A stretch of DNA of 64,000 bases from a virus. Both the position numbers and the translations under genes were made by a program. Of the stretch, positions 1 to 64,000 are shown piece after piece. Each line of letters opens with the position of its first letter. The stretch's first letter is position 1. The stretch lies in the IMG/VR virus record IMGVR_UViG_3300001390_000008, positions 29,805-93,804 of that record; one strand, written 5' to 3'. The notes beneath the pieces are model-generated. The model was not told the origin of the DNA. It saw nothing but the letters and a program-made list of their open reading frames with translations, and did no database searches.

Positions 1-265
1 CCGATGGGTTCCCCTTAAGTATGGACACATACACTTCATCCTCCCCTAATGTAATAATTTTATTAAGTAGGGTAGCCATCTGCATACAATCATTTCCTTT
101 TATCTTGTTATGCACTATTACTGATATACGGCATCTATCCGCCCTGGCTGACATTGCTTCTACCATTCCATATAACTCAGAAAATGTGGGGGTAGTCTGC
201 GCTCTAGCATAAGCGGATAATACTAGTAAAATAAATAGACCCTTTGCTATATTTTTTATCTTCAT
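1..265 (-). CDS. Exported small protein, C-terminus beyond window edge
   Basis: An ATG at 265 preceded by GGAG seven bases upstream opens a frame that runs off the left edge after 88 codons. The N-terminus is a typical signal peptide: KIKNIAKG, a hydrophobic core FILLVLSAY, then an ARA-type cleavage site followed by QTT. Two cysteines follow in the visible mature part (DRCR and NDCM). The start lies just after the stop of the upstream gene, so the two are probably co-translated. I do not recognise the family; an envelope or periplasmic role is inferred only from the signal peptide. Confidence 0.7.
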   Translation of the reverse strand, partial: MKIKNIAKGLFILLVLSAYARAQTTPTFSELYGMVEAMSARADRCRISVIVHNKIKGNDCMQMATLLNKIITLGEDEVYVSILKGNPS

Positions 266-267
266 TT

Positions 268-699
268 CTAATCTCCATGTTGTTCATGTACGTCCCTCAT
301 GTCTTTAGCCTTTGTAACTGCTACTACGGCATCTTTCATAAGTTCTGTGCTGATATAAACACTATACTTCCCCCGTGGAAAGTTATAGCCCCTCTCATTG
401 TTTATAATAGTTTCCAGTATATCTGTCATCCTGGCCAGCAGCCTGTCTCGCGCCCATCTTTCATCAGCACATGGTGGGTGACTGTTGCCGCCTATCGTCC
501 TTTCCAGCGCCAGTAGCCTGTTCTCTAGCTGTGTGATGGTATCGCTACATTCTTTTTGTGCAGAAAGTAGCCCAGCATTAGCCCAGACCCTTTCCAGGAA
601 ATCGCGCTCTACCCTTATTTCTCTATGATAGTCGCACTCTCTAATCCATTGGCCGCCGTCCTCATCAGGCGGTATACAATCACAACTTGGCATCCCCAT
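268..699 (-). CDS. Hypothetical protein, 143 aa, helical
   Basis: Unrecognised. It begins with a Cys-rich segment (SCDCIPPDEDGGQW), followed by charged helical sequence. It shares a short AGLL-x-AQ motif with the product of the neighbouring upstream gene (702-1214), suggesting distant duplication. It sits two bases downstream of that gene and just upstream of the exported protein. Confidence 0.6.
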   Translation of the reverse strand: MGMPSCDCIPPDEDGGQWIRECDYHREIRVERDFLERVWANAGLLSAQKECSDTITQLENRLLALERTIGGNSHPPCADERWARDRLLARMTDILETIINNERGYNFPRGKYSVYISTELMKDAVVAVTKAKDMRDVHEQHGD

Positions 700-701
700 A
701 A

Positions 702-1214
702 TTATTCTCCTATATTTTGTTTTAGATTATTTATAGCTAATTCAAGCCTGTTCATTAATGGTATTGTGCCACACGTTTCATCAACAATATCTGATGATAG
801 AAATGGTGTTGCAGCTTCGATTAGCTCATTAACTAGATCAACATATCTGTTATGAGATTCCTGAGCTTTTAGCAATCCAGCATGACTGCAAAGTTTTTTT
901 AGCCCAGTCTGCTCTGCATCTAAAATCGCATTTGCAAACTGTATGCAAAATTTATCTGCTGCTGGATGATTAAGATGGTGTGCATCATTCAATTTTGCTA
1001 TTTCAAGTATTTTTTCTGTATTCATCTTTTCCAATACTCCAATCACATTATCTATCAGTAGGGTAGCGTCGTTTAGCTCTATCAACCCGTCTCCCTTATC
1101 TATTTCTTCCTTGCGGTCTGCATATAGGACATAATCCCCCTCTACACACTCATCCATTGGGGGGGCCCAGAAGCTATTAGACCTGTATCGTTTTATATAC
1201 CCATCGCCCATCAC
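702..1214 (-). CDS. Hypothetical protein, 170 aa, helical
   Basis: Unrecognised, mostly alpha-helical. It contains the segment YADRKEEIDKGDGLIELND, which resembles EEIAASDRLIS in the gene at 6609-6869 and EEIAARGKLIGEM at 20464-20889, and the AGLLKAQ motif shared with 268-699. These shared blocks suggest small phage proteins built by shuffling helical segments. An AGGAGGT-like site precedes the start. Confidence 0.6.
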   Translation of the reverse strand: MMGDGYIKRYRSNSFWAPPMDECVEGDYVLYADRKEEIDKGDGLIELNDATLLIDNVIGVLEKMNTEKILEIAKLNDAHHLNHPAADKFCIQFANAILDAEQTGLKKLCSHAGLLKAQESHNRYVDLVNELIEAATPFLSSDIVDETCGTIPLMNRLELAINNLKQNIGE

Positions 1215-1234
1215 TTACCTCCTTTGTAGCTAAT

Positions 1235-1360
1235 TTACCCCCATATAATCCACAAAGTAACAATGGCCGCAATTGCTATTACCACTAAAGCGACTATTGC
1301 AAAATTTTTCTCACTCTGAGAAAGTGTTTCTGCCACTCTTTTTACTGGTTCCTTATTCAT
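1235..1360 (-). CDS. Small single-pass membrane protein, 41 aa
   Basis: A 41-codon frame with ATG at 1360 and AGGGGA upstream. The first half is polar (NKEPVKRVAETLSQSEKN) and the second half is one hydrophobic span (FAIVALVVIAIAAIVTLWII) ending in WG. The layout is that of a tail-anchored inner-membrane peptide. It resembles other tiny membrane genes in the window (9035-9209, 14492-14641, 11408-11581). Function unknown. Confidence 0.65.
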   Translation of the reverse strand: MNKEPVKRVAETLSQSEKNFAIVALVVIAIAAIVTLWIIWG

Positions 1361-1383
1361 TTTAATCCCCTTTTATATAGTTA

Positions 1384-1623
1384 TCAGGCTTTTCCCGAAG
1401 CTACATCGGAAACAAAGCGGTGGCATTCATCATGCACCCCCTCCAATATGGCTATCGCCGCATTTACACTAACCTTTTCATTACTTATAACATCTTCAAT
1501 ATGCATCATTGCTGTAACACCTGCGTAAAATGCCAATCGCATTTCATTAATTTGTATATCTGCCGCATCTTTAGGCACCACCTGTGCTAAAAACGTACTC
1601 CATTGTTCCTGTATTGTATTCAT
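1384..1623 (-). CDS. Hypothetical protein, 79 aa
   Basis: Unrecognised helical protein, part of the tightly packed small-gene array, one of many phage accessory genes here. No membrane segment, no metal-binding cluster and no recognised motif. Confidence 0.55.
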   Translation of the reverse strand: MNTIQEQWSTFLAQVVPKDAADIQINEMRLAFYAGVTAMMHIEDVISNEKVSVNAAIAILEGVHDECHRFVSDVASGKA

Positions 1624-1631
1624 TTAAATTA

Positions 1632-1901
1632 TTACTCCTCTGCAATTCCTTCAAATTCAATACACATGTAACGTAATCTTTTTGCATCTTCTCTGGTCAA
1701 TATCCAACAATCCCAATGCCCATATTTGCTCTTATAATTAAAGATATATTTAATGCCAACCCATACCCTTTTCCATAAAGGCCGCCACTGGTTTAAATAG
1801 ACCTCTGTATGTAATTCCCCGTCTTCCTTATCCAGCACAAACCGTAACGTATGTTCAGAACTACCACACCGGCACTCAAAATAATGTGTTCCATCTAGCA
1901 T
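1632..1901 (-). CDS. Hypothetical protein, 89 aa
   Basis: Unrecognised. The N-terminus FECRCGSSEHTL carries a Cys-x-Cys pair, and a tryptophan-rich middle (NQWRPLWKRVWVGIKY) follows. It could be a small metal-binding protein, but a second Cys pair is missing, so this is only a possibility. Confidence 0.55.
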   Translation of the reverse strand: MLDGTHYFECRCGSSEHTLRFVLDKEDGELHTEVYLNQWRPLWKRVWVGIKYIFNYKSKYGHWDCWILTREDAKRLRYMCIEFEGIAEE

Positions 1902-1906
1902 CTATT

Positions 1907-2227
1907 TCACCTTTCCCTTTCTTTATATTTGACTATTAAAGCTAGTGCATTTAGGTACTCGCCTTTAACACTAAGCGATTCTTTGTTGTAGTACGAGGAG
2001 GCCCCCATTACATTTGTTATGTAGGACAGGCTATATACTAGTTCGTTAATACTACCACGATGTTTTTTTACTTTTTCATTAAGTCTACCTTTATCCCTTA
2101 CTAATTCCCTGTAATCATCGCATAATAGCCCATAGTCTGTTTTCATATTCTGTATTGTCCTAAGTAACCGGGTAATACGCTTCTCTTTATCTCTTATTTC
2201 AATAAGTGCCTTATCGTATTCAAGCAT
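1907..2227 (-). CDS. Coiled-coil hypothetical protein, 106 aa
   Basis: Highly charged heptad-like sequence over roughly residues 1-60 (KALIEIRDKEKRITRLLRT and following) indicates a coiled coil. The C-terminal part has a YSLSYITNVMG segment. Unrecognised; probably a small structural or regulatory oligomer. Confidence 0.55.
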   Translation of the reverse strand: MLEYDKALIEIRDKEKRITRLLRTIQNMKTDYGLLCDDYRELVRDKGRLNEKVKKHRGSINELVYSLSYITNVMGASSYYNKESLSVKGEYLNALALIVKYKERER

Positions 2228-2232
2228 GATAT

Positions 2233-2421
2233 TTAATTCCTCTTAGTTGTTTCATACCAATCTCCTGCTAAAAGTGGCGGGTTAGGGTAGAATCGAACTA
2301 CCTTTTTAATCCAAATCGGTTCATATATCACCAGTGCTATAGTAGCTTTATACTTGCCTACTAACCCGTGTGTATTTTCCTCGTATCTTAGCTGCCAACA
2401 ATCTCGTGGGTTCTCTCCCAT
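2233..2421 (-). CDS. Hypothetical protein, 62 aa
   Basis: Small protein with a mixed beta-like pattern and a Trp/Tyr-rich C-terminus (GDWYETTKRN). Its start overlaps the end of the upstream gene by 34 bases in another frame. Not recognised. Confidence 0.5.
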   Translation of the reverse strand: MGENPRDCWQLRYEENTHGLVGKYKATIALVIYEPIWIKKVVRFYPNPPLLAGDWYETTKRN

Positions 2422-2708
2422 ACAAACTCATCAAGTGGGAAGTGCTTTTCGCATTTAATACAAAATGTTCCACCATAAAATTTAGGATCTCGCGCATATG
2501 TTTCCGCAATCGAACGAGCCATTTTTGTGACGGCTCCACATTTATTATGAACATAATAAAGTCTTAATGGCCGTACATATCCCTTTGCTCGTTCTTCTGG
2601 GCATAGCACAACATAACCTTTTTGTTGGCCTGTTTTTGAATCAATGTCCCTATGGTCATCTGTCACAGGGCCGCCGTCTGCTAAACAAATTTTTTCTTTA
2701 TCGCTCAT
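2388..2708 (-). CDS. Zinc-ribbon-like hypothetical protein, 106 aa
   Basis: Near the C-terminus there is GTFCIKCEKHF, a Cys-x-x-Cys knuckle, with further Cys at NKCGAV, ICLADGG and VLCPEE upstream, so a metal-binding fold is plausible. It overlaps both neighbours slightly, as expected in a coupled array. Function unknown. Confidence 0.6.
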   Translation of the reverse strand: MSDKEKICLADGGPVTDDHRDIDSKTGQQKGYVVLCPEERAKGYVRPLRLYYVHNKCGAVTKMARSIAETYARDPKFYGGTFCIKCEKHFPLDEFVWERTHEIVGS

Positions 2709-2919
2709 TTTTTAATTTCCCTTTGTTTTCTCTGCACTCTTTCTGCGCTTTTTCAATAAATGGCTGTAATTTTGCAACAAAATCATACTCAACCATTAAA
2801 TTAACAGTGTTCTCGGTTAGACCGGGGGCTTGTTTATAAACATAGCCAGCATCATCCAGTATCCGTTTGAATATAGGGAGCTTCCAATCATCTATCATTA
2901 CTCCTACTTTTTTACTCAT
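2698..2919 (-). CDS. Hypothetical protein, 73 aa
   Basis: The ATG at 2919, preceded by GGGG, is preferred over a GTG two codons upstream. The sequence MSKKVGVMIDDWKLPIFKRI resembles small alpha/beta phage proteins of unknown function. The stop overlaps the next gene. Confidence 0.55.
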   Translation of the reverse strand: MSKKVGVMIDDWKLPIFKRILDDAGYVYKQAPGLTENTVNLMVEYDFVAKLQPFIEKAQKECRENKGKLKNER

Positions 2920-2965
2920 GACCACCCCAAAACGGATAGGGTGGTGTGCTTTATATTTCGCTTTT

Positions 2966-3160
2966 TCATATCAGTATTTCCTCAACAATAATAAACTCAA
3001 CTCCATGACATTTTAAACATTTCCGCTCCTGTATAAGCGGGGCATCTTTAGGGATATGGTGCATGGTATTCGTCGAACTCCAGCGTTTGTGGGGTACTCC
3101 TACATTTTCCCATTCATGTGGGCAATCCCAAAGAGGCTGTGGCGTATAACTAATCGTCAT
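2966..3160 (-). CDS. Small zinc-binding-like protein, 64 aa
   Basis: The ATG at 3160 with GGGG nine bases upstream is chosen; a longer frame to 3205 lacks a site. The C-terminus has RKCLKCHGVEF, a Cys-x-x-Cys-His knuckle, and DCPHEW supplies another Cys/His pair near the start. It overlaps the end of the upstream gene by 11 bases. Confidence 0.6.
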   Translation of the reverse strand: MTISYTPQPLWDCPHEWENVGVPHKRWSSTNTMHHIPKDAPLIQERKCLKCHGVEFIIVEEILI

Positions 3161-3521
3161 TTTTGACCCCAAGTGTATAAGTAATTTTCGCGTATGCGCG
3201 TTCACTTGAATCAGGTACTATCGCTCTGAGATGTTCTTCTTGCCTAACAAACTCTATAAACCTGTTAATATCAAGAAATTCTGACCGCCTATTATCGTTT
3301 CTTACGCTTACCCAGTATAGTATTCCAGCGTACCCGTACCTCCAAAAAAGTTCTGCTACTTCTGGTAGGCACTCATCTGGTACGTACTCACCATCCGCAA
3401 ATGCCCAGGCCCACGTATCATTCATATTGAGCGTTTGCTCTGCCTTTGGGTCTTCTTCATCTAGGTAGTAAAACGCTAAAGTTAAAAGCTCTTCTGCTTC
3501 TTTCTGTTTAAACATTGCCAT
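3150..3521 (-). CDS. Hypothetical protein, 123 aa
   Basis: Acidic, aromatic-rich protein (WAWAFADGEY, LFWRYGYAGILYWVSV). A GGGGG tract precedes the start. Not recognised. It overlaps the downstream zinc-knuckle gene, implying translational coupling. Confidence 0.6.
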   Translation of the reverse strand: MAMFKQKEAEELLTLAFYYLDEEDPKAEQTLNMNDTWAWAFADGEYVPDECLPEVAELFWRYGYAGILYWVSVRNDNRRSEFLDINRFIEFVRQEEHLRAIVPDSSERAYAKITYTLGVKNDD

Positions 3522-3573
3522 CTCTAATTACCCCCAATATTCCCCTGAGTTCTCGGATTGTCTCATTCTGCAA

Positions 3574-3825
3574 CTAGTCATCTTTGACCCTATAGGCATA
3601 TTCACCATTTTCTGCCCTCATTAGGCCCATGCTTATATCATACCCATCAAGGTTCTTCGGTGGCTTTTCCATACCAATATCCATCCATGTGTTAAGTAAA
3701 TAGGCTGCAGAATCAATTCGCATTTGTAAGTACGCCCCATCAGGTAGGTTTTCATCGACCATTTCAAACGAGCCAAGAAAAAAATCTCTATTCCTGTCCA
3801 GCCACTTCAAGTTTTGTTTATTCAT
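3574..3825 (-). CDS. Hypothetical protein, 83 aa
   Basis: Unrecognised. It overlaps the stop of the 177-aa gene upstream by four bases (ATGA-type overlap), so both are likely translated together. Confidence 0.55.
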   Translation of the reverse strand: MNKQNLKWLDRNRDFFLGSFEMVDENLPDGAYLQMRIDSAAYLLNTWMDIGMEKPPKNLDGYDISMGLMRAENGEYAYRVKDD

Positions 3826-4355
3826 TTTTCAATTTCCTCCACGAATTTAACTTGTCCTAGGCAACTGGACATAGCTGCTTGTACTGCGTCATCAAGTGTA
3901 TTGTAGCTCTCACAAGCAAGATAGTTAGGGTACTTGTTTCTCCAGCATACCTCAGGTTCACATTTCACTCCCTCATCATCCATACCATCGTCAAATGATA
4001 TTAAGTGAGATAAATCCTTAATCTTTGTTACTGGGGCTATTTCATCCCAGCCATTTAGCATCCCAGAAATATCTTCCGTAATAAACTTCCCTTCAAACAT
4101 ACCGCGATAGATACACCCAAAATCTTTAAACGGTGAGCCCGCTATTTTAACCAGTACTGGCTCCCCTACATCAGCAGCCCATTCTTCTACTTCCTCGATG
4201 AGGCGGTATCTAAAATTAGCGTTTACATTTTTAGATGTTTTCCGCCTCCACTTTGGCTTTGTTGGCGTCGGGTATGTATCCGCCCATTCAACATACTTGC
4301 CATCTTCAAGCGCCTGTGCCGTCTCGACAAAGGTTAAATCTGTATATTTTTTCAT
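3822..4355 (-). CDS. Hypothetical protein, 177 aa
   Basis: Unrecognised. The central part FRYRLIEEVEEWAADVGEPVLVKIAG resembles phage proteins that carry a short beta-rich module, but I cannot name it. The RBS is GGGGC before ATG 4355. It is coupled to the downstream 83-aa gene. Confidence 0.55.
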   Translation of the reverse strand: MKKYTDLTFVETAQALEDGKYVEWADTYPTPTKPKWRRKTSKNVNANFRYRLIEEVEEWAADVGEPVLVKIAGSPFKDFGCIYRGMFEGKFITEDISGMLNGWDEIAPVTKIKDLSHLISFDDGMDDEGVKCEPEVCWRNKYPNYLACESYNTLDDAVQAAMSSCLGQVKFVEEIEK

Positions 4356-4438
4356 GTTATTGCCCCTTCTTGTGTCCCATCATTTAAATTTATCAAGCAA
4401 TAGATGGTAACCGCCGTCCTTGGCAGTAAATTAAATTA

Positions 4439-4591
4439 TCAATCCTTGTTTTTAATGGCATCCAAGGTCAATGCTGTGTTCGCCAAATTCAGCGCGGATT
4501 GGCTCAACTGCATAACCTCGTGCGCTTTAAAAGACTTATCAGGATTGTCAATAAGATCGTTTATCTTCTTTATAGTTTCTTCTATATTCAT
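4439..4591 (-). CDS. Small helical protein, 50 aa
   Basis: ATG 4591 is preceded by GAGGT at good spacing; the 50-codon product is fully helical (NIEETIKKINDLIDNPDKS, then QLSQSALNLANTALTLD). Not recognised. Confidence 0.6.
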   Translation of the reverse strand: MNIEETIKKINDLIDNPDKSFKAHEVMQLSQSALNLANTALTLDAIKNKD

Positions 4592-4695
4592 CTGGTTCTA
4601 CCTCAGTTAAATGCCACGTTTTTGCTTGTCGTGACTAACAAGTAAATCAAATCTACCTTATGGGATGTGTACTTTTCCTGTCATTGCCCCTTATT

Positions 4696-4905
4696 TTATG
4701 GCTGCTCAACAGCACTATTAATCAAGTCTATTCGTATGGCTATTTTATCACCTGTGGATCTTTCATTATAATCAAGCATTGCATTTACTTTTCCATCAAC
4801 AATAATGCCGCTCGCCCACACATCACAATGATTATCTACACGCATAACAAAGACGCCCTTACGGGGGTGGTCAATCAAATATGTTTTACCGTTTTCTAGT
4901 TTCAT
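4696..4905 (-). CDS. Hypothetical protein, 69 aa, paralogue of 15806-16042
   Basis: It opens with KLENGKTYLIDHPRKGVF, nearly the same as QLENGKRYLITHSRKGTF in the gene at 15806-16042, and both end with a GDxIxI...SA pattern. The two are clear paralogues about 11 kb apart. The predicted fold is a small beta barrel; the role is unknown. It overlaps its upstream neighbour by four bases. Confidence 0.65.
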   Translation of the reverse strand: MKLENGKTYLIDHPRKGVFVMRVDNHCDVWASGIIVDGKVNAMLDYNERSTGDKIAIRIDLINSAVEQP

Positions 4906-5099
4906 GTTATTCCCCTTTTCAATAGATCTTTTGCCCCTGCTGCATAACCGGCTTTATATCTTTCTTTACAAGTGCATTCATACTCCCCATCAAGGAAGTC
5001 CTGAAATTTAGCTGCAATTTCTCTAATGGTAGAATTATTGCTAAACCCCATTTCATGCAGTAGCTCTTCCTGTGTCATTGCAGAAATTGGAAGTATCAT
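4902..5099 (-). CDS. Hypothetical protein, 65 aa
   Basis: Helical protein with a CTCKERYKAGYAAGAKDLL segment; the Y-x-x-G-x-x-x-A-G pattern is common at the C-terminus of small phage proteins. Function unknown. Coupled to the downstream paralogue gene through a four-base overlap. Confidence 0.55.
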   Translation of the reverse strand: MILPISAMTQEELLHEMGFSNNSTIREIAAKFQDFLDGEYECTCKERYKAGYAAGAKDLLKRGIT

Positions 5100-5145
5100 G
5101 TTATTTTCTTCCCTATGTATGTTATATTCTTCGGATTAGTGCACA

Positions 5146-5385
5146 CTAACTAAATAACTCATCGGGCCAATCAATGCTCAGGAAATGAGTTATGTGTGGT
5201 ATCCACGTCTTCATTGACACGTGGTCATACCCAAAAACGTCAACCCAATCACCGTTCAGCAAGGTTCCTAAATACAGCAGCTTTCTTCCAGTAGCAGAGG
5301 ATTCAACTAATACAAAATAAGTCCCACCTCCCGCCGGTGTTTTACTCACTGGTAATAGGTTGCCAATAATTTCATCACTATTCAT
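5146..5385 (-). CDS. Hypothetical protein, 79 aa
   Basis: The ATG at 5385 with GAGGG upstream is the start; the frame extends to 5481 but that part overlaps the neighbour. Beta-rich (GTYFVLVESSATGRKLLYLG). Not recognised. Confidence 0.6.
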   Translation of the reverse strand: MNSDEIIGNLLPVSKTPAGGGTYFVLVESSATGRKLLYLGTLLNGDWVDVFGYDHVSMKTWIPHITHFLSIDWPDELFS

Positions 5386-5576
5386 CTTGTGTCCCTCTCT
5401 ATCAGTACCCCTATGGCGGGTTTCTTGAAATGGCCAACAGGAAATACATCTAGCCTGGTACGACAAAATCCGCACCAGCAAAAACCGACTGCCCCTGACT
5501 CCAGTGGCTCTTTAAGTTCATACGTCTCAAGAAACAAATGGCCACAACTGCATTGTGCTGGGTAAATTACATTCAT
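5382..5576 (-). CDS. Cysteine-rich zinc-ribbon-like protein, 64 aa
   Basis: Starts at ATG 5576 behind GGGGGA. Two Cys pairs, AQCSCGH near the start and GFCWCGFCRTR in the middle, suggest one metal site. The stop overlaps the start of the downstream gene. Specific role unknown. Confidence 0.6.
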   Translation of the reverse strand: MNVIYPAQCSCGHLFLETYELKEPLESGAVGFCWCGFCRTRLDVFPVGHFKKPAIGVLIERDTR

Positions 5577-5611
5577 ATTAGTTCCCCCTGCTATAGCCAA
5601 CTCTTTTTGAG

Positions 5612-5884
5612 TTATACCAAGCGCACCCCATCTTCTGAATACCCATGAACCCAGAGCCTTTCGTTTAAATAATCGCCTTTTCCACTTTCAAGTGTCAATG
5701 AATATAATGGCGTCCCGTCACAATCACGAGTATGCTTTGCTGTGAACAGTCTCACACCATTACTAAGTTCAACCAGTACCCCAAGCCCGTATTTGTGCGG
5801 TGTGGCGTTATTCACCTGCCTATATGTACGACCTTGTTGGTCGTTAGGGTCTTTTAAATCCGCAACATTTATCATTTCAATCAT
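5612..5884 (-). CDS. Hypothetical protein, 90 aa
   Basis: The start is the ATG of a GGAGATTGATATG initiation cassette, an exact string that recurs before several genes at 21-22 kb. The product is beta-rich with a YGLGVLVELSNGVRLF core. Unrecognised. It lies just downstream of the inverted-repeat-bounded RNA element. Confidence 0.6.
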   Translation of the reverse strand: MIEMINVADLKDPNDQQGRTYRQVNNATPHKYGLGVLVELSNGVRLFTAKHTRDCDGTPLYSLTLESGKGDYLNERLWVHGYSEDGVRLV

Positions 5885-5912
5885 ATCAATCTCCTTTAAC
5901 CTTAACCATTAC

Positions 5913-6115
5913 ATTTACAGAAGCACCCCGTGGCCTTAATTCAACGGCTATTAGTGTTTTGCTTTCATGGGGGGCTACCCCATTTATACTTAGCACTATG
6001 TTACCGCTTCATTGCACCACGGGACGGGCCGGAGGCGGGAGTCGAACCCGCTCATTCCAAAACCAGCCCACTCTCGTCAGAGCTGCGTCTATCTTCCGCC
6101 AGTGCTTCTGTAAAT
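5913..6115 (-). ncRNA. Putative structured RNA element B (about 203 nt)
   Basis: Perfect 14-bp inverted repeats (5913-5926 and 6102-6115) close the segment. Inside on the minus strand are a tRNA-T-arm-like hairpin, GCGGG TTCGACT CCCGC (6035-6051), a CTCT/AGAG hairpin, and a second long arm closed by CCCGTGG/CCACGGG (5927-5933 with 6017-6023). That arm holds nested TAGTG/CACTA and ATGGGG/CCCCAT helices. No complete cloverleaf can be drawn: the acceptor-like strands have two mismatches and no anticodon arm forms. A 14-codon frame (6089-6133) with a good GGAGATTGGT site runs into the first arm. RNA class unknown. Confidence 0.55.
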
Positions 6116-6159
6116 ATAATCTTCATATGTCATACCAATCTCCTGTGGTGGTTACTTGC

Positions 6160-6372
6160 TTACGATTCAATATCAAAGCACGTTAAGATAATTCCTTTAC
6201 TGCTTTCTGTCATTGCCTCTAATCCTTTAATAATTGACCCCCACTTGCCATTATTAATTTCTCTAACAACTTCAACATGCACTGGTAAATCGTCATTTTT
6301 TTCAGCTAAATATTGCTTTAGTTCTTTAACTGTAAATCCGTCATTTTCTTTATTCATCATAGTTGGGCACAT
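6160..6372 (-). CDS. Small phage protein with TVKELKQYL N-terminus, 70 aa
   Basis: The N-terminus FTVKELKQYLAEKNDDLPVH matches a widespread small phage family whose members start with a T-V-x-x-L-x-x-x-L motif followed by a D/N-P region. The gene at 22751-22948 (TVRDLIKELLDYNPNAQI) belongs to the same group. Start at 6372 is supported by AGGA. Function unknown. Confidence 0.6.
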   Translation of the reverse strand: MCPTMMNKENDGFTVKELKQYLAEKNDDLPVHVEVVREINNGKWGSIIKGLEAMTESSKGIILTCFDIES

Positions 6373-6390
6373 GTTTTAATCCTGTAGTGG

Positions 6391-6612
6391 TTATTTGCCA
6401 GCCCTGTATGGTTTAACCGTATCAACCAGACCATCATATTCATCTGGCAGCAATGTATTTTCATACCCATGTATTTGCGTCTGGTCAATGAAGCCGATAG
6501 CAGTGGTGATTACCTTATCTTTAGCGGCCATTTCAGCATCTACCTCAGATTTCTGGTAAAACAATCTGCTCTCTTCTGTTAATCCAGCCCCGCCGAAATA
6601 TCTTGTTTTCAT
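6391..6612 (-). CDS. Hypothetical protein, 73 aa
   Basis: Unrecognised; the start overlaps the stop of the upstream gene by four bases. No membrane or metal-binding motif. Confidence 0.5.
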   Translation of the reverse strand: MKTRYFGGAGLTEESRLFYQKSEVDAEMAAKDKVITTAIGFIDQTQIHGYENTLLPDEYDGLVDTVKPYRAGK

Positions 6613-6869
6613 TTCATAACCTCATTAGCCCGTTGTATAATTTCTTTTGTCGCGCCAAGGATTGTGTAATCAGCTATACCAATAAGTGCGTTTACATACT
6701 CCTGTAATTCCTGTGACATTTCTTTAACCGTGCCTCTTAGATCGCTTATCAGCCTATCACTGGCTGCTATTTCTTCTTTGTGGTCTTTGAATAGGACTAC
6801 AGTTTCTGTTTTTGCGTGGTGATACTTACCATCGCAATCATACACAGTTGCACTATAGTGTTTAATCAT
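6609..6869 (-). CDS. Helical hypothetical protein, 86 aa
   Basis: ATG 6869 behind GGAG is chosen over an upstream TTG. It includes FKDHKEEIAASDRLISDL, a block related to those in 702-1214 and 20464-20889, then a coiled-coil-like LRGTVKEMSQELQEYV. Unknown role. Confidence 0.6.
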   Translation of the reverse strand: MIKHYSATVYDCDGKYHHAKTETVVLFKDHKEEIAASDRLISDLRGTVKEMSQELQEYVNALIGIADYTILGATKEIIQRANEVMK

Positions 6870-6870
6870 T

Positions 6871-7050
6871 TCACCAGCTCCCTTGTTTCTGCACACCAAT
6901 TATCTTCATTATAAGCCTGTGGCAGGCGGCCAGTTCTTTAATTGCTTTTTCGCCCTCTTTAATTCTGCTGGCGGCCCATTCAGGCTCTCGCAGTATCATT
7001 TGCTGTATGTTGCAATTATTTCCGCCAGAATCAACATATGTGTTGCTCAT
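6871..7050 (-). CDS. Hypothetical protein, 59 aa
   Basis: A 59-codon frame starting at ATG 7050 right after a GGGGGGAG site. Helical centre (WAASRIKEGEKAIKELAACH). The TGA overlaps the start of the next gene. It directly follows RNA element A. Confidence 0.65.
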   Translation of the reverse strand: MSNTYVDSGGNNCNIQQMILREPEWAASRIKEGEKAIKELAACHRLIMKIIGVQKQGSW

Positions 7051-7073
7051 TTCTCCCCCCTAATAGAGTTTGT

Positions 7074-7251
7074 TATATTTTGGTTGCACACTGGATTTAC
7101 ACCAGTCGGCATTAATATGTTCGTTTCCATCTGGCCCGGATAGCTATCCTGCCTGTACTGGCCAGGTATCGCAATTCTGCGAATTTATATATTTTAGACC
7201 AGTTTCCCGTACCTGCTACCGCGTATAGCAGTTCGGTGCAACCAAAATATA
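7074..7251 (-). ncRNA. Putative structured RNA element A (178 nt)
   Basis: A perfect 16-bp inverted repeat (7074-7089 and 7236-7251) closes the segment. On the minus strand it encloses CTGCTA/TAGCAG, ACTGG/CCAGT, TCGCA GAAT TGCGA, CTGGCC/GGCCAG around GGAT/ATCC, and a terminal ACTGG TGTAAAT CCAGT hairpin adjacent to the closing stem, like a T-arm beside an acceptor stem. An 11-bp direct repeat flanks it (7046-7056 and 7258-7268), although both copies are also RBS-plus-start sequences. A 22-codon frame (7194-7262) with GGAGA reads into its 5' half. No known RNA class fits. Confidence 0.55.
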
Positions 7252-7280
7252 AAATTTCTCATTTCTCCACTTCAATCGGC

Positions 7281-7397
7281 TCAATATCTACACCAGACCT
7301 TAACCCAATTGTAAAAAACCTTATCTTTAGTATCGAAAGATGCACATACCGCAGCCCCAAAAACTGCATTAATTATTATATAAAGTAGATATTCCAT
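7281..7397 (-). CDS. Possible small membrane protein, 38 aa
   Basis: ATG 7397 with AGGGG about nine bases upstream; the first 19 residues are hydrophobic (EYLLYIIINAVFGAAVCAS), then a charged tail. It overlaps the 45-codon frame upstream in another frame, so at least one of the two may be spurious. Confidence 0.4.
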   Translation of the reverse strand: MEYLLYIIINAVFGAAVCASFDTKDKVFYNWVKVWCRY

Positions 7398-7506
7398 GAT
7401 TTACTACCCCTATGAATTCTATACCTATAAAATTAGAAATTAAATTCTGGGTGTAGAGTGAATTAGTGCTTTTACTTTTTGTAATTGATTTCAATATATG
7501 TTTCAT
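7369..7506 (-). CDS. Possible small protein, 45 aa
   Basis: ATG 7506 is preceded by GGGGGG at good spacing and lies about 40 bases downstream of a strong promoter. The sequence KHILKSITKSKSTNSLY is polar. It contains one copy of the 16-bp palindrome (7479-7494), which argues that part of the region may be regulatory rather than coding. Confidence 0.35.
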   Translation of the reverse strand: MKHILKSITKSKSTNSLYTQNLISNFIGIEFIGVVNHGISTLYNN

Positions 7507-7543
7507 CTTTACGCCCCCCTTGAGTCCACTTGATTGATAACCC

Positions 7544-7573
7544 ATTATATATCTTTGTGTCTTATGCTGTCAA
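7544..7573 (-). promoter_or_regulatory. Sigma70-type promoter
   Basis: On the minus strand TTGACA (7568-7573), an 18-bp spacer and TATAAT (7544-7549). It lies in the left copy of the direct repeat that flanks the HNH gene and points toward the small genes and RNA element A. Confidence 0.65.
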
Positions 7574-7595
7574 CTATGGTATTCTATATAGACGA
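7568..7595. repeat. Direct repeat flanking HNH gene, left copy
   Basis: A 28-bp stretch matching 8051-8078 at 25 positions. Both copies start with TGTCAACTATGGTATT. The left copy contains the stop codon of the HNH gene. Confidence 0.7.
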
Positions 7596-8003
7596 TTCAT
7601 ATTTTTTTCTACGTGTACACCATTTTTTTCTACTATCGTTATACCATCTGAATATAGTACGTGATGATACCTTACAAGCTTCTGCTGCATCATCTGTTGT
7701 ATTATATTCTATCCCATGTATTACCCATATAAATGACGTTGATCTATTGTTAGCTTGTTCTACACTTGTAGACCATTTACAATTATTTAAATTATAGTTA
7801 CCATTATTATTTTTCCTATCTAAAGTTTTGCCCTCTGGTTTTTCCCCCATGTCTTCTAAAAAATTTTCAAATTTTTCCCATCTTTTACATACTCGTATTC
7901 CTCTAGCCCCATAATATTTATTATTAATATTTTTAGTTCTAGTTATCATACTGCTCCATATATTGTATGTACTTGTTCCTGTCATGCGATGTGTTGTACC
8001 CAT
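7584..8003 (-). CDS. HNH/AP2-type homing endonuclease-like protein
   Basis: Free-standing endonuclease of the phage family with pattern YNIWSSMITRTKN (13-25), YGARGIRVCKRW (31-42) and LDRKNNNGNYNLNNCKW (61-77), followed by EQANNR; the second block carries the HNH-type metal site. The C-terminal part has a NUMOD-like helix-turn-helix (DDAAEACKVSSRTIFRWY). ATG 8003 after GGGGGGAG is the start; the frame continues upstream to 8150 across the promoter and is not coding there. It is flanked by 28-bp direct repeats, each carrying a promoter, which looks like a recent insertion. Confidence 0.85.
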   Translation of the reverse strand: MGTTHRMTGTSTYNIWSSMITRTKNINNKYYGARGIRVCKRWEKFENFLEDMGEKPEGKTLDRKNNNGNYNLNNCKWSTSVEQANNRSTSFIWVIHGIEYNTTDDAAEACKVSSRTIFRWYNDSRKKWCTRRKKYESSI

Positions 8004-8027
8004 TACTCCCCCCCCTTCGTTTTTATT

Positions 8028-8056
8028 ACTATAATATACCAGTTTATTTATGTCAA
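8028..8056 (-). promoter_or_regulatory. Sigma70-type promoter of the HNH gene
   Basis: TTGACA (8051-8056) 17 bp from TATAGT (8028-8033), 25 bases upstream of the HNH start. It lies in the right copy of the direct repeat. Confidence 0.7.
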
Positions 8057-8078
8057 CTATGGTATTATATGTAGATGA
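8051..8078. repeat. Direct repeat flanking HNH gene, right copy
   Basis: Counterpart of 7568-7595 (25 of 28 identical). It carries the -35 box of the HNH promoter. Confidence 0.7.
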
Positions 8079-8315
8079 ATTGAAAGTGGCTATGGCGCGG
8101 AGAGTTACTACAGAAAAAATTACAGATTTTTTATGTATGGCTACGCTCAATTTATTGTAATATTATAATATACTTATATGCCAGCATGTAAGCTGATCTA
8201 AACAATTAATTGCAGCACCCCTAATGCTACTATTAATAAAAATAGATCGTTGATTTTCACTTATTGGCATGCACCTTGCATTATGAAATTATATGCCAAC
8301 TTAATAATTAACAAT
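8079..8315. other. Non-coding AT-rich stretch with hairpins
   Basis: No gene with a plausible start was seen. Two inverted repeats are present: TTGGCAT/ATGCCAA around 8262-8297, with an inner ATGCA/TGCAT helix, and a small CAGC/GCTG hairpin near 8185. It could be an untranslated leader or part of the HNH insertion. Confidence 0.4.
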
Positions 8316-8346
8316 AAAAAAAATGAGCCACCAATTACGGCGGCCC
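8316..8346 (-). terminator. Rho-independent terminator
   Basis: On the minus strand the stem GGGCCGCC/GGTGGCTC (8325-8332 with 8339-8346, two G-U pairs) has a six-base loop and is followed by A then a run of eight T. It ends the transcript carrying the genes at 8427-9209. Confidence 0.8.
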
Positions 8347-8360
8347 ACATTAAATACTAA

Positions 8361-8392
8361 TTATTACAGCCGTAGAATTTTGGCTGTAATAA
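8361..8392. repeat. Perfect 11-bp inverted repeat
   Basis: TTATTACAGCC (8361-8371) and GGCTGTAATAA (8382-8392) around a 10-base loop, just downstream of the gene at 8427. The same arm (TTATTACAG/CTGTAATAA) occurs at 44100-44139 in the predicted plus-strand small RNA. Confidence 0.7.
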
Positions 8393-8426
8393 CCAGGATA
8401 ATAATAATCAAGATTACTATATCCAT

Positions 8427-8609
8427 TTAACTATGCACCCACCCAGTCGGATCAATACCACATAATATATTTTCCCACCATACAATGGCCGTATCATGTA
8501 CGCCCACCATCGGGCTTATTGAGCGCCTGAATGCAAGATATGATATGCCCTGCCCCTTATATTCCCATAGATAGAATAGTGCCTTAGATTGTTGCTTATT
8601 CAGTTTCAT
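8427..8609 (-). CDS. Hypothetical protein, 60 aa
   Basis: ATG 8609 overlaps the upstream stop (ATGA), indicating coupling; a longer frame to 8630 is not needed. Sequence KLNKQQSKALFYLWEYKGQG. Unrecognised. Last gene before the terminator. Confidence 0.6.
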   Translation of the reverse strand: MKLNKQQSKALFYLWEYKGQGISYLAFRRSISPMVGVHDTAIVWWENILCGIDPTGWVHS

Positions 8610-8815
8610 GCGATGCGCTCCATAGACCATACAGGGCTATCGGCGGGCAGCTTATCCATAAAACATAATATATCATCATAATTATGAATGTATGTATTAC
8701 CGCCCATAATATCTCGCAAATATTTATGACGCGAATCGTCCGCGTTTGTTGTATAAACTTGCTGTATATTATTATCATCAAGATAAAATGTACTTACATT
8801 AGTTTGCTTTTTCAT
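8606..8815 (-). CDS. Hypothetical protein, 69 aa
   Basis: Soluble small protein, GGGTAAC upstream of ATG 8815. Not recognised; coupled to the downstream gene by a four-base overlap. Confidence 0.55.
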   Translation of the reverse strand: MKKQTNVSTFYLDDNNIQQVYTTNADDSRHKYLRDIMGGNTYIHNYDDILCFMDKLPADSPVWSMERIA

Positions 8816-8862
8816 TTTTGTTACCCCTGCTTTAATAAAATAACTTACTATATTGTATATCC

Positions 8863-9030
8863 CTAGGTACGTGGTTTCTCCACCACAACAAAGCTCTCTT
8901 TAGTCAGAGTCTTATCCATAAACATTTTAGAATCCCCGTAGCGAGCGATCCATTTACTACCGCGTTCGATGCTCCATGTTATGCAGTGTACTGCCAGCGG
9001 GTTATCCTTCTCTATTACTTGATATTCCAT
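8863..9030 (-). CDS. Hypothetical protein, 55 aa
   Basis: ATG 9030 preceded by GAGGT. Beta-like sequence with HCITWSIERGSKWIARYG. Not recognised. It follows two tiny membrane peptides in the same transcript. Confidence 0.6.
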   Translation of the reverse strand: MEYQVIEKDNPLAVHCITWSIERGSKWIARYGDSKMFMDKTLTKESFVVVEKPRT

Positions 9031-9034
9031 TTTG

Positions 9035-9121
9035 TTACCTCACATATTTAATAAGTAGATAAACGGCGGTAACGACTATAATCGCTGAGTATAGAATTGA
9101 TACAAAATCGTGTATTAACAT
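9035..9121 (-). CDS. Single-span membrane peptide, 28 aa
   Basis: ATG 9121 behind AAGGCGGG; about 20 hydrophobic residues (FVSILYSAIIVVTAVYLLI) between a polar start and KYVR. Third gene from the promoter at 9250-9279 if counted with its neighbours. Confidence 0.55.
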   Translation of the reverse strand: MLIHDFVSILYSAIIVVTAVYLLIKYVR

Positions 9122-9131
9122 TTTACCCGCC

Positions 9132-9209
9132 TTATTTAAGATAGCCGTTTTTTATACAATAGATAATTGTACAAATTGCGGCCCCCGTTATTATTAATGC
9201 AATAATCAT
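9132..9209 (-). CDS. Single-span membrane peptide, 25 aa
   Basis: ATG 9209 behind AGGGGA; hydrophobic span IIALIITGAAICTIIYCI then KNGYLK. First gene after the promoter. Pairing of two such peptides is reminiscent of small toxins or holin-like peptides, but no homology is recognised. Confidence 0.55.
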   Translation of the reverse strand: MIIALIITGAAICTIIYCIKNGYLK

Positions 9210-9249
9210 TTTAGTTTCCCCTGTTTAAATTATTTACTAGCCATACAGT

Positions 9250-9279
9250 ATTATACCCACATTTTGCAATTAATGTCAA
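9250..9279 (-). promoter_or_regulatory. Promoter with overlapping palindromic operator
   Basis: TTGACA (9274-9279), 18-bp spacer, TATAAT (9250-9255) on the minus strand. The -35 box is inside a copy of the 16-bp palindrome (9264-9279). A second palindrome copy lies at 9308-9323. Confidence 0.75.
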
Positions 9280-9307
9280 ACATAATTCTACAGATTAATT
9301 AGATATT

Positions 9308-9460
9308 TTGAAATCGCTTGCAAAATAGAATATTAGAATATTAGAATTTAATTACATTATTATATTATTATATTAGAACTTAATTACATTATTACATTAG
9401 AGTTTAATTACATTATAATATTAGAATTTAATTACATTATTATATTAGAATGTTAGAATA
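9308..9460. repeat. AT-rich repeat array with operator copy
   Basis: A palindrome copy (TTGAAATCGCTTGCAA, 9308-9323) is followed by four to five imperfect units of TTAGAATTTAATTACATTA (9326-9460). The same units occur at 10690-10737 and 17755-17807. No gene is present in 9280-9540. Confidence 0.7.
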
Positions 9461-9520
9461 GTATTCAGTATACCCTGCGAGCAGTATTCGGTATGCCCTG
9501 CGAACATAACCGGGTGTCCC
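9461..9520. repeat. Two-copy CCCTGCGA repeat
   Basis: GTATTCAGTATACCCTGCGA and CAGTATTCGGTATGCCCTGCGA stand in tandem, followed by CCGGGTGTCC. A related motif recurs at 10800-10865 and 17871-18027, always at the outer edge of an AT-rich control region. Confidence 0.55.
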
Positions 9521-9540
9521 CCCATTTATAATTTTGGCGT

Positions 9541-9567
9541 AAAAAAAGCCCACGTATTAGGTGGGCT
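9541..9567 (-). terminator. Rho-independent terminator after radC
   Basis: Minus-strand stem AGCCCAC/GTGGGCT with a seven-base loop followed by seven T. It lies 27 bases after the RadC-like gene. Confidence 0.85.
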
Positions 9568-9593
9568 AAACAACCATGAGGCAAACTATAAAA

Positions 9594-10076
9594 TTATATT
9601 AACCCATGCTCAGAAAACGTGTAAGTATCTTCTCCAATGATTATATGATCTATCACCCGCACGTCTATAAGTGCTAGCGCGTCCTTTAGTCTTATAGTCA
9701 GGGCCTTATCCGCTTCTGAAGGTGTACTGATACCGGCTGGATGATTATGCGCCAGTATAACGGCGGCGGCATTATGTTCCAGCGCCCGCTTAACTACCTC
9801 TCTAGGGTATACACTGGCCCCATCTATTGTACCGTGAAACATAACATCAAAAGATATTACACGGTGGCGGTTATCCATAAACAGCACCGCGAATACCTCG
9901 GATTCATTGTGCGCTATACATGCCCTTATATAATCCTGCGCATGTTCGGGTGATGTGAGGCCCACAGATTCACGGATAAAATATTCCTGTGCATTGTCTA
10001 TTAATATAGTAGCCAATGCGGCGGCCTCATATGTTCCGTTGATTATAAACTTACCGTCTTTTGTTTTGGTTATCAT
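9594..10076 (-). CDS. radC: RadC-like JAB/MPN domain protein
   Basis: The 160-aa protein (ATG 10076 behind GAGG) carries the JAMM-type signature [15 protein letters not shown]: His110, His112, then Ser and Asp123 for zinc. It is shorter than bacterial RadC, lacking the N-terminal helix-hairpin-helix region, as is usual for the phage and plasmid form. RadC-family proteins have no settled biochemical role; roles in DNA processing or in countering host defence have been suggested. Followed directly by a terminator. Confidence 0.85.
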
Positions 10077-10077
10077 T

Positions 10078-10317
10078 TTATTGCCTCGCACTAATCAGAT
10101 GCAGGTTAACGCTATCTAGCACCTGTAAGGCTAGTTTATCGTACTTGTGGCCTAGTAGATCATCGGTAACTATAGGTGTACTAGAGGGGCATTGTGTTAA
10201 TAATTGTGCCATTATTTCAAGCACATTTATTTTTGACTCAGTAGTCGCGTATTGCCAGTCAATACTTTTTTGCAGATTATCGTATGACTTAGCTGTTTGG
10301 TTGTTTGCGATACTCAT
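10078..10317 (-). CDS. Hypothetical protein, 79 aa
   Basis: Helical protein, start behind the same GAGGCAATAAAATG cassette as the radC-like gene, one base away. Probably co-transcribed with it. Not recognised. Confidence 0.6.
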
Positions 10318-10356
10318 TTTATTGCCTCGTTTATATATTTATATTTATATTTTGAA

Positions 10357-10390
10357 ATTATACACTAACATATTTTGAAATTGATTACAA
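10357..10390 (-). promoter_or_regulatory. Promoter region of radC operon with palindrome
   Basis: TATAAT (10357-10362) lies downstream of the palindrome TTGAAATTGATTACAA (10375-10390), which covers the -35 position. No good -35 hexamer is seen, so an activator or the palindrome-binding factor may be needed. Confidence 0.45.
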
Positions 10391-10398
10391 ACATTTAT

Positions 10399-10578
10399 TT
10401 AATGACAATATTTACCGCCCATATTCCGCCTGTATTCCCATATCTTTATTTTCTGCTTTCCGCATTCATTCGGCGGGACACAACCTAACTTCCCCTCATA
10501 ATCTGTTCCTTTGTTTTTTAAAGTTTCTGTAAGTATTAATTTACCCTTGCGGTATATTTTATGTATACATTTACTCAC
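10399..10578 (-). CDS. Hypothetical basic protein, 59 aa (GTG start)
   Basis: GTG at 10578 with GGGGGA at ideal spacing opens a 59-codon frame: SKCIHKIYRKGKLILTETL, then CVPPNECGKQK. Four cysteines, basic. It lies 53 bases downstream of the promoter at 10631-10659. Unrecognised. Confidence 0.6.
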   Translation of the reverse strand: MSKCIHKIYRKGKLILTETLKNKGTDYEGKLGCVPPNECGKQKIKIWEYRRNMGGKYCH

Positions 10579-10630
10579 GTAGTCCCCCTTGATTTTAATT
10601 AGCTAAGATGTAGTATTTATTTGTTCTATT

Positions 10631-10659
10631 ATTAGACCATAATTTGTAATTAATTACAA
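10631..10659 (-). promoter_or_regulatory. Promoter overlapping perfect palindrome
   Basis: TTGTAA (10654-10659), 17-bp spacer, TCTAAT (10631-10636). The perfect 16-bp palindrome TTGTAATTAATTACAA (10644-10659) covers the -35 box and part of the spacer. Confidence 0.65.
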
Positions 10660-10770
10660 GAAAACATTTTTATACGAACATAAATTTAATCTATATTAGA
10701 ATTTAATTACATTATTATATTAGAATTTAATTACATTTTGCAAGCGATTTCAAAATATTATTATATTATA
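10640..10770. repeat. Dispersed control-region repeat, copy 2
   Basis: About 130 bp nearly matching 17702-17832: the perfect palindrome, a stretch with ACATTTTTATACGAACATAA, TTAGAATTTAATTACATT units, and TTGCAAGCGATTTCAA (10738-10753). Confidence 0.75.
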
Positions 10771-10897
10771 ATATTACTATATTATTAACAGTGAGGCGGG
10801 ATTCTGCGAATGGTATTAGGTATGCCCTGCGGGGGCGAGTAGGTATAGTAAGGTATGAGGCCCGGCCCCGCGAATACTTGAGGGGGGGGGTATATAA
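10771..10897. other. Non-coding stretch with CTGCG/GTATG repeats
   Basis: No gene. It holds GGTATTAGGTATGCCCTGCG and related GGTAT repeats, then a run of nine G at 10881-10889. It resembles 9461-9520. Confidence 0.5.
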
Positions 10898-11035
10898 CTA
10901 CTTACCCCTTCCCTCTATTCTCCACACTGCTATAGATATGTAGGCGGCGTATAGCATACACAACTCAACTCTAAGAAGAGTCAATCTACTATAGAGAATT
11001 ACTACTTTAAATATATTTTTTATACTAACCACCAT
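10898..11035 (-). CDS. Small hydrophobic protein, 45 aa
   Basis: ATG 11035 directly behind AAGGAG; a longer frame to 11095 has no site. Sequence VVSIKNIFKVVILYSRLTLL then a hydrophobic CMLYAAYISIAVW. Probably membrane-associated. Downstream of two tandem promoters. Confidence 0.5.
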   Translation of the reverse strand: MVVSIKNIFKVVILYSRLTLLRVELCMLYAAYISIAVWRIEGRGK

Positions 11036-11120
11036 GACTCCTTTTTTTTGGGGCGCATATATCCTTATGTATATTATACTACTATAGCAAGTCAAGTTTA
11101 AGTTAAATAAATATTATTTT

Positions 11121-11136
11121 ATGTAATCAATGTCAA
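11121..11136. promoter_or_regulatory. Palindromic operator-like site
   Basis: ATGTAATCAATGTCAA, a member of the recurring 16-bp palindrome family, between the gene at 10898 and the tandem promoters. A non-coding stretch of about 370 bp (11036-11407) surrounds it. Confidence 0.5.
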
Positions 11137-11242
11137 ATAAAATTTACTATTAAATTATTATAGATAAATTCAATTTTGGTTGTCGACGGAAAATTTGCTA
11201 CAAATAAGTAAATAAGTAAATAAGTAAATAGACAAAACAGGG

Positions 11243-11271
11243 TATATACTGCCACACGTAATTAATTACAA
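11243..11271 (-). promoter_or_regulatory. Tandem promoter P2
   Basis: TTGTAA (11266-11271), 17-bp spacer, TATATA (11243-11248). The palindrome copy at 11256-11271 overlaps the -35 box. It lies in one of two related ~65-bp repeat units. Confidence 0.6.
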
Positions 11272-11298
11272 ATAAGTAAATAGGTAAATACAAAAAGG

Positions 11299-11327
11299 GA
11301 TATACTGTCACAGGTAGACAATTACAA
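11299..11327 (-). promoter_or_regulatory. Tandem promoter P1
   Basis: TTGTAA (11322-11327), 17-bp spacer, TATATC (11299-11304), aligned with P2 including a shared TGNNNCAGTATAT block. Confidence 0.6.
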
Positions 11328-11407
11328 CTAATATAAAAGACTAGCTGTTTATATCTATCTCTCTATTACTCTCTATCTATATATTATGTTATGTGGCCCC
11401 CCAAACT

Positions 11408-11581
11408 TTAAACATACATTCTCTGTAGGAGAAGAACTAATATAGCGATGCAAGTAGACGCCCACCCAAAAGTTGCAGTAATGTTTTTATCCCTTATCCC
11501 TAGATATACGTTGATTATAGATACAGCAAACCACACATAAAGAACAATATTCGCTATTACTTTAGTGTCATAATAAGTCAT
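11408..11581 (-). CDS. Two-span membrane protein, 57 aa
   Basis: ATG 11581 behind AGGGGA. Two hydrophobic spans, IANIVLYVWFAVSIINVYL and STCIAILVLLLQ, joined by a short polar turn (GIRDKNITAT). Holin-sized, but far from the lysis cassette; function unknown. Confidence 0.65.
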   Translation of the reverse strand: MTYYDTKVIANIVLYVWFAVSIINVYLGIRDKNITATFGWASTCIAILVLLLQRMYV

Positions 11582-11582
11582 T

Positions 11583-11705
11583 TCATTTTCCCCTGTTTAG
11601 ATATAGCAAAATAGTGAGTAGTTTTCCATCATGCTCAGGATGTCGAATGCTTGTTTCATGTACGCTCCTAAGGGAGAGAATCCGATAGTACTGGTCGGCT
11701 GCCAT
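11583..11705 (-). CDS. Possible small protein, 40 aa
   Basis: A frame from ATG 11705 (or GTG 11717) to TGA at 11583, ending just before the membrane-protein start. No strong ribosome site. A competing 20-codon frame (11597-11659) in another phase has a clear AGGAG site whose bases pair in a CTCC/GGAG hairpin. At most one is real. Confidence 0.3.
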   Translation of the reverse strand: MAADQYYRILSLRSVHETSIRHPEHDGKLLTILLYLNRGK

Positions 11706-11852
11706 CCTTTTTATCACATAGCCTGATCCCGTGATCCGTTTGTTATCCTACGCTATAATAAGCAAGGGACTAAAATACCCGTGAGGGCTATAGCTGCATT
11801 TCACTAATAAGATTCACCGCCAGGGTGCGCGTCATGTTTTCCCGCACTCTAT
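11706..11852. other. GC-richer stretch without clear gene
   Basis: Only a 15-codon frame with a weak site was found. Short inverted repeats occur (GTGCG/CGCAC at about 11830-11850; GGATCA/TGATCC near 11730). A structured RNA or leader is possible but not shown. Confidence 0.3.
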
Positions 11853-11963
11853 TTAATGTTTACTCCTATTTAATACCAAATAACCAGACTCAAGTATAAC
11901 CCTGTCTATATTAGTAGCCATAATTGCCGCAAGCTCTAAAAAGTCATAAGTAGGATAATCCAT
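11853..11963 (-). CDS. Small protein, 36 aa
   Basis: ATG 11963 follows GGGGGC at good spacing. Helical acidic start DYPTYDFLELAAIMATNI. Unrecognised. Confidence 0.55.
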   Translation of the reverse strand: MDYPTYDFLELAAIMATNIDRVILESGYLVLNRSKH

Positions 11964-11984
11964 GTAATGCCCCCTATAGTTTAA

Positions 11985-12248
11985 TTATACACAGTATATA
12001 TTTATATGTTTACTTTCCATTGAATACCCGTGCCCGATTGACCCGCCGCCTTTAGATAATCTATGCCCTGTTTTGTCTGATATGATTTTACAGGCCTCGG
12101 CATAGTTCCCCTTAGTTGATGCTGCGTTTATTTTATCGTTATGCCCTATATATAAGGGTTTATTATGACCTAGTAACTGGTATACCATCACTGTTCGATT
12201 AAACCCTCTAGCACCCCTCTCTGATCCCATATAGATAAATGTTTTCAT
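11985..12248 (-). CDS. Hypothetical protein, 87 aa
   Basis: Basic protein with a glycine-rich C-terminal segment (LSKGGGSIGHGYSM). Its initiation region (12241-12264) is identical over 24 bp to that of the interrupted gene at 13079-13102. Not recognised. Confidence 0.6.
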   Translation of the reverse strand: MKTFIYMGSERGARGFNRTVMVYQLLGHNKPLYIGHNDKINAASTKGNYAEACKIISDKTGHRLSKGGGSIGHGYSMESKHINIYCV

Positions 12249-12297
12249 GATATGCCCCTATCAGTATTTGCGCCTAGATAACTGCACTATCTAGTTG

Positions 12298-12579
12298 TTA
12301 ATAACTCAATCCTAGGTTATCAAGGCGCGATTCATATCTGTGTAAGATTAAACCAGCCTCTATTAATACGCTGGTATCATAATCAATCAATACTTGATGC
12401 CAGTAGTCACCTGTACCAATACTGGCGCTCGGTTTATAGCCCCATGATGCAGGGGTATATTCACCGCGATCATTTAATTGATCGCAGATTGAAAAATGCA
12501 GGTTCATACTTGATCCCCATGGATCTGCAATATCCCGCACAAGCTTATATTCTGCCAGCAGTTCTTTATAGGTATACAT
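12298..12579 (-). CDS. Hypothetical protein, 93 aa
   Basis: Acidic, helical N-terminus (YKELLAEYKLVRDIADPW). GAGGT lies upstream of ATG 12579. Unrecognised. Confidence 0.55.
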   Translation of the reverse strand: MYTYKELLAEYKLVRDIADPWGSSMNLHFSICDQLNDRGEYTPASWGYKPSASIGTGDYWHQVLIDYDTSVLIEAGLILHRYESRLDNLGLSY

Positions 12580-12619
12580 AATAATTACCTCAGTTTGGGG
12601 GTATCAGGCCGCTGGTGTA

Positions 12620-12835
12620 TCATCTTTGTTTCCCTTTATTTAAATCGTAGTGCTTAGCGTTTCTTTGTATATCCGACCAGCCGTCGAGCATGTTCAGAAG
12701 ACCGTGTAGAGCATCAAAGTTAGATTTTCCAACGCGCAATATATCAAGCCCATGAACATGCCTGGCTAGAATTAAGCGTTGTTTTTCTAACAGTTCAAAG
12801 TCTACACCTTGAATTACTAAAGTCTTTTTAGTCAT
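12620..12835 (-). CDS. Hypothetical protein, 71 aa
   Basis: GAAGGT precedes ATG 12835, which overlaps the TGA of the interrupted upstream frame. Helical, basic C-terminus. Unrecognised. Confidence 0.55.
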   Translation of the reverse strand: MTKKTLVIQGVDFELLEKQRLILARHVHGLDILRVGKSNFDALHGLLNMLDGWSDIQRNAKHYDLNKGKQR

Positions 12836-13086
12836 ATTACCTTCCCCATATTAATAGCTTCTTGCAGTGCCTTCGCTATAGTTATTTCCAGAACATCTCT
12901 ATCTAAAACTATTTGCCCCATGAACTCATGAGACGTAACATAGCGTATACTGGTTATTTCACCACTATAGTTAGTTGTGGTTAAAATGTCGGTTATCTGT
13001 TAGACATAACGGAGGTCTTTGATCTGCCTATTGCGATTAGTTAATCGTTGAAACTTTTGCCCTATTTTATATTTTGGTGTTTTCAT
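12832..13086 (-). pseudogene. Small gene interrupted by an in-frame TAA
   Basis: ATG 13086 with AGGGG starts KTPKYKIGQKFQRLTNRN; after 28 codons there is TAA (13000-13002). The same frame then stays open for 55 codons (QITDILTTTNYSGEI and on) to TGA at 12832, exactly overlapping the next ATG. The downstream part has no start of its own. It looks like one 84-residue gene broken by a single nonsense change, or a readthrough case. The initiation region matches that of 11985-12248. Confidence 0.55.
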
Positions 13087-13098
13087 GATATGCCCCTA

Positions 13099-13314
13099 TC
13101 AGTTATGCCCCTGCTTATACCATGACGTTTCAGCCATCCGCATACGGTACTTTTTATACCTATTACAAATTCTCCTCCGATCTTTTTTAACTGGTTTTAA
13201 GCCGTACAAATTAACTCCCTCATATTTTAGTTGCCCGTATAACTCACGTATTGGCCACAATTTTTCATCGTGTAACATACAGACATGTCCGGCAGCATCG
13301 CGGCGCGGATTCAT
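13099..13314 (-). CDS. Hypothetical basic protein, up to 71 aa
   Basis: The frame is open from 13314, but neither this ATG nor the inner one at 13278 has a strong site. The C-terminus is very basic (KPVKKDRRRICNRYKKYRMR), nucleic-acid-binding in character. It overlaps the 32-codon frame upstream, so it may depend on coupling. Confidence 0.45.
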   Translation of the reverse strand: MNPRRDAAGHVCMLHDEKLWPIRELYGQLKYEGVNLYGLKPVKKDRRRICNRYKKYRMRMAETSWYKQGHN

Positions 13315-13363
13315 CTATCTGGTTTAGTAGCCAGTGTATATTTGTTTCCGGTAAAGTTTTCAT
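13265..13363 (-). CDS. Possible small protein, 32 aa
   Basis: ATG 13363 with GGGAGG about 12 bases upstream; contains CCRTC. It would couple translation into the 13099-13314 frame. Weakly supported. Confidence 0.35.
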   Translation of the reverse strand: MKTLPETNIHWLLNQIDESAPRCCRTCLYVTR

Positions 13364-13394
13364 TTTAATCAACTGCCTCCCATTCTATATTTTA

Positions 13395-13841
13395 TTACTT
13401 AGGTGTCACTTTTAACTGATCTGGTTTTTGCGTGGTGTGCCCAGTAATAGTAATCTTATCAACCTCTTTTTCTGATAACACCTGCTTAACTTTACCCATA
13501 GGCACAGTAGCCGTATTAAAAAAATCCTTCTTCGATACCTTGCTAAAGAATTTTTTTATATCAACACTATTAGAGGCCCGTATTGGCGGCGTATATATTT
13601 CACCCACCCCCTTACTAGTCTCTACTAAACGTGCCCCGGCCTCTACCATTCTGGTTTCCAGCTTTTCCTCATTCTCTTTAATACGGGCCGCCAGCATTTT
13701 CTGGAGTTTCATATCTTCAGATATTTTATTGACTAACACCTTAAGGTCTTTCGTATCTGTGCTTGTCTGTTTACGTGCCCTGTTATTACTAGTTGTCTTT
13801 GCTACTGTACTTTTACGTGTACGTGTTCTTACTTGTGCCAT
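13395..13841 (-). CDS. Basic coiled-coil protein, 148 aa
   Basis: The N-terminal 30 residues are rich in R, K, T and S (AQVRTRTRKSTVAKTTSNNR), followed by a predicted coiled coil (residues 35-70) and a C-terminal region ending TTQKPDQLKVTPK. DNA or RNA binding is plausible. It stands alone behind its own promoter. Unrecognised. Confidence 0.6.
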   Translation of the reverse strand: MAQVRTRTRKSTVAKTTSNNRARKQTSTDTKDLKVLVNKISEDMKLQKMLAARIKENEEKLETRMVEAGARLVETSKGVGEIYTPPIRASNSVDIKKFFSKVSKKDFFNTATVPMGKVKQVLSEKEVDKITITGHTTQKPDQLKVTPK

Positions 13842-13868
13842 GTTTCTGTCCTCTTTGTTTATGTATCT

Positions 13869-13889
13869 ATTATATGAAATTAATTACAA
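13869..13889 (-). promoter_or_regulatory. TATAAT abutting palindrome
   Basis: TATAAT (13869-13874) directly follows a palindrome copy (13874-13889) that fills the spacer; no good -35 is visible. The same arrangement occurs at 16911-16932. Confidence 0.55.
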
Positions 13890-14010
13890 AATATATAATT
13901 AAAATTATCTATAACCCTATTAATAAATACCTATCTAATTGAGCAAAAAGGGTACGATGTTGCACATTTTGCCCAGTTTCACAGTTTAATAGCATTATTG
14001 CTATTTTTAC

Positions 14011-14193
14011 TTACCCCTCCTCATATGAGTCAAAAGGCATTCCTATGGCCTCAACTAATTCATCATCATCCAGATCTTTTAGCCTTTTTATGATAGCTTC
14101 TCTAAACATAATTGGTGTAATATCTTCGCCGCCTTTACTAATTGAGTGTGGTATGGCGAAGGCAATGTCATAAGCGTGGTTATATGTAATCAT
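14011..14193 (-). CDS. Hypothetical protein, 60 aa
   Basis: Acidic helical protein; the start overlaps the upstream stop. The preceding 120 bases downstream of it (13890-14010) contain no gene, only an AATAGC/GCTATT hairpin. Unrecognised. Confidence 0.5.
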   Translation of the reverse strand: MITYNHAYDIAFAIPHSISKGGEDITPIMFREAIIKRLKDLDDDELVEAIGMPFDSYEEG

Positions 14194-14495
14194 AATATTT
14201 TCCTAGCCCATCGAGGCAAATTTGAGTTTGTGTAATACCATAAATCGTATAGGCCGTTATGCGTTTCAATTCCAAAAACCCACCGATTATTTAATTTTTC
14301 TAAGTACAGCCGGGTATCCCTAGGCTCAACCTTACACACCTGATAAATCATGAGATAAAGTGCGGATGGCATGTAGATAGATATTTTACCTACATATTCA
14401 GTTGCATTATCTTTATACAAATACAGTTGCCTGCCTTTTTTTTCTTTGCCCTTTCCTCTAATAATTATTGGCCACTTTGGCGTATCGAAAATCAT
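14190..14495 (-). CDS. Hypothetical protein, 101 aa
   Basis: Basic, aromatic-rich (WPIIIRGKGKEKKGRQLYLY). ATG 14495 overlaps the TGA of the membrane protein upstream, so translation is probably coupled. Un-recognised. Confidence 0.55.
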   Translation of the reverse strand: MIFDTPKWPIIIRGKGKEKKGRQLYLYKDNATEYVGKISIYMPSALYLMIYQVCKVEPRDTRLYLEKLNNRWVFGIETHNGLYDLWYYTNSNLPRWARKIL

Positions 14496-14641
14496 GCAAT
14501 AAATATTACTGCGAAAGAAAACCCCACCTTAAGGATATAGTAGAGTATAGTTAACACTAATGATATAAACGGCGAGGCTATTATTACCACTGCTATAATA
14601 ACAAACACCACCGCCATGCTTTCAGATTCATCATAGTTCAT
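14492..14641 (-). CDS. Two-span membrane protein, 49 aa
   Basis: Acidic N-terminus NYDESES, then two hydrophobic spans (AVVFVIIAVVIIAS and FISLVLTILYYILKV) and a third hydrophobic tail. It overlaps both neighbours by a few bases. One of several tiny membrane proteins in this phage. Confidence 0.6.
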   Translation of the reverse strand: MNYDESESMAVVFVIIAVVIIASPFISLVLTILYYILKVGFSFAVIFIA

Positions 14642-14810
14642 CAGTGCTTGCCCCATCTTTCATTTCGTCTACAGACATCACCCAGTCCCCGCCAAAATAC
14701 TCCTGATATTCCGTAGCTAGATAGTCGGCATCTTCCTTACATGGCAGCCCCCAATCTATTACATGCACTTCATCCAGTCCAAGTTCCCTACCTATTACCC
14801 TCCAATACAT
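14631..14810 (-). CDS. Acidic hypothetical protein, 59 aa
   Basis: ATG 14810 behind AGGGG. Strongly acidic (ELGLDEVHVIDWG, EDADYLATEYQEY, SVDEMKDGASTDEL). Acidic small phage proteins often mimic DNA or bind host enzymes; this is only a possibility here. Confidence 0.6.
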   Translation of the reverse strand: MYWRVIGRELGLDEVHVIDWGLPCKEDADYLATEYQEYFGGDWVMSVDEMKDGASTDEL

Positions 14811-14837
14811 AATTTTACCCCTATTTATAAAACAGTT

Positions 14838-15440
14838 TTAATGCGGTCTACCGTCTATATCAAATTCATACTCATTATTTTCTATAGTTTCTTCTACAGA
14901 TTCGTTTGATGTGAGGTATTCATAATCGTTTTGCAGTCGTGTATAGATCCATCTCATTAATTTCCTTAGCTCTTCTGCAATACTCTTTTCAGTATCAGCA
15001 AAAGTATCGGAGTATCTAGTACACCCCAGATCAACATCAATATCTGTACAATATTCATGGTAATAGTATCCCCTGTGTTTAATGTTAGCGGTTAATCTAT
15101 AAAAATAAGGCAGCTGTACTTCCCTCAATTTTTTTGCAATCGCCTGCAATATTTCATCTTTAGGGGCATATTCTTCTATGGCCTTAACTGATCCCTTCTT
15201 ATACTGATAGCTACCCTCAAAGCAAGCACCATCCCCTTGATTCCAGAAACCAGTAAAGAGGATTTTATCTATCTCTATTCCCATCAGTGCGGCGGCTGTA
15301 GTAACGTCTTCATCTATGCCTTCGTGCCAAAGCTCATACCCTGTATTGATGTCTCGTAAATTATCTAATACAGTGGCCTTTACTTCGCCGGGCAATTCAG
15401 CATATTTATATAAATTAGTATGTGTTGTTTGTACTCTCAT
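14838..15440 (-). CDS. Conserved phage protein with GFWNQGDGACFEG motif, 200 aa
   Basis: The segment FTGFWNQGDGACFEGSY and the later YYYHEYCTDIDVD are hallmarks of a phage protein family I have seen annotated only as hypothetical or antitoxin-like. Residues before the motif are helical, with an acidic C-terminus. GAGG lies upstream of ATG 15440. No catalytic assignment is possible. Confidence 0.65.
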   Translation of the reverse strand: MRVQTTHTNLYKYAELPGEVKATVLDNLRDINTGYELWHEGIDEDVTTAAALMGIEIDKILFTGFWNQGDGACFEGSYQYKKGSVKAIEEYAPKDEILQAIAKKLREVQLPYFYRLTANIKHRGYYYHEYCTDIDVDLGCTRYSDTFADTEKSIAEELRKLMRWIYTRLQNDYEYLTSNESVEETIENNEYEFDIDGRPH

Positions 15441-15453
15441 TTTGACATTTCCT

Positions 15454-15615
15454 CTATCTTGCTGCTGACTTTACTACTATGGGTTCACGGCTACTCTCTA
15501 TTGTATCCGCATAATACCGGGCCTGTTCATAGGTGTGGAAAGTGCGGCCAACTATGCGCATCTTCCCGCCTTCGCTAAAATAAATAACATAATAACTATG
15601 AGGAAGTTTAGCCAT
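15454..15615 (-). CDS. Hypothetical protein, 53 aa
   Basis: ATG 15615 behind GAGGG. Beta-beta-alpha pattern: HSYYVIYFSEGGKMRIVGRT, then TYEQARYYADTIES. It resembles small sporulation-like or FtsK-like folds in pattern only. Not recognised. Confidence 0.6.
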   Translation of the reverse strand: MAKLPHSYYVIYFSEGGKMRIVGRTFHTYEQARYYADTIESSREPIVVKSAAR

Positions 15616-15618
15616 AAT

Positions 15619-15813
15619 CTACCCTCTTTCAGTCGCTTTTTCCCAAATAGTATTCAATATATCGCTTTGCTTCCTAGACAAACCGATACTTTTAAATAAT
15701 TGATCATTAATTGAGTCTATAAAATTAGTCTCCCAATCAGATAACCTTGATTCCCTAGCCTCACAATCTTCTACCATTTGTTGCCATTCTTCTTGGTCTT
15801 TAAAATTAGGCAT
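15619..15813 (-). CDS. Hypothetical protein, 64 aa
   Basis: Helical, acidic start (NFKDQEEWQQMVEDCEAR). It overlaps the paralogue gene upstream by eight bases. Unrecognised. Confidence 0.5.
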   Translation of the reverse strand: MPNFKDQEEWQQMVEDCEARESRLSDWETNFIDSINDQLFKSIGLSRKQSDILNTIWEKATERG

Positions 15814-16042
15814 TAGTTTCTTCCGCGCTTACTATAAAACTACGATGGATAATAATTTCATCCCCCGGCCTTTTTGTAATATACCCACATAATGTTTTTG
15901 TCTTACCTTTTATAATTACACAGTAAACCGCCTCATCTTTCTGCGATTTTACCTCTACCGTGAAAGTGCCTTTACGTGAGTGTGTTATTAAATACCTTTT
16001 ACCATTTTCTAACTGTATATCTGATTTGTTGCTTTTATTCAT
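15806..16042 (-). CDS. Hypothetical protein, 78 aa, paralogue of 4696-4905
   Basis: Carries QLENGKRYLITHSRKGTF, matching the gene at 4696, and the same GDEIII...SAEE ending. The 11 extra N-terminal residues are NKSNKSD-like. A small beta-barrel fold is inferred; role unknown. Confidence 0.65.
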   Translation of the reverse strand: MNKSNKSDIQLENGKRYLITHSRKGTFTVEVKSQKDEAVYCVIIKGKTKTLCGYITKRPGDEIIIHRSFIVSAEETNA

Positions 16043-16290
16043 TCACCCTTCCCCCACCCATCAGATATATCGATCTCAGTAACCTCAACCCCTAAAAGAC
16101 TAGCCCAATCGTCTGCGGTACGTTTAGGACACCTATATATCTCATTCGTATAATCTAGCCATTTTGTTTCCCCATTACAGCCTATTATCTTAGCCTGATA
16201 ACTTATTTTAGGGGCAGTTCCGTGCCTTGGTATTCTAGAGTCTGGCCTGTACTTAACCAACACTACTTTTAATTTATTACTCGTTGTCAT
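16039..16290 (-). CDS. Hypothetical protein, 83 aa
   Basis: ATG 16290 behind GAGG is chosen over a TTG two codons upstream. Beta-rich with a VVLVKYRPDSRIPRHG start. Overlaps neighbours. Unrecognised. Confidence 0.55.
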   Translation of the reverse strand: MTTSNKLKVVLVKYRPDSRIPRHGTAPKISYQAKIIGCNGETKWLDYTNEIYRCPKRTADDWASLLGVEVTEIDISDGWGKGE

Positions 16291-16444
16291 AATCAACCTC
16301 TAATGATTCATAAGGGTATCTATTATCGTCTATCCCACAATTGGGGCAAAATCCAACCTCGTCATGTTTCCCCTTAGACGCCCATTCATGCCCACATTCC
16401 GGGCATCTATAGTGATTAGCATACATAAAGTAAGGCTTAGGCAT
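16277..16444 (-). CDS. Zinc-ribbon protein, 55 aa
   Basis: Two classic knuckles, YRCPECGHEW and GFCPNCGID, form one zinc ribbon. The start at 16444 overlaps the stop of the upstream gene. Small phage zinc ribbons often bind nucleic acid or host RNA polymerase, but nothing here shows which. Confidence 0.7.
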   Translation of the reverse strand: MPKPYFMYANHYRCPECGHEWASKGKHDEVGFCPNCGIDDNRYPYESLEVDYDNE

Positions 16445-16661
16445 TATCATCTAACTCCCTTAGTACCATGTCTGCGTAAAGGTCTGTATCATCTACTGAT
16501 ACCGCCCAGCCACTTAACAAATTAAGCCCAAAGTACCTATGTATACGATAACTGTCTTCCTCTTCGTGCTTTAATACTACACGAACACAACTCTCTGTAG
16601 TTATCTTACATATTACTGTAAGCCCCTCCTCCCATTCTTTCCTAAGTTCTTCTAGTGTCAT
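16437..16661 (-). CDS. Hypothetical protein, 74 aa
   Basis: Acidic (TLEELRKEWEEGLTVICK). Overlaps both neighbours. Unrecognised. Confidence 0.5.
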   Translation of the reverse strand: MTLEELRKEWEEGLTVICKITTESCVRVVLKHEEEDSYRIHRYFGLNLLSGWAVSVDDTDLYADMVLRELDDNA

Positions 16662-16878
16662 TTATCCACACCTCTTTATTAATTATGAAATACGCCCCTT
16701 CTAACCACAAAGCTACTTCAAAGAGGTTATCAAAATAAATTATAGGCTGGTGCTTGTCGCGTATTACAAAATTATCATTTACTACAGATCGACTAACTAC
16801 CTCTACCTCCAAATTTAAAGCCTCCGCTAACTGCTCAATTCGTATCCATGTCTTTACTGTTTTTGCTGCACACGCCAT
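16642..16878 (-). CDS. Hypothetical protein, possible DNA-binding, 78 aa
   Basis: The segment WIRIEQLAEALNLEVEVVSR reads like a helix-turn-helix, but the rest (NKEVWINDTRRT) gives no family. First gene after the promoter at 16911-16940. Weakly proposed regulator. Confidence 0.5.
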   Translation of the reverse strand: MACAAKTVKTWIRIEQLAEALNLEVEVVSRSVVNDNFVIRDKHQPIIYFDNLFEVALWLEGAYFIINKEVWINDTRRT

Positions 16879-16910
16879 TTATCTACTCTCTTTTATTAAC
16901 TGTTATGTAT

Positions 16911-16940
16911 ATTATATTGTAATTAATTTCAATTTACCAA
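16911..16940 (-). promoter_or_regulatory. Promoter with operator in the spacer
   Basis: TTGGTA (16935-16940), 18-bp spacer and TATAAT (16911-16916) on the minus strand; the spacer is almost filled by the palindrome TTGTAATTAATTTCAA (16917-16932). Confidence 0.7.
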
Positions 16941-16963
16941 TAGAAACTTTTTATGGGGCCATT

Positions 16964-17197
16964 TTATTTTCCTTTTAATAGCGCATTTAACTTAACTACA
17001 CAAGCGGGTATATTACAACGAAAAACATAGTCATACGAATAGCGCCCTATGGGCGGCTGTAGCTTCAAACTGTCCCCGGTTCTTGACCGTATTTTACACC
17101 AGTAGTCAAAATCCCCATCTGATGATAAATAATATTTTTCATCAGATGTCATTATGTGTCCTTTTTTAGAAATAATGTCCTTTGTTGTATATTCCAT
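16964..17197 (-). CDS. Hypothetical protein, 77 aa
   Basis: ATG 17197 behind GGGGG is used instead of an upstream TTG. Beta-rich; contains YWCKIRSRTGDSLKLQ. Unrecognised. Confidence 0.55.
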   Translation of the reverse strand: MEYTTKDIISKKGHIMTSDEKYYLSSDGDFDYWCKIRSRTGDSLKLQPPIGRYSYDYVFRCNIPACVVKLNALLKGK

Positions 17198-17199
17198 TT

Positions 17200-17598
17200 T
17201 TACCCCCAATTTGCGGCTTTGTACCCTGGAGCTTCATCTAACAAATCTTCCATGATGGTTACCAGGATCTTATAAGCGTCGGTTTGGTAGTAGTCGTCAG
17301 TTTCGCAAGACTGATACTCTAAACAGCTAAGGTGCTTAGCTATCTGCCCCGTAGACACCGAGACACTACGCTTTACAAGTTCCTTGCACTGGTTAATATA
17401 CATAAAATCCGCTTCGTCGGGCTCCCTCTCGTAACGTGCGCTAACTGACCTAATGTTTTCCTCGGCTAAAATTTCAGCTATTTTTTCAGGCTCAAATATG
17501 CCCCGCCCCGCTAAAATTCCATAGTTACAGCATTTGTGGGCCGCTGCATAACTTGCCAGTGCTGCGATAGTTTCGGCTTGTACTAAAAATGCACTCAT
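17200..17598 (-). CDS. Hypothetical protein, 132 aa
   Basis: Helical protein with LASYAAAHKCCNYGILAG and a long acidic middle. The RBS is AGGTGAGG. First gene after the promoter in the dispersed control repeat. Unrecognised. Confidence 0.6.
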   Translation of the reverse strand: MSAFLVQAETIAALASYAAAHKCCNYGILAGRGIFEPEKIAEILAEENIRSVSARYEREPDEADFMYINQCKELVKRSVSVSTGQIAKHLSCLEYQSCETDDYYQTDAYKILVTIMEDLLDEAPGYKAANWG

Positions 17599-17692
17599 AA
17601 TTTTTACCTCACCTTAATAGTATTAATCTTTATACCAATAGCCATAAATACAACGCCAGGTTTAGATGTAAATCCGTCATTATATGCTTATT

Positions 17693-17721
17693 ATTAAACC
17701 ATAATTTGTAATTAATTACAA
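17693..17721 (-). promoter_or_regulatory. Promoter overlapping perfect palindrome
   Basis: TTGTAA (17716-17721), 17-bp spacer, TTTAAT (17693-17698). The perfect palindrome (17706-17721) overlaps the -35, as at 10631-10659. A 94-base leader follows with no gene except a 16-codon frame lacking a ribosome site. Confidence 0.6.
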
Positions 17722-17870
17722 GAAAACATTTTTATACGAACATAAATTTAATTTATATTAGAATTTAATTACATTAGAATATTAGAATTTAATTATATTA
17801 TTATATTTTGCAAGCGATTTCAAAATATTATTGTATTAGAATATTATGATATTAGAATACTCTAATATTA
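17702..17870. repeat. Dispersed control-region repeat, copy 3
   Basis: Matches 10640-10770: palindrome, TTTTTATACGAACATAA, TTAGAATTTAATTACATT units, TTGCAAGCGATTTCAA (17808-17823), then more ATTAGAATA units to 17870. Confidence 0.75.
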
Positions 17871-18027
17871 CTAGTGATACGAAATCTCTGCGATGGCAAG
17901 TGGGTGTCGTAAATATGACTAGTGGTGAGAAATCTCTGCGACCAGAGATGGGTGTGAGGTACAGCTCTGCGACCAGAATCGGGTGTCGTACTAGTGGTGG
18001 AAAATCTCTGCGGTGGTGAATGGGTGT
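17871..18027. repeat. Four imperfect tandem units, about 40 bp each
   Basis: Units begin CTAGTGRTNNGAAAATCTCTGCG and end GGGTGTCGTA or similar; starts at 17871, 17919, about 17961 (shortened) and 17991. Each has the core TCTGCG, then 8-11 bases, then GGGTGT. Non-coding, immediately after the stop of the gene at 18028. Confidence 0.7.
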
Positions 18028-18195
18028 TTATTTTACTAACCTAATAGCAGATCTTAATATTATATTCTCTTTTTGTATTCTTTCAATATCTACTTCCATC
18101 CCAGCAGCCCACGACATTAAAAGATTAAAAGAATCTTCTACATCGGTGCCTTTTACTGCTTCCTGTACATCAAAAATATGGTCTTGTATACTCAT
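18028..18195 (-). CDS. Hypothetical helical protein, 55 aa
   Basis: ATG 18195 behind AAGGAG. SIQDHIFDVQEAVKGTDVED, then a coiled-coil-like tail (VDIERIQKENIILRSAIR). Unrecognised. Confidence 0.65.
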   Translation of the reverse strand: MSIQDHIFDVQEAVKGTDVEDSFNLLMSWAAGMEVDIERIQKENIILRSAIRLVK

Positions 18196-18218
18196 GTTTG
18201 CCACTCCTTGCTAATGTA

Positions 18219-18290
18219 TTAAAAACTGTGTGTGCAGTAATCGGTATCCCAATATACGGAGGCCCACGTATTTATGTCTAAATGCCCCAT
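18219..18290 (-). CDS. Possible peptide gene, 23 aa
   Basis: ATG 18290 behind AGGTGAGG: GHLDINTWASVYWDTDYC and a short tail. Good ribosome site but very short. Confidence 0.35.
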   Translation of the reverse strand: MGHLDINTWASVYWDTDYCTHSF

Positions 18291-18308
18291 ATAATTACCT
18301 CACCTTTG

Positions 18309-18506
18309 CTAGCCATATTCAGATATTATTTCTATTGCCCTTTTTCTTAGTAGCTTAAGACTGCTACAGATTATTTCCTCCTCAATATTTCCATTAGCCT
18401 CATACTGCAATTTGTATAGATTTACATCTATTTTAGAAATATCCACTGAATAATAAGAGAAGCCCTCTATATCTAATGTAGCTTTAAATATCGTTATTAA
18501 TGCCAT
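18309..18506 (-). CDS. Hypothetical protein, 65 aa
   Basis: The initiation region (GCGGGGCAGTAAAACAAATG) is nearly identical to that of the methyltransferase at 19426. Beta-alpha sequence, unrecognised. Confidence 0.6.
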   Translation of the reverse strand: MALITIFKATLDIEGFSYYSVDISKIDVNLYKLQYEANGNIEEEIICSSLKLLRKRAIEIISEYG

Positions 18507-18544
18507 TTGTTTTACTGCCCCGCCTTCTGCATATCTAGATATAT

Positions 18545-18640
18545 TTAGTCAATGTGGTGGATTACTTTATCTGCTATCTCACTGGCAATTTCAGATATAT
18601 ATTCTTTTTCTTCACAGTCGCTTCTCTCAATTGCCTTCAT
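18545..18640 (-). CDS. Small acidic protein, 31 aa
   Basis: ATG 18640 behind GAGGA. KAIERSDCEEKEYISEIASE, helical. The same frame is open upstream all the way to the stop codon of the methyltransferase gene (18710), so it may be the tail of a once longer reading frame. Confidence 0.5.
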   Translation of the reverse strand: MKAIERSDCEEKEYISEIASEIADKVIHHID

Positions 18641-18709
18641 CTTCACTTCCTCGTGTAGTTTTAGCGAACATGTTGCATTACAGTAATGCTCGGTATGTAT
18701 GCGTGGCTG

Positions 18710-19426
18710 TTAGGCATCAGAAATTCTGTCCTTTGCCGTATTAAAATAATCATCATCCAATTCAATACCAATAAAATCTCTACCTGTTTTTTTGCAGGCC
18801 GCGCCAGTTGTCCCAGTCCCCATAAATGGGTCTAAAACAACTGAATCAACTTTGCTAAATAATCTAATTACTTTTTCTGCTAATTCCTGCGGAAATACCG
18901 CGCCATGGTCTTTGCTTACTTTCTTTCCGCGCTTTATACTCCAAACATTTGAAAGCACCCCTCTATCAAACTGTGCAGTTTTAAATGACCTGCTTTCAGG
19001 CGCACTGTTTTGAAGCACAATCAAAACCTCAAATTGGCTATTCATTACGCCTTTCCCTATTGCAGGCTGCGCGTTTAACTTATCCCATATAATAAATTCT
19101 TTTACTTTGCCGCTAAATTCACCAAGCAGTTTAAAAAGAGCAGGTTTGTTACCTGTGAGGAATTGCACATTGTAAAAAACCAAATCAGAAACCCTTAAAC
19201 ACTCATTTAAAACTTTCTTGTTAAACTCAAAATAATCGTCAATAGGCAAATTATCGTCAAAGCTTTTATATTTTGTACTTATCTCTTTAACTATCTGCCT
19301 AGAGCAATATTTACCATTTCTAATCCTGAGATTCATATTGTACGGCGGGCTGGTTAATACAATATCAACACTTCCGCTTGGTATTTCTTTCATTTTTTCT
19401 AAACAATTACCTCTTAATAATTTCAT
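18710..19426 (-). CDS. DNA methyltransferase (N6-adenine/N4-cytosine, beta class)
   Basis: The 238-aa protein carries the catalytic TSPPYN (residues 25-30, motif IV) and, near the C-terminus, the SAM-binding DPFMGTGTTG (about 197-206, motif I). Order IV then I marks the beta group. No endonuclease partner is nearby, so it probably modifies phage DNA for protection or timing rather than acting in a restriction system. The start follows a GAGGCAGTAAAACAA cassette. Target sequence cannot be read from the protein. Confidence 0.9.
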   Translation of the reverse strand: MKLLRGNCLEKMKEIPSGSVDIVLTSPPYNMNLRIRNGKYCSRQIVKEISTKYKSFDDNLPIDDYFEFNKKVLNECLRVSDLVFYNVQFLTGNKPALFKLLGEFSGKVKEFIIWDKLNAQPAIGKGVMNSQFEVLIVLQNSAPESRSFKTAQFDRGVLSNVWSIKRGKKVSKDHGAVFPQELAEKVIRLFSKVDSVVLDPFMGTGTTGAACKKTGRDFIGIELDDDYFNTAKDRISDA

Positions 19427-19431
19427 TTGTT

Positions 19432-19782
19432 TTACTGCCTCGCCTTTTTTGCTATTTCTACTAGCTCATTCCAGTCACGATGGCCTGTGTTACAATGCTT
19501 TATAGCTAAAACTAATAGTCTACCCCGCTCAGGTTCAAGAGAGAATATGTAATTTCTAAGCCCCTGCATTTCTGCGGTCTGTGTTCCGGCCCCGCCGCAG
19601 ATACACTTCTTTCCGCTTACTGGCTTTCCCTGCCCGGCACAAACACTACACATAGCCGACTCTTTAGTACACTCTATGTGTCTCAATGTAAATTCAACCA
19701 TTTCATCCGCACCTAGATTATCCCATCTATTTAACTCATCTGCCTGCTTATTCCAGGCTTCTATAATATCGTTAATTTGCAT
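19432..19782 (-). CDS. DnaJ-like zinc-finger protein, 116 aa
   Basis: CSVCAGQG (45-52) and CICGGAG (60-66) resemble the CxxCxGxG repeats of DnaJ zinc fingers, with helical flanks. Too short to be a DnaJ. It lies between two methyltransferase genes. Possibly a peptide or nucleic-acid binder; role unknown. Confidence 0.6.
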   Translation of the reverse strand: MQINDIIEAWNKQADELNRWDNLGADEMVEFTLRHIECTKESAMCSVCAGQGKPVSGKKCICGGAGTQTAEMQGLRNYIFSLEPERGRLLVLAIKHCNTGHRDWNELVEIAKKARQ

Positions 19783-19787
19783 AGTAA

Positions 19788-19868
19788 TTAGCTCCAGCCG
19801 ACGTAGTGTGCGTCAGTATTTTCGTTAAATTTAAGCTCATGTGCCCCGCCCATTACGCGGCTGAGCAT
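19788..19868 (-). CDS. Possible short gene or remnant
   Basis: A 26-codon frame from ATG 19868, without a good ribosome site. The same phase is open upstream for about 20 more codons (TTELTGGEAVQAGNEQYNA) to near the end of the methyltransferase at 19925, in a different phase. Could be a remnant. Confidence 0.25.
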   Translation of the reverse strand: MLSRVMGGAHELKFNENTDAHYVGWS

Positions 19869-19924
19869 GGCGTTATATTGCTCGTTCCCCGCTTGGACTG
19901 CTTCGCCGCCAGTTAATTCAGTCG

Positions 19925-20467
19925 TTATAAACCTTTCTGCTCAACAGTAACAATAGTATCGTTATGCCATCCGCCATGCGGTACTAGCAGTATTTCAAGT
20001 TGCTTAAAACCCGCTGTTTTTCCTATCCCACCGCTATTCCATCCGCATGTAATCGCCTTCCCTTTTGGCCTTACAATTCTGCTGATTTCTTTTTTCATAC
20101 TGCCCCAAAAGCTTGCTTGTGTTGTTTGCATATTCACACTCATATTAAGCGACTTATAACATTCACTTACTTGTCTTGGCGAATATGGCGGGTCAAAAAG
20201 AACAGTATCAATACTTTCATCTTCAAACATTTTTAAAAAATCAAGCGCATCTAAATGGTGACATGTATCAAATTCAGTATTCAGGTCATTAGTCACGGTT
20301 GCTAGTTTATTACTATTTGCAAACGGATCAATGCTCTTGCCTGATAAATGCCTTTCTATTAACTCTCCTATAGGTTTTATACTAAATGTGTTTTTATTAG
20401 GCATAGCCCAAACACGGCTTATAACAAGTCGCTCAACCGGACTCGTCTCTTCATTCGCTTCACTCAT
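19925..20467 (-). CDS. DNA adenine methyltransferase-like protein
   Basis: 180 aa with FDPPYSPRQV (91-100), the DPPY catalytic motif, preceded by KSIDPFANSN (44-53), which fills the SAM-binding position; an early AMPNKNTFSIKPI stretch is typical of this phage family. Compact single-domain enzyme, likely N6-adenine specific. ATG 20467 overlaps the upstream gene by four bases. Confidence 0.8.
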   Translation of the reverse strand: MSEANEETSPVERLVISRVWAMPNKNTFSIKPIGELIERHLSGKSIDPFANSNKLATVTNDLNTEFDTCHHLDALDFLKMFEDESIDTVLFDPPYSPRQVSECYKSLNMSVNMQTTQASFWGSMKKEISRIVRPKGKAITCGWNSGGIGKTAGFKQLEILLVPHGGWHNDTIVTVEQKGL

Positions 20468-20889
20468 TTCACCATGCTCCTTGCTCTCCTGAGTAGTTTA
20501 TCTACGCCCCCAAAAGAAGTGGGGTGCACGAATCTTGGGTTTTCTATTACGGCAATCATCTCACCTATCAGCTTGCCTCGGGCGGCTATTTCTTCCTCGT
20601 GCTCTGCCCTTGCCTCCTCAAACAGTCGATTACCATCAAAGGTTGCCGCTTTGTAGCCTTTTGACCAATCCTCTTCAATCTGCTTCATGTGTTCTTGCAA
20701 CCTTGTAGCTGACTCTTCTGGTTTGTTCAGAGTCTCTACCCCTTTTTGCAGGGCCATATACAAAAAACTATTTATAGACATGTTCCTATGCTCTGCCTCC
20801 CTTTTTATCTCACCATATTCTACTCTGGGCATCCTGATGGCCGCTGTAGAGAGTGCCCGTTTACTTGTTAGAGGTGCTTGTTTAGTCAT
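20464..20889 (-). CDS. Ribbon-helix-helix-like protein, 141 aa
   Basis: Residues 17-52 (IRMPRVEYGEIKREAEHRN, then MSINSFLYMALQKGVE) have the strand-helix-helix layout of Arc/MetJ DNA-binding proteins. The C-terminal half includes HEEEIAARGKLIGEMIAV, related to the block in 702-1214 and 6609-6869. Candidate regulator. Confidence 0.6.
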   Translation of the reverse strand: MTKQAPLTSKRALSTAAIRMPRVEYGEIKREAEHRNMSINSFLYMALQKGVETLNKPEESATRLQEHMKQIEEDWSKGYKAATFDGNRLFEEARAEHEEEIAARGKLIGEMIAVIENPRFVHPTSFGGVDKLLRRARSMVK

Positions 20890-20908
20890 ATCAATTTCCA
20901 GTGTTGTG

Positions 20909-21121
20909 TTAACCAGAATCGCTCAGGTACATGATAACCCTATTATGGTTAAGTCCGAATTTATCAACTATAGCGAAAAAAGCCTCGTCGTTATAAGCTA
21001 TAGATTCACCTCGATGCAATCTTCCCTGGTTTTCTGCTTTCATCCCCTCAATCTCTGCCAGAGCACAAACTGCCTGAGAATTAATAAATGCTATCAGCTG
21101 CTCTTTGTCCATATCAATCAC
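20909..21121 (-). CDS. Hypothetical protein, 70 aa
   Basis: Start behind AGGTGATTGATATG, part of the repeated initiation cassettes in 20.9-23 kb. Helical; contains LIAFINSQAVCALAEIEGM. Unrecognised. Confidence 0.55.
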   Translation of the reverse strand: MIDMDKEQLIAFINSQAVCALAEIEGMKAENQGRLHRGESIAYNDEAFFAIVDKFGLNHNRVIMYLSDSG

Positions 21122-21326
21122 CTGCTACCTGTTCGTAATCTTTACATTTCTTCGCGGCAATAATATGCTCCCTATATTCCTCTAGTGACCCATAATTATC
21201 CATTTCCCAATAATTTTTATTGCATGATATTGTCGCACCATACCCAGGGGTAGCTTCAGAATACCCTGGGCAACCCATGTCAAAATAGAAATGTTTGCAA
21301 AACACACATAAAACATCTTCACTCAT
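21114..21326 (-). CDS. Cysteine-rich protein, 70 aa
   Basis: Cysteines at VLCVFCKHF, MGCPGYSEATPG, ISCNKN and KKCKDY form a spaced set of five, typical of a small metal- or iron-sulfur-binding protein. Start at a GGAGATTGATATG cassette. Confidence 0.65.
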   Translation of the reverse strand: MSEDVLCVFCKHFYFDMGCPGYSEATPGYGATISCNKNYWEMDNYGSLEEYREHIIAAKKCKDYEQVAGD

Positions 21327-21327
21327 A

Positions 21328-21528
21328 TCAATCTCCTAATTTATTAGCTAATTCCCTGAAATGTATACCGTCCAACCTCATGTCCTCGGCTAACTTATCA
21401 AGATAATGCTCAAGCTTCCGTGTGCTTATCGTTTTCTGGGTTTCGCAAATGCCATATAAAACATTAAGCCTGGTGCCTGACACTAAAGAAGCCGCCTTCA
21501 CTACGGCGTTTCGTTTCACATATGTCAT
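21328..21528 (-). CDS. Hypothetical protein, 66 aa
   Basis: Helical, basic; GGAGATTGATATG cassette at the start. Unrecognised. Confidence 0.55.
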   Translation of the reverse strand: MTYVKRNAVVKAASLVSGTRLNVLYGICETQKTISTRKLEHYLDKLAEDMRLDGIHFRELANKLGD

Positions 21529-21529
21529 A

Positions 21530-21751
21530 TCAATCTCCTGAACTATCTGTTTGCTGACTACGCAGCTGCAAATACTCGATCAATCCTAATGCCTCCTTAG
21601 CAACATCATTAATTTGTATAGTGCAATAGCCATCTCTGCCCAGTTCGTCCTCACCATAAATTTCATAATCATTAGATTCAATCTGGTATGGTTCTGCTGC
21701 CCCCAGCTCGGCTAGCATCCATTTAATAGATGCAATGTCATCTTCAGTCAT
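21530..21751 (-). CDS. Hypothetical protein, 73 aa
   Basis: Starts TEDDIASIKWMLAELGAAEP; acidic with a central beta region (GYCTIQINDVAKEALGL). GGAGGCTGATATG start. Unrecognised. Confidence 0.55.
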   Translation of the reverse strand: MTEDDIASIKWMLAELGAAEPYQIESNDYEIYGEDELGRDGYCTIQINDVAKEALGLIEYLQLRSQQTDSSGD

Positions 21752-21752
21752 A

Positions 21753-21989
21753 TCAGCCTCCTGTCTCTAGAAACCTCTGAATTATTTCAAAATCTTCAAA
21801 TGGCATTTTGTTGCCTACTGCCTCCAGCTTTGCATAAGCCGCATCTTCCCACGTTTGGTTTCGCAGAATAGACAATTCAAAGGCTAACCGCCTCACGATA
21901 TCCCTGCCCGGCTCCAACATGTTTTCATCACTCATTAGCCGCGCTATTTCTATCTCAGTTACTTTTGTTTGCAGTTGTTTACTATCCAT
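21753..21989 (-). CDS. Hypothetical protein, 78 aa
   Basis: Helical; GGAGATTGATATG start. It ends with FEIIQRFLETGG. Unrecognised. Confidence 0.55.
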   Translation of the reverse strand: MDSKQLQTKVTEIEIARLMSDENMLEPGRDIVRRLAFELSILRNQTWEDAAYAKLEAVGNKMPFEDFEIIQRFLETGG

Positions 21990-21990
21990 A

Positions 21991-22203
21991 TCAATCTCCG
22001 AATAGCTCTATTAATTCTCTTGCCCTTGTACTTGCACAATTACAAGTAAATGGGTGCTTACATATTTTTGGCCCCCCGCAATTACTGTTATATAGGTCTT
22101 CGAGGGCGGAATACAGTTTGGCAATATCACGGCTATATTGCTTCGTCATGATTAAGTATTTTTCTTTGTAGTCGATTTCATATTCTGGCATATTAGTCCC
22201 CAA
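21991..22203 (-). CDS. Hypothetical protein, 70 aa
   Basis: An ATG four codons inside (22191) sits closer to GGGGACTAAT and may be the true start. Contains GGPKICKHPFTCNCAS, with three Cys. Unrecognised. Confidence 0.5.
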   Translation of the reverse strand: MGTNMPEYEIDYKEKYLIMTKQYSRDIAKLYSALEDLYNSNCGGPKICKHPFTCNCASTRARELIELFGD

Positions 22204-22205
22204 AT

Positions 22206-22523
22206 TTACCCTATATTGCTATATGTGGGTACCTCTTCATCTACTGCTGTCTGTGGTCTTGGCCCATTCTTTTTTTTCCACCATAAGCTATATTCTTCCA
22301 GCCATTCAAGTGTGTATGGGTTAAAATAACTATCATATTTTTTTGAATAGATCTTATCCACCTGCCTACGATACCCGCACCAGGGGCAATATTTAAAAAT
22401 AGGGGCAGTGTACTTAGGTGCGGATTCGCGGCCACAACAATATATCGTCATATCCTCTATTTCATGTATGCCTATGCGCCAATCAGGGCAATCACAAGTT
22501 TTCAAATGTATTCTATTTTCCAT
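22206..22523 (-). CDS. Zinc-ribbon-like protein, 105 aa
   Basis: LKTCDCPDWR, IYCCGRES and FKYCPWCGYRR supply Cys pairs for a zinc ribbon in the first 55 residues; the C-terminal half is aromatic and basic (YSLWWKKKNGPRP). Coupled to the upstream gene by overlap. Confidence 0.65.
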   Translation of the reverse strand: MENRIHLKTCDCPDWRIGIHEIEDMTIYCCGRESAPKYTAPIFKYCPWCGYRRQVDKIYSKKYDSYFNPYTLEWLEEYSLWWKKKNGPRPQTAVDEEVPTYSNIG

Positions 22524-22738
22524 TACTTACCACCTGTATGTAATTTATGTTTAGGTCTATTGCGTAATTGCCATTTAGTTTTTTTAGGTCTGGCATACTC
22601 TATAATAGTGCGAGGGGGCAGGCCCCAAGCTATCTGTATTCCGTGCAGTAGGCATATAGGTATATGGTGCCCCGTATTATTTTTAATTGATCTGGAGAGC
22701 AAATACGCCCGCCACTCTATACTGTATGGTTCAATCAT
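22523..22738 (-). CDS. Hypothetical basic protein, 71 aa
   Basis: Basic C-terminus (RPKKTKWQLRNRPKHKLH). Unrecognised; nucleic-acid binding possible. Confidence 0.5.
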   Translation of the reverse strand: MIEPYSIEWRAYLLSRSIKNNTGHHIPICLLHGIQIAWGLPPRTIIEYARPKKTKWQLRNRPKHKLHTGGK

Positions 22739-22750
22739 ATTGTGATTACT

Positions 22751-22948
22751 CTACTCTACCGCCTCGTGTTGATTAAGCTCATCACATTCAATGCAAACAA
22801 AACTACAGTTTTCTTTTTTACACCCGACACCCCCAAAGCTAATGGAGAAAGGTTGTGTTGAATTATTTGCAATCGGATAGATCTGCGCGTTAGGGTTATA
22901 ATCAAGTAATTCTTTTATCAAATCTCGTACAGTCATATTAATCTCCAA
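22751..22948 (-). CDS. Small phage protein with TVRDLIKEL N-terminus, 65 aa
   Basis: Same family pattern as 6160-6372 (TVRDLIKELLDYNPNAQIYP). It adds a Cys-rich end (CKKENCSFVCIEC). GGAGATTAATATG start. Function unknown. Confidence 0.6.
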   Translation of the reverse strand: MEINMTVRDLIKELLDYNPNAQIYPIANNSTQPFSISFGGVGCKKENCSFVCIECDELNQHEAVE

Positions 22949-22955
22949 AATTGTA

Positions 22956-23032
22956 TGGTGGACTAGCAGGGACTCGAACCCCGATAGTATGGATTATGAG
23001 CCCACTGCATTTTCCAATTATGCTACCAGTCC
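22956..23032 (-). tRNA. tRNA with CAT anticodon (Met, or Ile after C34 modification)
   Basis: Minus-strand cloverleaf: acceptor GGACTGG/CTAGTCC, D-stem GCAT/ATGC, anticodon stem with G-U pairs closing loop CTCATAA (anticodon CAT), variable ACTAT, T-arm CGGGG TTCGAGT CCCTG, discriminator A and encoded CCA (22956-22958). The body is 74 nt. A tRNA with CAT reads AUG unless C34 becomes lysidine, when it reads AUA; AUA is common in the AT-rich genes here. Initiator features (three G-C pairs in the anticodon stem) are absent. Confidence 0.9.
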
Positions 23033-23205
23033 ACTGCATTTTTATGTAACTCGCCTGTTCTTTTTTAAATACTTTTGGGGTGTCTTCTATTACTTTCCTA
23101 GAATATGAAATTGCTTGCAAAATGTTATTTGTCGCACTGCCGCCCCCAATACTTTGTCGTTGCCGTGCTGCCCCTTTAAATTCCCCTTAACTAAATAGAA
23201 TGCCT
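23033..23205. other. Leader region upstream of the tRNA
   Basis: No gene with a usable start. It contains a palindrome copy (ATGAAATTGCTTGCAA, 23105-23120) with TATTCT immediately downstream on the minus strand. Confidence 0.5.
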
Positions 23206-23234
23206 AGTTTACACTATGAATTACATATAGTCAA
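23206..23234 (-). promoter_or_regulatory. Promoter of the tRNA/small-gene operon
   Basis: TTGACT (23229-23234), 17-bp spacer, TAAACT (23206-23211) on the minus strand, straddling the terminase stop codon. Confidence 0.6.
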
Positions 23235-26158
23235 TGTCTATCCGTATCACTTCGCTCACCTGCATCACTTCTGCCGTCGTCATGCATATCACTATCTGTC
23301 CCCCCATTTGGCATAACCCACGAAGAGGCCCTACTAAGTAATAAATTATATGCACCACATAAAGAATCGGCTGCATCCTTTGCCCCGATTATACTATGAT
23401 CAACTTTTCCTTCTTTACCTTTATTTTCATCAAATTCTAAAGACAATAATTCTTCCAGTAGTACGGGCTGATTATATAGCAGTATGCGCCCATCATAAAA
23501 GGCATCACGTAATTGGCGGTAAGGGGTGGGGGATCTGTCTACGGATATAAGGCCGGTCTTCATCCCCTGTCTCTTCCATGCTTGCCTGGATTCAACACTA
23601 TTATACCCATCATAACTGACCGCCTTAATAGGATACCCATATGTGCTATATAGTAGCTTTATCCATGAACGTATATTTGCCACATCTACTTCATTACCGT
23701 GGTCTGGCTGAACGGTCATACACATTTCCATGGATACAAGGGGCAGTGCCTCCTGCTCCCCGTCCACCCTCTCTACCCATTGTAGGCCGTCAAACCTAAC
23801 CATACATATCCCTGTTCTATCTTGTGTAGAGCTTAAATCAATATGTACATATCTGGGTTTACCTGGATTACTACAAAAATGCCCCTTAATAGGTAGAGGT
23901 AGGCCTTGGTGCCTTAGTATTATGTTATCTTCCGGTAAGAAGGACTTTAAGCCCGCTTCTTCGCCTTTTGCCACACATTGCATAACCTTCTGGGGCTGCC
24001 TTATAAAAGGCGATATAGCGTTCGTAGAGAGGCCGGATATATCCCGTAGTGCTTTGGTGGGGTTTTTAACGAATTGCTCTCTGTACTCCACGGGCACCTG
24101 TATAACGCGGCCCCCAATAGCCTTCTCATTATCCCCCATAACACGCACAGACATAGCTGCATCACTACCAATAAACAAGTTAAACTTATCCCCACAAAAC
24201 CTGTTCTGCGGAACTACTTCATATTGAGCATACCCGAACACAAAAGTAGTGCTTATGTGCTCCCTGCGTACAATCTCTTCTAAGCGATCGGTGTAGTCCC
24301 CCTTGTACCTTGTAGAAGATGAGCAGATAATCATCCCCACCTGTGGGCCTGGCAGGGTAAACCGGCTTTTACGACGTGTGCTAAGGGCATCATGTATAGC
24401 TTCTGCCTGATCATACTTAGATGATCTGCCCATACTGACGCGTACCTTCTTTGATCTCTCAATAACACTCATGAAATTTACTTCATCTATTAGAGCAAAA
24501 ATCATAGCTTCGCCTAATGCCGCATCATCATCTGCCCCGCCTGGAACCACACGAATGTTTTGTTCTACAAAATACATTTCAGAATCTAATAGTTTATCGG
24601 GCCTCATGTTCTTGCGAAACCACGGCATAGTCTCTATATACTTTCGTAGGGGGGCATAAACTACTTTCTTGGTAACGTGTGGTTTTGCCGCTTGAATAAT
24701 AAATAGAATAGAAGTAGCAGAGGGTAGGCCCCAATAGGTCTGGGGGGTTTTCATGCACCCTAATATATGCAAATGATAGGCTATTGTAATTTTAGCTAAT
24801 TCCGTGTTGTGTGTGACAGTAAAATCGCCCAGCAAATATCTATGATCCCCCCCAATTACAACCCCATAATAATTACCCTTTCCTATAGGCTCTACCTTAA
24901 ACCCTGTTACAAGTACATCTTTTTTCTGCCCCCTTACCGGTGCCTTTTTATTAATTGATAATGTAGGTATTAGATGACAATCGCCACTTATAAATACACG
25001 ATAATAGATGCCAGTAAATCCTGTTGATTTTATACCTTTAATTACCTCTTTCTTATATGCAGCGAACCCTAATGATCTGCATAAATAAACAGCCTGATCT
25101 GCAAAGCATTCATCCTTAGCTATAAAATCAAACCCACCACATGATAGGCGGCCACCCCCGTCTAATATCCCGGCTAATAATTGTAATCTATTTTTCCTGC
25201 TGTTTATTAAATACTCTTTTGGTATCCTTCTTCTATGTAGATAATCCGTTAATGACTCTCTTATATCGGCAAATCCCAAAAGGCTAATATCCCATGCACC
25301 TCTGTCGTAGTTTACCTGTCCTATCTGTACATGCTTCTTTACCCGCTCTAGGCAAAGTAATTTATTACCCCCCAAAGACAGAGCACTACGGTATTTACAA
25401 CCATCCGCTAAATACAGACCTATGGTGTAAGGGTCAAATACTTTAATCTCCAGGAACTCTACGCCTACACGATATTGTTTATGCAAGTGTTTAAATGTCT
25501 TTGATTTATTCAAATATTCTTTTACTGTAATATTTACTATATCCCCTGCATACCTGTCCCCACTTCTTATTTTAGTACGTTTAAGGCTCAGTATATGATC
25601 TGCATTACATGTCCATGATTCCCCTTTAACAGGGGTAATACGGTACATATCGCCATAACTTTCATTAGCTTGTAATACTGGTTGCGGGTTTGACTCCGGC
25701 CCCATTAAAACATCGCCCTTGTTTATATTCTGGGATAGCTTTATACCCCCATCATATAATAGTACAGGGACGTCCACCCCTAAGCACTTTCCGGTACCTG
25801 TTGCGCGAGAGAATATAGCCTGGTCATAATGTTTATCCGCGCCTTTCCACCAATGGCTATTAAGCTCAATAACCGCCTCTCTTACTTTAGGCCATAGTTT
25901 TAGATCTGTGGAGCCCATAAACTGATCAGAATCTATAAATTCTTCTATGGATACGGGGGGCTGTTTTAAGTGTTCTATGAAATTTAAAAAGTTATGGTTA
26001 TTATGCATTGCTGCTTGCTTTATTGCATGAACATAAAATTCAGCAAACATTTTATTATTTAATGTACTAACAGAGGCCTCGGCAGCATCTATCATTAACT
26101 GCGCTTTTCTTGTCAGATTACCGCTCTGGGTAGCCAACTTTCTTTTACGTCTAGTCAC
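23231..26158 (-). CDS. terL: Terminase large subunit with intein
   Basis: 975-residue precursor. The N-extein (1-124) ends in the Walker A motif ATGTGK and the C-extein resumes TELAKITIA, so the spliced ATPase reads GTGKT; mature length is 648. Walker B is in MIFALIDEVNF; the C-terminal RNase H-like nuclease has HIDLSSTQDRTG and VSYDGYN acidic residues. It packages DNA into the prohead, with the small subunit encoded 47 bases upstream. The C-terminus is rich in D, G and S. Packaging depends on intein removal because the ATP-binding loop is split. Confidence 0.92.
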   Translation of the reverse strand: MTRRKRKLATQSGNLTRKAQLMIDAAEASVSTLNNKMFAEFYVHAIKQAAMHNNHNFLNFIEHLKQPPVSIEEFIDSDQFMGSTDLKLWPKVREAVIELNSHWWKGADKHYDQAIFSRATGTGKCLGVDVPVLLYDGGIKLSQNINKGDVLMGPESNPQPVLQANESYGDMYRITPVKGESWTCNADHILSLKRTKIRSGDRYAGDIVNITVKEYLNKSKTFKHLHKQYRVGVEFLEIKVFDPYTIGLYLADGCKYRSALSLGGNKLLCLERVKKHVQIGQVNYDRGAWDISLLGFADIRESLTDYLHRRRIPKEYLINSRKNRLQLLAGILDGGGRLSCGGFDFIAKDECFADQAVYLCRSLGFAAYKKEVIKGIKSTGFTGIYYRVFISGDCHLIPTLSINKKAPVRGQKKDVLVTGFKVEPIGKGNYYGVVIGGDHRYLLGDFTVTHNTELAKITIAYHLHILGCMKTPQTYWGLPSATSILFIIQAAKPHVTKKVVYAPLRKYIETMPWFRKNMRPDKLLDSEMYFVEQNIRVVPGGADDDAALGEAMIFALIDEVNFMSVIERSKKVRVSMGRSSKYDQAEAIHDALSTRRKSRFTLPGPQVGMIICSSSTRYKGDYTDRLEEIVRREHISTTFVFGYAQYEVVPQNRFCGDKFNLFIGSDAAMSVRVMGDNEKAIGGRVIQVPVEYREQFVKNPTKALRDISGLSTNAISPFIRQPQKVMQCVAKGEEAGLKSFLPEDNIILRHQGLPLPIKGHFCSNPGKPRYVHIDLSSTQDRTGICMVRFDGLQWVERVDGEQEALPLVSMEMCMTVQPDHGNEVDVANIRSWIKLLYSTYGYPIKAVSYDGYNSVESRQAWKRQGMKTGLISVDRSPTPYRQLRDAFYDGRILLYNQPVLLEELLSLEFDENKGKEGKVDHSIIGAKDAADSLCGAYNLLLSRASSWVMPNGGTDSDMHDDGRSDAGERSDTDRH
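24806..25786 (-). mobile_element. Class 1 intein with LAGLIDADG endonuclease in terminase
   Basis: 327 residues, from Cys125 (CLGVDVPVLLYDGG) to Asn451 (FTVTHN), followed by Thr. Block B SWTCNADHIL supplies the penultimate histidine motif. Two dodecapeptide motifs, TIGLYLADG and LLAGILDGGG, mark a LAGLIDADG homing endonuclease. Inserted between Lys and Thr of the Walker A loop. Confidence 0.9.
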
Positions 26159-26205
26159 AGTAAATTATCTAAATTGTGGGCGGCTTTTTCTAAAACATGT
26201 ACTTT

Positions 26206-26919
26206 TCATATTATCTGTATTTCTTGTTCCTCTTCCCCAAGAAAATCTTCATTAGTAATCGACTCTATATCTTTTGCTGTCATGGAGTCTGTACCCTCAT
26301 TAAGGATAGCTTTAGTAATGGCTACCATTTTTTCTATATCGCTTTGCCCTTCATTCTCCACCGACTGATACCGAAGAACATCAAGAACCCCCGCACTATT
26401 AAGAAACCGAAACTGATCATTCTTCGATGCTAGTGCAGTGCGCAAGGCTGCTAGCCGCATATTCATAGGGGCTTTTTTCATTGTAGCCATCCTCAAACTC
26501 ATGGCCTGTAGCTCCTGATAGAACCCTAATGTATCGCCTATAAGGTGGTTAATATCTAGATTTTTAGCCTCATCCTGTAGACGCCTACGCAATTCTTTTC
26601 TGTCTCGCATAATCGTATGTATAGAGACATCCATCTCCTCTGCTATAGTGTCCAGAGACACGCCCCTCATTAACATACGATGAACCATCTTTAGTCTATA
26701 CTCTTTAGCATAAGACTTAGATCCAACTGCTATACCTGCTATTCTATCTTTTATATCAAGTACATCTTCCTGAGAGGGATCTGGGGTATTAGTTTTGTCT
26801 CGCACACTGGTATTGAGGTCTGCATCTATTAGTCGTAGCCCTTCTGCTTTACTTGCTGACGAACTACTCCCTAGCTTTACTCGCCTCTGTCTACGCTTTC
26901 CTTTCGGGGCTTCTTGCAT
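26206..26919 (-). CDS. Terminase small subunit-like DNA-binding protein
   Basis: ATG 26919 behind AGGGAG is chosen over a TTG at 26961, giving 237 aa. Residues 84-112 (LMRGVSLDTIAEEMDVSIHT and on) form a helix-turn-helix as in small terminases; the N-terminus is very basic. Its position just upstream of the large terminase supports the call, with DNA recognition and ring assembly as the inferred role. A generic regulator cannot be excluded. Confidence 0.7.
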   Translation of the reverse strand: MQEAPKGKRRQRRVKLGSSSSASKAEGLRLIDADLNTSVRDKTNTPDPSQEDVLDIKDRIAGIAVGSKSYAKEYRLKMVHRMLMRGVSLDTIAEEMDVSIHTIMRDRKELRRRLQDEAKNLDINHLIGDTLGFYQELQAMSLRMATMKKAPMNMRLAALRTALASKNDQFRFLNSAGVLDVLRYQSVENEGQSDIEKMVAITKAILNEGTDSMTAKDIESITNEDFLGEEEQEIQII

Positions 26920-27078
26920 CAAATACTCCCTATAACGCTGGATACCCCTTTTATAGCACAAAAAAACAAAGGCTACATTAATAAAGCAATAAGAAGAAAG
27001 CTATATCCCACACAGCTAAAGGCCCCGCCCCTTATATAAATTAGAGGCAGAGCCCTTTTTACTACTATTTTTTTACTT

Positions 27079-28449
27079 TTACTTCTTTTTACTTCCTTTA
27101 CCTTTACCTTTTGTTTGCTTCTTAACATTAAGATTCTGTGCTGCCCACTCAGCCATAATGTGCTCGAATGCTTCATTTTCATTTGTAAGGCCGAGCATTT
27201 CCATGCCTGCTTCCAAATACCCTTTAGTAATATCTGCGGCATCTTCCTCCAGACGAAACTTGAAAGTAATACGCTTAACCAGCTTGCCCGCTTTACGGCC
27301 AACTTCAACATAGCTTTCTTTAATAGTTTCCTTTAAGTCCACCACCGTATTTTCTTTAGCAAGCAATATCAACTCTTCGGCATTATCCATATCCATGACC
27401 TGTGCAATGTCGATAGCCTTAGTCCAACCAACAGCACCAAGCTCTTCGGGGGATAAGCCGAATTTATTCCACTTAGCGTAAATTTTTATCAAATGCATAG
27501 CTTTACGGTAGTGTACCCCCAGCTCTTTTTCTGTATAAAGAGCGAACCCTTTATTGCCCGCATACTCATCATTCAATTCTTTGTATGCTTTGCTTATGTA
27601 TACATGATACAAAATACCGCCTAGCTTATAATCGGAGTTAGAGGCCTCTTCCGCTATCTCTTCAGCCAGTTCACATAAATCATCAGCAGCATTGATCAGA
27701 GCAAGTATTTCTTCATCCTCTTCATCTTCTTTAAGTATGAGAATGCCCTTGCTATCTACCTCACTAGAAGACTCATTACTATCCTTCTTCTTTTTCTTAC
27801 CCTCTTTCTTACCCTTCTTCCCTGACTTAGCTGTTTTCTTTTTTTCGTCTTTTTTACTATCCTTTTTCTTCTTACCCTTAGCTTTACTTTCAGTAATAGG
27901 CTCTTCGGCTTCCTCAGCTTCCTCAGCTTCTTCGGCCTCTTCCTCGCCTGCTTCTTTAGGTATATAAGAAATACGCTGAATTTCCTTATGCTTTAAGCGC
28001 AAATACCCTTCCTCATTACCGTCATCAATATCTACACTGGCTTTTAGTAGCTTAACTACTTCACCAATTATCTCTTCGCCATTACCATCCACAAAAGTAT
28101 AAGTATTACCGACTTCAAGACTATCCACTGTAGTTTCTGGTGGGGTTTCCTCTGGCTTGGTGGGCGTACCCTCTACCTCCCCAGAAATTTCATCCGCGTA
28201 GACTTCAACATTAATAAATTCCTTGTTGTTTTTTGTCTTACGCTTTTCTGGGTCATAATCAGGGTTCGGTACCGGCAGGCCGTAGCAGGGCTCATCATCA
28301 TCCTCCCCTGCGTCCACTACAGCTATTGTGTATACCGTGCCTTCTTCCAGCAATTCAGCATTATCTGGTTCATCCCCTTTGTCCCCCGTAAATCCTACAA
28401 ATACTACTTCTTGGCCTTCAACAAATTCATTACTCTTAGTTTTACCCAT
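27079..28449 (-). CDS. Modular protein with charged low-complexity linker, 456 aa
   Basis: Two N-terminal beta modules (FVEGQEVVFVGFTGDKG and SLEVGNTYTFVDGNGEEI) are SH3-like. They are followed by an EEAEEAEEAEEAEE tract, a lysine tract (residues about 195-225), an acidic stretch, and a helical domain at about 245-430 (ELGVHYRKAMHLIKIYAKW, GWTKAIDIAQ). The last resembles phage DUF3102-like DNA-associated domains. The C-terminus is lysine-rich. Probably a DNA-associated protein; GGAGG precedes ATG 28449. No function assigned. Confidence 0.6.
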   Translation of the reverse strand: MGKTKSNEFVEGQEVVFVGFTGDKGDEPDNAELLEEGTVYTIAVVDAGEDDDEPCYGLPVPNPDYDPEKRKTKNNKEFINVEVYADEISGEVEGTPTKPEETPPETTVDSLEVGNTYTFVDGNGEEIIGEVVKLLKASVDIDDGNEEGYLRLKHKEIQRISYIPKEAGEEEAEEAEEAEEAEEPITESKAKGKKKKDSKKDEKKKTAKSGKKGKKEGKKKKKDSNESSSEVDSKGILILKEDEEDEEILALINAADDLCELAEEIAEEASNSDYKLGGILYHVYISKAYKELNDEYAGNKGFALYTEKELGVHYRKAMHLIKIYAKWNKFGLSPEELGAVGWTKAIDIAQVMDMDNAEELILLAKENTVVDLKETIKESYVEVGRKAGKLVKRITFKFRLEEDAADITKGYLEAGMEMLGLTNENEAFEHIMAEWAAQNLNVKKQTKGKGKGSKKK

Positions 28450-28509
28450 TTTACTGCCTCCTGTTCACCATTCACCGAATAGGTAAGTGTAGCTGCCCTT
28501 AATTATCCG

Positions 28510-28540
28510 ATATTATTACATAACTATGAATTCTATGCAA
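28510..28540 (-). promoter_or_regulatory. Possible promoter
   Basis: TTGCAT (28535-28540) 16 bp from TAATAA (28513-28518) on the minus strand, near ACTATGAATTCTATGCAA, which resembles the clear promoters at 45.3 and 48.5 kb. Weak -10. Confidence 0.35.
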
Positions 28541-28545
28541 CTAGA

Positions 28546-29094
28546 TTATTTGCATAATTGCATAGAACATCCGTTTAGCGCATCAATTCTGTACTTTTTC
28601 CTAGCTTTTCTACAATCTATATAAGCTATGCCCATTTGCATTAGAGCAAAAGCATCCGCTTCATCATTGTGCGGGATATTGTACCCCCATACATCCATGA
28701 TTGATTTAATAACATCATCTTTAGTTGAATTCCCCTTTCCTGTAGCAAATTTTTTAAGACTGTGCGGCGGGACTAATAATACATCAACCCCTCTCCTATA
28801 TGCAATCAATTTCAATAATCCAAGCTCACCTATATCAAAAAATCGGCCAACACCGCCCCCCCTTTTCTTAGGTATACCCATAGCATACCCCTCATAAACA
28901 ACTAAGGGCGGGGCCTTATAGTAGATGACCATAGTATTTAATATAGACTCAAAAGACTCCGCCACAAAATCCAGTCTGGGTGCCCCCCTGGTCTTTGGTC
29001 TTATCCTGCCTGTATGCACCTCACCGGTACTGTCAGTATACGCAAAACCAGAGCTGGTCAATGAGGGGTCAAACCCAACTACATTACTATTCAT
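28546..29094 (-). CDS. RuvC-like Holliday junction resolvase
   Basis: 182 aa of RNase H fold: GFDPSLTSSGFAY with Asp9, VVYEGYAMG with Glu68, and HNDEADAFAL with Asp144/Asp147, the acidic set of RuvC nucleases. KKFATGKGNSTKDDV is the usual basic loop. It resolves recombination or replication branches before packaging; it lies close to terminase and recA genes. Confidence 0.85.
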   Translation of the reverse strand: MNSNVVGFDPSLTSSGFAYTDSTGEVHTGRIRPKTRGAPRLDFVAESFESILNTMVIYYKAPPLVVYEGYAMGIPKKRGGGVGRFFDIGELGLLKLIAYRRGVDVLLVPPHSLKKFATGKGNSTKDDVIKSIMDVWGYNIPHNDEADAFALMQMGIAYIDCRKARKKYRIDALNGCSMQLCK

Positions 29095-29120
29095 ATATTA
29101 CCCATTACACTTATTATTTA

Positions 29121-29366
29121 TTACATGTCATAAATAATAGAGGCCTCACGACTAGCGCACATTTTAAGTTTATTTAATATCTTCAACTCTCTTGAGTGGT
29201 ATTTAATATCAATATCTATTTTACTAACTTCTTCAGCCAACTTAACTAATCTGTTAAGCAGCTTAGTTTTATGATAAATCAATACATTAATTTCATTAAA
29301 TTTAATTTTGCGTTCAATACTACCCATGTTTGCCAGCTCTTCAATAAAGACTTTTTCATTAAACAT
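29121..29366 (-). CDS. Coiled-coil protein, 81 aa
   Basis: Helical, heptad-like (KLLNRLVKLAEEVSKIDID). Unrecognised; within the recombination cluster. Confidence 0.55.
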   Translation of the reverse strand: MFNEKVFIEELANMGSIERKIKFNEINVLIYHKTKLLNRLVKLAEEVSKIDIDIKYHSRELKILNKLKMCASREASIIYDM

Positions 29367-29405
29367 TACTACCCCCTTATTATTTCCGTTTTACCCTAAC
29401 CGCAT

Positions 29406-29699
29406 TCACTGATATTCAGTCTTGGTGGGTCTCGGTATTGCTATGATAGTAAGACCCCTCTCGCGGAGAAGACTATATAGATCCACTGCACTACTACTAT
29501 ACTTACCATTCTGCTTTTCTATCCAGTCTACCTGATCCTGGTATAAATAGATGGCAGTAGGTCTAGGGACAACTTTCAAATATTTGTAAATCAGGCCAAA
29601 AATATCACCCATTTTTGGGGGCGGATCACGAAAAGGGTATTTATGGTATGTTACCCTGGTCTTTCCTATTGTCAGCATATTGTAATGATAATAACACAT
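29406..29699 (-). CDS. Hypothetical protein, 97 aa
   Basis: GAGGGAG precedes ATG 29699. Contains a YHKYPFRDPPPKMGDIFG stretch and a beta-alpha core. Unrecognised. Confidence 0.55.
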   Translation of the reverse strand: MCYYHYNMLTIGKTRVTYHKYPFRDPPPKMGDIFGLIYKYLKVVPRPTAIYLYQDQVDWIEKQNGKYSSSAVDLYSLLRERGLTIIAIPRPTKTEYQ

Positions 29700-29782
29700 A
29701 GTTTACTCCCTCTATTGATGTAAATAATACTATAGATATCAACTACACAAAGCCTAACTTTTTACTTAAGTACGACATTCTC

Positions 29783-30712
29783 TTAATCCTTCCAAGCAAA
29801 GCACACACTGCACATCTCACAACTCACAGCCCGCTTATCCCCCTTTGTACGACATGCTTTATAGGGTAATTTACCTCCCTCTCTGGCTATTTTTAACTCC
29901 ATTGCTTCCTCTTTATAATCCTCTATTCTACACAAATATTCTTGAGGATCTAGGACAAATTCCTTGAAAGGTGATTTACCGAATACATAACTCTTAGTAA
30001 CATAAAATACGGACACTTGTTGGTGTATTGCATACCCCATTTCTTTTGCCAGCCACCAGTAAAATATAATCTGTAATATATGCGCGGGCAATGGTGCAGT
30101 TAATGCCTCCCACGCTTCATGCTTTATAGACTTGATTTCACTAAGATATAGCAGACCGTTTATCAGATGGGCTAGATCAACCGCCCCACTTATCATGTAC
30201 TCGTCATTTGTTAATAGTAGTTCTTCATACTTGGTAGGAAGCTCTCCACATTTAGAGCAGGTTGCTGGCCCTTTCTTTGTGGACATAGCCTTATTGTATG
30301 TCCCTACTACCTCTGTCCCCCCACAATAGCACTGCCATCTACCATATATTTCCTCTGGGTTATTTCTTATTGCTTTAGCCTTAACATAGTCATGTATGGC
30401 ATTACCTATAGCGAAAGTAACCCCAGTATTATCGTAGAGTGCCTCACCGTGTAAATCTACCTTTGTAACGTATGACAAGGCAACCATACGCATACACTTA
30501 CCTATAATATCAGATACATGGGTATACTCACCGTACCTAAACCCATTCATCTTAAATACCCCAGATAGCCTGCTTATAAGCACCTCTGGATCATCCATGG
30601 GTAGTATTATCCCATCGGTTTCACACCCTTCTTTATCCCGTCTATTACGGCGTTTAAGCATCCTGGATACACTAACCCCTCCCGAACTTACCCTTGGTAT
30701 TCTTCTAGCCAC
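29783..30712 (-). CDS. Cas4/RecB-like PD-(D/E)xK nuclease
   Basis: 309 aa. The catalytic core is Asp179 (SGAVDLAHL) and Glu192-x-Lys194 (LSEIKSIKHE), with His107 upstream (GNAIHDYV). Cys73 plus the C-terminal CEMCSVC group (298-304) resembles the iron-sulfur clamp of Cas4 and AddB nucleases. An inserted zinc knuckle has QCYCGG and TCSKCGE (128-155). Probably an exonuclease that prepares ends for the RecA pathway encoded nearby. Confidence 0.8.
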   Translation of the reverse strand: MARRIPRVSSGGVSVSRMLKRRNRRDKEGCETDGIILPMDDPEVLISRLSGVFKMNGFRYGEYTHVSDIIGKCMRMVALSYVTKVDLHGEALYDNTGVTFAIGNAIHDYVKAKAIRNNPEEIYGRWQCYCGGTEVVGTYNKAMSTKKGPATCSKCGELPTKYEELLLTNDEYMISGAVDLAHLINGLLYLSEIKSIKHEAWEALTAPLPAHILQIIFYWWLAKEMGYAIHQQVSVFYVTKSYVFGKSPFKEFVLDPQEYLCRIEDYKEEAMELKIAREGGKLPYKACRTKGDKRAVSCEMCSVCFAWKD

Positions 30713-30724
30713 TAACTCACTCCT

Positions 30725-31078
30725 TTATCTCTCTATAAAATGTAGTGCATAAGTAGGAATAATAGCTATCTCCATCTCGGGGGCTCCCCTTTCATCAATG
30801 AACTCTATAACTATGGCTGGTATCTCTGTATTACATAGAGCAGCCTCCTCTATCTTGTTAAGCATATCTCTGGTAACACTAAATGATTTATTCTTAGTAG
30901 TCTTTGCCTCTATGCGGATAATACCATAGCACCCTTTAACATCACCTTTTTGGTGCCCAGACCCAGAACCGGGAACTAATGCACCTTTAAACCTATTTGC
31001 TAATTCTAGCTCCTGTTTGGGGGAGCGTACATGGGATACACTCTGCTTACCCCGTTCGCTTTTAGGTATCTTAAGCAT
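30725..31078 (-). CDS. PD-(D/E)xK resolvase-like endonuclease, 117 aa
   Basis: GSGSGHQKGDVKG with Asp46, and RIEAKTTKNKSFSV with Glu57 and Lys59, form the PD-(D/E)xK core of archaeal-type Holliday junction resolvases and related phage nucleases. It overlaps the recA stop by one base. Its role beside RuvC may be branch cleavage or phage-specific nicking. Confidence 0.7.
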   Translation of the reverse strand: MLKIPKSERGKQSVSHVRSPKQELELANRFKGALVPGSGSGHQKGDVKGCYGIIRIEAKTTKNKSFSVTRDMLNKIEEAALCNTEIPAIVIEFIDERGAPEMEIAIIPTYALHFIER

Positions 31079-33258
31079 TAAGTAATCCTACATATAAACT
31101 CATTAGGCATACCTAACTTTTCTGCCTGCTTGCGTATAATGTGGGTACGTAATTCCCAATATATATCGGGCTCCTCACGTAACATTTGTATAGCATCTTC
31201 CTGTAGACTAAACTTAGTTTTATAGTCTAGAAATTCTAACCACTGATTTGCCCCCGCCCCACCCACAAAACCAAACTTCTTTGCTACTGAAAATACAGTA
31301 CGTGCATCATCTACATCCCCTACACCCATACCTGTTTTTTCATCAGGATCCCTTATTATAGTAAACTCACCTGTGCGAGGGCCGTTATTCATTTTATTTT
31401 TAGTTATAGTATATGAATGTTCATTATGTGTGATGGTTTCCATTGCATTAGTATCGTTACCTTTTATCTCCCTATTTTTCATAATAATATCAAAACTAGT
31501 AGCGTGGCCCAGCGCCCGGCCCCCTGGAACCTTTCTAGGGTTCATACCATGACCTCCAATATCACTCCTAAATTGATTGGTATTAACTAGTGTTACGTAG
31601 TGATTTCGCCGCCTTTCCTCTATCATAATAGAAGTAGTCTTGCGTACAAACTCTGCAATAAGCCTGGCGTGGAAGGCAACAAGATGATCTTCTGCGCTGG
31701 ATTCTCTTTCTTTCATTGGTTCCATAGCTGCGATAGAATCTACGACTACTAGGGAGGTTTCTACGGACTGTAGTATAGCATCTGCAATATCAAGTGCCAT
31801 CTCACCTGTCTCGCATTCAATAACCTCTAAAGCATCTATATCCACCCCCAACTTTTCTGCCCATACACTTTCAAAAGTACCTTCGGTGTCTAGTACAATA
31901 ACTTTTTGATCTGGAAATTGCCTCTGTGCATTAGCTATTATCTTATTAGACAACATACTATTATGTGTAACTATATAGTCTTGTGTAATGTATAAATTGT
32001 CTTCTGCCTCAATGCTAATACAGACCATATCACAATCTTCATCTGGCACTATATGTGAGATGGATCTTACTGGCCCTCTACGCTTTCTACCGCCATAAGC
32101 CTCTACCTTTTTCTTACACGCCTTAAATGTGGGCACCCCCAAAGGCAGCACAATAGAAACTGTTTGCTCGTACACCTCATCTTCTTCTCTGTAACTTTGA
32201 CTAATAGATGCAGTTCCCCCTAGTGACTGGGCTAACTCCTGAACACCTAATGCTAATTGCCTTGAGTACGAGTGATATCTAGCCCCTGCATAATGTTTAT
32301 CTTCTTCCTTATTTAAATATACTGTAGACCCATCACAATCCATTAACCCGTTTAATAAAGAAATTCTGTCATCAATAGAGGCTCTTAAGTAGACTTCTGG
32401 GATAAACTTATCCCTAGATAATTTTCCCCATATACCTAAAACTCTAAGACTACTTATTGTCGTATTCCTTTTCTTTTTTTCTACATCAAATACCTTCCAG
32501 TGTCTAGTACCCTCCACGTAGGTTCTTTCTGCTACGATTACCCCACTGCCTCGTATTAGGCTATTTACATAAGCTAAAACATCTACATCATTTGTTGCTA
32601 TATCTATACTCCCGGCCAAATTACCATTAGCTAACATTACCCCCATAAGGTAAGGGTTTATAGGTAGATTCTCACTATCAAAAACCACAGGAGATACCAA
32701 AGGTATCCTATATTTACACATACCAGAATTCTTATCCCTTAGCCTACTATGAAATAATTCATCAGTTGTTTTTATAAAATGATTACCTGAGGTATGCGCT
32801 TGTTTCCTAGACTGAACATGCCATAGATGATCTTTCCCAACTACAAGCTCAGACTTATCAGTAAACGCTACTTTGTATGTGTGTATTCGCCCTCTCGGAT
32901 ATACTCCCGTGACTCTGGTTGCATGTCCGTCTGCCCCAATAACTAAATCGCCTACGGACAAATCTCCAAATAAACACCACCCATCAGGGGTCAGTATATT
33001 ATCCGTATATTTTTGGGCCTTCCCACAGTGTTTTTCCCCGAGTATGTGTGAGGATCTACTACACCCTATTCCACCTAGTGTTGAAAAATCTAGAACAAAG
33101 ATGCCCATAGAAATTCTATCTGGCTGTAGTATCTGCGAGCCCTTCCTTACAGAAGTATCCCCATACCTTTTTCTGACTTGATTTAGTGTATCCTTTAGCT
33201 CATTAGTCTTTTTTTCTTTCTTAACTGACTTCTTAGTAGACTTTCTACGCCTAGCCAT
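31078..33258 (-). CDS. recA: RecA recombinase with class 3 intein
   Basis: Start ATG 33258, overlapping the upstream stop; the frame extends to 33309 without need. Precursor 726 aa, mature 373 aa. The spliced Walker A is GEKHCGK|SML, then VIVLDTEGTF, Walker B SLVVVDSIAAM, and the loop-1/2 region with NQFRSDIGGHGMNPRKVPGG. It catalyses strand exchange for recombination-dependent replication and repair, together with the nucleases and UvsW-like helicase around it. The intein must be removed before ATP can bind. Confidence 0.92.
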   Translation of the reverse strand: MARRRKSTKKSVKKEKKTNELKDTLNQVRKRYGDTSVRKGSQILQPDRISMGIFVLDFSTLGGIGCSRSSHILGEKHCGKAQKYTDNILTPDGWCLFGDLSVGDLVIGADGHATRVTGVYPRGRIHTYKVAFTDKSELVVGKDHLWHVQSRKQAHTSGNHFIKTTDELFHSRLRDKNSGMCKYRIPLVSPVVFDSENLPINPYLMGVMLANGNLAGSIDIATNDVDVLAYVNSLIRGSGVIVAERTYVEGTRHWKVFDVEKKKRNTTISSLRVLGIWGKLSRDKFIPEVYLRASIDDRISLLNGLMDCDGSTVYLNKEEDKHYAGARYHSYSRQLALGVQELAQSLGGTASISQSYREEDEVYEQTVSIVLPLGVPTFKACKKKVEAYGGRKRRGPVRSISHIVPDEDCDMVCISIEAEDNLYITQDYIVTHNSMLSNKIIANAQRQFPDQKVIVLDTEGTFESVWAEKLGVDIDALEVIECETGEMALDIADAILQSVETSLVVVDSIAAMEPMKERESSAEDHLVAFHARLIAEFVRKTTSIMIEERRRNHYVTLVNTNQFRSDIGGHGMNPRKVPGGRALGHATSFDIIMKNREIKGNDTNAMETITHNEHSYTITKNKMNNGPRTGEFTIIRDPDEKTGMGVGDVDDARTVFSVAKKFGFVGGAGANQWLEFLDYKTKFSLQEDAIQMLREEPDIYWELRTHIIRKQAEKLGMPNEFICRIT
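31960..33018 (-). mobile_element. Class 3 (Trp-Cys-Thr) intein in RecA P-loop
   Basis: 353 residues from Ala (AQKYTDNILTPDG) to Asn (YIVTHN), before Ser. There is no Cys/Ser/Thr at position 1. Instead Trp is two residues after the block B His (KDHLWHV), Cys is at block F position 4 (MVCISIE in place of xYDLTVE), and Thr precedes the final His-Asn: the WCT triplet of class 3 inteins. LAGLIDADG motifs are LMGVMLANG and LLNGLMDCDG. Confidence 0.85.
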
Positions 33259-33586
33259 TATCACTCTCAGTACTAATGTACTGCTCCACTTCATTCTCAA
33301 GCATCTCACTTACCTGATCTGCAATAGCCTCATAAGTCTCGTTCACCATTTCTTTATAACATGGCATCATAATAGATACATCTACCCGCAGGAACTCATA
33401 CTGAGCTAAACTACGCGTTACCCCTGCCTTAACACTGACATAGGCGGGATCGACATCAAACACTTCAACCTCTTTTGTTACTAGTTCGGTTTCCTCGCCC
33501 TTTACTACTGAAGTAGTTACCGTCTTTGTAGACATAACTACTATCTTTTCCTTACTTTTTCTCTTACGCTTTTTCCGCTCTGCCAT
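33251..33586 (-). CDS. Hypothetical protein, 111 aa
   Basis: Basic lysine/arginine start (AERKKRKRKSKEK), then VSVKAGVTRSLAQYEFLRVD and an acidic C-terminus. The central part resembles phage proteins that accompany recA, but no function is known. Overlaps the recA start. Confidence 0.6.
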   Translation of the reverse strand: MAERKKRKRKSKEKIVVMSTKTVTTSVVKGEETELVTKEVEVFDVDPAYVSVKAGVTRSLAQYEFLRVDVSIMMPCYKEMVNETYEAIADQVSEMLENEVEQYISTESDNG

Positions 33587-33597
33587 TATCTTGCCCT

Positions 33598-34143
33598 CTA
33601 TATTTTTTGTTTACGATATGCCTCGATACCCTGCCACATAAGATGCACTGTTTGTACATGCTCGGTAAGAAAATAGGTATACTCTTTTTCGTGGTTCCTT
33701 AGTATTGTTGCAATCACTTGCAATTCCCCAACACTATAATGATTAAATCCCCTTATAGTATCCTGTAAAATAGGGGGTGGTATCATTTCATCCTTTATCC
33801 ATCGCTTAAATGCTAGAGGGGTTTTACCCAAAGCGTTAGCCGCTTCCGTCATATTATAGACAGGGACTACGATAGGGTATTCTAGTTTATCCCCAACAAC
33901 CTCCTTATCCAGAGCATCAAATAACAGCCCACGGGTAAGCTTACTTTCTTTCTTTGGGTTATTACGTCTATAGTTTTTTCTATTACCCTCCTTTACCCGC
34001 TCGCGATACCCCTCATTACTACTGTATTTTTCCCGTCGGGGGCTATGACTATCCTCGCCTTCTTTAACTCCGCCCCTCTTCTTATTACCTCTGTTCGTAG
34101 CTTGCTTGTGTTTATTTTTCGTGTGCCTTTGCGTGGGTGCCAT
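33598..34143 (-). CDS. MerR-like DNA-binding protein, 181 aa
   Basis: Residues 95-150 (YNMTEAANALGKTPLAFKRW, then IPPPI and GFNHYSVGELQVI) read as a MerR-type winged helix-turn-helix. The first 70 residues are very basic and disordered. ATG 34143 has GGAG upstream but lies 151 bases inside the helicase gene in another frame, an unusually long overlap. Likely a regulator or a DNA-structure protein. Confidence 0.65.
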   Translation of the reverse strand: MAPTQRHTKNKHKQATNRGNKKRGGVKEGEDSHSPRREKYSSNEGYRERVKEGNRKNYRRNNPKKESKLTRGLLFDALDKEVVGDKLEYPIVVPVYNMTEAANALGKTPLAFKRWIKDEMIPPPILQDTIRGFNHYSVGELQVIATILRNHEKEYTYFLTEHVQTVHLMWQGIEAYRKQKI

Positions 34144-35573
34144 TGGTATATCTCCGCGTTGCTTTCCTCGTATTCGGATATGCGTTTAAGGAATTTAAAC
34201 TCTGCCTTATAGGACATAATATCCCTGATTGTTACCCATAATGGGGTTTTTTTCCCGGCCATTGTTCTAAGTATACGCCCGTGTACCTGTTGCGCTTTTG
34301 CCCTTGGGGTGGCGTCTATGCCGGTATCCACGGCGGGGACATCAACCCCTTTTTTGAACATGGAATATGTAGAAAACCGTACACGGCGATTATCCCTCCT
34401 ATCCTCTAACTTAGCTTTGGGTATTTTCTTTTTTAGCATCTGCAACTTAACCGGGGTATATTCTGCATCTTTGATTAACCCGGCAGGCTTATGGGAGGGG
34501 GTGGCATCTTTAGCGTACTTCCATATATGGTCGTAGGTTGTTACTACCCCCATCTCTTCTGAGGGTATACCCTTATCTGCACACATACAAAATAAATTAT
34601 GCAGATGCTCTGCACGATCACTAACTACTAACACAGTACGGCCACGGCCATACAGCTCTTTAACTGCCCATACAAGCAAAGCATTTCGCCTATCGTCTCT
34701 GGAGATTTCTGTAATAAATCTACCGTCTTTTGGCGATACATTAGCATACCAGCTCAGGACACCATCGTACTCAATATAACTTGCCATAGATTTTTTATGC
34801 TTATTTTTTATCTTGACTTCTACATCACCAAGATTAACTTCAAGTAATTTTTGTAGCTTATCATCTCTATCCGGGGTGGCTGATACCCCAAATCTTACAC
34901 TTGCAGAAAATTGTAATAATACCTGTGAAAATTTCTCTGCACCAACGGTATCGCATTCGTCGAATACTACTGTACCAAAATAATTATATAAATCATCCTC
35001 GTATTTTCTGTTATACAGAGTTTGTACCATACCTACTACTAATTTTTTACCTCGATATTCACATAATTTACCCTGCACAATACCTATATCATTATCTTTA
35101 AGCCCGAATTTATTTTTAGCCTCTGATATCCACTGATCCCGTAAAAACTTCTGGTCTACTACTATCAATGCTGTCCTGCCCCGCCTGCGTATATACTCCA
35201 GACTACAGACAGTTTTTCCAAATCCTGCATGAGCTCTTACACGACAATCGTATTTAGCCGCATGGGGGCTAAAATAACTCTCTAACTCCTCAATAAATTT
35301 ATCCTGCCCTTCTCGCAATAGTAGCTTCTTCATACCCCCTATAGATTCCCCCTGCGAAGTCCTATCAACTACTGTTATGTTGTTATCATTAGCATAGGCC
35401 GCCCCGTACTGCCGTGGTGTATAGATAAATTTATGATCTACCTTATAGGCTGTAACAGTTGTTATTTTTTTCTTACTGTAATCCCATAACTTTATTGTTA
35501 GATCCTTCTTTACCTTTTTAAGGTCTACCTGATCTAACAAAAATCTTACATCACTGGTCAGTACCGCCTGCAT
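33993..35573 (-). CDS. UvsW-like SF2 helicase
   Basis: 526 aa with Walker A AHAGFGKT (114-121), DECD box (205-208), SATP motif III (231-234) and a C-terminal helicase lobe with KGVDVPAVDTGIDATP and QVHGRILRTM. It is related to T4 UvsW and the ResIII group, which remodel branched DNA and R-loops. It fits the RecA/RuvC set for moving from origin to recombination-driven replication. Confidence 0.85.
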   Translation of the reverse strand: MQAVLTSDVRFLLDQVDLKKVKKDLTIKLWDYSKKKITTVTAYKVDHKFIYTPRQYGAAYANDNNITVVDRTSQGESIGGMKKLLLREGQDKFIEELESYFSPHAAKYDCRVRAHAGFGKTVCSLEYIRRRGRTALIVVDQKFLRDQWISEAKNKFGLKDNDIGIVQGKLCEYRGKKLVVGMVQTLYNRKYEDDLYNYFGTVVFDECDTVGAEKFSQVLLQFSASVRFGVSATPDRDDKLQKLLEVNLGDVEVKIKNKHKKSMASYIEYDGVLSWYANVSPKDGRFITEISRDDRRNALLVWAVKELYGRGRTVLVVSDRAEHLHNLFCMCADKGIPSEEMGVVTTYDHIWKYAKDATPSHKPAGLIKDAEYTPVKLQMLKKKIPKAKLEDRRDNRRVRFSTYSMFKKGVDVPAVDTGIDATPRAKAQQVHGRILRTMAGKKTPLWVTIRDIMSYKAEFKFLKRISEYEESNAEIYQWHPRKGTRKINTSKLRTEVIRRGAELKKARIVIAPDGKNTVVMRGIASG

Positions 35574-35576
35574 TAA

Positions 35577-36548
35577 TTAACGACTCCTACGGGAGCGCCT
35601 ACTACTGCGTTCACCCCCAGAATCACGATCTTTCTTACTTGCTTCCCGTCCTGTTGCTTTACGACTACTTGATGAATCTCCCCCACTATTGCGCTTACCT
35701 GAACTAGAAGACTTTTTCTCTTTCCCTCGCCCTTTACGCCTTTTATTGGAACTACTACTATCATCGTCTTTATCCCATGGTTCATCATCGCCACCGTCAC
35801 CCCAGCTATCTTTATCCAGGTCACGATCCTGTTGTTTTTTAGAACCCATAGGTGGATCTACCCCCAACATAGCCCGGATACTATCTGCATCTGGTTTTTC
35901 AAAAATATCGGCATAAACAAAAGGCTCGCCCATATTTTCTACGTGTTCTTTATTCTCACGATCCTCCCATGTGCGAATAAATTTGCTCATCAATTTCTTC
36001 TCTTTTACCCACTCAAGTAATTCCATATCATTACCAATAGCAGCATCCTTTGGCCCATCACGACTAGTCTGGAATAAGGCACCACGTAAAGACCCTTCAC
36101 GGCTCATAAGTCTGTCAAACTTCTTTTGCTGGCTCTGCTTAACTGCCATCAATTTACGGCTGGCGTTATGCTTAACCCCATTTTTATCCTTAAAGGGGGT
36201 CAGGTCTATTACGGAAAGAAATAATACATAGGGGGATTCCCCATACTCCGTGCAAGCTGCACAATCTTCAGTCTCCTTTGGGCAGGTAACATGGTTAGTG
36301 AACTTACCAGTACGCGGGTCGGGGAGCGTATGTTCGTAGAGGTAACAATCAGGGGCATCATCAAGTATAATAAACTCTTTAGTCTCTCCTACAGGAACAA
36401 AGAACCTGAATATTCTTCCTTTACTTGCCTGCTCCCTGCGTATTTTAGATTTTACCCTCTCATCTGCCGCACGATTTCTGCCCTCTTTACCGCTATGAAT
36501 AAAAGACCTGTTACCACCACTTGCTACTCTTTGTTTTTTATCACCCAT
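35577..36548 (-). CDS. Single-stranded DNA-binding protein (gp32-like)
   Basis: 323 aa. The core (RIFRFFVPVGETKEFIILDD, then a NHVTCPKETEDCAAC zinc cluster and SPYVLFLSVIDLTPF) is the layout of phage gp32-type OB-fold proteins. An acidic stretch (DDEPWDKDDD) follows, and then an unusual long K/R/S/G-rich tail of about 70 residues. In other phages the acidic tail ends the protein; the added basic tail is odd. Confidence 0.7.
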   Translation of the reverse strand: MGDKKQRVASGGNRSFIHSGKEGRNRAADERVKSKIRREQASKGRIFRFFVPVGETKEFIILDDAPDCYLYEHTLPDPRTGKFTNHVTCPKETEDCAACTEYGESPYVLFLSVIDLTPFKDKNGVKHNASRKLMAVKQSQQKKFDRLMSREGSLRGALFQTSRDGPKDAAIGNDMELLEWVKEKKLMSKFIRTWEDRENKEHVENMGEPFVYADIFEKPDADSIRAMLGVDPPMGSKKQQDRDLDKDSWGDGGDDEPWDKDDDSSSSNKRRKGRGKEKKSSSSGKRNSGGDSSSSRKATGREASKKDRDSGGERSSRRSRRSR

Positions 36549-36565
36549 AACTATTCTCCTATAAA

Positions 36566-36898
36566 TTATTTACTAAATATTTCATTAATTTCCTTTACTA
36601 ATATAAGAGATGCTTTCATAGTCATCCCCAGCCTATATAACTGTATTGCCTTTATTCCCTGTAGATTAATAAGCTCTGCCCCATAACCCGGTATGCTGAA
36701 TAAAAAAAAAGTATCTTCATTATTATCTCCGTATAAAGACACTGGGGCTATCATTAATACCGGATGTTGTGCCCGTTTTTTTAGGCGCATTTTTTTATCC
36801 CTAATTGATAAAACAACACAGGCATTATCTTTAAGTGCAGTTAATGGGCTATCAACAGGAATACTATTTTTAAAAGGAAATTCGACTATATCAAACAC
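36566..36898 (-). CDS. Hypothetical protein, 110 aa
   Basis: Sits between primase and the ssDNA-binding protein. Beta-rich with a helical C-terminus (MTMKASLILVKEINEIF). Unrecognised. Confidence 0.55.
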   Translation of the reverse strand: MFDIVEFPFKNSIPVDSPLTALKDNACVVLSIRDKKMRLKKRAQHPVLMIAPVSLYGDNNEDTFFLFSIPGYGAELINLQGIKAIQLYRLGMTMKASLILVKEINEIFSK

Positions 36899-36900
36899 AG

Positions 36901-37893
36901 CTATAGCAACCTGGCATCATCTATCATATTATAATACTGCTCTAAAGCCAGTTCACCAGGATCTTCTGGTGGCCTCATATTTCCTGTTTTTTTATCCCTT
37001 ATGGTATTCTCTTTAGGGTACTGCACTTTCATTAAAGGTATATGCAAAGCAAGCCTATCCTTTACAGTAGACCTACCCATTCTCCCCGCTTTATCATCAT
37101 CGAACATGGTATACACCGACACCCTCATATCTTTCAATATCGCCGCCTGCTCAGAGGTTATACTTGAATGTAAAGCAGCTACAACTGGGGCACCTAATTG
37201 ATACAGATTAGCATAATCAAACAACCCTTCTACCAGCACTACATAATTATATTCCTGCCGGTTTATTAAATGTGCACCAAGCAACAAATTCTTTTTTGGT
37301 AAACCAAAATAATCCCTTACTTTAGGTTTTGCATCTCCCGTTGCCCTACTTGTATACCCATAAAAACCACCTATAATAGAGAACACAGGAAATAATATAC
37401 GCTCAACCCCATGATCATCGGGGTCTACACACAAACCCAACTGATCTACTACCCAATCTTGTATCCCTCTCTCTACTAAGTAGGGATGCCCTTTTGCCGA
37501 TTCATATAAATCCAAATAATCTTCAGATATAGGTTCCCCTAGTTTTTTATATTTACTATTATACGTAGTCCTTTTGTCCCAGATAGGTAAAGTAGCATTA
37601 AGATCTTCATCTCTGTCTATACTGCTTATCTCTTCACTATAGTCTTCCCCTGTGTATTCCCCCAAATCTTCCAATAATGTCTTTAACACCCCCTTAGCCT
37701 TACAGGTGAAACAATGGAACACAGAACTGTCGTGAGGGTTGACCTTAATACCAAAACTAGCATTATTATCAGTACCCCCTTCGTGCAGGTATGCAGAGAG
37801 GGGGCAGTTAGTCATTACCCACTCCCCCTCATCTTTCACCATGCTTTGGCATAAGGTACCATGAATGAATTCATGTATGCCTTCCCTGTCCAC
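36901..37893 (-). CDS. DnaG-like primase
   Basis: 330 aa. The zinc finger has Cys30, His37, Cys61 and Cys64 (NCPLSAYLHEGG and HCFTCKAKG). The TOPRIM core has VVLVEGLFDYANL with Glu222 and YTMFDDDKAG with Asp265-267. Compact relative to bacterial DnaG, without the C-terminal helicase-binding domain, as in other phage primases. Works with the DnaB-like helicase (40756) and the polymerase. Confidence 0.85.
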   Translation of the reverse strand: MDREGIHEFIHGTLCQSMVKDEGEWVMTNCPLSAYLHEGGTDNNASFGIKVNPHDSSVFHCFTCKAKGVLKTLLEDLGEYTGEDYSEEISSIDRDEDLNATLPIWDKRTTYNSKYKKLGEPISEDYLDLYESAKGHPYLVERGIQDWVVDQLGLCVDPDDHGVERILFPVFSIIGGFYGYTSRATGDAKPKVRDYFGLPKKNLLLGAHLINRQEYNYVVLVEGLFDYANLYQLGAPVVAALHSSITSEQAAILKDMRVSVYTMFDDDKAGRMGRSTVKDRLALHIPLMKVQYPKENTIRDKKTGNMRPPEDPGELALEQYYNMIDDARLL

Positions 37894-37902
37894 CTCGTAC
37901 TC

Positions 37903-38094
37903 CTATCTATCTCGCCGGGCTATAGCTTTATCGAATATCTTTTTACCGTCTGGGATAGCACTCTCTAATGAAGACAACACCTCTGGTGTGATTGTGCCAA
38001 ACACTGCATAGTTGCCTGTTGTTGTGCGCTGTGCATTCTCTAGAATAAATTTTATCGCCTCTACCCTTACCCTTTTAACTTCTATTTCATTCAT
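37903..38094 (-). CDS. Hypothetical protein, 63 aa
   Basis: AGGGGGG precedes ATG 38094. Helical. First gene after a promoter that lies at the end of the polymerase gene. Unrecognised. Confidence 0.55.
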   Translation of the reverse strand: MNEIEVKRVRVEAIKFILENAQRTTTGNYAVFGTITPEVLSSLESAIPDGKKIFDKAIARRDR

Positions 38095-38123
38095 TTTGTT
38101 CCCCCCTCTATTACTAAGGATTG

Positions 38124-38152
38124 AGTATACTTGATTAATAGGTAAGTTGCAA
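38124..38152 (-). promoter_or_regulatory. Sigma70-type promoter
   Basis: TTGCAA (38147-38152), 17-bp spacer, TATACT (38124-38129), spanning the polymerase stop codon; drives the primase-to-recA genes. Confidence 0.65.
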
Positions 38153-40759
38153 ATACTCAGGTTGCTTTACCCTGCCATTATTGCGTGGTATTTTCTGCTT
38201 AGGCAGCTTAAATAGCCTATTGCCCTCTTCGTCCTTATTTATTTTACTAAATTTATATTTCTTATCAAGAGATAGCCCCTCCATTTCAAATGTTTCCCCG
38301 GCATTCCACCCAAAACTCACATCAGCAATTATTGGAACTTTTAAATCTAGATCAAACCATTTTTTAAGAGGATTTGTTTCCATGTAGTGCTTTAATGTCT
38401 TAGCCCCCCACTCTACATACTCCTCTTTAACAAGCACATAAATAGCATCATGTACAAACCCTGTAGGGGCCATAAACTTCTCATCTATTTCTTGATCTAT
38501 ACGTGATATGGCCATAACACCCAGACTAGAAGCAAACTCCTGGATGGTAGCATTTATGGCCTGCCTCAGAGCGTCAGCTACGACACCCTTATCTTGTGAG
38601 TAAACCATAGGTAGATGGCGTATACGCCCATCATAAGACCTCACATAGCCGTGTTTTAGTGCAAACTCTTTAACTGCATCATGCCAATTAGGTAATGTAT
38701 AAAACTTATTAAAAAAAGTATTTCTAATATTCTGTGCTTCTCTTGGAGTGAACTCTACACCATATTGTGTTTTTGCGTATATAATAAAATTTCTCCACCA
38801 CATACCAAAAACAAAACCAAAGTTTACAGCTTTAGCCTTAAACCTGCTTAAGGCCTGTTCCTCCTTCGGCAATTCTCTAAACTGCTCCAGTGACAAGCCT
38901 GTAACCTCAAGTGCAGTAGTTATATGTATATCCCCATTACTATTATAGATGTCTATCATAGTCGGGTCGTTAGCTGTGTGCGCTATTATCCTTAACTCCG
39001 CCTGACTTAGATCTGCCTCTAGAATTATATACCCTTTGGGTGCTTTAAATATTTTCCTATACGCTTTTGCATGTGATCCTCTCTTTGGGAAATTCTGCCC
39101 ATTTGGTGAATATGAATTTACCCTGCCGGTTACCGCCGTCCACAACCCATATGTAGGGTTTATCTTTCCCTCTACTATATAATTCTCCCTAAATCTACGG
39201 ACATTAGTTCCGAGCAATCTATCTACCTTCATCCATTCTGCAAGATCAATACAAAATTCACCTGCCCTTTTATGGTCAAAAAAGAAAGGTAAATGATCCT
39301 TTGATGAGGTTGAGGGTACCTGAAACTTAGACTCCAACTCCTTAGTAGTTTCTGTAAACACTAAGGGTTTTAGTCTAAAACCTTTTTTATGATCAAATAA
39401 TATATCTAATAAAAATGCTTTCCTGCTAAATTTTAGCCCGGCCTCTACATGCTTCCTTTTAATAGGCCGTGGCACCCTTTCCATTAAACTAACCCTAAGC
39501 CCCTCCACATACTCTGCTAACACTTCCTCGAAATCATCTAGTGCCTTTTCATCAATAAGCATACCTCTATGGTCTATCCGCATAAAAGCATTAATGCCGG
39601 GCATTGATACCCTACGATAGTGGTTGTATAGCTTAGAATCAGCATCCACTATATTTATTAGCTCAAAAAATAAACGTAGTGTTGCATCTGTGTCACCTAC
39701 ACCGTAGCTGACTATTCTATGTAAAGGTACTAAATCCATCCTACTTTTATCAAACTCTGCATTAAAGCGATCTGCATATCCCCCCATTTCAGGTACGTAC
39801 ATCTTAGTAAGATTATCTAAATTCTTCTGTTGCAAATTCTCATCAACAAGAGCCGCCAACATGATAGTGTCGTGATCTAATCTGTATCTAAATTTAAGAA
39901 AATGATATACCCACACCATATCGTATTTGCCATTTTGCCCAATAACACTTGTCTTTGGGTTCTGCAATAACTGTTTAAGTTGCCTTTTTAATCTTTTCTT
40001 CGCCCTTATTCCTGCGGGGGCATCGGGATGATCCCACGATAGTAGGTATCCGCTGCCCACCTCTACAGTAAACTGCATTGTCATTATCTTGCCTTTCTTA
40101 ACCCTCCAATCAGTCCCCACCGTCTCAAGATCAAAAGCTAAATACTCAGGCTGCATATCAATTAAAAACTGTAGGTCTGTTATTACCTTATAATCGCCCA
40201 GCGCATCTTCCCCGGCTTTATCTAAATCATAATCATACTCAACTATACGCTGTAATGTTTTGCAGTCACTTGCAAACAGTGGCTCATTCTGTGGGTATCT
40301 GACAGCAAGTATCGGGTCTAGTATTGGGCATACATAGGCATTATGCTCCTCATTGAAGACGGCTACCCCCCGCACTTTGCTAATTTTACACCTACGGCCC
40401 TGTACTGCACTTGCCGCATCTGCCCCTAGTGGTATGATTACTTCTGGCTTAAGTCTCTGTATCGTGTCTGTGAGGTGGTTTCTACAAGCGTTTTCTATAG
40501 TCTTTCTATCTTTAGCCCTCCACTTCTTAGGGTCATACCCACACCGCACTGTATTTGAGAAAACAAAATCTTTCCTGTTGAACCCACACCCCCTCATATA
40601 CTTAGCAAGCATTTCATTTGCCGCAGGGGTTATATTTTCTTTACGCAAAGACATACTGTGCGACACACCCTTGCTAACTATAAGAAATCTCGCCCCTTTA
40701 CTACCTGTTGGGGTAACTGGGTTATACCTCAACAAGCAGGCATCGCATGGATTACTCAT
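38135..40759 (-). CDS. DNA polymerase I family, fused to UDG-like domain
   Basis: 874 aa in three parts. Residues 1-160 resemble family 4 uracil-DNA glycosylase, with four iron-sulfur cysteines at 5, 8, 73 and 92 (NPCDACLL, VRCGYD, ENACRN) and IIPLGADAAS. The catalytic GExPG-E loop and HP(S/A) motif are not preserved (LDPILAVRYP instead). The 3'-5' exonuclease domain has Asp210/Glu212, Asp280 and Asp356. The polymerase has EADLSQAELR (about 583), RFKAKAVNFGFVFG and GFVHDAIYV (about 770), all intact. A UDG-like N-terminus is known in some phage polymerases such as that of SPO1. Confidence 0.9.
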   Translation of the reverse strand: MSNPCDACLLRYNPVTPTGSKGARFLIVSKGVSHSMSLRKENITPAANEMLAKYMRGCGFNRKDFVFSNTVRCGYDPKKWRAKDRKTIENACRNHLTDTIQRLKPEVIIPLGADAASAVQGRRCKISKVRGVAVFNEEHNAYVCPILDPILAVRYPQNEPLFASDCKTLQRIVEYDYDLDKAGEDALGDYKVITDLQFLIDMQPEYLAFDLETVGTDWRVKKGKIMTMQFTVEVGSGYLLSWDHPDAPAGIRAKKRLKRQLKQLLQNPKTSVIGQNGKYDMVWVYHFLKFRYRLDHDTIMLAALVDENLQQKNLDNLTKMYVPEMGGYADRFNAEFDKSRMDLVPLHRIVSYGVGDTDATLRLFFELINIVDADSKLYNHYRRVSMPGINAFMRIDHRGMLIDEKALDDFEEVLAEYVEGLRVSLMERVPRPIKRKHVEAGLKFSRKAFLLDILFDHKKGFRLKPLVFTETTKELESKFQVPSTSSKDHLPFFFDHKRAGEFCIDLAEWMKVDRLLGTNVRRFRENYIVEGKINPTYGLWTAVTGRVNSYSPNGQNFPKRGSHAKAYRKIFKAPKGYIILEADLSQAELRIIAHTANDPTMIDIYNSNGDIHITTALEVTGLSLEQFRELPKEEQALSRFKAKAVNFGFVFGMWWRNFIIYAKTQYGVEFTPREAQNIRNTFFNKFYTLPNWHDAVKEFALKHGYVRSYDGRIRHLPMVYSQDKGVVADALRQAINATIQEFASSLGVMAISRIDQEIDEKFMAPTGFVHDAIYVLVKEEYVEWGAKTLKHYMETNPLKKWFDLDLKVPIIADVSFGWNAGETFEMEGLSLDKKYKFSKINKDEEGNRLFKLPKQKIPRNNGRVKQPEYLQLTY

Positions 40760-42078
40760 TCCATGTGGCTCATGTCTGGTGCGGGTGCCTCACGTCTAGC
40801 CCCTGTGGCTTCTTCTAAAGGTACCTCTGAAAAATTAGTGGGGGCAAAACTAAAATTAATACCAAACTCACCACCTTCCCCATCTCTCCCTTTCATAAAC
40901 TCTATATGCCTGAAAGGGTAGGTCTTTACTGTTTTTACTACTGTTATTTCACCCCCATATTCTTTTTTTATATTTTTATAAATGGACTTGCCCATCTTTA
41001 TACCAATAACGATAGAGGCATGTGTGCCTATTGTGTCTGTATACCCTATGTTTTCTAATGACCCCTCAGCCCCGCCCTTACCTGCCGCCCTGCCAAATTG
41101 TGTGGTGGCGATAATGGGTCTGTCTCGCATTAAAGTTATACGTTTTAATTCGTCTGTGACATAAGCCGAGGCCTCAAATCTACCCATACCTCTTCTGCCA
41201 CTGCTCGGTCTCATAAGATACATGCCATCAATGAATATAACATCAGGGCCCAGCTCCTGAACCAGCATGTCTACATCCTCTACTTTTTTATTGAAATTGC
41301 CTGCAAATAAATGGAAGTTATTAGCTGAGGCATAATGATCTACAGCATCCGCTAGTGCTTTACGCCCCCAATAAGATAATTTACCTTTACGTACTAACCG
41401 TGGATCAAGGTTTGCCTGGTGACATGCTACACGTGCTGCAAGCTGCTTTAATGTCATCTCCATAGAAACTATAAGTACCGACTTCCCCTCTCTATGGGCG
41501 GCCCTTGCTGCATGTAATAGAAGCATCGTCTTACCCGTAGCAGGCCTCCCCGGCCATACAATCAAATCCCCGTTCTGATATCCATGAGTCTGTTCATCTA
41601 TGTAATCAAACCCAGTAGGTATACCTGCCATGCCAGGTAGACTGTGCACATAGTCATACTCTTCTAAGACACTACTGGATAAATCCCCCAGGGTAAGTAA
41701 CTCTTTTGTATCTGATGAGTAGGGTACACAAGACTGATATATAGACTGTGCTTCATCCCGTATAGCGTCAATATCTGATTCTGAAATTGCATCTCGTAGT
41801 GGCCTAAACTTAGCCCTTACTTCGTTATATACATGTCTGTTATGGACTTTCTGTAAATAGAAATCAACAGACTCTGGCGTATTAGGAAACCTAACCTTTG
41901 TCTCTTCTTCTACCGTAACTATCTCTGGCAATTCCCCGTACTTACGAAAATGCCCCCTGGAGTATTCGTATGCATGAACCTCCTCCTCATCAACAAAAAA
42001 CGCAGACTCAAGCATACGAAAAGTCATAGTGCTGCCGTTCTCTAGAATAGAGGCGATAAGCTTCAGCCCATCAGACAC
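40756..42078 (-). CDS. DnaB-like replicative helicase
   Basis: 440 aa. An N-terminal helical region precedes a RecA-type core with Walker A PGRPATGKT (176-184), SMEM motif, Walker B VIFIDGMYLM and a TTQFGRAA sensor motif. DnaB-type phage helicases unwind ahead of the fork and recruit primase. Overlaps the polymerase start by four bases. Confidence 0.88.
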   Translation of the reverse strand: MSDGLKLIASILENGSTMTFRMLESAFFVDEEEVHAYEYSRGHFRKYGELPEIVTVEEETKVRFPNTPESVDFYLQKVHNRHVYNEVRAKFRPLRDAISESDIDAIRDEAQSIYQSCVPYSSDTKELLTLGDLSSSVLEEYDYVHSLPGMAGIPTGFDYIDEQTHGYQNGDLIVWPGRPATGKTMLLLHAARAAHREGKSVLIVSMEMTLKQLAARVACHQANLDPRLVRKGKLSYWGRKALADAVDHYASANNFHLFAGNFNKKVEDVDMLVQELGPDVIFIDGMYLMRPSSGRRGMGRFEASAYVTDELKRITLMRDRPIIATTQFGRAAGKGGAEGSLENIGYTDTIGTHASIVIGIKMGKSIYKNIKKEYGGEITVVKTVKTYPFRHIEFMKGRDGEGGEFGINFSFAPTNFSEVPLEEATGARREAPAPDMSHME

Positions 42079-42080
42079 GG

Positions 42081-42632
42081 CTAATCGCCAGACCGGGTAA
42101 TAACTAAATAATCACTATAATATCCAAAGAAGGCCTCATTAAAGAATTCATCAATATCAACTTTATTGCCAATACTGGCATACAAAATAAACCCTACCCC
42201 ATATCTCCCAGTTACATAAGCCATCCACCGCAACACAGATATGGCCTCTATACCTAGATATTTATCCCTATAAGTTTTTGTAAAAAAATCAGGTATAGTA
42301 ATAAAATCGACATTAATATCTATGTCGTATCTTCTCTTATTCCCCATCTTTAATAGATCCACCATCATTACTTCCTTAACGGGCATATTTAACACATAGC
42401 ATTCTTTATGGAATATTTCATAGAGTATCCGGGATCTAATTATCTCAGCCTCTCCCCCCTTATTACCCGGCACAAATAGATGCCATACTCTATGATCTTC
42501 GCACGTTTTTTCCTGATTAAGTCTAGCACCCAGCTTAGTCTCGCCCTCAGATAGATATGTTTTGTTTAGTACCTGAAATGATATGCCGTGATTCAGCATA
42601 TCCTGCTCACGCTCAGTTAATTGGTTTTTCAT
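42081..42632 (-). CDS. Possible helicase loader-like protein, 183 aa
   Basis: Between an initiator-like gene and the DnaB-like helicase, the usual place of a loader. The sequence LFVPGNKGGEAEIIRSRILYEIF has the spacing of a P-loop but not its lysine-serine/threonine, and later segments (VDFITIPDFF, VGFILYASIGN) follow an AAA-like order. A degenerate DnaC-like loader is my inference; it could be unrelated. Confidence 0.4.
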   Translation of the reverse strand: MKNQLTEREQDMLNHGISFQVLNKTYLSEGETKLGARLNQEKTCEDHRVWHLFVPGNKGGEAEIIRSRILYEIFHKECYVLNMPVKEVMMVDLLKMGNKRRYDIDINVDFITIPDFFTKTYRDKYLGIEAISVLRWMAYVTGRYGVGFILYASIGNKVDIDEFFNEAFFGYYSDYLVITRSGD

Positions 42633-42640
42633 TACCGCCC

Positions 42641-43837
42641 CTAATTAACTCTATTTTGTAGAAAATCCCTATGCTCAGGTAAATCCATTGACATTAACTC
42701 GCTATCAGAAAGCTGTGGCAAGGAGTTGTAGTATTTTTTCTTAGTCTCCTTTATTTTACTCAACTTAGATGAAAGAGTATTGTTTTTTGTTTCAATATTT
42801 TTTACTTTTATTTTTTCTTTTTGTAATTTACTTTCTAATTCTTTAATCTTACTAGTCATACTACCCATTATTTTTTTATTTATTGTAATATTTTTATTTC
42901 TCTTTTTCTGCGTTGCCTGATTACATGCATTTATTTTTAGTTGCTCCTGCTGCGACTCAATAACCTGCGGGTAAAAAGAACGAACAAATTGTAGACTCGG
43001 TACTGAAGGCGCTCCACCACCAAAACTACTACTGCTTACCCAGGTAAAATGCGGGACTAATAAATCCCAGTGGCTAACAGCTTCGTATAATACCTCTTTC
43101 CATGAACTATCTTTAAAAATTTGTTTAGTCCTGTGAACAAATAAAATTAATTCTTTTTTCGTAGGATTAATGACGATTGCATCTTTATGATTTGCCTTGT
43201 AGGACGAAATAGCATCTGCCCAAATTATACTTACATTTTTAATTGTAGGTACTACTATCTTTTCTATAATTTCTTTATGTTTTTCCCTGTGTTTTTGTTT
43301 TGCTTTTTCCCCTACTGAAATAGAATTAGTGCGAAGCGAAGTCTTCGCTTTGTTTATTGTTTTTAATGATTCTGTTCCTTTTACTTCTGTTCCTTTATTA
43401 CCTACTGCTATGTTGCCACCCAGGGTGGTAAAATTTACCCCCCTCAATTTTCTCTGTTTTTTGGGTATTTTAAGCATTTTTTTCATCTCCTTTACGATTA
43501 GTTTTTTTAACTTTACAAATATAATAGACACCTCACTATATCCCCTACCACTACCTATAATTACGTATTCAATACCCTTTTTTACAAGCCCTTTTCTAGC
43601 ATTTCTTACAGACCTGTCACTAAGTCCTATAGGCCCAATAATTGCCGTACCTTCGTTAGATGCTATGCCCGATTTATAGACACTATAGGGGATGTTTTCT
43701 TTTGATTTAGAAAATCTAAAAGTTCTGTCTACGTCAAATAGTAGAAGCATGAACTCTGAGGGGGTAAGAACTTTGCGCAGGAACCGGTTAATGTGGAGAA
43801 TAGACCAAATATACTCTTCTTTAGTTATCGCAATCAC
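42641..43837 (-). CDS. Replication initiator-like winged-helix protein
   Basis: The N-terminal part (LTPSEFMLLLFDVDRTFRF, then IIGPIGLSDRSVRNARKGL) is a winged-helix replisome-organiser domain like DnaD or phage O proteins. The rest is lysine-rich, with a middle helical domain and a C-terminal coiled coil. I prefer GTG 43837 with AAGGAAA upstream (398 aa); TTG 43906 would add 23 residues but overlaps plus-strand promoter DNA and has no site. An origin at or beside this gene is likely. Confidence 0.6.
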   Translation of the reverse strand: MIAITKEEYIWSILHINRFLRKVLTPSEFMLLLFDVDRTFRFSKSKENIPYSVYKSGIASNEGTAIIGPIGLSDRSVRNARKGLVKKGIEYVIIGSGRGYSEVSIIFVKLKKLIVKEMKKMLKIPKKQRKLRGVNFTTLGGNIAVGNKGTEVKGTESLKTINKAKTSLRTNSISVGEKAKQKHREKHKEIIEKIVVPTIKNVSIIWADAISSYKANHKDAIVINPTKKELILFVHRTKQIFKDSSWKEVLYEAVSHWDLLVPHFTWVSSSSFGGGAPSVPSLQFVRSFYPQVIESQQEQLKINACNQATQKKRNKNITINKKIMGSMTSKIKELESKLQKEKIKVKNIETKNNTLSSKLSKIKETKKKYYNSLPQLSDSELMSMDLPEHRDFLQNRVN

Positions 43838-43899
43838 AGCTTTTCCTTGTAGTAATTGCTGCGTTTTACTGCGAATAGTGGTATTTATTGTAATTATTG

Positions 43900-43993
43900 T
43901 TGACAATTATATTACAATACAATAAAATTACACACTGCTTCGAGTGGATACGCAAGCAAGGTTTTAAGACCCTCTTTTATCGGAGGGTTTTTT
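43900..43993 (+). ncRNA. Promoter and short plus-strand transcript 1
   Basis: Plus-strand TTGACA (43900-43905), 17-bp spacer, TAAAAT (43923-43928), then about 59 nt from ~43935 to a terminator ACCCTC/GAGGGT with six T (43969-43993). The body contains a TGCTT/AAGCA hairpin. It is transcribed away from the initiator gene and contains no gene. It could be a small regulatory RNA or a replication primer. Confidence 0.6.
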
Positions 43994-44065
43994 ATGCCCA
44001 CTTATGGGGCAACGACAACCCAATATACGGGTTTACTATGTACGAGTCAAATGGATTACCCGTAC

Positions 44066-44237
44066 TTGACAATAGGCCTTCTATACTATAGAATTATTAA
44101 TTATTACAGTCTTCTACTCCCCTTGATTGCTGTAATAATGTACGCCTTATGAAGGCTATGGTTGATTATCTGTTTTATACTTTTCACGGATAACGCCTAA
44201 TGAAGAGCCCCCCCCCATATCGGGGGTTTTTCTTTTT
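44066..44237 (+). ncRNA. Promoter and short plus-strand transcript 2
   Basis: Plus-strand TTGACA (44066-44071), 17-bp spacer, TAGAAT (44089-44094). The predicted RNA of about 137 nt starts near 44101 with a perfect 10-bp hairpin (44100-44109 with 44130-44139, 20-base loop containing CTCCCC), then GCCTT ATG AAGGC, and ends in a CCCCC/GGGGG terminator with T-rich tail (44212-44237). No coding frame. The hairpin arm also occurs at 8361-8392. Confidence 0.6.
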
Positions 44238-44241
44238 AAGG

Positions 44242-44571
44242 CTATTTTACTTTGACAGCATACTTTTCAGCTACACCTCTTGCTGCGGTATACCCCTCCT
44301 CAGATAAAGGACTACATCCTTGTTTTCTACATTCCTGTAACCACGCCACCTCAAACTTCCTGGCTAAATCGTACCCGCAGAAGCCTCCCACAGTTTTAAC
44401 GAAAACAGACCCATGAGGGATGCCTATATCCCATCTCTGTGTATTACTGTTGTATTTGATTTCACTTGCACGAGTAACGTGCATTTTACCTAAAAAGGAT
44501 AATGGAAACTCATCCATGTGCAATGCTTGAACCCTTCCATCTATAGACACATCTATCACCAATTCATTCAT
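44242..44571 (-). CDS. Hypothetical protein, 109 aa
   Basis: ATG 44571 behind AAAGGTG preferred over an upstream GTG. VIDVSIDGRVQALHMDEFPL then a helical C-terminus with three Cys (GFCGYD, QECRKQGCSP). Last gene of the Ycf46-like module; unrecognised. Confidence 0.6.
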   Translation of the reverse strand: MNELVIDVSIDGRVQALHMDEFPLSFLGKMHVTRASEIKYNSNTQRWDIGIPHGSVFVKTVGGFCGYDLARKFEVAWLQECRKQGCSPLSEEGYTAARGVAEKYAVKVK

Positions 44572-44660
44572 TTTATTCACCTTTAAAATGTCTGGTCTAA
44601 CTATTACCGTATACAGTAGCGGCTAAATGTACCGAGCTACCACTAAGACCATACTTTATA

Positions 44661-44864
44661 CTAAAAAGTCATTCTTCCTATTTGTGTGGAAGATACCGGA
44701 GAAGCATAATAGTCTGGCTTCTCTTTACGCTTTACTGCGCCACCCCCTAAAACTAGTTCAATTTGCTCTGTGGCCTTAGCACACGCCTTACCTTTAAAAC
44801 CATCAACATCTATTTTAATGCCACCGGCAGGCGATATGTCTATGATTATAGTGCCTTTATTCAT
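44661..44864 (-). CDS. DUF2997 family protein, 67 aa
   Basis: TIIIDISPAGGIKIDVDGF followed by GKACAKATEQIELVLG is the DUF2997 pattern (beta strand, G-x-x-C-x-x-A-T helix). The C-terminal 25 residues are an extra tail. In bacteria DUF2997 genes commonly lie next to DUF1257 genes, as here. Molecular role unknown. Confidence 0.8.
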   Translation of the reverse strand: MNKGTIIIDISPAGGIKIDVDGFKGKACAKATEQIELVLGGGAVKRKEKPDYYASPVSSTQIGRMTF

Positions 44865-44873
44865 AGTACCCCC

Positions 44874-45311
44874 CTATGCGGATATTTGTAATTGTATGGT
44901 GCCGTCGTTTTTATTATGGCGAATTACCCTGTAACCTTGCTGTATAGCCTTACGGGTAGCCGCATGAATACTATACATCTGGTATAATTTGCCCATTCTA
45001 CTTTGGTTTTTACTCACAGAAGAGTCTTTAACCCCTAATTGATTTTCTACACTATCCATATAGAAATCAGTACGGGCTTCCATGCCTGTACTATCTTTAT
45101 TCTGGTATAGACCTACATCATACTGTGCATCATGCAGCTTAATAACAAAGGGTGCTTTACCCATACCTGTTTGATCCATACTATAGGCACGTGGTATTGC
45201 ATTCTCTAGTAGCTCGCAATTAATCCCCATAGTTTTTAATTCTTTGACCGCAGATTTTAATGCACATATATCTGAAATCACAATAGACGAAATTGTACTA
45301 GTGTGTGACAT
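44874..45311 (-). CDS. DUF1257 (Ycf35-like) protein, 145 aa
   Basis: MSHTSTISSIVISDICALK at the start, a central YDVGLYQNKDSTGMEARTDF and the C-terminal KLYQMYSIHAATRKAIQQGY match DUF1257, the family of plastid Ycf35. It follows a strong promoter. Its partners here, DUF2997 and a Ycf46-like ATPase, suggest a conserved functional unit. Function unknown in any system I know. Confidence 0.8.
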   Translation of the reverse strand: MSHTSTISSIVISDICALKSAVKELKTMGINCELLENAIPRAYSMDQTGMGKAPFVIKLHDAQYDVGLYQNKDSTGMEARTDFYMDSVENQLGVKDSSVSKNQSRMGKLYQMYSIHAATRKAIQQGYRVIRHNKNDGTIQLQISA

Positions 45312-45340
45312 TATCTTTTCTCCTTTTCTATTTGACCTAC

Positions 45341-45369
45341 ATTATACAGATAAATATATCTATATGCAA
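45341..45369 (-). promoter_or_regulatory. Strong promoter, TTGCAT class
   Basis: TTGCAT (45364-45369), 17-bp spacer, TATAAT (45341-45346), with upstream ACTATGATTTGCATATAGAT shared with 48547-48575. Confidence 0.75.
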
Positions 45370-45382
45370 ATCATAGTTAATA

Positions 45383-45988
45383 CTAGGTTATACGTATTAT
45401 TCTACGTTTTCCTTTTGGCATACGTATATTTTTAGTCTTTCCTTCGCCTGTAGGCACTAACACCATTTCAGGTCTTGGTACCCCCTCTTGCAGATTTCTA
45501 ATTGTATACAGTTCATCTATTTCCTCTGCATCAAAAAACCTGGATAACATTCCCTTAGGGTAGTTAATATTAAAATCTAGTAGTTCTTGTGTTTCTAGAA
45601 TATCCCCTCTCCCAATAAAAGCATTAATTTTTTTAAATCTAGCAACTTTATTTGGGCTAAACACTTTAACATCTATGGTTATCAGTGGGGCTTCTTTTCT
45701 TAATGATACCAACAATACCCCTTCTGCATATACCCTGCCTAATCTGGATACGGAAGAACTGACAGCAACTACTGTACCCTCCTTCACCTCCATACAACTG
45801 GAAAACCAACACCCATTAGTTTCTATATCCTTGTCTGAGGCACATATTTTAGTATAGCGGCCTACTATCTTTCCTGCCTTGCTAAGGAATACCCTGTCAT
45901 ACCCGCCATTGCACATCATTGCAAATAAATGAATTTTTGCACTGGTGCTCTGAAACGACTGCGAGCCGTACATTGTATTTACTATCAT
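45383..45988 (-). CDS. Hypothetical protein, 201 aa, in Ycf46-like module
   Basis: Located between the ATPase and the DUF1257 gene, five bases after the ATPase stop. Beta-rich N-terminal half (GTVVAVSSSVSRLGRVYAEG) and a basic C-terminus (GKTKNIRMPKGKRRIIRIT). Unrecognised; its position implies a role with the ATPase. Confidence 0.65.
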   Translation of the reverse strand: MIVNTMYGSQSFQSTSAKIHLFAMMCNGGYDRVFLSKAGKIVGRYTKICASDKDIETNGCWFSSCMEVKEGTVVAVSSSVSRLGRVYAEGVLLVSLRKEAPLITIDVKVFSPNKVARFKKINAFIGRGDILETQELLDFNINYPKGMLSRFFDAEEIDELYTIRNLQEGVPRPEMVLVPTGEGKTKNIRMPKGKRRIIRIT

Positions 45989-45993
45989 CTATA

Positions 45994-48516
45994 TCACTTA
46001 TTTTTCTTTATACGGGTATGCCTTTTATGGCCTATTTTAGTTACATTATCCGGGTCTGTGGTTTCTTCATAAATCTTTGATGCTGGGGTAGCATTCCCCT
46101 TTATCCAAACGGCCATTTCCTGTATTTCTTTACTATAGGTTTTTGATAAAGGAACCATATTCTGAAGAGCCTCATATACATACTTCATGCTAAATTTTTT
46201 ACCGGCACTAAATGCGTCAATAAGCCCGTCCTTTACGGCAGATTCAATTTCGGCTGGTACATACCCTAAAGATATATCAACTACTTTGCTTTTATGTAGA
46301 TCACTAAATTTATCTGGGTTATATCCTCTCTTGGCTAAATGAATATTAAGCACTTCAAGGCGCTCTCTGCCTGTAGGTAGGCCTGCACCGAAGATAGCAT
46401 CGAATCGTCCACGACGTAGAAGCTCAGGGGGCAGCCCTTGTATATTATTAGCCGTTACAATTGTGAAAATTGGTGATTTATTATCTTGTAACCATGTGAG
46501 GAAATACCCTAATACTCTGCTCGATGTTCCAGAATCGCCGCCCCCCGAACCTATACCACCAAGTCCCTTGTCTATCTCATCGACCAGAATACAGCAAGGA
46601 GCCACAGCTTGGCACATTGCTAAAGCTGTTCTCATACGCTCTTCTGATTTTCCGATAAAACTGTTAAACATTCTGCCAAAATCTAATCGTATCAGAGGTA
46701 CACCAAACTCCCTAGCTATTGATTTCGCTGCAAGGGACTTGCCTGAATTATGTACAATTAATCCGTTAGCTACAAAATTGTTACTAGGGCTTTTCATTTG
46801 TATATCGTAGGTATCTCTTTCGCCTATGTACTTTATTCTAATTATCTTCTGTAGTCGTGGAGCATTACGGTACCTGTTTATATTGCCGCCCTCAGACATG
46901 TGCCGCCTAGCATGTTCTTCTTTAGTAAGTGTCTCTAGGTTATCTATAGTATTATTAGATCTATCCTTATCTTTGTGATGTACTTCCATACTATTAGGCA
47001 AAAAATCCAATAAAGACACATCCTCTTCTAGTGCATAAAGAAAGTCCTCCAAAGGCATTTCGTTGTTATGTGCCTCTACTACTAATCTATGCAAAGGGTG
47101 GCTTGTATACTCTAGCCCATTTATACACCTAGTACGTGCGTTAGGGTGGTTACCCACATTATTCATCATACGCTGTGCAGGGGTTTTATTCCTCCCCCCC
47201 GAATTATCGTCAAGCAAAGAGCCCTTCTTATAGGCAAGGATACTTCTACTCACGGATAGATCACATAATCGCACATAACCGTATCTTGTACGGAACTTAT
47301 GATCTTTTGTAACAGGCAAATATGCCCCATAATCGGTCTGCACCTCATATACTTTTTTCTTACCTGAATAAACAACCCCTTCTATCTCATTAAAGCCTAT
47401 GTACCCTTCCCCCTCTATCAGACTGTGTGCCTTTGTCGCTTTAGTTAAGTCCCACTCTCTGTGTGTTTTATTTAGTAGTCCTAGCTCCACAGCCTTATCA
47501 TGCATACCGTTAAACCTATAGTACAGCGTATCTAACCTCATCCCCCTGTAAGACCCTGATTTCTGCCTCCTGCATACGTTTATCATTGCCTCGCCCGCCA
47601 GACACCCAGGAATACCGACGAAAACTAAACCACGAGGAGGTTCAATACCAAAATCCCGCGCTTCATCGGAATAGCATTTAGCACGTTTGCTTACCCATTC
47701 TTTTAGGTTCTCCATACCACCTACATCTTTCATATCCTCTGGATGATAAATTTCTAGAATATCATTTTTATTAACGATATCTATCTTACCCTTATTGACC
47801 CCTTTAATTATATCTTCAGCAGAAATATGTTTTAAGGTAGTAGCCGCTTCGACAATCGCATGTGCTGCGTACATTTCAAAATTAGCTTTTGTCATGCCTG
47901 CGCCCACATGACATATATCATCATAGTCCTCTTCATCAAGTTCTATTGACCCTTCCCCGCCTTCCCAACCGACAACCCCCTCAACTATGTCATGCAAATA
48001 CTCTACAAGCTCACTATGAGAAGGCGGATTAAAAGGCAGGGTTATTATTAGATCATTAATAGAATCAGGCATAGGTGTATCGGGGGTTATCAGCAGTATC
48101 CTTACTTTACTGCAAGGCAGGGCATCGTTATACCTTTCTAAAAAATGTATGAGTACGGGGTTATCCTCTAACCAATATTGCACATTTACAAAAGCTATAT
48201 ATAGATACTTTTCTCTATCTTTTTCAAGTTCCTTTATGATACTGGCTATTGCATTTCCTATATCTATATTTCTATCCCCTTCTACATTAATATCCTTCAT
48301 CGTAGCTATAGTATATGCAGTAAACCCCTCTACCAGATCCCACTCTAGATAATCGTGCCCTTCTATTAATATAGTCTTACGTGTAGCTGCACATGCACGA
48401 ACTATTTCCTGTGTTCTGACATGTATAATTGCAGCCCCCGCATTAGATAAAAGTCTAAGACGGCAGGCGAACTCATCCTCAGAGTGCCGACTAATATGTT
48501 CTGCACTTATTTTCAT
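45994..48516 (-). CDS. Ycf46-like AAA+ ATPase with intein
   Basis: 840-residue precursor, 554 after splicing. The N-terminal ~260 residues form a degenerate ATPase-like domain (AGAAIIHVRTQEIVRACA; FVNVQYWLEDNPVLIHFLER), as in Ycf46. The second domain has Walker A GIPG|SGKSLAAKS, Walker B ILVDEIDKGLGG and the DGxR-like LRRGRFDAIF region. The AAA+ ring class can remodel proteins or nucleic acids. Associated downstream with an unknown protein, DUF1257 and DUF2997. Confidence 0.85.
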   Translation of the reverse strand: MKISAEHISRHSEDEFACRLRLLSNAGAAIIHVRTQEIVRACAATRKTILIEGHDYLEWDLVEGFTAYTIATMKDINVEGDRNIDIGNAIASIIKELEKDREKYLYIAFVNVQYWLEDNPVLIHFLERYNDALPCSKVRILLITPDTPMPDSINDLIITLPFNPPSHSELVEYLHDIVEGVVGWEGGEGSIELDEEDYDDICHVGAGMTKANFEMYAAHAIVEAATTLKHISAEDIIKGVNKGKIDIVNKNDILEIYHPEDMKDVGGMENLKEWVSKRAKCYSDEARDFGIEPPRGLVFVGIPGCLAGEAMINVCRRQKSGSYRGMRLDTLYYRFNGMHDKAVELGLLNKTHREWDLTKATKAHSLIEGEGYIGFNEIEGVVYSGKKKVYEVQTDYGAYLPVTKDHKFRTRYGYVRLCDLSVSRSILAYKKGSLLDDNSGGRNKTPAQRMMNNVGNHPNARTRCINGLEYTSHPLHRLVVEAHNNEMPLEDFLYALEEDVSLLDFLPNSMEVHHKDKDRSNNTIDNLETLTKEEHARRHMSEGGNINRYRNAPRLQKIIRIKYIGERDTYDIQMKSPSNNFVANGLIVHNSGKSLAAKSIAREFGVPLIRLDFGRMFNSFIGKSEERMRTALAMCQAVAPCCILVDEIDKGLGGIGSGGGDSGTSSRVLGYFLTWLQDNKSPIFTIVTANNIQGLPPELLRRGRFDAIFGAGLPTGRERLEVLNIHLAKRGYNPDKFSDLHKSKVVDISLGYVPAEIESAVKDGLIDAFSAGKKFSMKYVYEALQNMVPLSKTYSKEIQEMAVWIKGNATPASKIYEETTDPDNVTKIGHKRHTRIKKNK
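46747..47604 (-). mobile_element. Class 1 intein with HNH endonuclease in AAA+ P-loop
   Basis: 286 residues from Cys305 (CLAGEAMINVCRR) to Asn590 (GLIVHN), followed by Ser. The block F/G region TYDIQMKSPSNNFVANG is canonical. The endonuclease is HNH type, with LHRLVVEAHNNE and VHHKDKDRSNNTIDNLETL. It splits Walker A between the two glycine-containing halves, GIPG and SGKS. Confidence 0.9.
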
Positions 48517-48546
48517 TAAGTTTTCCCCTTTATCAAATAAGCCAGT

Positions 48547-48575
48547 AGTATACTCTAGAAATTATCTATATGCAA
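48547..48575 (-). promoter_or_regulatory. Promoter of the Ycf46-like ATPase gene, TTGCAT class
   Basis: TTGCAT (48570-48575), 17-bp spacer, TATACT (48547-48552), preceded by ACTATGAA as in the promoter at 45341-45369. Confidence 0.75.
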
Positions 48576-48595
48576 TTCATAGTTTATATATGGGC

Positions 48596-48627
48596 AAAAA
48601 AAAACCCGTAGCGGTGAGGCTACAGGG
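48596..48627 (-). terminator. Rho-independent terminator of the late operon
   Basis: Minus-strand stem CCCTGTAGC/GCTACGGG (one bulge) with a six-base loop, followed by nine T. It separates tail/lysis genes from the Ycf46-like module. Confidence 0.85.
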
Positions 48628-48695
48628 TTAAATACCCAAGAAGGATAAGGAGGTAACAAAATGAATCCATATATTAAAATACCTACTCTACTTTG

Positions 48696-48965
48696 TCAAT
48701 ATTTCTTTTTACGTAATTCTTTCAGGTTATCCCGTAGTATATCTAATTCATATTCTAACTCTTCTTTAGTTTGCCTTTCATACTTGCTGGGATTAGGTAT
48801 CGTGCGTAAACCCCGTAATTCACTTCGTTTGTCTGTTATCTGCAATAGTATTAATGATTGATCACTAGTATTTTGATACCGTGCAAAATCCTCAGCAGAT
48901 ACTGTATTTGATTGTATCCATAATAGACCCCCTATCGCCCCTGCGGCCACAACTGAAAACTGCAT
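48696..48965 (-). CDS. Membrane-anchored coiled-coil protein (i-spanin-like)
   Basis: ATG 48965 with GGAGG upstream. One N-terminal hydrophobic segment (QFSVVAAGAIGGLLWI) and a long charged coiled coil to the C-terminus (KEELEYELDILRDNLKELRK). This matches the topology of inner-membrane spanins, and a lipoprotein gene lies in the same cassette. Inference from topology only. Confidence 0.5.
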   Translation of the reverse strand: MQFSVVAAGAIGGLLWIQSNTVSAEDFARYQNTSDQSLILLQITDKRSELRGLRTIPNPSKYERQTKEELEYELDILRDNLKELRKKKY

Positions 48966-48985
48966 AATAACCTCCAGTGATTTAT

Positions 48986-49531
48986 TCAAGCAATGCCCCC
49001 TATACTTGCGCCCTCTGGTAATAGTATAGAAGTACCACACCAGCCTAGCCTCTTCCCACGAAAATATACCCGAGCATACCCCTTATTAACAAGAAGGTCT
49101 GCAAGGCTTTCTAAGTCCTTACCCCCGGTCTGTACCCATATTCGTATTAAAGGCCTGCCTCTAGCCCCTCTGGCGGGCTGTACGTCTACTAGAAGATGCT
49201 TCTGCCCCTCCAATAATTTAGTTACATAGCTAGTAGCCTCATCCGCCATTATAGCTTCTCTTGGGCATTTTGCTCTCCACCCCTTCTCCGGGGTATCTAC
49301 CCCATATAATCTCATATTCTCAATGGCATATAACCCTGTAGTTTTAGAAGTTGAAGGCCATAGCCAGACCTTTAATGTTATAGAGTCTGCATCATAATTA
49401 GTTAAATATTCTGCATCATAATTACCAAAAGCATTCGCATCACTATTATTGAATAGGTATATTAATACTAATAGTATAGATACAGCCATCACACCACACT
49501 TAGTTAATCCCCCAGGGTTGCATTTGCTCAT
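48986..49531 (-). CDS. Membrane-anchored thermonuclease-like (SNase) protein
   Basis: 181 aa. Hydrophobic segment at 13-27 followed by an SNase-type core: MRLYGVDTPEKGW supplies the Arg and acidic residues, RGARGRPLIRIWV follows, and LADLLVNKGYARVYF is the C-terminal helix. A secreted or periplasmic nuclease could degrade host or competing DNA at lysis or infection. The active-site Arg/Glu set looks present but is partly altered. Confidence 0.75.
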   Translation of the reverse strand: MSKCNPGGLTKCGVMAVSILLVLIYLFNNSDANAFGNYDAEYLTNYDADSITLKVWLWPSTSKTTGLYAIENMRLYGVDTPEKGWRAKCPREAIMADEATSYVTKLLEGQKHLLVDVQPARGARGRPLIRIWVQTGGKDLESLADLLVNKGYARVYFRGKRLGWCGTSILLPEGASIGGIA

Positions 49532-50007
49532 ACTGCTTCTGCCCTCATTAAAATAACCTGTTTATCCCATTCTTTTTTAGACATCCATTCCCATTTAGCT
49601 TTAAGATTAAATACAACCCACTGAGCTAGCCTTAGCTCTAACCACCCCATTTCACCTGTGGCTATATTAGCTGCATGGAACATATGGTCGGCTTCCTTTT
49701 TAGTCCAATATCGCCCACTAAGCATGTCATACATACATCTAAAAGGGATACCTTTGGAGTGAGCCAATAGCTTATAGATCATATCATGGGGCACTGCACC
49801 GTTGCTGATAGGGCCTGTATTATCAATAAGGTAGTCGGGTACTATAGGAGGTATAGAAGCATGATCTGTAAGAAACTCCTTCCATACAGTTACAGTAATA
49901 CCCTTCGCTGCCCAATAAAACCAAAACTCCTCAGCTACTCTCCAATCCGTTTTGTCAAATTGTTGTAGAGTTACTCTACCTCTGGGGAATGCTTCTTCAT
50001 ACGTCAT
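49528..50007 (-). CDS. DUF1353 family protein, 159 aa
   Basis: LTDHASIPPIVPDYLIDNTG, then GAVPHDMIYKLL and TKKEADHMFHAA, are the hallmarks of DUF1353, common in phage lysis or tail regions. The conserved Asp/His positions suggest a metal site. Function not established. Confidence 0.75.
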   Translation of the reverse strand: MTYEEAFPRGRVTLQQFDKTDWRVAEEFWFYWAAKGITVTVWKEFLTDHASIPPIVPDYLIDNTGPISNGAVPHDMIYKLLAHSKGIPFRCMYDMLSGRYWTKKEADHMFHAANIATGEMGWLELRLAQWVVFNLKAKWEWMSKKEWDKQVILMRAEAV

Positions 50008-50051
50008 GGTATAGATAGATTTTGTTAATACAATGCAGGCTCCTGTACCTA

Positions 50052-50267
50052 TTACTTATTATCTTTGTTAGCATAATAAAACCCCAGATGATACCGCCTA
50101 AAGGTAACCACACATACTATAACGCTAGACAACTGTGATAGTGCAAACAGCCAGTGTCTTGTAAAAATACCAGATAAAAACCCACCCCACTCTTGTGACA
50201 TTACAAACGCATAACAGGTGGGGTGTGTTTTACGTGGTACACATAAAAGTAATGGTATTACCCTCAT
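50052..50267 (-). CDS. Small membrane protein, 71 aa
   Basis: The ATG overlaps the stop of the lipoprotein gene (ATGA). A hydrophobic segment (WLFALSQLSSVIVCVVTF) lies near the middle, with a weaker one at the N-terminus. Possibly a holin-class protein, not assigned. Confidence 0.5.
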   Translation of the reverse strand: MRVIPLLLCVPRKTHPTCYAFVMSQEWGGFLSGIFTRHWLFALSQLSSVIVCVVTFRRYHLGFYYANKDNK

Positions 50268-51109
50268 TTAAGCAGTCGTGCACTATTATTAGACCCATCA
50301 TTTTTATCATCTATGATGGCTCCTGATGGGCTTCCACTACCATCAAGATTTGAGCTACCGCGTATGGGTGTGGTTAGGTTTTTATCTATTCGTTTAGCTG
50401 TTTGCGCCTGATCTGTTGCAGACTGCCCACTGCCTATAGTTATAGATTGCCCGCCTATACCACCTGTACCTCCACTACTTTCGCCACCTATTGAAGGGTC
50501 ATCAGACTTGGTAACATTTATATCTCCCGTAGATATAGTGTCGCCCTGCCCAGCAAGAGCTGTATTCATAATACCCATAGCTGTGGTTAGCACCGTGGCA
50601 ACCGGTATGGCGATAGCTGTAGTAATCCCTACCTTACCCCATTGTTTAGCCTGCACTTTTTCTTTCTCCATGTAAGATTCTACGGCCATTACTACAGCCC
50701 TCTCACATGTAATTTCTTCCCTACCAAGTGCCTTTGCCAGTATTTCTGTTTGCCTGGTGGAGTTCTGTAATATACCTAGCATAAAGTTTCTATCTATATA
50801 CTTAGCCTGTGCATCTGCCTTAAGACCTAGAACCTCTTCGGGGGTTAAATATAGGACTGCCTGTTGTGGGGCCTGCTTACGCCCCTTTACTATTTTTCTA
50901 CAAGCAGCAATAGCCGGAGCCATAGCTTGCATAACCATGGCATTTTCAGAGGTTTTTGTGTCGCCTTTTTCTATGAGGTTATTGTTGCTGTCAAATTTCT
51001 CATAGGTAGATTTACTGGATGTGTTGCAAGCCCCGAGAAGGATAGTAAAGAAAACAAGTATAATTGAGTAATACAATTTTCTAGCTACTGGTGAGGTGTA
51101 TATTATCAT
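50264..51109 (-). CDS. Putative lipoprotein, 281 aa
   Basis: Signal sequence with lipobox LLGAC (Cys28). The mature part is helical with a hydrophobic stretch at about 165-190 (ITTAIAIPVATVLTTAMGIM), then a Gly/Ser-rich tail (GGESSGGTGGIGGQ). It could be an outer-membrane lysis protein, but it is much larger than usual spanins; a structural or exclusion role is also possible. Confidence 0.7.
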   Translation of the reverse strand: MIIYTSPVARKLYYSIILVFFTILLGACNTSSKSTYEKFDSNNNLIEKGDTKTSENAMVMQAMAPAIAACRKIVKGRKQAPQQAVLYLTPEEVLGLKADAQAKYIDRNFMLGILQNSTRQTEILAKALGREEITCERAVVMAVESYMEKEKVQAKQWGKVGITTAIAIPVATVLTTAMGIMNTALAGQGDTISTGDINVTKSDDPSIGGESSGGTGGIGGQSITIGSGQSATDQAQTAKRIDKNLTTPIRGSSNLDGSGSPSGAIIDDKNDGSNNSARLLK

Positions 51110-51111
51110 TA

Positions 51112-51327
51112 TTATTTCCTCTCAAGTATAGAGGTATTTGTGACAGTTCTAAGAAGCAAAACTACCGCAGTATATACCCCAATACCCGCCTGCCAGTAAG
51201 CTTTTGCTGTCTGTTCTGCCCAGGATTGAAAGTCAGCATCTACTGTACCAGAACTCATAAGAAGCATTATCAAAGTAGGCCAAACGGCCCAAATGATTGT
51301 TTTATATCCCTTAATTTTTTTTAGCAT
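51112..51327 (-). CDS. Holin candidate, 71 aa
   Basis: Two hydrophobic segments (YKTIIWAVWPTLIMLLM and GIGVYTAVVLLLR) with a short polar linker and charged ends; N-terminal KKIKGYKT is typical of phage holins. It overlaps the endolysin end by 17 bases. Confidence 0.65.
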   Translation of the reverse strand: MLKKIKGYKTIIWAVWPTLIMLLMSSGTVDADFQSWAEQTAKAYWQAGIGVYTAVVLLLRTVTNTSILERK

Positions 51328-51826
51328 AATCGTAGTCCTCTATCAAGTCCCTCCAAGACACACCAAGATCCTGTGCATGAGGGTACTCTCTCTTTTTTAT
51401 AGACCACGTGCCCGCCCACTCAAGACCTACATTTGCGCAAACATTGCCGTATACATACCATTCTACAGAATCCTCACTCCATTGCAACTTCCCATTAACG
51501 ACAGGTACTGCATCGAAAGCAAAACGATAATTGTGCATAGATTGACCGGGGGCGGCATGTGTAATAATTCTCTTACCGTATTGCGGGCCTACATTTAATA
51601 AAAGATCACCCAGGTCTACCCTGCCATATTTCTCTGTTAGCTCTTTAGCTTTTTTTTCTATAGCAAGGATACCCCGGCCATTACGATATAACTTAGCCTG
51701 CTCCTCTATTGGGCGAAAAGTACAATAAATTAGTATTTCTACATCCTGATCCTTACACCCGTTAAGAACCTGCATAGCCTTAGAGGCTACACTAATAGAT
51801 AAATCACGTAGCCTTCGGCTTGCCAC
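51311..51826 (-). CDS. Endolysin, M15 D-Ala-D-Ala peptidase family
   Basis: 171 aa: CTFRPIEEQAKLYRNGR, then SMHNYRFAFDAVP with His98 and Asp105, and EYPHAQ with His150, the zinc ligands of VanY/M15 peptidases. It cleaves peptide cross-links in peptidoglycan. Beside a holin candidate. Confidence 0.88.
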   Translation of the reverse strand: MASRRLRDLSISVASKAMQVLNGCKDQDVEILIYCTFRPIEEQAKLYRNGRGILAIEKKAKELTEKYGRVDLGDLLLNVGPQYGKRIITHAAPGQSMHNYRFAFDAVPVVNGKLQWSEDSVEWYVYGNVCANVGLEWAGTWSIKKREYPHAQDLGVSWRDLIEDYDYAKKN

Positions 51827-52223
51827 TATGTACCCCTTTATTTTGCTGTATTTCTATTAATATGCCAGTAATAAGAAAAGACAGGAAGAAACTTACCACT
51901 ACTATTTCTACCGAAATAGCAAAGTTTTTCATATCCATGGTTAGTACCATAAATAGATTAACCTGTGCTATAAAGGTAATAGTAGAGGCCACTATTATTT
52001 TGCCTAGCTTAAATGGGGATTGCATAAAGGTATACGCCATCATCCCCCATAGTATTATAGTAATAGATGTTATAAGAGTTTTAGCTAGTATGTTAGAGAA
52101 AGTGCCGCCTTCGCTAACTATATAAGAAGCACCTAATGATACTGCTAGAGCGACGATCACATAATCTGCTATAGGGCCATTTTTCATATAATTCTGTAAT
52201 ATTTTAATTATTTTATTTTCCAT
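51804..52223 (-). CDS. Multi-span membrane protein, 139 aa
   Basis: Four hydrophobic segments (ADYVIVALAVSLGASYIV, LITSITIILWGMMAYTF, IIVASTITFIAQVNLFM, IVVVSFFLSFLITGILI). Could be a second holin or antiholin next to the endolysin; not recognised by sequence. Confidence 0.55.
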   Translation of the reverse strand: MENKIIKILQNYMKNGPIADYVIVALAVSLGASYIVSEGGTFSNILAKTLITSITIILWGMMAYTFMQSPFKLGKIIVASTITFIAQVNLFMVLTMDMKNFAISVEIVVVSFFLSFLITGILIEIQQNKGVHSGKPKAT

Positions 52224-52224
52224 A

Positions 52225-52545
52225 TTATTTACTTCCTTCTAATGAGTTAAGACGCTGTTCTATAAGAGCCCCTTTTGTTTCAAAGCTATCTAACCTATCA
52301 TCCATTACATTTTCCAGATCATCCACTTTAATCCGAGTATACGCATCATCTCTGGCTATCTTTACTACAGATGTCTTAATACTTGCAATATCTGCTTTAA
52401 GGGGGGTAATAATAATATAGACATACATACCTATACCCATGGCTGCCAGAGCGGCCATAATATTCCAGCCTATCTTTATACCATCTGCCTGTACTGAAAT
52501 ATCTTTAGAAGTATTTGGTGACATAGTTGCCCATCTATAAAACAT
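52225..52545 (-). CDS. Membrane-anchored protein, 106 aa
   Basis: One hydrophobic span (IMAALAAMGIGMYVYIIIT) followed by a coiled-coil-like region (DLENVMDDRLDSFETKG). The first ATG is very close to GAGG; an inner ATG at 52524 is possible. Topology resembles a signal-anchor lysis regulator. Confidence 0.5.
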   Translation of the reverse strand: MFYRWATMSPNTSKDISVQADGIKIGWNIMAALAAMGIGMYVYIIITPLKADIASIKTSVVKIARDDAYTRIKVDDLENVMDDRLDSFETKGALIEQRLNSLEGSK

Positions 52546-52849
52546 CCTCTACACGAAAGGTACCAATAGAAGAACTCCATTTTCCTGCGGGCATTTCTAC
52601 ATACCCCTGTAGCTTCCATGTACCTAGTTCAACTAAGAAACCCGCCTCTACCACATATTCTAGTTTACCATCCGTCCCATCTGTAGTTAAAACAACCGAC
52701 TTCTCTATTTTTCCGCTGTCCGGTCTAAAAAACCGGATAGTCCGTATAGTAGAGGTACTTATATCCACTGGGGTCTTACCCCTCATCAAGGTTATTCTGA
52801 GTATAGTGCCTTCATCATTTAGCCGTACATCGTGGTCTTCACTACTCAT
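52535..52849 (-). CDS. BppU-like small baseplate/Ig-like protein, 104 aa
   Basis: Beta-sandwich pattern with RFFRPDSGKIEKSVVL, GKLEYVVEAG and GTWKLQGYVEMPAGKWSS, similar to N-terminal domains of baseplate upper or tail-decorating proteins. Inference from pattern. Confidence 0.55.
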   Translation of the reverse strand: MSSEDHDVRLNDEGTILRITLMRGKTPVDISTSTIRTIRFFRPDSGKIEKSVVLTTDGTDGKLEYVVEAGFLVELGTWKLQGYVEMPAGKWSSSIGTFRVEDVL

Positions 52850-52864
52850 GGTTATGCCTCCGTA

Positions 52865-54406
52865 TTACCTGTGCTCATTAAATATTTTGTAATCGATTTC
52901 AATTAATTGATTCATCTGTAATGTAAAAGTTAAAGTTGTATATAGCGAAAGTGTAGAATCAAGTATTTCTACATCCAGTGAATTTACCCATCTAGGTATA
53001 GCATCTATACCGCTAATTGTATACGCGCCAGGTTCCGCCAGTAGGGTGTATACATTTCCATATACGAGGGCGACATTTTGCCCAGTGATAATGAAACTAC
53101 CTGAATCCGCCGCAAGGAGAAAACCCCCTGTTGATAAAAGCGAAAGGGCCGCATCAGTACCTGTAAGACTATAATTACCGGGGGCTGCTTGTACGGCCCT
53201 ATGCACTAATACCCCGGCATCCGTACCTGATAGGGTAAATACCCCCGAATCTGCTATTAGGGCGTAGGTGTGAGCTACTGAGGCGTCTTGCCCCACTAAT
53301 GTATAGCTGCCCGATTCTGTTGTTAGATATCTATTAAATATTACTGATGCATTAATACCTGTAAGAGAAAAGGCCCCTGACTCGGCTAACAATATTTTAT
53401 TATTACCGTATAGCAGAGTAGCGCCTTGCCCGGCGAGGGCAAAGCTTCCACTACCCGCTGCTAAAGTATGCTGTAATAAAAGAAGGGTATCTTGCCCAGA
53501 TAGGCTAAATATTCCTGAATTGGCTGTAAGTGTATATGCTTTGGATAAAGTGGCACTCTGCCCCGATAGATTAAATGCCCCAGAACTTGCCGGTAGATAG
53601 CGATTATATGGTAGGGCAGCATCTGGGCCTGTAAGGGTAAAGCTACCAGTCCCCGCAACTAATGTTTTTAATGTGCCGTAGTTAAGTGCGGCTGCCTGCC
53701 CCGCTATAGAAAATGTACCCGAGTCGGCGGCCAGAGCATAGGTGTATGATATTGCTGCATCTGCGCCAGCTAGAGCATAAGCCCCGCTATATGCATATAC
53801 AATCTTGTTACTTAGTAGAGTTGTGTCTGTCCCACTTAAGGAGAAACTGCCGGACTCGGCTGGGAGTGTTTTGATACTTCCGTAGGATAAGGCTGCCGCC
53901 TGTCCTGTTAAATTGAATGTACCGGAGTTTGCTGAGAGGTATTTATTATATGTTAGAGGGGCGGGGGTTCCTGATAGAGTAAAAGCACCTGAGTCCGCAA
54001 TAACCTGATAGCTATATGTAAGATTCGCTACAGTTCCCGCAAGTATAAAAGAGCCGGAGTTTGCGGGTATATAATAGATTTTTATTAAAGTAGCGTCTGT
54101 GCCTGACAGGGTGAATACCCCTGACTCTGCCGCAATATAGTAATTATGTAATAATGATGTGGCAGTCCCGGATAGGGCAAATGAGCCAGAGTCGGCAGAC
54201 ACATAATAACTACGTGATAGTGCGGCAGTAGTCCCTGTTAAATTAAATACGCCTGAATCAGATACGAGGGTGTATATTGTGGCCGGTACATTGTAATTTA
54301 ATACTGCACTAGTACCTGATAGATTAAATGTACCCGTATCTGCTACTAGTGTGTATGCCCCCGTTGCCGTCTTGGCACCGATAAAGCGTAAAAATGGAGA
54401 TCTCAT
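52865..54406 (-). CDS. Repetitive beta-strand tail protein, 513 aa
   Basis: Twenty imperfect copies of a ~23-residue unit with core xADSGxFxLSGTxAxL fill residues 18-465. The spacing suggests a stacked beta fold (solenoid or fibre shaft). It lies in the tail region next to LamG-like and structural genes, so receptor binding or a fibre shaft is inferred. The C-terminal 50 residues are non-repetitive. Confidence 0.7.
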   Translation of the reverse strand: MRSPFLRFIGAKTATGAYTLVADTGTFNLSGTSAVLNYNVPATIYTLVSDSGVFNLTGTTAALSRSYYVSADSGSFALSGTATSLLHNYYIAAESGVFTLSGTDATLIKIYYIPANSGSFILAGTVANLTYSYQVIADSGAFTLSGTPAPLTYNKYLSANSGTFNLTGQAAALSYGSIKTLPAESGSFSLSGTDTTLLSNKIVYAYSGAYALAGADAAISYTYALAADSGTFSIAGQAAALNYGTLKTLVAGTGSFTLTGPDAALPYNRYLPASSGAFNLSGQSATLSKAYTLTANSGIFSLSGQDTLLLLQHTLAAGSGSFALAGQGATLLYGNNKILLAESGAFSLTGINASVIFNRYLTTESGSYTLVGQDASVAHTYALIADSGVFTLSGTDAGVLVHRAVQAAPGNYSLTGTDAALSLLSTGGFLLAADSGSFIITGQNVALVYGNVYTLLAEPGAYTISGIDAIPRWVNSLDVEILDSTLSLYTTLTFTLQMNQLIEIDYKIFNEHR

Positions 54407-55140
54407 TGTGGTATTAAGAACTGATAAGGATCACGGCTTATTTCTGTGCCGTAATTTGTCCATACATTTCTATCCCATATAAACAGATAGCGGTTAATAC
54501 TGCTCGCAAACAATGATGCGTTATTTCTGCAATTTATATATAGTGTGCTATTGGCATAGTTTGCTACCGGGACTAATGGTGAAGTTGCAGAAGCAGCGAT
54601 GCTTTTACCGTCAACAATTAGCCCAAGACCGCTAAACTTATTAATAAAAGCAAAACAATAATCGTGATACCCAACAGAGGGTCGAGGGTATCCGGCTGAA
54701 GAAACCACCCCAGGGTTCATTGCTAATTGGAAAAGCCCGGTATAGGGCGCCCCTGAATTCGGGTCTATAAGTATGCCGTTACTAGCACCAAAATTTGGCG
54801 TGAATTCAGCGGCTAAATCATCTGTATTATTATAGGCAGATATATCCATTCCAATTGCAACAGTTATATCACGTGTATTCGACAGATCAATCTGCAAACT
54901 TGCTCCATCTGCTGTACCATCAAACGTATAATTATTGGTGCTTTTTGTTGGTGATCCGACTTTTGTCAACACCTGCCCCGTTACTAAATCGCGTATGTCC
55001 GGGTAGTATAAAATAGCTGCGCGCAACCCTCGCGCTAAAGGGTGGCTCCAGTCTATCTTTACCTGTCCAACCGGCTTCTTACCCGGAATCCGCAGATTCG
55101 GTTCAAGTAAATCAATATTGTCAACTATTACCTGGCCCAT
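54403..55140 (-). CDS. LamG/concanavalin-like tail protein, 245 aa
   Basis: HPLARGLRAAILYYPDIRDL near the start and an ending (NRYLFIWDRNVWTNYG, EISRDPYQFL) typical of phage LamG-type jelly-roll proteins. Likely carbohydrate-binding tail component. Overlaps the repeat-protein start. Confidence 0.65.
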   Translation of the reverse strand: MGQVIVDNIDLLEPNLRIPGKKPVGQVKIDWSHPLARGLRAAILYYPDIRDLVTGQVLTKVGSPTKSTNNYTFDGTADGASLQIDLSNTRDITVAIGMDISAYNNTDDLAAEFTPNFGASNGILIDPNSGAPYTGLFQLAMNPGVVSSAGYPRPSVGYHDYCFAFINKFSGLGLIVDGKSIAASATSPLVPVANYANSTLYINCRNNASLFASSINRYLFIWDRNVWTNYGTEISRDPYQFLIPQ

Positions 55141-55580
55141 TAGACTGCGGTATTCCAGCCTCGTGACGCTACTGCAAGAGCTATTGTTAGAGTCGCCCCT
55201 GATTGGTTTACAAGATAATAAGTAGCATTAGGATCAGGGTTTACTACGCTATCAATGTAATAATACTGGGGGCCAGCTAGAGCGTTAAGAACAAAACTAT
55301 CGACAAATTTATGTAGATAAGTTGCAGTTACTGCCGGGGCCTCGTTAGTCCCGTCCATTTTCGGTCTACGGTACAAATCTACTGTTTGGTACACTACAGG
55401 AGTACCGACAGATATATAAAGCCTAAAATCTAGTGACGGGTATTTGCGCTCATTAACGCTAAGTGCCGTTGCATTTATCGCAGTCCGTACTCCGGCTGAT
55501 ACGGCGGCATCGAGTGTGGATGCAGCGGCTTGTATCGTGTACCACGCGGTACTCGGTTGATTAATTGTTTCTCCGGCCAT
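55140..55580 (-). CDS. Tail-associated structural protein, 146 aa
   Basis: Beta-rich, with a RPKMDGTNEAPAVTATYLHK centre and a hydrophobic beta C-terminus. No named family; position suggests a tail part. Confidence 0.5.
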   Translation of the reverse strand: MAGETINQPSTAWYTIQAAASTLDAAVSAGVRTAINATALSVNERKYPSLDFRLYISVGTPVVYQTVDLYRRPKMDGTNEAPAVTATYLHKFVDSFVLNALAGPQYYYIDSVVNPDPNATYYLVNQSGATLTIALAVASRGWNTAV

Positions 55581-56035
55581 TAGCTTTGCCTCGATTTGTT
55601 TACATCATTATTGGTGATGATTGTATTAAGCCCAAATAGTACCTCAGCACGTGATGCAGGTTTCGGAAGGAGTGCTTTTATTGCCAGAAATGTAGGAGAG
55701 GTAGGAGAGAATAACTGTCTTAGTTTTACCCTGTACGACCGAATACTCTCGTCCGTAGGCCGGTTTATAAACATCTGTATCCACTGTTTGTTGTAAGCAT
55801 TAAGACCTGCATAATCGGCTTGGGCAATGACATCTGCAACTTCAAGTATCGTCAGATCACGTATCTTTCTATTTATTGACTCCCCGCCTATATTTTTATT
55901 AGGCCTGTTCAACTTACGAGTAATACGATATGTCGCATCGTCATTAGCTGTGAGTACATAGCCCATGCCTATAGGATCTGTAGTGATCTCTGTTTTAAGT
56001 ACCTGCAAATTTGCTTGACTGTTTACATTAAACAT
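55580..56035 (-). CDS. Hypothetical protein, 151 aa
   Basis: AGGAG precedes ATG 56035. Helical C-terminus (FLAIKALLPKPASRAEVL). Could be a tail assembly factor; unassigned. Confidence 0.5.
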   Translation of the reverse strand: MFNVNSQANLQVLKTEITTDPIGMGYVLTANDDATYRITRKLNRPNKNIGGESINRKIRDLTILEVADVIAQADYAGLNAYNKQWIQMFINRPTDESIRSYRVKLRQLFSPTSPTFLAIKALLPKPASRAEVLFGLNTIITNNDVNKSRQS

Positions 56036-56130
56036 TCAGTTCTCCTTATAATAAATTACATTAACTAAGAAAGACACTAAAAATGAATATCATTTAATTC
56101 ATCAAAAACTATTGTAGTGACAACTTACTA

Positions 56131-56346
56131 TTAGGTAATCCGGGCCGAATACATAATACTCATTATTTCTTTCCAATCATCGTCTATAAGCCCTGTAGAA
56201 TCAAAAGAGTATTTTAAAACCCTTATTTCATGTGTTAAATGATTCAGCTCTTGCTCTACATATGCCAAATGCTTATAGGTTTGAAAAAGATGTATACGAA
56301 TCTCTTCCTCAGTATAGCTTTCAGAATACGGGTCGATAAGACGCAC
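56131..56346 (-). CDS. Hypothetical protein, 71 aa
   Basis: Helical, coiled-coil-like (LFQTYKHLAYVEQELNHLTH). Unrecognised; sits between tail genes. Confidence 0.5.
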   Translation of the reverse strand: MRLIDPYSESYTEEEIRIHLFQTYKHLAYVEQELNHLTHEIRVLKYSFDSTGLIDDDWKEIMSIMYSARIT

Positions 56347-56368
56347 AAGGTGATTGACCTACTAACTA

Positions 56369-56806
56369 TTAAGTATTTGTTAGGATAGTTACACCGAAGT
56401 CCACCTCAAATGTTTCCCCGGCGGCCATAGTAATAGGACTTGCATAAGACCAGTAGCCTATTAAAGGGCCGACCTTAACGACAGTACCACTATTATATAG
56501 AATGACATGCTGGAAGGGGCCTATAGCACCTGTTGCAGTAACCATCGCCCCCGCCCCTGCGGCAGTAAGGTCTGCTGCGGCGAGTTCATAGGTAGCCACG
56601 TTTAGAACAGAAGTTACAAGGGTTAATGCTACCGGGCCGGTATATCCACCTCCTGCGACTATCTCAGCAAGATCCGCCTTAACCAAATCCAGAACAGCGT
56701 CCGGGGCCGCATTAGTTAGATATACACTTAATGTATCAGTATTGAGGGTGTGTACGCCTTCCGCCATATCTTTGACGAAGTTATTAAATTTATTAAAAAT
56801 TGCCAT
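56369..56806 (-). CDS. Tail-associated protein, 145 aa
   Basis: Ala/Val/Thr-rich beta pattern resembling small phage structural proteins (TLNTDTLSVYLTNAAPDA; TMAAGETFEVDFGV). First gene after a promoter with two operator-like palindromes. Name not assignable. Confidence 0.55.
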   Translation of the reverse strand: MAIFNKFNNFVKDMAEGVHTLNTDTLSVYLTNAAPDAVLDLVKADLAEIVAGGGYTGPVALTLVTSVLNVATYELAAADLTAAGAGAMVTATGAIGPFQHVILYNSGTVVKVGPLIGYWSYASPITMAAGETFEVDFGVTILTNT

Positions 56807-56892
56807 GTGTGTTGTCTCCTAATGGTTGACAAGTAATATGCCCCGCTTTACACCACCACCAAGAAACGAAACCCTAACGTATATTCACCCTG

Positions 56893-56922
56893 AGTATATA
56901 ACTTTAATGCAATCTATTGCAA
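56893..56922 (-). promoter_or_regulatory. Promoter with palindrome sites
   Basis: TTGCAA (56917-56922), 18-bp spacer, TATACT (56893-56898). The -35 lies in palindrome ATGCAATCTATTGCAA (56907-56922); a second copy is at 56946-56961. The untranslated leader to ATG 56806 is about 80 nt. Confidence 0.6.
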
Positions 56923-56992
56923 TATCCGCACATACTACTACTAGTGTGAAATTGATTGCAAGATTTCCCCTTACTGCATTGAAGATATTTAA

Positions 56993-57226
56993 TCAAACAA
57001 CATAAACCCTAACACCAGTTTCACTGGCTATTTTTCCTATTATTATCTGCCCCTGCACCTGTACCCTATCGCCGGGGCGGTATTTAGTAGCGCCTGTCTG
57101 TGACATAACCTGCGCCCCATTTGCGGTACTAACCATTAAAACGCCTGCTTTCGTAGATATTATAACCCCTGTAGTAGCTTTTTGGCCACTAGATAATTTC
57201 TTTATTAGCTCGGTTACTGAACTCAT
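56993..57226 (-). CDS. Hypothetical protein, 77 aa
   Basis: Beta-rich, KLSSGQKATTGVIISTKAG and GDRVQVQGQIIIGKI, an OB/SH3-like small tail protein pattern. Overlaps the next gene by four bases. Confidence 0.5.
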   Translation of the reverse strand: MSSVTELIKKLSSGQKATTGVIISTKAGVLMVSTANGAQVMSQTGATKYRPGDRVQVQGQIIIGKIASETGVRVYVV

Positions 57227-57522
57227 TGTGGTCTCATTATAGTCAACCGTGTAAGTAATTCAGGGCCTTTACTTCTATGTGAAATACTGGAAATCTTCCC
57301 CCTCCACACACTACCCTGTAAAGAATCATGTACTTCGACTATTTGGCCCATCTCCACATTATTTCTATATACTGTTTCAAGAGTGGTGGGCCGCATACCA
57401 CTAGCCTCATTTATCTCAAATCTCCCTCTATCCAATGCAACGGCTACACTGGTAATCATAGGGTCTACAACATCCTCCCCTTGATGATCGCCTGCGTCAC
57501 GTATGACAATTAGGTCTATCAA
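57223..57522 (-). CDS. Small tail-associated protein, 99 aa
   Basis: MIDLIVIRDAGDHQGEDVVD, later MGQIVEVHDSLQGSVWRGKI; the last part (GKISSISHR) resembles baseplate or tail-hub accessory proteins. Unassigned. Confidence 0.5.
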   Translation of the reverse strand: MIDLIVIRDAGDHQGEDVVDPMITSVAVALDRGRFEINEASGMRPTTLETVYRNNVEMGQIVEVHDSLQGSVWRGKISSISHRSKGPELLTRLTIMRPQ

Positions 57523-58022
57523 GGTGCCGTACCTACTATATAGATAAGCACAGGAAACGAGGTTTCACCACCCAAAGTTATAGGTACCCCAGTAAGTCGT
57601 CGGGCCATAGCCTGAGAGGTGTAAGTTACTTTGAGTACAGCTACCCCCTTTGTTGCTGCGGTAAGATTTTGCTCACTACCTACTGTGACCGCGCCCAGAC
57701 TGTTACCTATCCATTGGTAGGTAAAGTTAGCGGTTACCGGGTATGCAGTATTAGCCGTTTTACTATCCTCAAAATTAATGAATTCATCTTTAGTAATATT
57801 AACTGTATTGGATAAGAAGAGTATGCTGCCGGAGGATGGGGCAATACTATCCAATGCTACATTCGACGTTTTAAAAATGAGGAAAGCGGGTTCTTCTCCG
57901 GGGGCAAATTGGGCATCCCCACTGTTATACCCCGTAACTCTATCATCTATCTCTGCCGTTAGTATGCCACGGTCAGTTTGCCCGAATTGTACAACAAGTG
58001 AAGTAGTTATTAAATTAGCCAT
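57519..58022 (-). CDS. Tail-associated beta protein, 167 aa
   Basis: TTSLVVQFGQTDRGILTAEI, then beta-sandwich sequence with NFTYQWIGNSLGAVTVG, like an Ig-type module. Directly downstream of the large hub-like protein. Confidence 0.55.
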   Translation of the reverse strand: MANLITTSLVVQFGQTDRGILTAEIDDRVTGYNSGDAQFAPGEEPAFLIFKTSNVALDSIAPSSGSILFLSNTVNITKDEFINFEDSKTANTAYPVTANFTYQWIGNSLGAVTVGSEQNLTAATKGVAVLKVTYTSQAMARRLTGVPITLGGETSFPVLIYIVGTAP

Positions 58023-61000
58023 TTATCCTAGATCCTCTACTAAGAACTGTGCATCTGTGGTAGGCGGGGCACTAGTATCATACTCGACCGCCTCCGTTGT
58101 ATATGTAATCTCGGCAAGACCATACCCACTGTTTACTGTTAAGGGTGTAGTTATTTCAGTACCATGTCCTTCATGTACCAATGCACCTAAAGAGGTGGAT
58201 CTCCAATCTATACTATCTATAGAGACAATAGGATAGCTTACATTACCCACCCCTTCCACAAATTCTACTAATTGTACTTCTTCCCTCTGCACAACTCCGC
58301 GAATAGCTAGAGTAATTGAGGGGCCATTAGTTTGTATAACCCTTATAGTGAGTCTCCACGGATCAGGGTATACCCTTAATATGCCACGTAAAGAGTCTCC
58401 ATCTATGTCATCGTTATCATAATACTCTATCTTATCAGAGAAGACACCACTACCCTCCCTGATTCTAAATTTATTCCATAAAGCAAAAGGCTGCGTTTGC
58501 TCGAATGCAGATAAATTATCTGCTACATCTGTATATATTTGATCTGGTGTGGCCGCAGTATACTGATTAGTATCAATTCCCCATGTATACCGTATCTGTA
58601 AAGTACCATCCTTTAAGGTTTCCGGGATAGCCCCGACAGTTTTTACTATTTGTGAGACCAGTTTTATAGGGGATATATCCTTAGCGGAAACCCTATAGGC
58701 GGGTATTAGCCAATTTTGTATATTCCATGTAACCAATTCACCTAATATAGTCTCTACAACATCTTTAGCCATCATAGCTGATGTCATTTCAAAATTAATA
58801 GAAGCCGCCCTAGGTACTTTATGTTTTATGGCCGGGCTCAGCCCCGTAATTTTTAAGGTTTCTTTTGATGGTTTACTTCTATCTATCGACCTTTCTTCCA
58901 CCACCATCTCATAGGAGTCTGTACCTATATTCACAGTAAACGGGCTATCCTGTATAAATTGATTATATGCCCCCAAATTTTCTAATATTACTGTAGATGA
59001 CCATATAAATGACCCTTCTCTCATCTCTACAGATACTGATGAAACTTTTATTTTTTGCCCGCTCACCATCACATTTACATCATCTATAGAGGTTATTACT
59101 GTTTCGTCCAATAGGGAGTATCTATAGATGAAATCAGTAAGTGCCCGATCTCTCAAATCAATAGAATAAACAAATCTCATATCAGAAACCACCGGAGATA
59201 TGCTCACATAAGGGAAGATCGTCTGCATTATGGGGTGCGAACGTAAAGAGTATGGAAAGCTCTTCTGAGTAACTACTGAATCCGCATCTCTATAAATAAA
59301 GATAGTCTGTGTTGTTACTTTAACACTGTATACATAGCCTATAGAGCTAATTGCATAAGGGGGTTTAAGGGCATAGGGGAAAGTTATCTGGCCTAATACA
59401 GGAACTAAGCTTGTGTATGGGAGAGTTATGGCGGTTAGCACAGAATAATGTATAGGAAATCTTATCTGTAGGGCGACCCTGGTCTGGTACGGAAAAGAAA
59501 AGTTGTTAGATACATATAACGCGTAGGGTAACCCTATCTGTAATCTAACATCCTGCCATGCTGCTATAGAGTATTGTGCATAAAATGCAGTAATCTCGGC
59601 CCCGGTTAGTTGATATTCATTAGTCCATGTTCTATCCATTTCATTACCTCCTAGAGGTACACTAAAATCTAAAAATTGTTGTGCGGCCCAATTAGCCGCA
59701 AAACCGGATGCTATATCCATAGGCCAAGACCAGTCTATAGAACCTAAATAATATATATAATCTTGTCTGGCTACGCCCCAGTCATAAAGCATATTGGCTT
59801 TATGCCCCGGACTAGCCCACCATGCATCAAAATGTTTCTGAGATATGTCTTCTATAGTAGGAAAAAGTACCGTGTCGGGATCTGCATAGTATAGCCCTTG
59901 ATCCAGGTTCTCTGAATGACCGTAGATAGTATCGGCTAGCATAGTATCCGCTTTTTGCTGATATGTTTGAAAACCAAAATCAAAAGAGGGGTCGAAATGC
60001 CAGTACACCGTATCATGTTTAATGATCTGCCTTAGTATAAGGTAGGCATAATCATCAGATATGGGGGGCGCTCCTGCCGCAAACAAAGACTTAAAAGGAG
60101 TTAGTGGTGGAATTTCTGCTAATCTTGCGGCATTAACAAGGTTCAGATTGTGGGTATAGTATGTACTTCCTACTATATACTCTTCATGACTCTCTTCTCT
60201 GAATTGCCCTCTTGACCAGTCCTGATCTAATGTCCTAACAAACCCGGTTAGATTACCCTGTGCAGATATTACTAGATCCGCCCCCCCTAGTATTTGTATT
60301 GTGGCGGTACCGGCCAAGCTTACAATCTCATTCATTTCAATACCAAATACAGGCTGCATTACTATCTGCCCGTTGGCGACCATATAGATACTAGTATCCC
60401 TAGAATCCCAGTGATATATCCGGGCAGATTCATAATATTTATAATTAGTCCATGGTGTCATGCTCCCCGCTAAACCTACAACAGAATCAAGAGCGGAATC
60501 AGAATCAGAGTCCCCATAAGTAGAAGTTATACGGTCTAGTTTTGGGTATTGCCCCCCAGCATAATAGGCAAAGGCCTCGTTTAGGGGGTCATCTATCTCC
60601 ACCCAACCAGACCAATCTAAGGTAGGCCTAAAGGCGTCTGCAAAGTTAAACCAGTACCTCCATACTTGTGAATTAGCTGCATTTGTTAACCCATAGGCAA
60701 CTATGTATGTAGTCCCTAATTTTCTCTCTAAAGAAACCCCTAGATAAGTATTAGTAGGCCCGACCCCATATTCATCGAAATTCCCGGCAGTTAGTTCATT
60801 TAAAAAATTAGTATTCTCTGTACTATAAGACAGAGAATCTGCATTAATGGTATACCATATTTTTGTTGTTAAACCAGAACCCGCAATATCAGATATAACT
60901 ATATAATTAGTCGTTCCACCATCTGCACTAAAATACTGATTTATTGGGGTTTTATACCCTTTAACCACAGCATCTACCACAAGAGGTAGTGGGGAACTAG

Positions 61001-61826
61001 TATGCTCTGCATAAACACCTGTGTCTGCATCTACTTTTACCACCATAACTGCACTGGTACCTAGTATATACAAATGCCATATATTAGTTCCCGGTACTCT
61101 TACTGTAAGCATAGGATTTCGTAGGTAAAAACTAGTATTTAGGGCGATACTTATGTTTATTGATCCGTCATATACTACTGTGTTAGTTGTAAAATTAACT
61201 TTATACAACTTTAAAGTAGAGTTTGGGGCAGTTGCTGGGTGAACAGCCGCTACCCAAGTATTTGTAGCACCTGTACCAAAAATACCTACCATATTTCTTT
61301 CAGAAAATGAATCTATATGCAAAACACCATTATTGCCTGCTACTTCTTCATTCCATACAACAAATAAATTACCGCCCTCTTCAAAGGCCCCTGCTCGATA
61401 GTCTGGGTATATGGCCCCCGCCCCTCTTTGGCGTATAGTTCCTACCCCCCCATCCCAAGTAGTTGCATTATTGTCTGCTGTGCCTGCTGTGGAAAGGGGG
61501 GCAGGGGAAAAGAAAGAATTACGGTATCCGTCATTTAGGTATGTATAATCTGCCACTAAATAGGCCCCAGCTACGTGCATCCCTGCATGTATACGAGAGC
61601 CACTAGCATTTCTTGTATATCCTGTAAGTAGTATGTCATCTACATAATAGCCGTAGGTTGTCCAGCTAAAGCTAGACACTTCCCCTACATCAAATTTGCC
61701 GGTATCGCCCCCTTTGCCATCCAACATCCATGTCCACCCTATAGGGTCTTTAGCAGGCAATACTGGGCCCACCTTAGTGCCATCCATGACACTGTATGCT
61801 CCTGCGGATAGATCAATAATAGCCAT
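58023..61826 (-). CDS. Large tail protein with CAP domain and hub-like region
   Basis: 1267 aa. The N-terminal ~550 residues are beta-propeller-like (repeated WxxA, DxDTGVY motifs). Residues ~570-720 form a CAP/SCP domain with GHSENL (~634) and WWASPGHKANMLYDW (~670). About 760-905 contain seven to nine short FPYxL repeats. About 915-1120 resemble a tail-hub/baseplate protein (GSFIWSSTVILENLGAYNQF; GTDSYEMVVEER). Likely the central tip or receptor-binding protein. Confidence 0.7.
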   Translation of the reverse strand: MAIIDLSAGAYSVMDGTKVGPVLPAKDPIGWTWMLDGKGGDTGKFDVGEVSSFSWTTYGYYVDDILLTGYTRNASGSRIHAGMHVAGAYLVADYTYLNDGYRNSFFSPAPLSTAGTADNNATTWDGGVGTIRQRGAGAIYPDYRAGAFEEGGNLFVVWNEEVAGNNGVLHIDSFSERNMVGIFGTGATNTWVAAVHPATAPNSTLKLYKVNFTTNTVVYDGSINISIALNTSFYLRNPMLTVRVPGTNIWHLYILGTSAVMVVKVDADTGVYAEHTSSPLPLVVDAVVKGYKTPINQYFSADGGTTNYIVISDIAGSGLTTKIWYTINADSLSYSTENTNFLNELTAGNFDEYGVGPTNTYLGVSLERKLGTTYIVAYGLTNAANSQVWRYWFNFADAFRPTLDWSGWVEIDDPLNEAFAYYAGGQYPKLDRITSTYGDSDSDSALDSVVGLAGSMTPWTNYKYYESARIYHWDSRDTSIYMVANGQIVMQPVFGIEMNEIVSLAGTATIQILGGADLVISAQGNLTGFVRTLDQDWSRGQFREESHEEYIVGSTYYTHNLNLVNAARLAEIPPLTPFKSLFAAGAPPISDDYAYLILRQIIKHDTVYWHFDPSFDFGFQTYQQKADTMLADTIYGHSENLDQGLYYADPDTVLFPTIEDISQKHFDAWWASPGHKANMLYDWGVARQDYIYYLGSIDWSWPMDIASGFAANWAAQQFLDFSVPLGGNEMDRTWTNEYQLTGAEITAFYAQYSIAAWQDVRLQIGLPYALYVSNNFSFPYQTRVALQIRFPIHYSVLTAITLPYTSLVPVLGQITFPYALKPPYAISSIGYVYSVKVTTQTIFIYRDADSVVTQKSFPYSLRSHPIMQTIFPYVSISPVVSDMRFVYSIDLRDRALTDFIYRYSLLDETVITSIDDVNVMVSGQKIKVSSVSVEMREGSFIWSSTVILENLGAYNQFIQDSPFTVNIGTDSYEMVVEERSIDRSKPSKETLKITGLSPAIKHKVPRAASINFEMTSAMMAKDVVETILGELVTWNIQNWLIPAYRVSAKDISPIKLVSQIVKTVGAIPETLKDGTLQIRYTWGIDTNQYTAATPDQIYTDVADNLSAFEQTQPFALWNKFRIREGSGVFSDKIEYYDNDDIDGDSLRGILRVYPDPWRLTIRVIQTNGPSITLAIRGVVQREEVQLVEFVEGVGNVSYPIVSIDSIDWRSTSLGALVHEGHGTEITTPLTVNSGYGLAEITYTTEAVEYDTSAPPTTDAQFLVEDLG

Positions 61827-61838
61827 TAGCTATTGCTT

Positions 61839-62264
61839 CTACATCCCAATCCATAGTTGTGTATCTAAGAATCTTGGGGTGTTGCCCGTTTCTATTAATT
61901 TAGGGGTCGTTAAATCAATAATGTGGTATACGTTACCCGCCCCAGCAGAAGCGTCTATAGTGAATGCTGTTGTTATTGTCCCCCAAGAAGCAGTAGCATC
62001 CGGGAAAAGAACTGTTCCTGTTATAAAGCTTTTACCTGCACTATCCGCTACAGCCCACGGGTAACTTGACCCTACCCCTATCTGAATTCTGGCGTACCCT
62101 GAACCTACAGTAGTCACCTCATCTGTTATTAGATTATTTCTTAAATTTGTAGATGCTGTAGCGAGGCCTAGATACATCACTGAATAGCCGGGCGTCCATT
62201 GTGATTTTAAATTAACCTGATCTAAAATCTCTTTTGCTACCCATAATGCAAATTGTGTGGCCAT
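61839..62264 (-). CDS. Tail-associated protein, 141 aa
   Basis: Soluble protein with WVAKEILDQVNLKSQWTPG and Gly/Val-rich beta strands (YPWAVADSAGKSFITG). Similar to small phage tail-fibre connector proteins in style; no family named. Confidence 0.5.
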   Translation of the reverse strand: MATQFALWVAKEILDQVNLKSQWTPGYSVMYLGLATASTNLRNNLITDEVTTVGSGYARIQIGVGSSYPWAVADSAGKSFITGTVLFPDATASWGTITTAFTIDASAGAGNVYHIIDLTTPKLIETGNTPRFLDTQLWIGM

Positions 62265-62273
62265 AATATTCTC

Positions 62274-64000
62274 CTAAATAAATGTTCCTATATGAATACG
62301 CATAGAATTAAATAAAGTGAAATCTGTAGTATTGGCCGCTACTGTTCTTTTTACCCATATAGCTACGGCCTTCTGTGCATTTAACACTCCTATAGTCAGT
62401 GGAGTATTTTCTGTTGGGCTAATAAAAGTTACCCCTATGGGGGCAGTATACTCATCGCTTATCGTTGGTGCTATACCATTTGAAGTTCCATTACCTTCCC
62501 CTATCGGGTCTGGCCCAACCATAAAAGCAGTAGCTACCACAGGCTGTGGGTCTATCCAAAGAACCAATCTGAGTGTTTTATTACTAGCATTATTTTTAAC
62601 ATAAAAACAACGATAGCTGTCTCTCCCGGAATGGCAATCAAGGGGTGTTGCTACCCTGAATAATCTATATCTCGGGTTATTAACTTCTATAATCTGGTTT
62701 GTACTAGAGACGGGGTAAGTTCCATCACACTTTACCGTAAGAAATCCATGTTCTATATCACCTAATAAATAAACACCTAACCCACTGGAAATATCTACTG
62801 CTTGTGTATCCCCAAAAGAATACCCGTGGGGTGTCCACATATACTGTTTCGGTGGGCCTGATATAAAATCTAGTCTGCCACTGTTCCCATGTGGGTTATC
62901 ATAAGCATTAATTATTGTAGCACCAGTCATAACAGTAGCAGTAAAGTGCTGAAACTTTGAATAAACCTCTTTACCCGCTGCTGTAGATAATGGGCCCCCC
63001 AAACTATCATATTGATCTTCTGTAGCTGCCCCCGAATAATATAATTTTATATCTGATACATCCCCCGATCCGTCTGGGCTTAAGGAGTCTGTAACAAGGT
63101 TAGCCACTAATCCTATACTGGCAGTTTTTACATAAACTATAGACTGGGGTACCTTTAACCCTGTAAGAGATATATCTGGAGTCTTTATATATGAGAGAGC
63201 TAATGCAGAAGCTCGTATTCCAGTAAGATTTATCTCGCTAGCTCTCGCCTCTACATTAAGATAATGCGGAAAGGCCTTTACCCCATTCATGCGTAATTTT
63301 GAAACAGAAGCCACCCGTGCTGATCTTGCGGTTACTAATACCCCGGACAAGCTAAGACTAGAAGTTTTTGGCTGTAGTACATCCTCATTATTTACTGGGC
63401 GTACAGTCAGGGTTAGCTTCGGGGTATTCACCCGTGCAACTTGTGGGCCGACGCTTGTCTTTAATGCAGTCAGTCCTATTTGCGATGATTTTATTGTAAG
63501 TACATTAAGTGGATCTTCGTGGAAAATCCTGCACTCTACTACATCGCAGTAACCATTCTTATTATCTGATAGCTGTGTATTGTATAATGATAAGTAAGTA
63601 GAAAAATCAGTACTTCTTACATCTACATCTGTAAGATTATCCCAGCCCCATTCAAACAAAGAATAATCAAACTCTCTTTTTACATAAGTAGTCTGTAGTA
63701 GATAAGCATCTGCATTATTAGTTCCAGCAGGAACTCCCCCCTCTGCAATAGCTTGGGTATCTATATGGCAGGCATTTACCTCTATCTGGTCGGCAGTCTG
63801 CGCCTTTAACCTAAACCTAATCGCCACTCTGCCTATATAATTACCTGATGGAATATCGGACAACCACATATTAAAGTTATATGCACGTAACCAATATGAA
63901 TTTTCTGTTTTATCTATATTAGTGTCGGCATCTACAGAATCTTCTGCTGTTATATTAGCAGTATTTGACCATATTGGTGGATTGGGGTCATTGAGAACTA
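62274..64000 (-). CDS. Tail fibre-like protein, N-terminus beyond window edge
   Basis: The frame remains open through 64000; the inner Met at 63869 is not a credible start because the upstream sequence (PNPPIWSNTANITAEDSVDA) is coding-like. Visible part 575 aa. The middle has repeated short blocks with xIxLTGLK (residues ~150-300 of the visible part), like fibre beta repeats; the C-terminal half is globular. Confidence 0.65.
   Translation of the reverse strand, partial: VLNDPNPPIWSNTANITAEDSVDADTNIDKTENSYWLRAYNFNMWLSDIPSGNYIGRVAIRFRLKAQTADQIEVNACHIDTQAIAEGGVPAGTNNADAYLLQTTYVKREFDYSLFEWGWDNLTDVDVRSTDFSTYLSLYNTQLSDNKNGYCDVVECRIFHEDPLNVLTIKSSQIGLTALKTSVGPQVARVNTPKLTLTVRPVNNEDVLQPKTSSLSLSGVLVTARSARVASVSKLRMNGVKAFPHYLNVEARASEINLTGIRASALALSYIKTPDISLTGLKVPQSIVYVKTASIGLVANLVTDSLSPDGSGDVSDIKLYYSGAATEDQYDSLGGPLSTAAGKEVYSKFQHFTATVMTGATIINAYDNPHGNSGRLDFISGPPKQYMWTPHGYSFGDTQAVDISSGLGVYLLGDIEHGFLTVKCDGTYPVSSTNQIIEVNNPRYRLFRVATPLDCHSGRDSYRCFYVKNNASNKTLRLVLWIDPQPVVATAFMVGPDPIGEGNGTSNGIAPTISDEYTAPIGVTFISPTENTPLTIGVLNAQKAVAIWVKRTVAANTTDFTLFNSMRIHIGTFI

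Follow-up and report, generated by a model that had tools for sequence, protein, structure and literature searches.

Predicted antisense promoter-terminator units before a phage replication initiator gene resemble the oop region of lambda

The gap in front of a phage replication initiator gene raises the question of why two short transcription units should run there against the direction of the genome. The gap lies in a 64,000-nucleotide stretch of DNA (the window), which is bases 29805-93804 of the 93.8-kb IMG/VR virus record IMGVR_UViG_3300001390_000008. The large genes of the window are on the minus strand, and the two units are on the plus strand. Computation shows the signals of the units, the retention of their position in diverged phages, the promoters that go with them there, and the repeats within initiator genes. 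From them we infer transcripts, repression, and control of replication. The reading that we favor, with somewhat more than even confidence, is that these are OOP-like antisense units that restrain both initiator expression and origin-directed transcription. Such a device probably tunes how frequently the phage DNA is copied.

Both units consist of a sigma-70-type promoter and an intrinsic terminator. Promoter P1 (43900-43928, plus strand, TTGACA-17-TAAAAT) and promoter P2 (44066-44094, plus strand, TTGACA-17-TAGAAT) each match 11 of the 12 consensus bases and are predicted from this match. The 64 kb contain seven sites with at least 11 of 12 bases, five on the minus strand and two, P1 and P2, on the plus strand. 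P1 and P2 are 166 bp apart in the same gap, and each has its terminator. In shuffled sequence, a promoter this good within 150 nt before the terminator has p = 0.007 for P1 and p = 0.003 for P2. Terminator T1 (43966-43993) has a stem of CCCTC (43970-43974) and GAGGG (43983-43987) followed by TTTTTT (43988-43993). It was missed by the terminator scan, probably because the stem reaches into its own T run, and was found by RNAfold. Terminator T2 (44207-44237) has a C-rich stem at 44209-44226 followed by TTTTTCTTTTT to 44237. The promoter-terminator distances predict RNA1 of about 59 nt (43935-43993), with two hairpins, and RNA2 of about 137 nt (44101-44237), which is highly structured and has a C-rich loop of 20 nt, CUACUCCCCUUGA. 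The folding energies are -19 kcal/mol for RNA1 (z = -2.7 against shuffles) and -41.5 kcal/mol for RNA2 (z = -4.9). RNA2 ends 5 bp short of the stop codon of the upstream minus-strand gene, which encodes 112 amino acids (44242-44580, phrog_38408, 3e-14) and is conserved in syntenic phages. The initial annotation described two plus-strand units with TTGACA boxes, 17-bp spacing, and terminators, yielding RNAs of about 59 and 137 nt just upstream of an initiator-like gene in a genome otherwise read from the other strand, and this description holds.

Several other signals were noted in the window. Nested AT-rich inverted repeats cover P1 at 43884-43932 (TTTATTGTA/TACAATAAA and TATTGTAAT/ATTACAATA; repeats I6, I7, I14, I16, and I20), and they possibly form an operator. 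Elsewhere, TATTGTTGACAAT from this dyad does not recur above chance, and the recurrence of TATTGTAATTATTGT is borderline. A 24-bp AT-rich repeat (ATTAGAATTTAATTACATTATTAT-like) occurs in three arrays (9330-9451, 10683-10737, and 17745-17807) that could be binding sites of a phage protein. Two minus-strand sites with 18-bp spacers (9279-9250 and 7573-7544) match all 12 sigma-70 bases and are likely strong early promoters. A strong plus-strand terminator-like hairpin (34320-34356, -24 kcal/mol) lies antisense within a DEAD/ResIII helicase gene.

The gene next to the units encodes a predicted replication initiator within a replication module. It lies at 42641-43837 on the minus strand and is homologous to the initiator of locus L008 (E 3e-17) and to a protein of Pseudomonas phage SM1. 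The window protein has no direct match to the Phage_rep_O-like N-terminal domain. The syntenic initiator of Aeromonas phage HJ05 matches PF04492 (Phage_rep_O) at 5.6e-5, under the curated cut-off, as well as O-like PHROG families, and the L010 initiator matches PHROG replication initiation families. Through these homologs the window protein appears to be a distant relative of the O-type winged-helix initiators. Its predicted start is more likely the GTG at 43837 than the TTG at 43906, because an AAGGA Shine-Dalgarno sequence precedes the GTG and the start of the L008 protein is at the equivalent position; the TTG overlaps the -35 box of P1. In the SM1-like Pseudomonas phages OL473897.1, OL622073.1, OL343755.1, and OQ383211.1, the initiator homolog is annotated as a holin, apparently wrongly.

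The surrounding gene order is shared with several isolated phages. Downstream of the initiator come genes for a 183-aa protein, for a DnaB-like helicase, and for a DNA polymerase of family A (PolA), with a DnaG-type primase further on. The upstream genes encode DUF2997, DUF1257, and 201-aa proteins and an AAA ATPase that carries an intein. Phage SM1, Rhizobium phages RHph_I4 and L338C, and HJ05 share this order, and Rhodobacter phage RcTiptonus shares part of it. Searches with the polymerase recovered many IMG/VR contigs that have it as well. The best relative, L008, is 62% identical in the polymerase, 54% in DnaB, and 20% in the initiator. Other searches gave no relatives: the initiator in a single-protein scan for close relatives, DnaB alone as a query, the window DNA against phage records by blastn, and proteins against plasmids. 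DUF1257 was not found in the bacterial and archaeal genomes searched, and an alignment of 16 DUF1257 proteins was too divergent for scanning. The AAA ATPase (45994-48516) carries its intein with an HNH endonuclease (Pfam Intein_splicing and HNH_3). A RecA/UvsX-like protein (31078-33309) has a LAGLIDADG region inserted, probably also an intein, and a 975-aa protein (23231-26158) with a Hint domain near its N-terminus is possibly a third intein carrier.

The position of the antisense unit is conserved among related phages. An antisense intrinsic terminator (-14 kcal/mol or better) precedes the initiator in 15 of 28 non-redundant loci, the window included, whereas position alone predicts about 0.55; the gaps in this count were drawn by hand after the pattern was seen. 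No such terminator is present in any of the 103 intergenic stretches elsewhere in these loci. An automatic rule takes the largest ORF ending within 1.3 kb before DnaB, and looks from -250 to +150 around its start, with every other ORF of 270 aa or more serving as a control. It finds the terminator at 12 of 30 loci versus 5 of 198 controls (Fisher p = 1.2e-8), a count that uses the loci where the pattern was noticed and so removes the bias of gap drawing, not that of locus choice. The window itself, with its unusually long gap, is not picked up in this way. Applied to a new set of phages that are more distant by DnaB, the same rule gives 3 of 41 versus 3 of 176 (p = 0.08). Since this distant test is weak, the claim is limited to phages with the order AAA-DUF1257-DUF2997-initiator-DnaB and their near kin; the unit belongs to these and thins out beyond them. 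Antisense hairpins with poorer U tracts, which the strict rule misses, are present at L031, L093, and L144 and less clearly at L036 and L039; they were seen post hoc and are uncounted.

Companion promoters accompany many of these terminators. They are found in HJ05, RcTiptonus, L008, L010, L012, L015, and L052, mostly with a 17-bp spacer, and predict RNAs of about 50-140 nt, among them one of about 52 nt in HJ05 and one of about 63 nt in RcTiptonus. Examples are TTGACC-17-TACTAT in HJ05, TTGACT-16-TATATT in RcTiptonus, TTGACT-17-TACTAT in L008, TTGACG-17-TAGTAT in L012, and TTGACC-17-TAGAAT in L052. The sites lie over the initiator start or within about 100 bp of it. For the 150 nt before the terminators the combined shuffle p is 8e-7, or 1e-4 without the window, and at several loci (e.g., L022, L040, L045, and L056) the promoters are not significant singly. 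Three Rhodobacter phages keep both the promoter and the terminator stem, and the terminator stems of L034 and L035 differ by one compensatory base-pair change. When both strands were read for L008, L010, L012, L015, L022, and L034, the sense strand had no terminator-like T run, so these terminators are antisense only. A second unit like that of RNA2 was seen in none of the relatives, only in the window. The RNA sequence is not conserved between phages, while the promoter-terminator geometry is. The gene upstream of the unit differs among RcTiptonus (gp66), HJ05 (gp69), and L008, making the initiator the common neighbor. The initial annotation had offered antisense RNA as one possible role, and this is strongly supported, because the unit keeps its place upstream of the initiator while the DNA and the initiator sequence have diverged.

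The antisense unit has a patchy distribution and is not essential. Its place in the gap is taken by a sense terminator plus promoter in SM1-like and Rhizobium L338C-like phages. Both halves of a DnaB tree include phages with the antisense unit, and this distribution requires at least six changes on well-supported branches. Either the unit arose, disappeared, or was replaced repeatedly, or the strict terminator rule counts too few cases. Two SM1-like loci (L017, 4325-4450, and L019, 4930-5080) have overlapping divergent promoters inside a palindrome (TTGACG/TTGACA, both strands), an arrangement that suggests control by a repressor.

The origin of replication is probably inside the initiator gene. 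The initial annotation suggested an origin at 43.8-44.3 kb, and the comparison with relatives shifts it to about 43.37-43.45 kb. Iteron-type repeats are found inside the initiator genes of most relatives examined, several of them about 380-400 bp after the start. These direct repeats are 14-24 bp long, and many contain dyads. For example, there are three 23-nt copies at +387 in L008, two at +394 in HJ05, two at +383 in L012, two 23-nt copies in L015, and repeated GTCTCACAGTGAGAC units in L023, and internal repeats also occur in L034, L045, L056, L062, L032, and L028. In locus coordinates, the expected origin positions are 6722-6789 in L008 and 5407-5452 in HJ05. At the matching place the window has a predicted origin core (43370-43445) with overlapping dyads at 43410-43444 (CCACCC-A-GGGTGG and GGTAAAATTTACC) and a 12-nt direct pair at 43370-43396 (two copies of TTCTGTTCCTTT), weaker than the repeats of the relatives. 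This core lies at +392 to +467 from the start and matches or adjoins the repeats of L008, L012, L015, HJ05, and lambda. GC skew has no switch at 44 kb and gives no origin signal; it tracks the gene strand.

The arrangement suggests how the units could act on the initiator. A minus-strand promoter, Pinit (44022-44050, TTGACT-17-TATATT, 10 of 12 bases), lies back to back with P2 and is the probable promoter of the initiator operon. If Pinit is used, the predicted leader runs from 44015 to 43838 and contains the complement of RNA1, which gives RNA1 the initiator-leader complementarity of plasmid countertranscribed RNAs. RNA polymerase would start at P1, read away from the initiator, and stop about 59 nt on. 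From P2 it would make the second structured RNA, stopping at the end of the upstream gene. RNA1 would be complementary over its whole length to the initiator mRNA leader, both for an mRNA started at Pinit and for one made by read-through from upstream. Its pairing with the leader would block translation or invite RNase III, and less initiator would be made. Head-on transcription from P1 would interfere with transcription through the initiator gene and the origin inside it. Leader pairing and opposing transcription together would restrain initiation. Lambda OOP RNA does not alter the stability of the O-P mRNA (PMC3985674), and repression by pairing may not carry over to this phage.

Other explanations of the units differ in whether the RNAs themselves matter. 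The act of transcription could be what counts, with P1 (and P2) working like lambda pO in a dual-promoter model and RNA1 and RNA2 being by-products. Convergent transcription would then limit the initiator-directed transcription that reaches the origin and set the timing of replication. In lambda, plasmid copy number falls when pO is mutated but responds little to raised OOP RNA levels, and polymerase collision has been proposed as the cause (PMC3985674); the conservation of geometry rather than of RNA sequence also fits. On the other hand, both RNAs of the window are more structured than shuffles, RNA2 strongly so, and this structure would be needless, while inhibition of lambda replication required the oop sequence itself (PMC3349717). 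We consider this explanation unlikely. The structure of RNA2 and its C-rich loop, which could pair with purine-rich ribosome sites, would also suit a small RNA acting in trans on host or other phage mRNAs and placed here for early expression, a role that RNA1 might share. This is improbable, as the relatives keep the position and not the sequence. In Rfam only a tRNA of the window exceeds the gathering score, and no family was found for RNA1 or RNA2; the permissive threshold gives only sub-threshold matches (RybB-like, 19.5 bits against a cut-off of 40). A scan of the rest of the window for 10-mer complementarity to either RNA, uncorrected for chance, gave no stand-out target, and a search of viral contigs with the 5' sequence of RNA2 gave no match.

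Chance and priming explain the locus less well than antisense control does. P1, P2, and T1 are singly unremarkable in AT-rich DNA, and the predicted units could be chance or decayed signals that yield no transcripts. Two paired units in one gap and the enrichment across phages make this very improbable. The initial annotation also raised the possibility of primer RNAs, which would start phage DNA synthesis at an origin within 43.8-44.3 kb; the location beside the initiator and the AT-rich dyads over P1 are in keeping with such a role. Priming is nevertheless very improbable, because each RNA ends at an intrinsic terminator and points away from the predicted origin, the relatives have their repeats within the initiator gene, and the phage has a DnaG-type primase and a DnaB helicase of its own. 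A primer role was also proposed for lambda OOP and was later judged unlikely once DnaG proved sufficient (PMC3985674).

Antisense control of initiators may extend to other tailed phages. The purpose of lambda OOP in replication has been debated since the 1970s, because the RNA also acts as an antisense on cII and this obscures the answer. Non-lambdoid phages that have other genes upstream share the lambda layout, and some of them are isolates that grow on cultured hosts (Aeromonas phage HJ05 and Rhodobacter phage RcTiptonus), so an OOP-type role in replication can be tested directly in the absence of cII. A tentative generalization, which we hold to be possible rather than probable, is that OOP-type antisense units before initiators with intragenic iterons are a general replication control of tailed phages, repeatedly gained, lost, or replaced outside the lambdoids. 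Control of lambda cII would then be a side use, and the window phage would double the device, with a first RNA directed at the initiator leader and a second that diverges from the initiator promoter. The analysis also gives a likely origin position for this group of phages, inside a gene that is mostly annotated as hypothetical or even as a holin.

The closest known counterpart is the lambda pO-oop-tO region, with further parallels in a plasmid and a bacterial chromosome. As a positive control, the scan of lambda recovers tO at 38603 and pO, with its start at about 38676, 10 nt before gene O (38686). The lambda iterons (39034-39118) lie at +348 to +432 inside O, and OOP RNA is 77 nt long. As in lambda, the window has a predicted short self-terminating RNA opposite the initiator gene, here a probable distant O-type relative, from a promoter just upstream of or overlapping the start. 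Iteron-type repeats lie inside the initiator gene in most relatives, as they do in lambda O, and the window has overlapping dyads and a 12-nt pair at the matching place. A sigma-70 promoter that reads away from the initiator, no more than about 100 bp from its start, is found in the window (P1) and in seven relatives. T1 and T2 predict RNAs of about 50-140 nt that stop at an intrinsic terminator, either in the gap or where the upstream gene ends, and such terminators are present at 15 of the 28 loci. Unlike in lambda, the upstream gene is phrog_38408 and not cII, with no antisense RNA to a cII 3' end; the window has a second unit, and T2 ends just before the upstream gene without overlapping its coding end. 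The window phage also encodes DnaB, and its replication module includes PolA. Lambdoid oop/pO regions share 33 bp of sequence homology, and a blastn search with 42600-45400 against a phage collection including lambda gave no match. In lambda, OOP is an antisense RNA on cII, and pO brakes the pR transcription that reaches the origin (PMC3985674). Antisense RNAs over initiator leaders can repress initiators, as with RNAII of plasmid pMV158 (PMC4485353) and ArrA of Bacillus subtilis, which lowers dnaA expression (PMC12112137). RNAII, like the predicted RNA1, is a short antisense transcript that has a hairpin and U tail and is complementary to a part of the initiator mRNA close to the start, and as in pMV158 a DNA-binding regulator may act on a neighboring promoter. 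The settings differ: pMV158 uses RepB for rolling-circle replication, and the window comes from a phage record of about 94 kb that has an O-like initiator together with DnaB and PolA. ArrA is chromosomal, and its promoter and target are unrelated in sequence to those of the window; like the predicted RNA1, it is antisense to the 5' UTR of the mRNA of a replication initiator.
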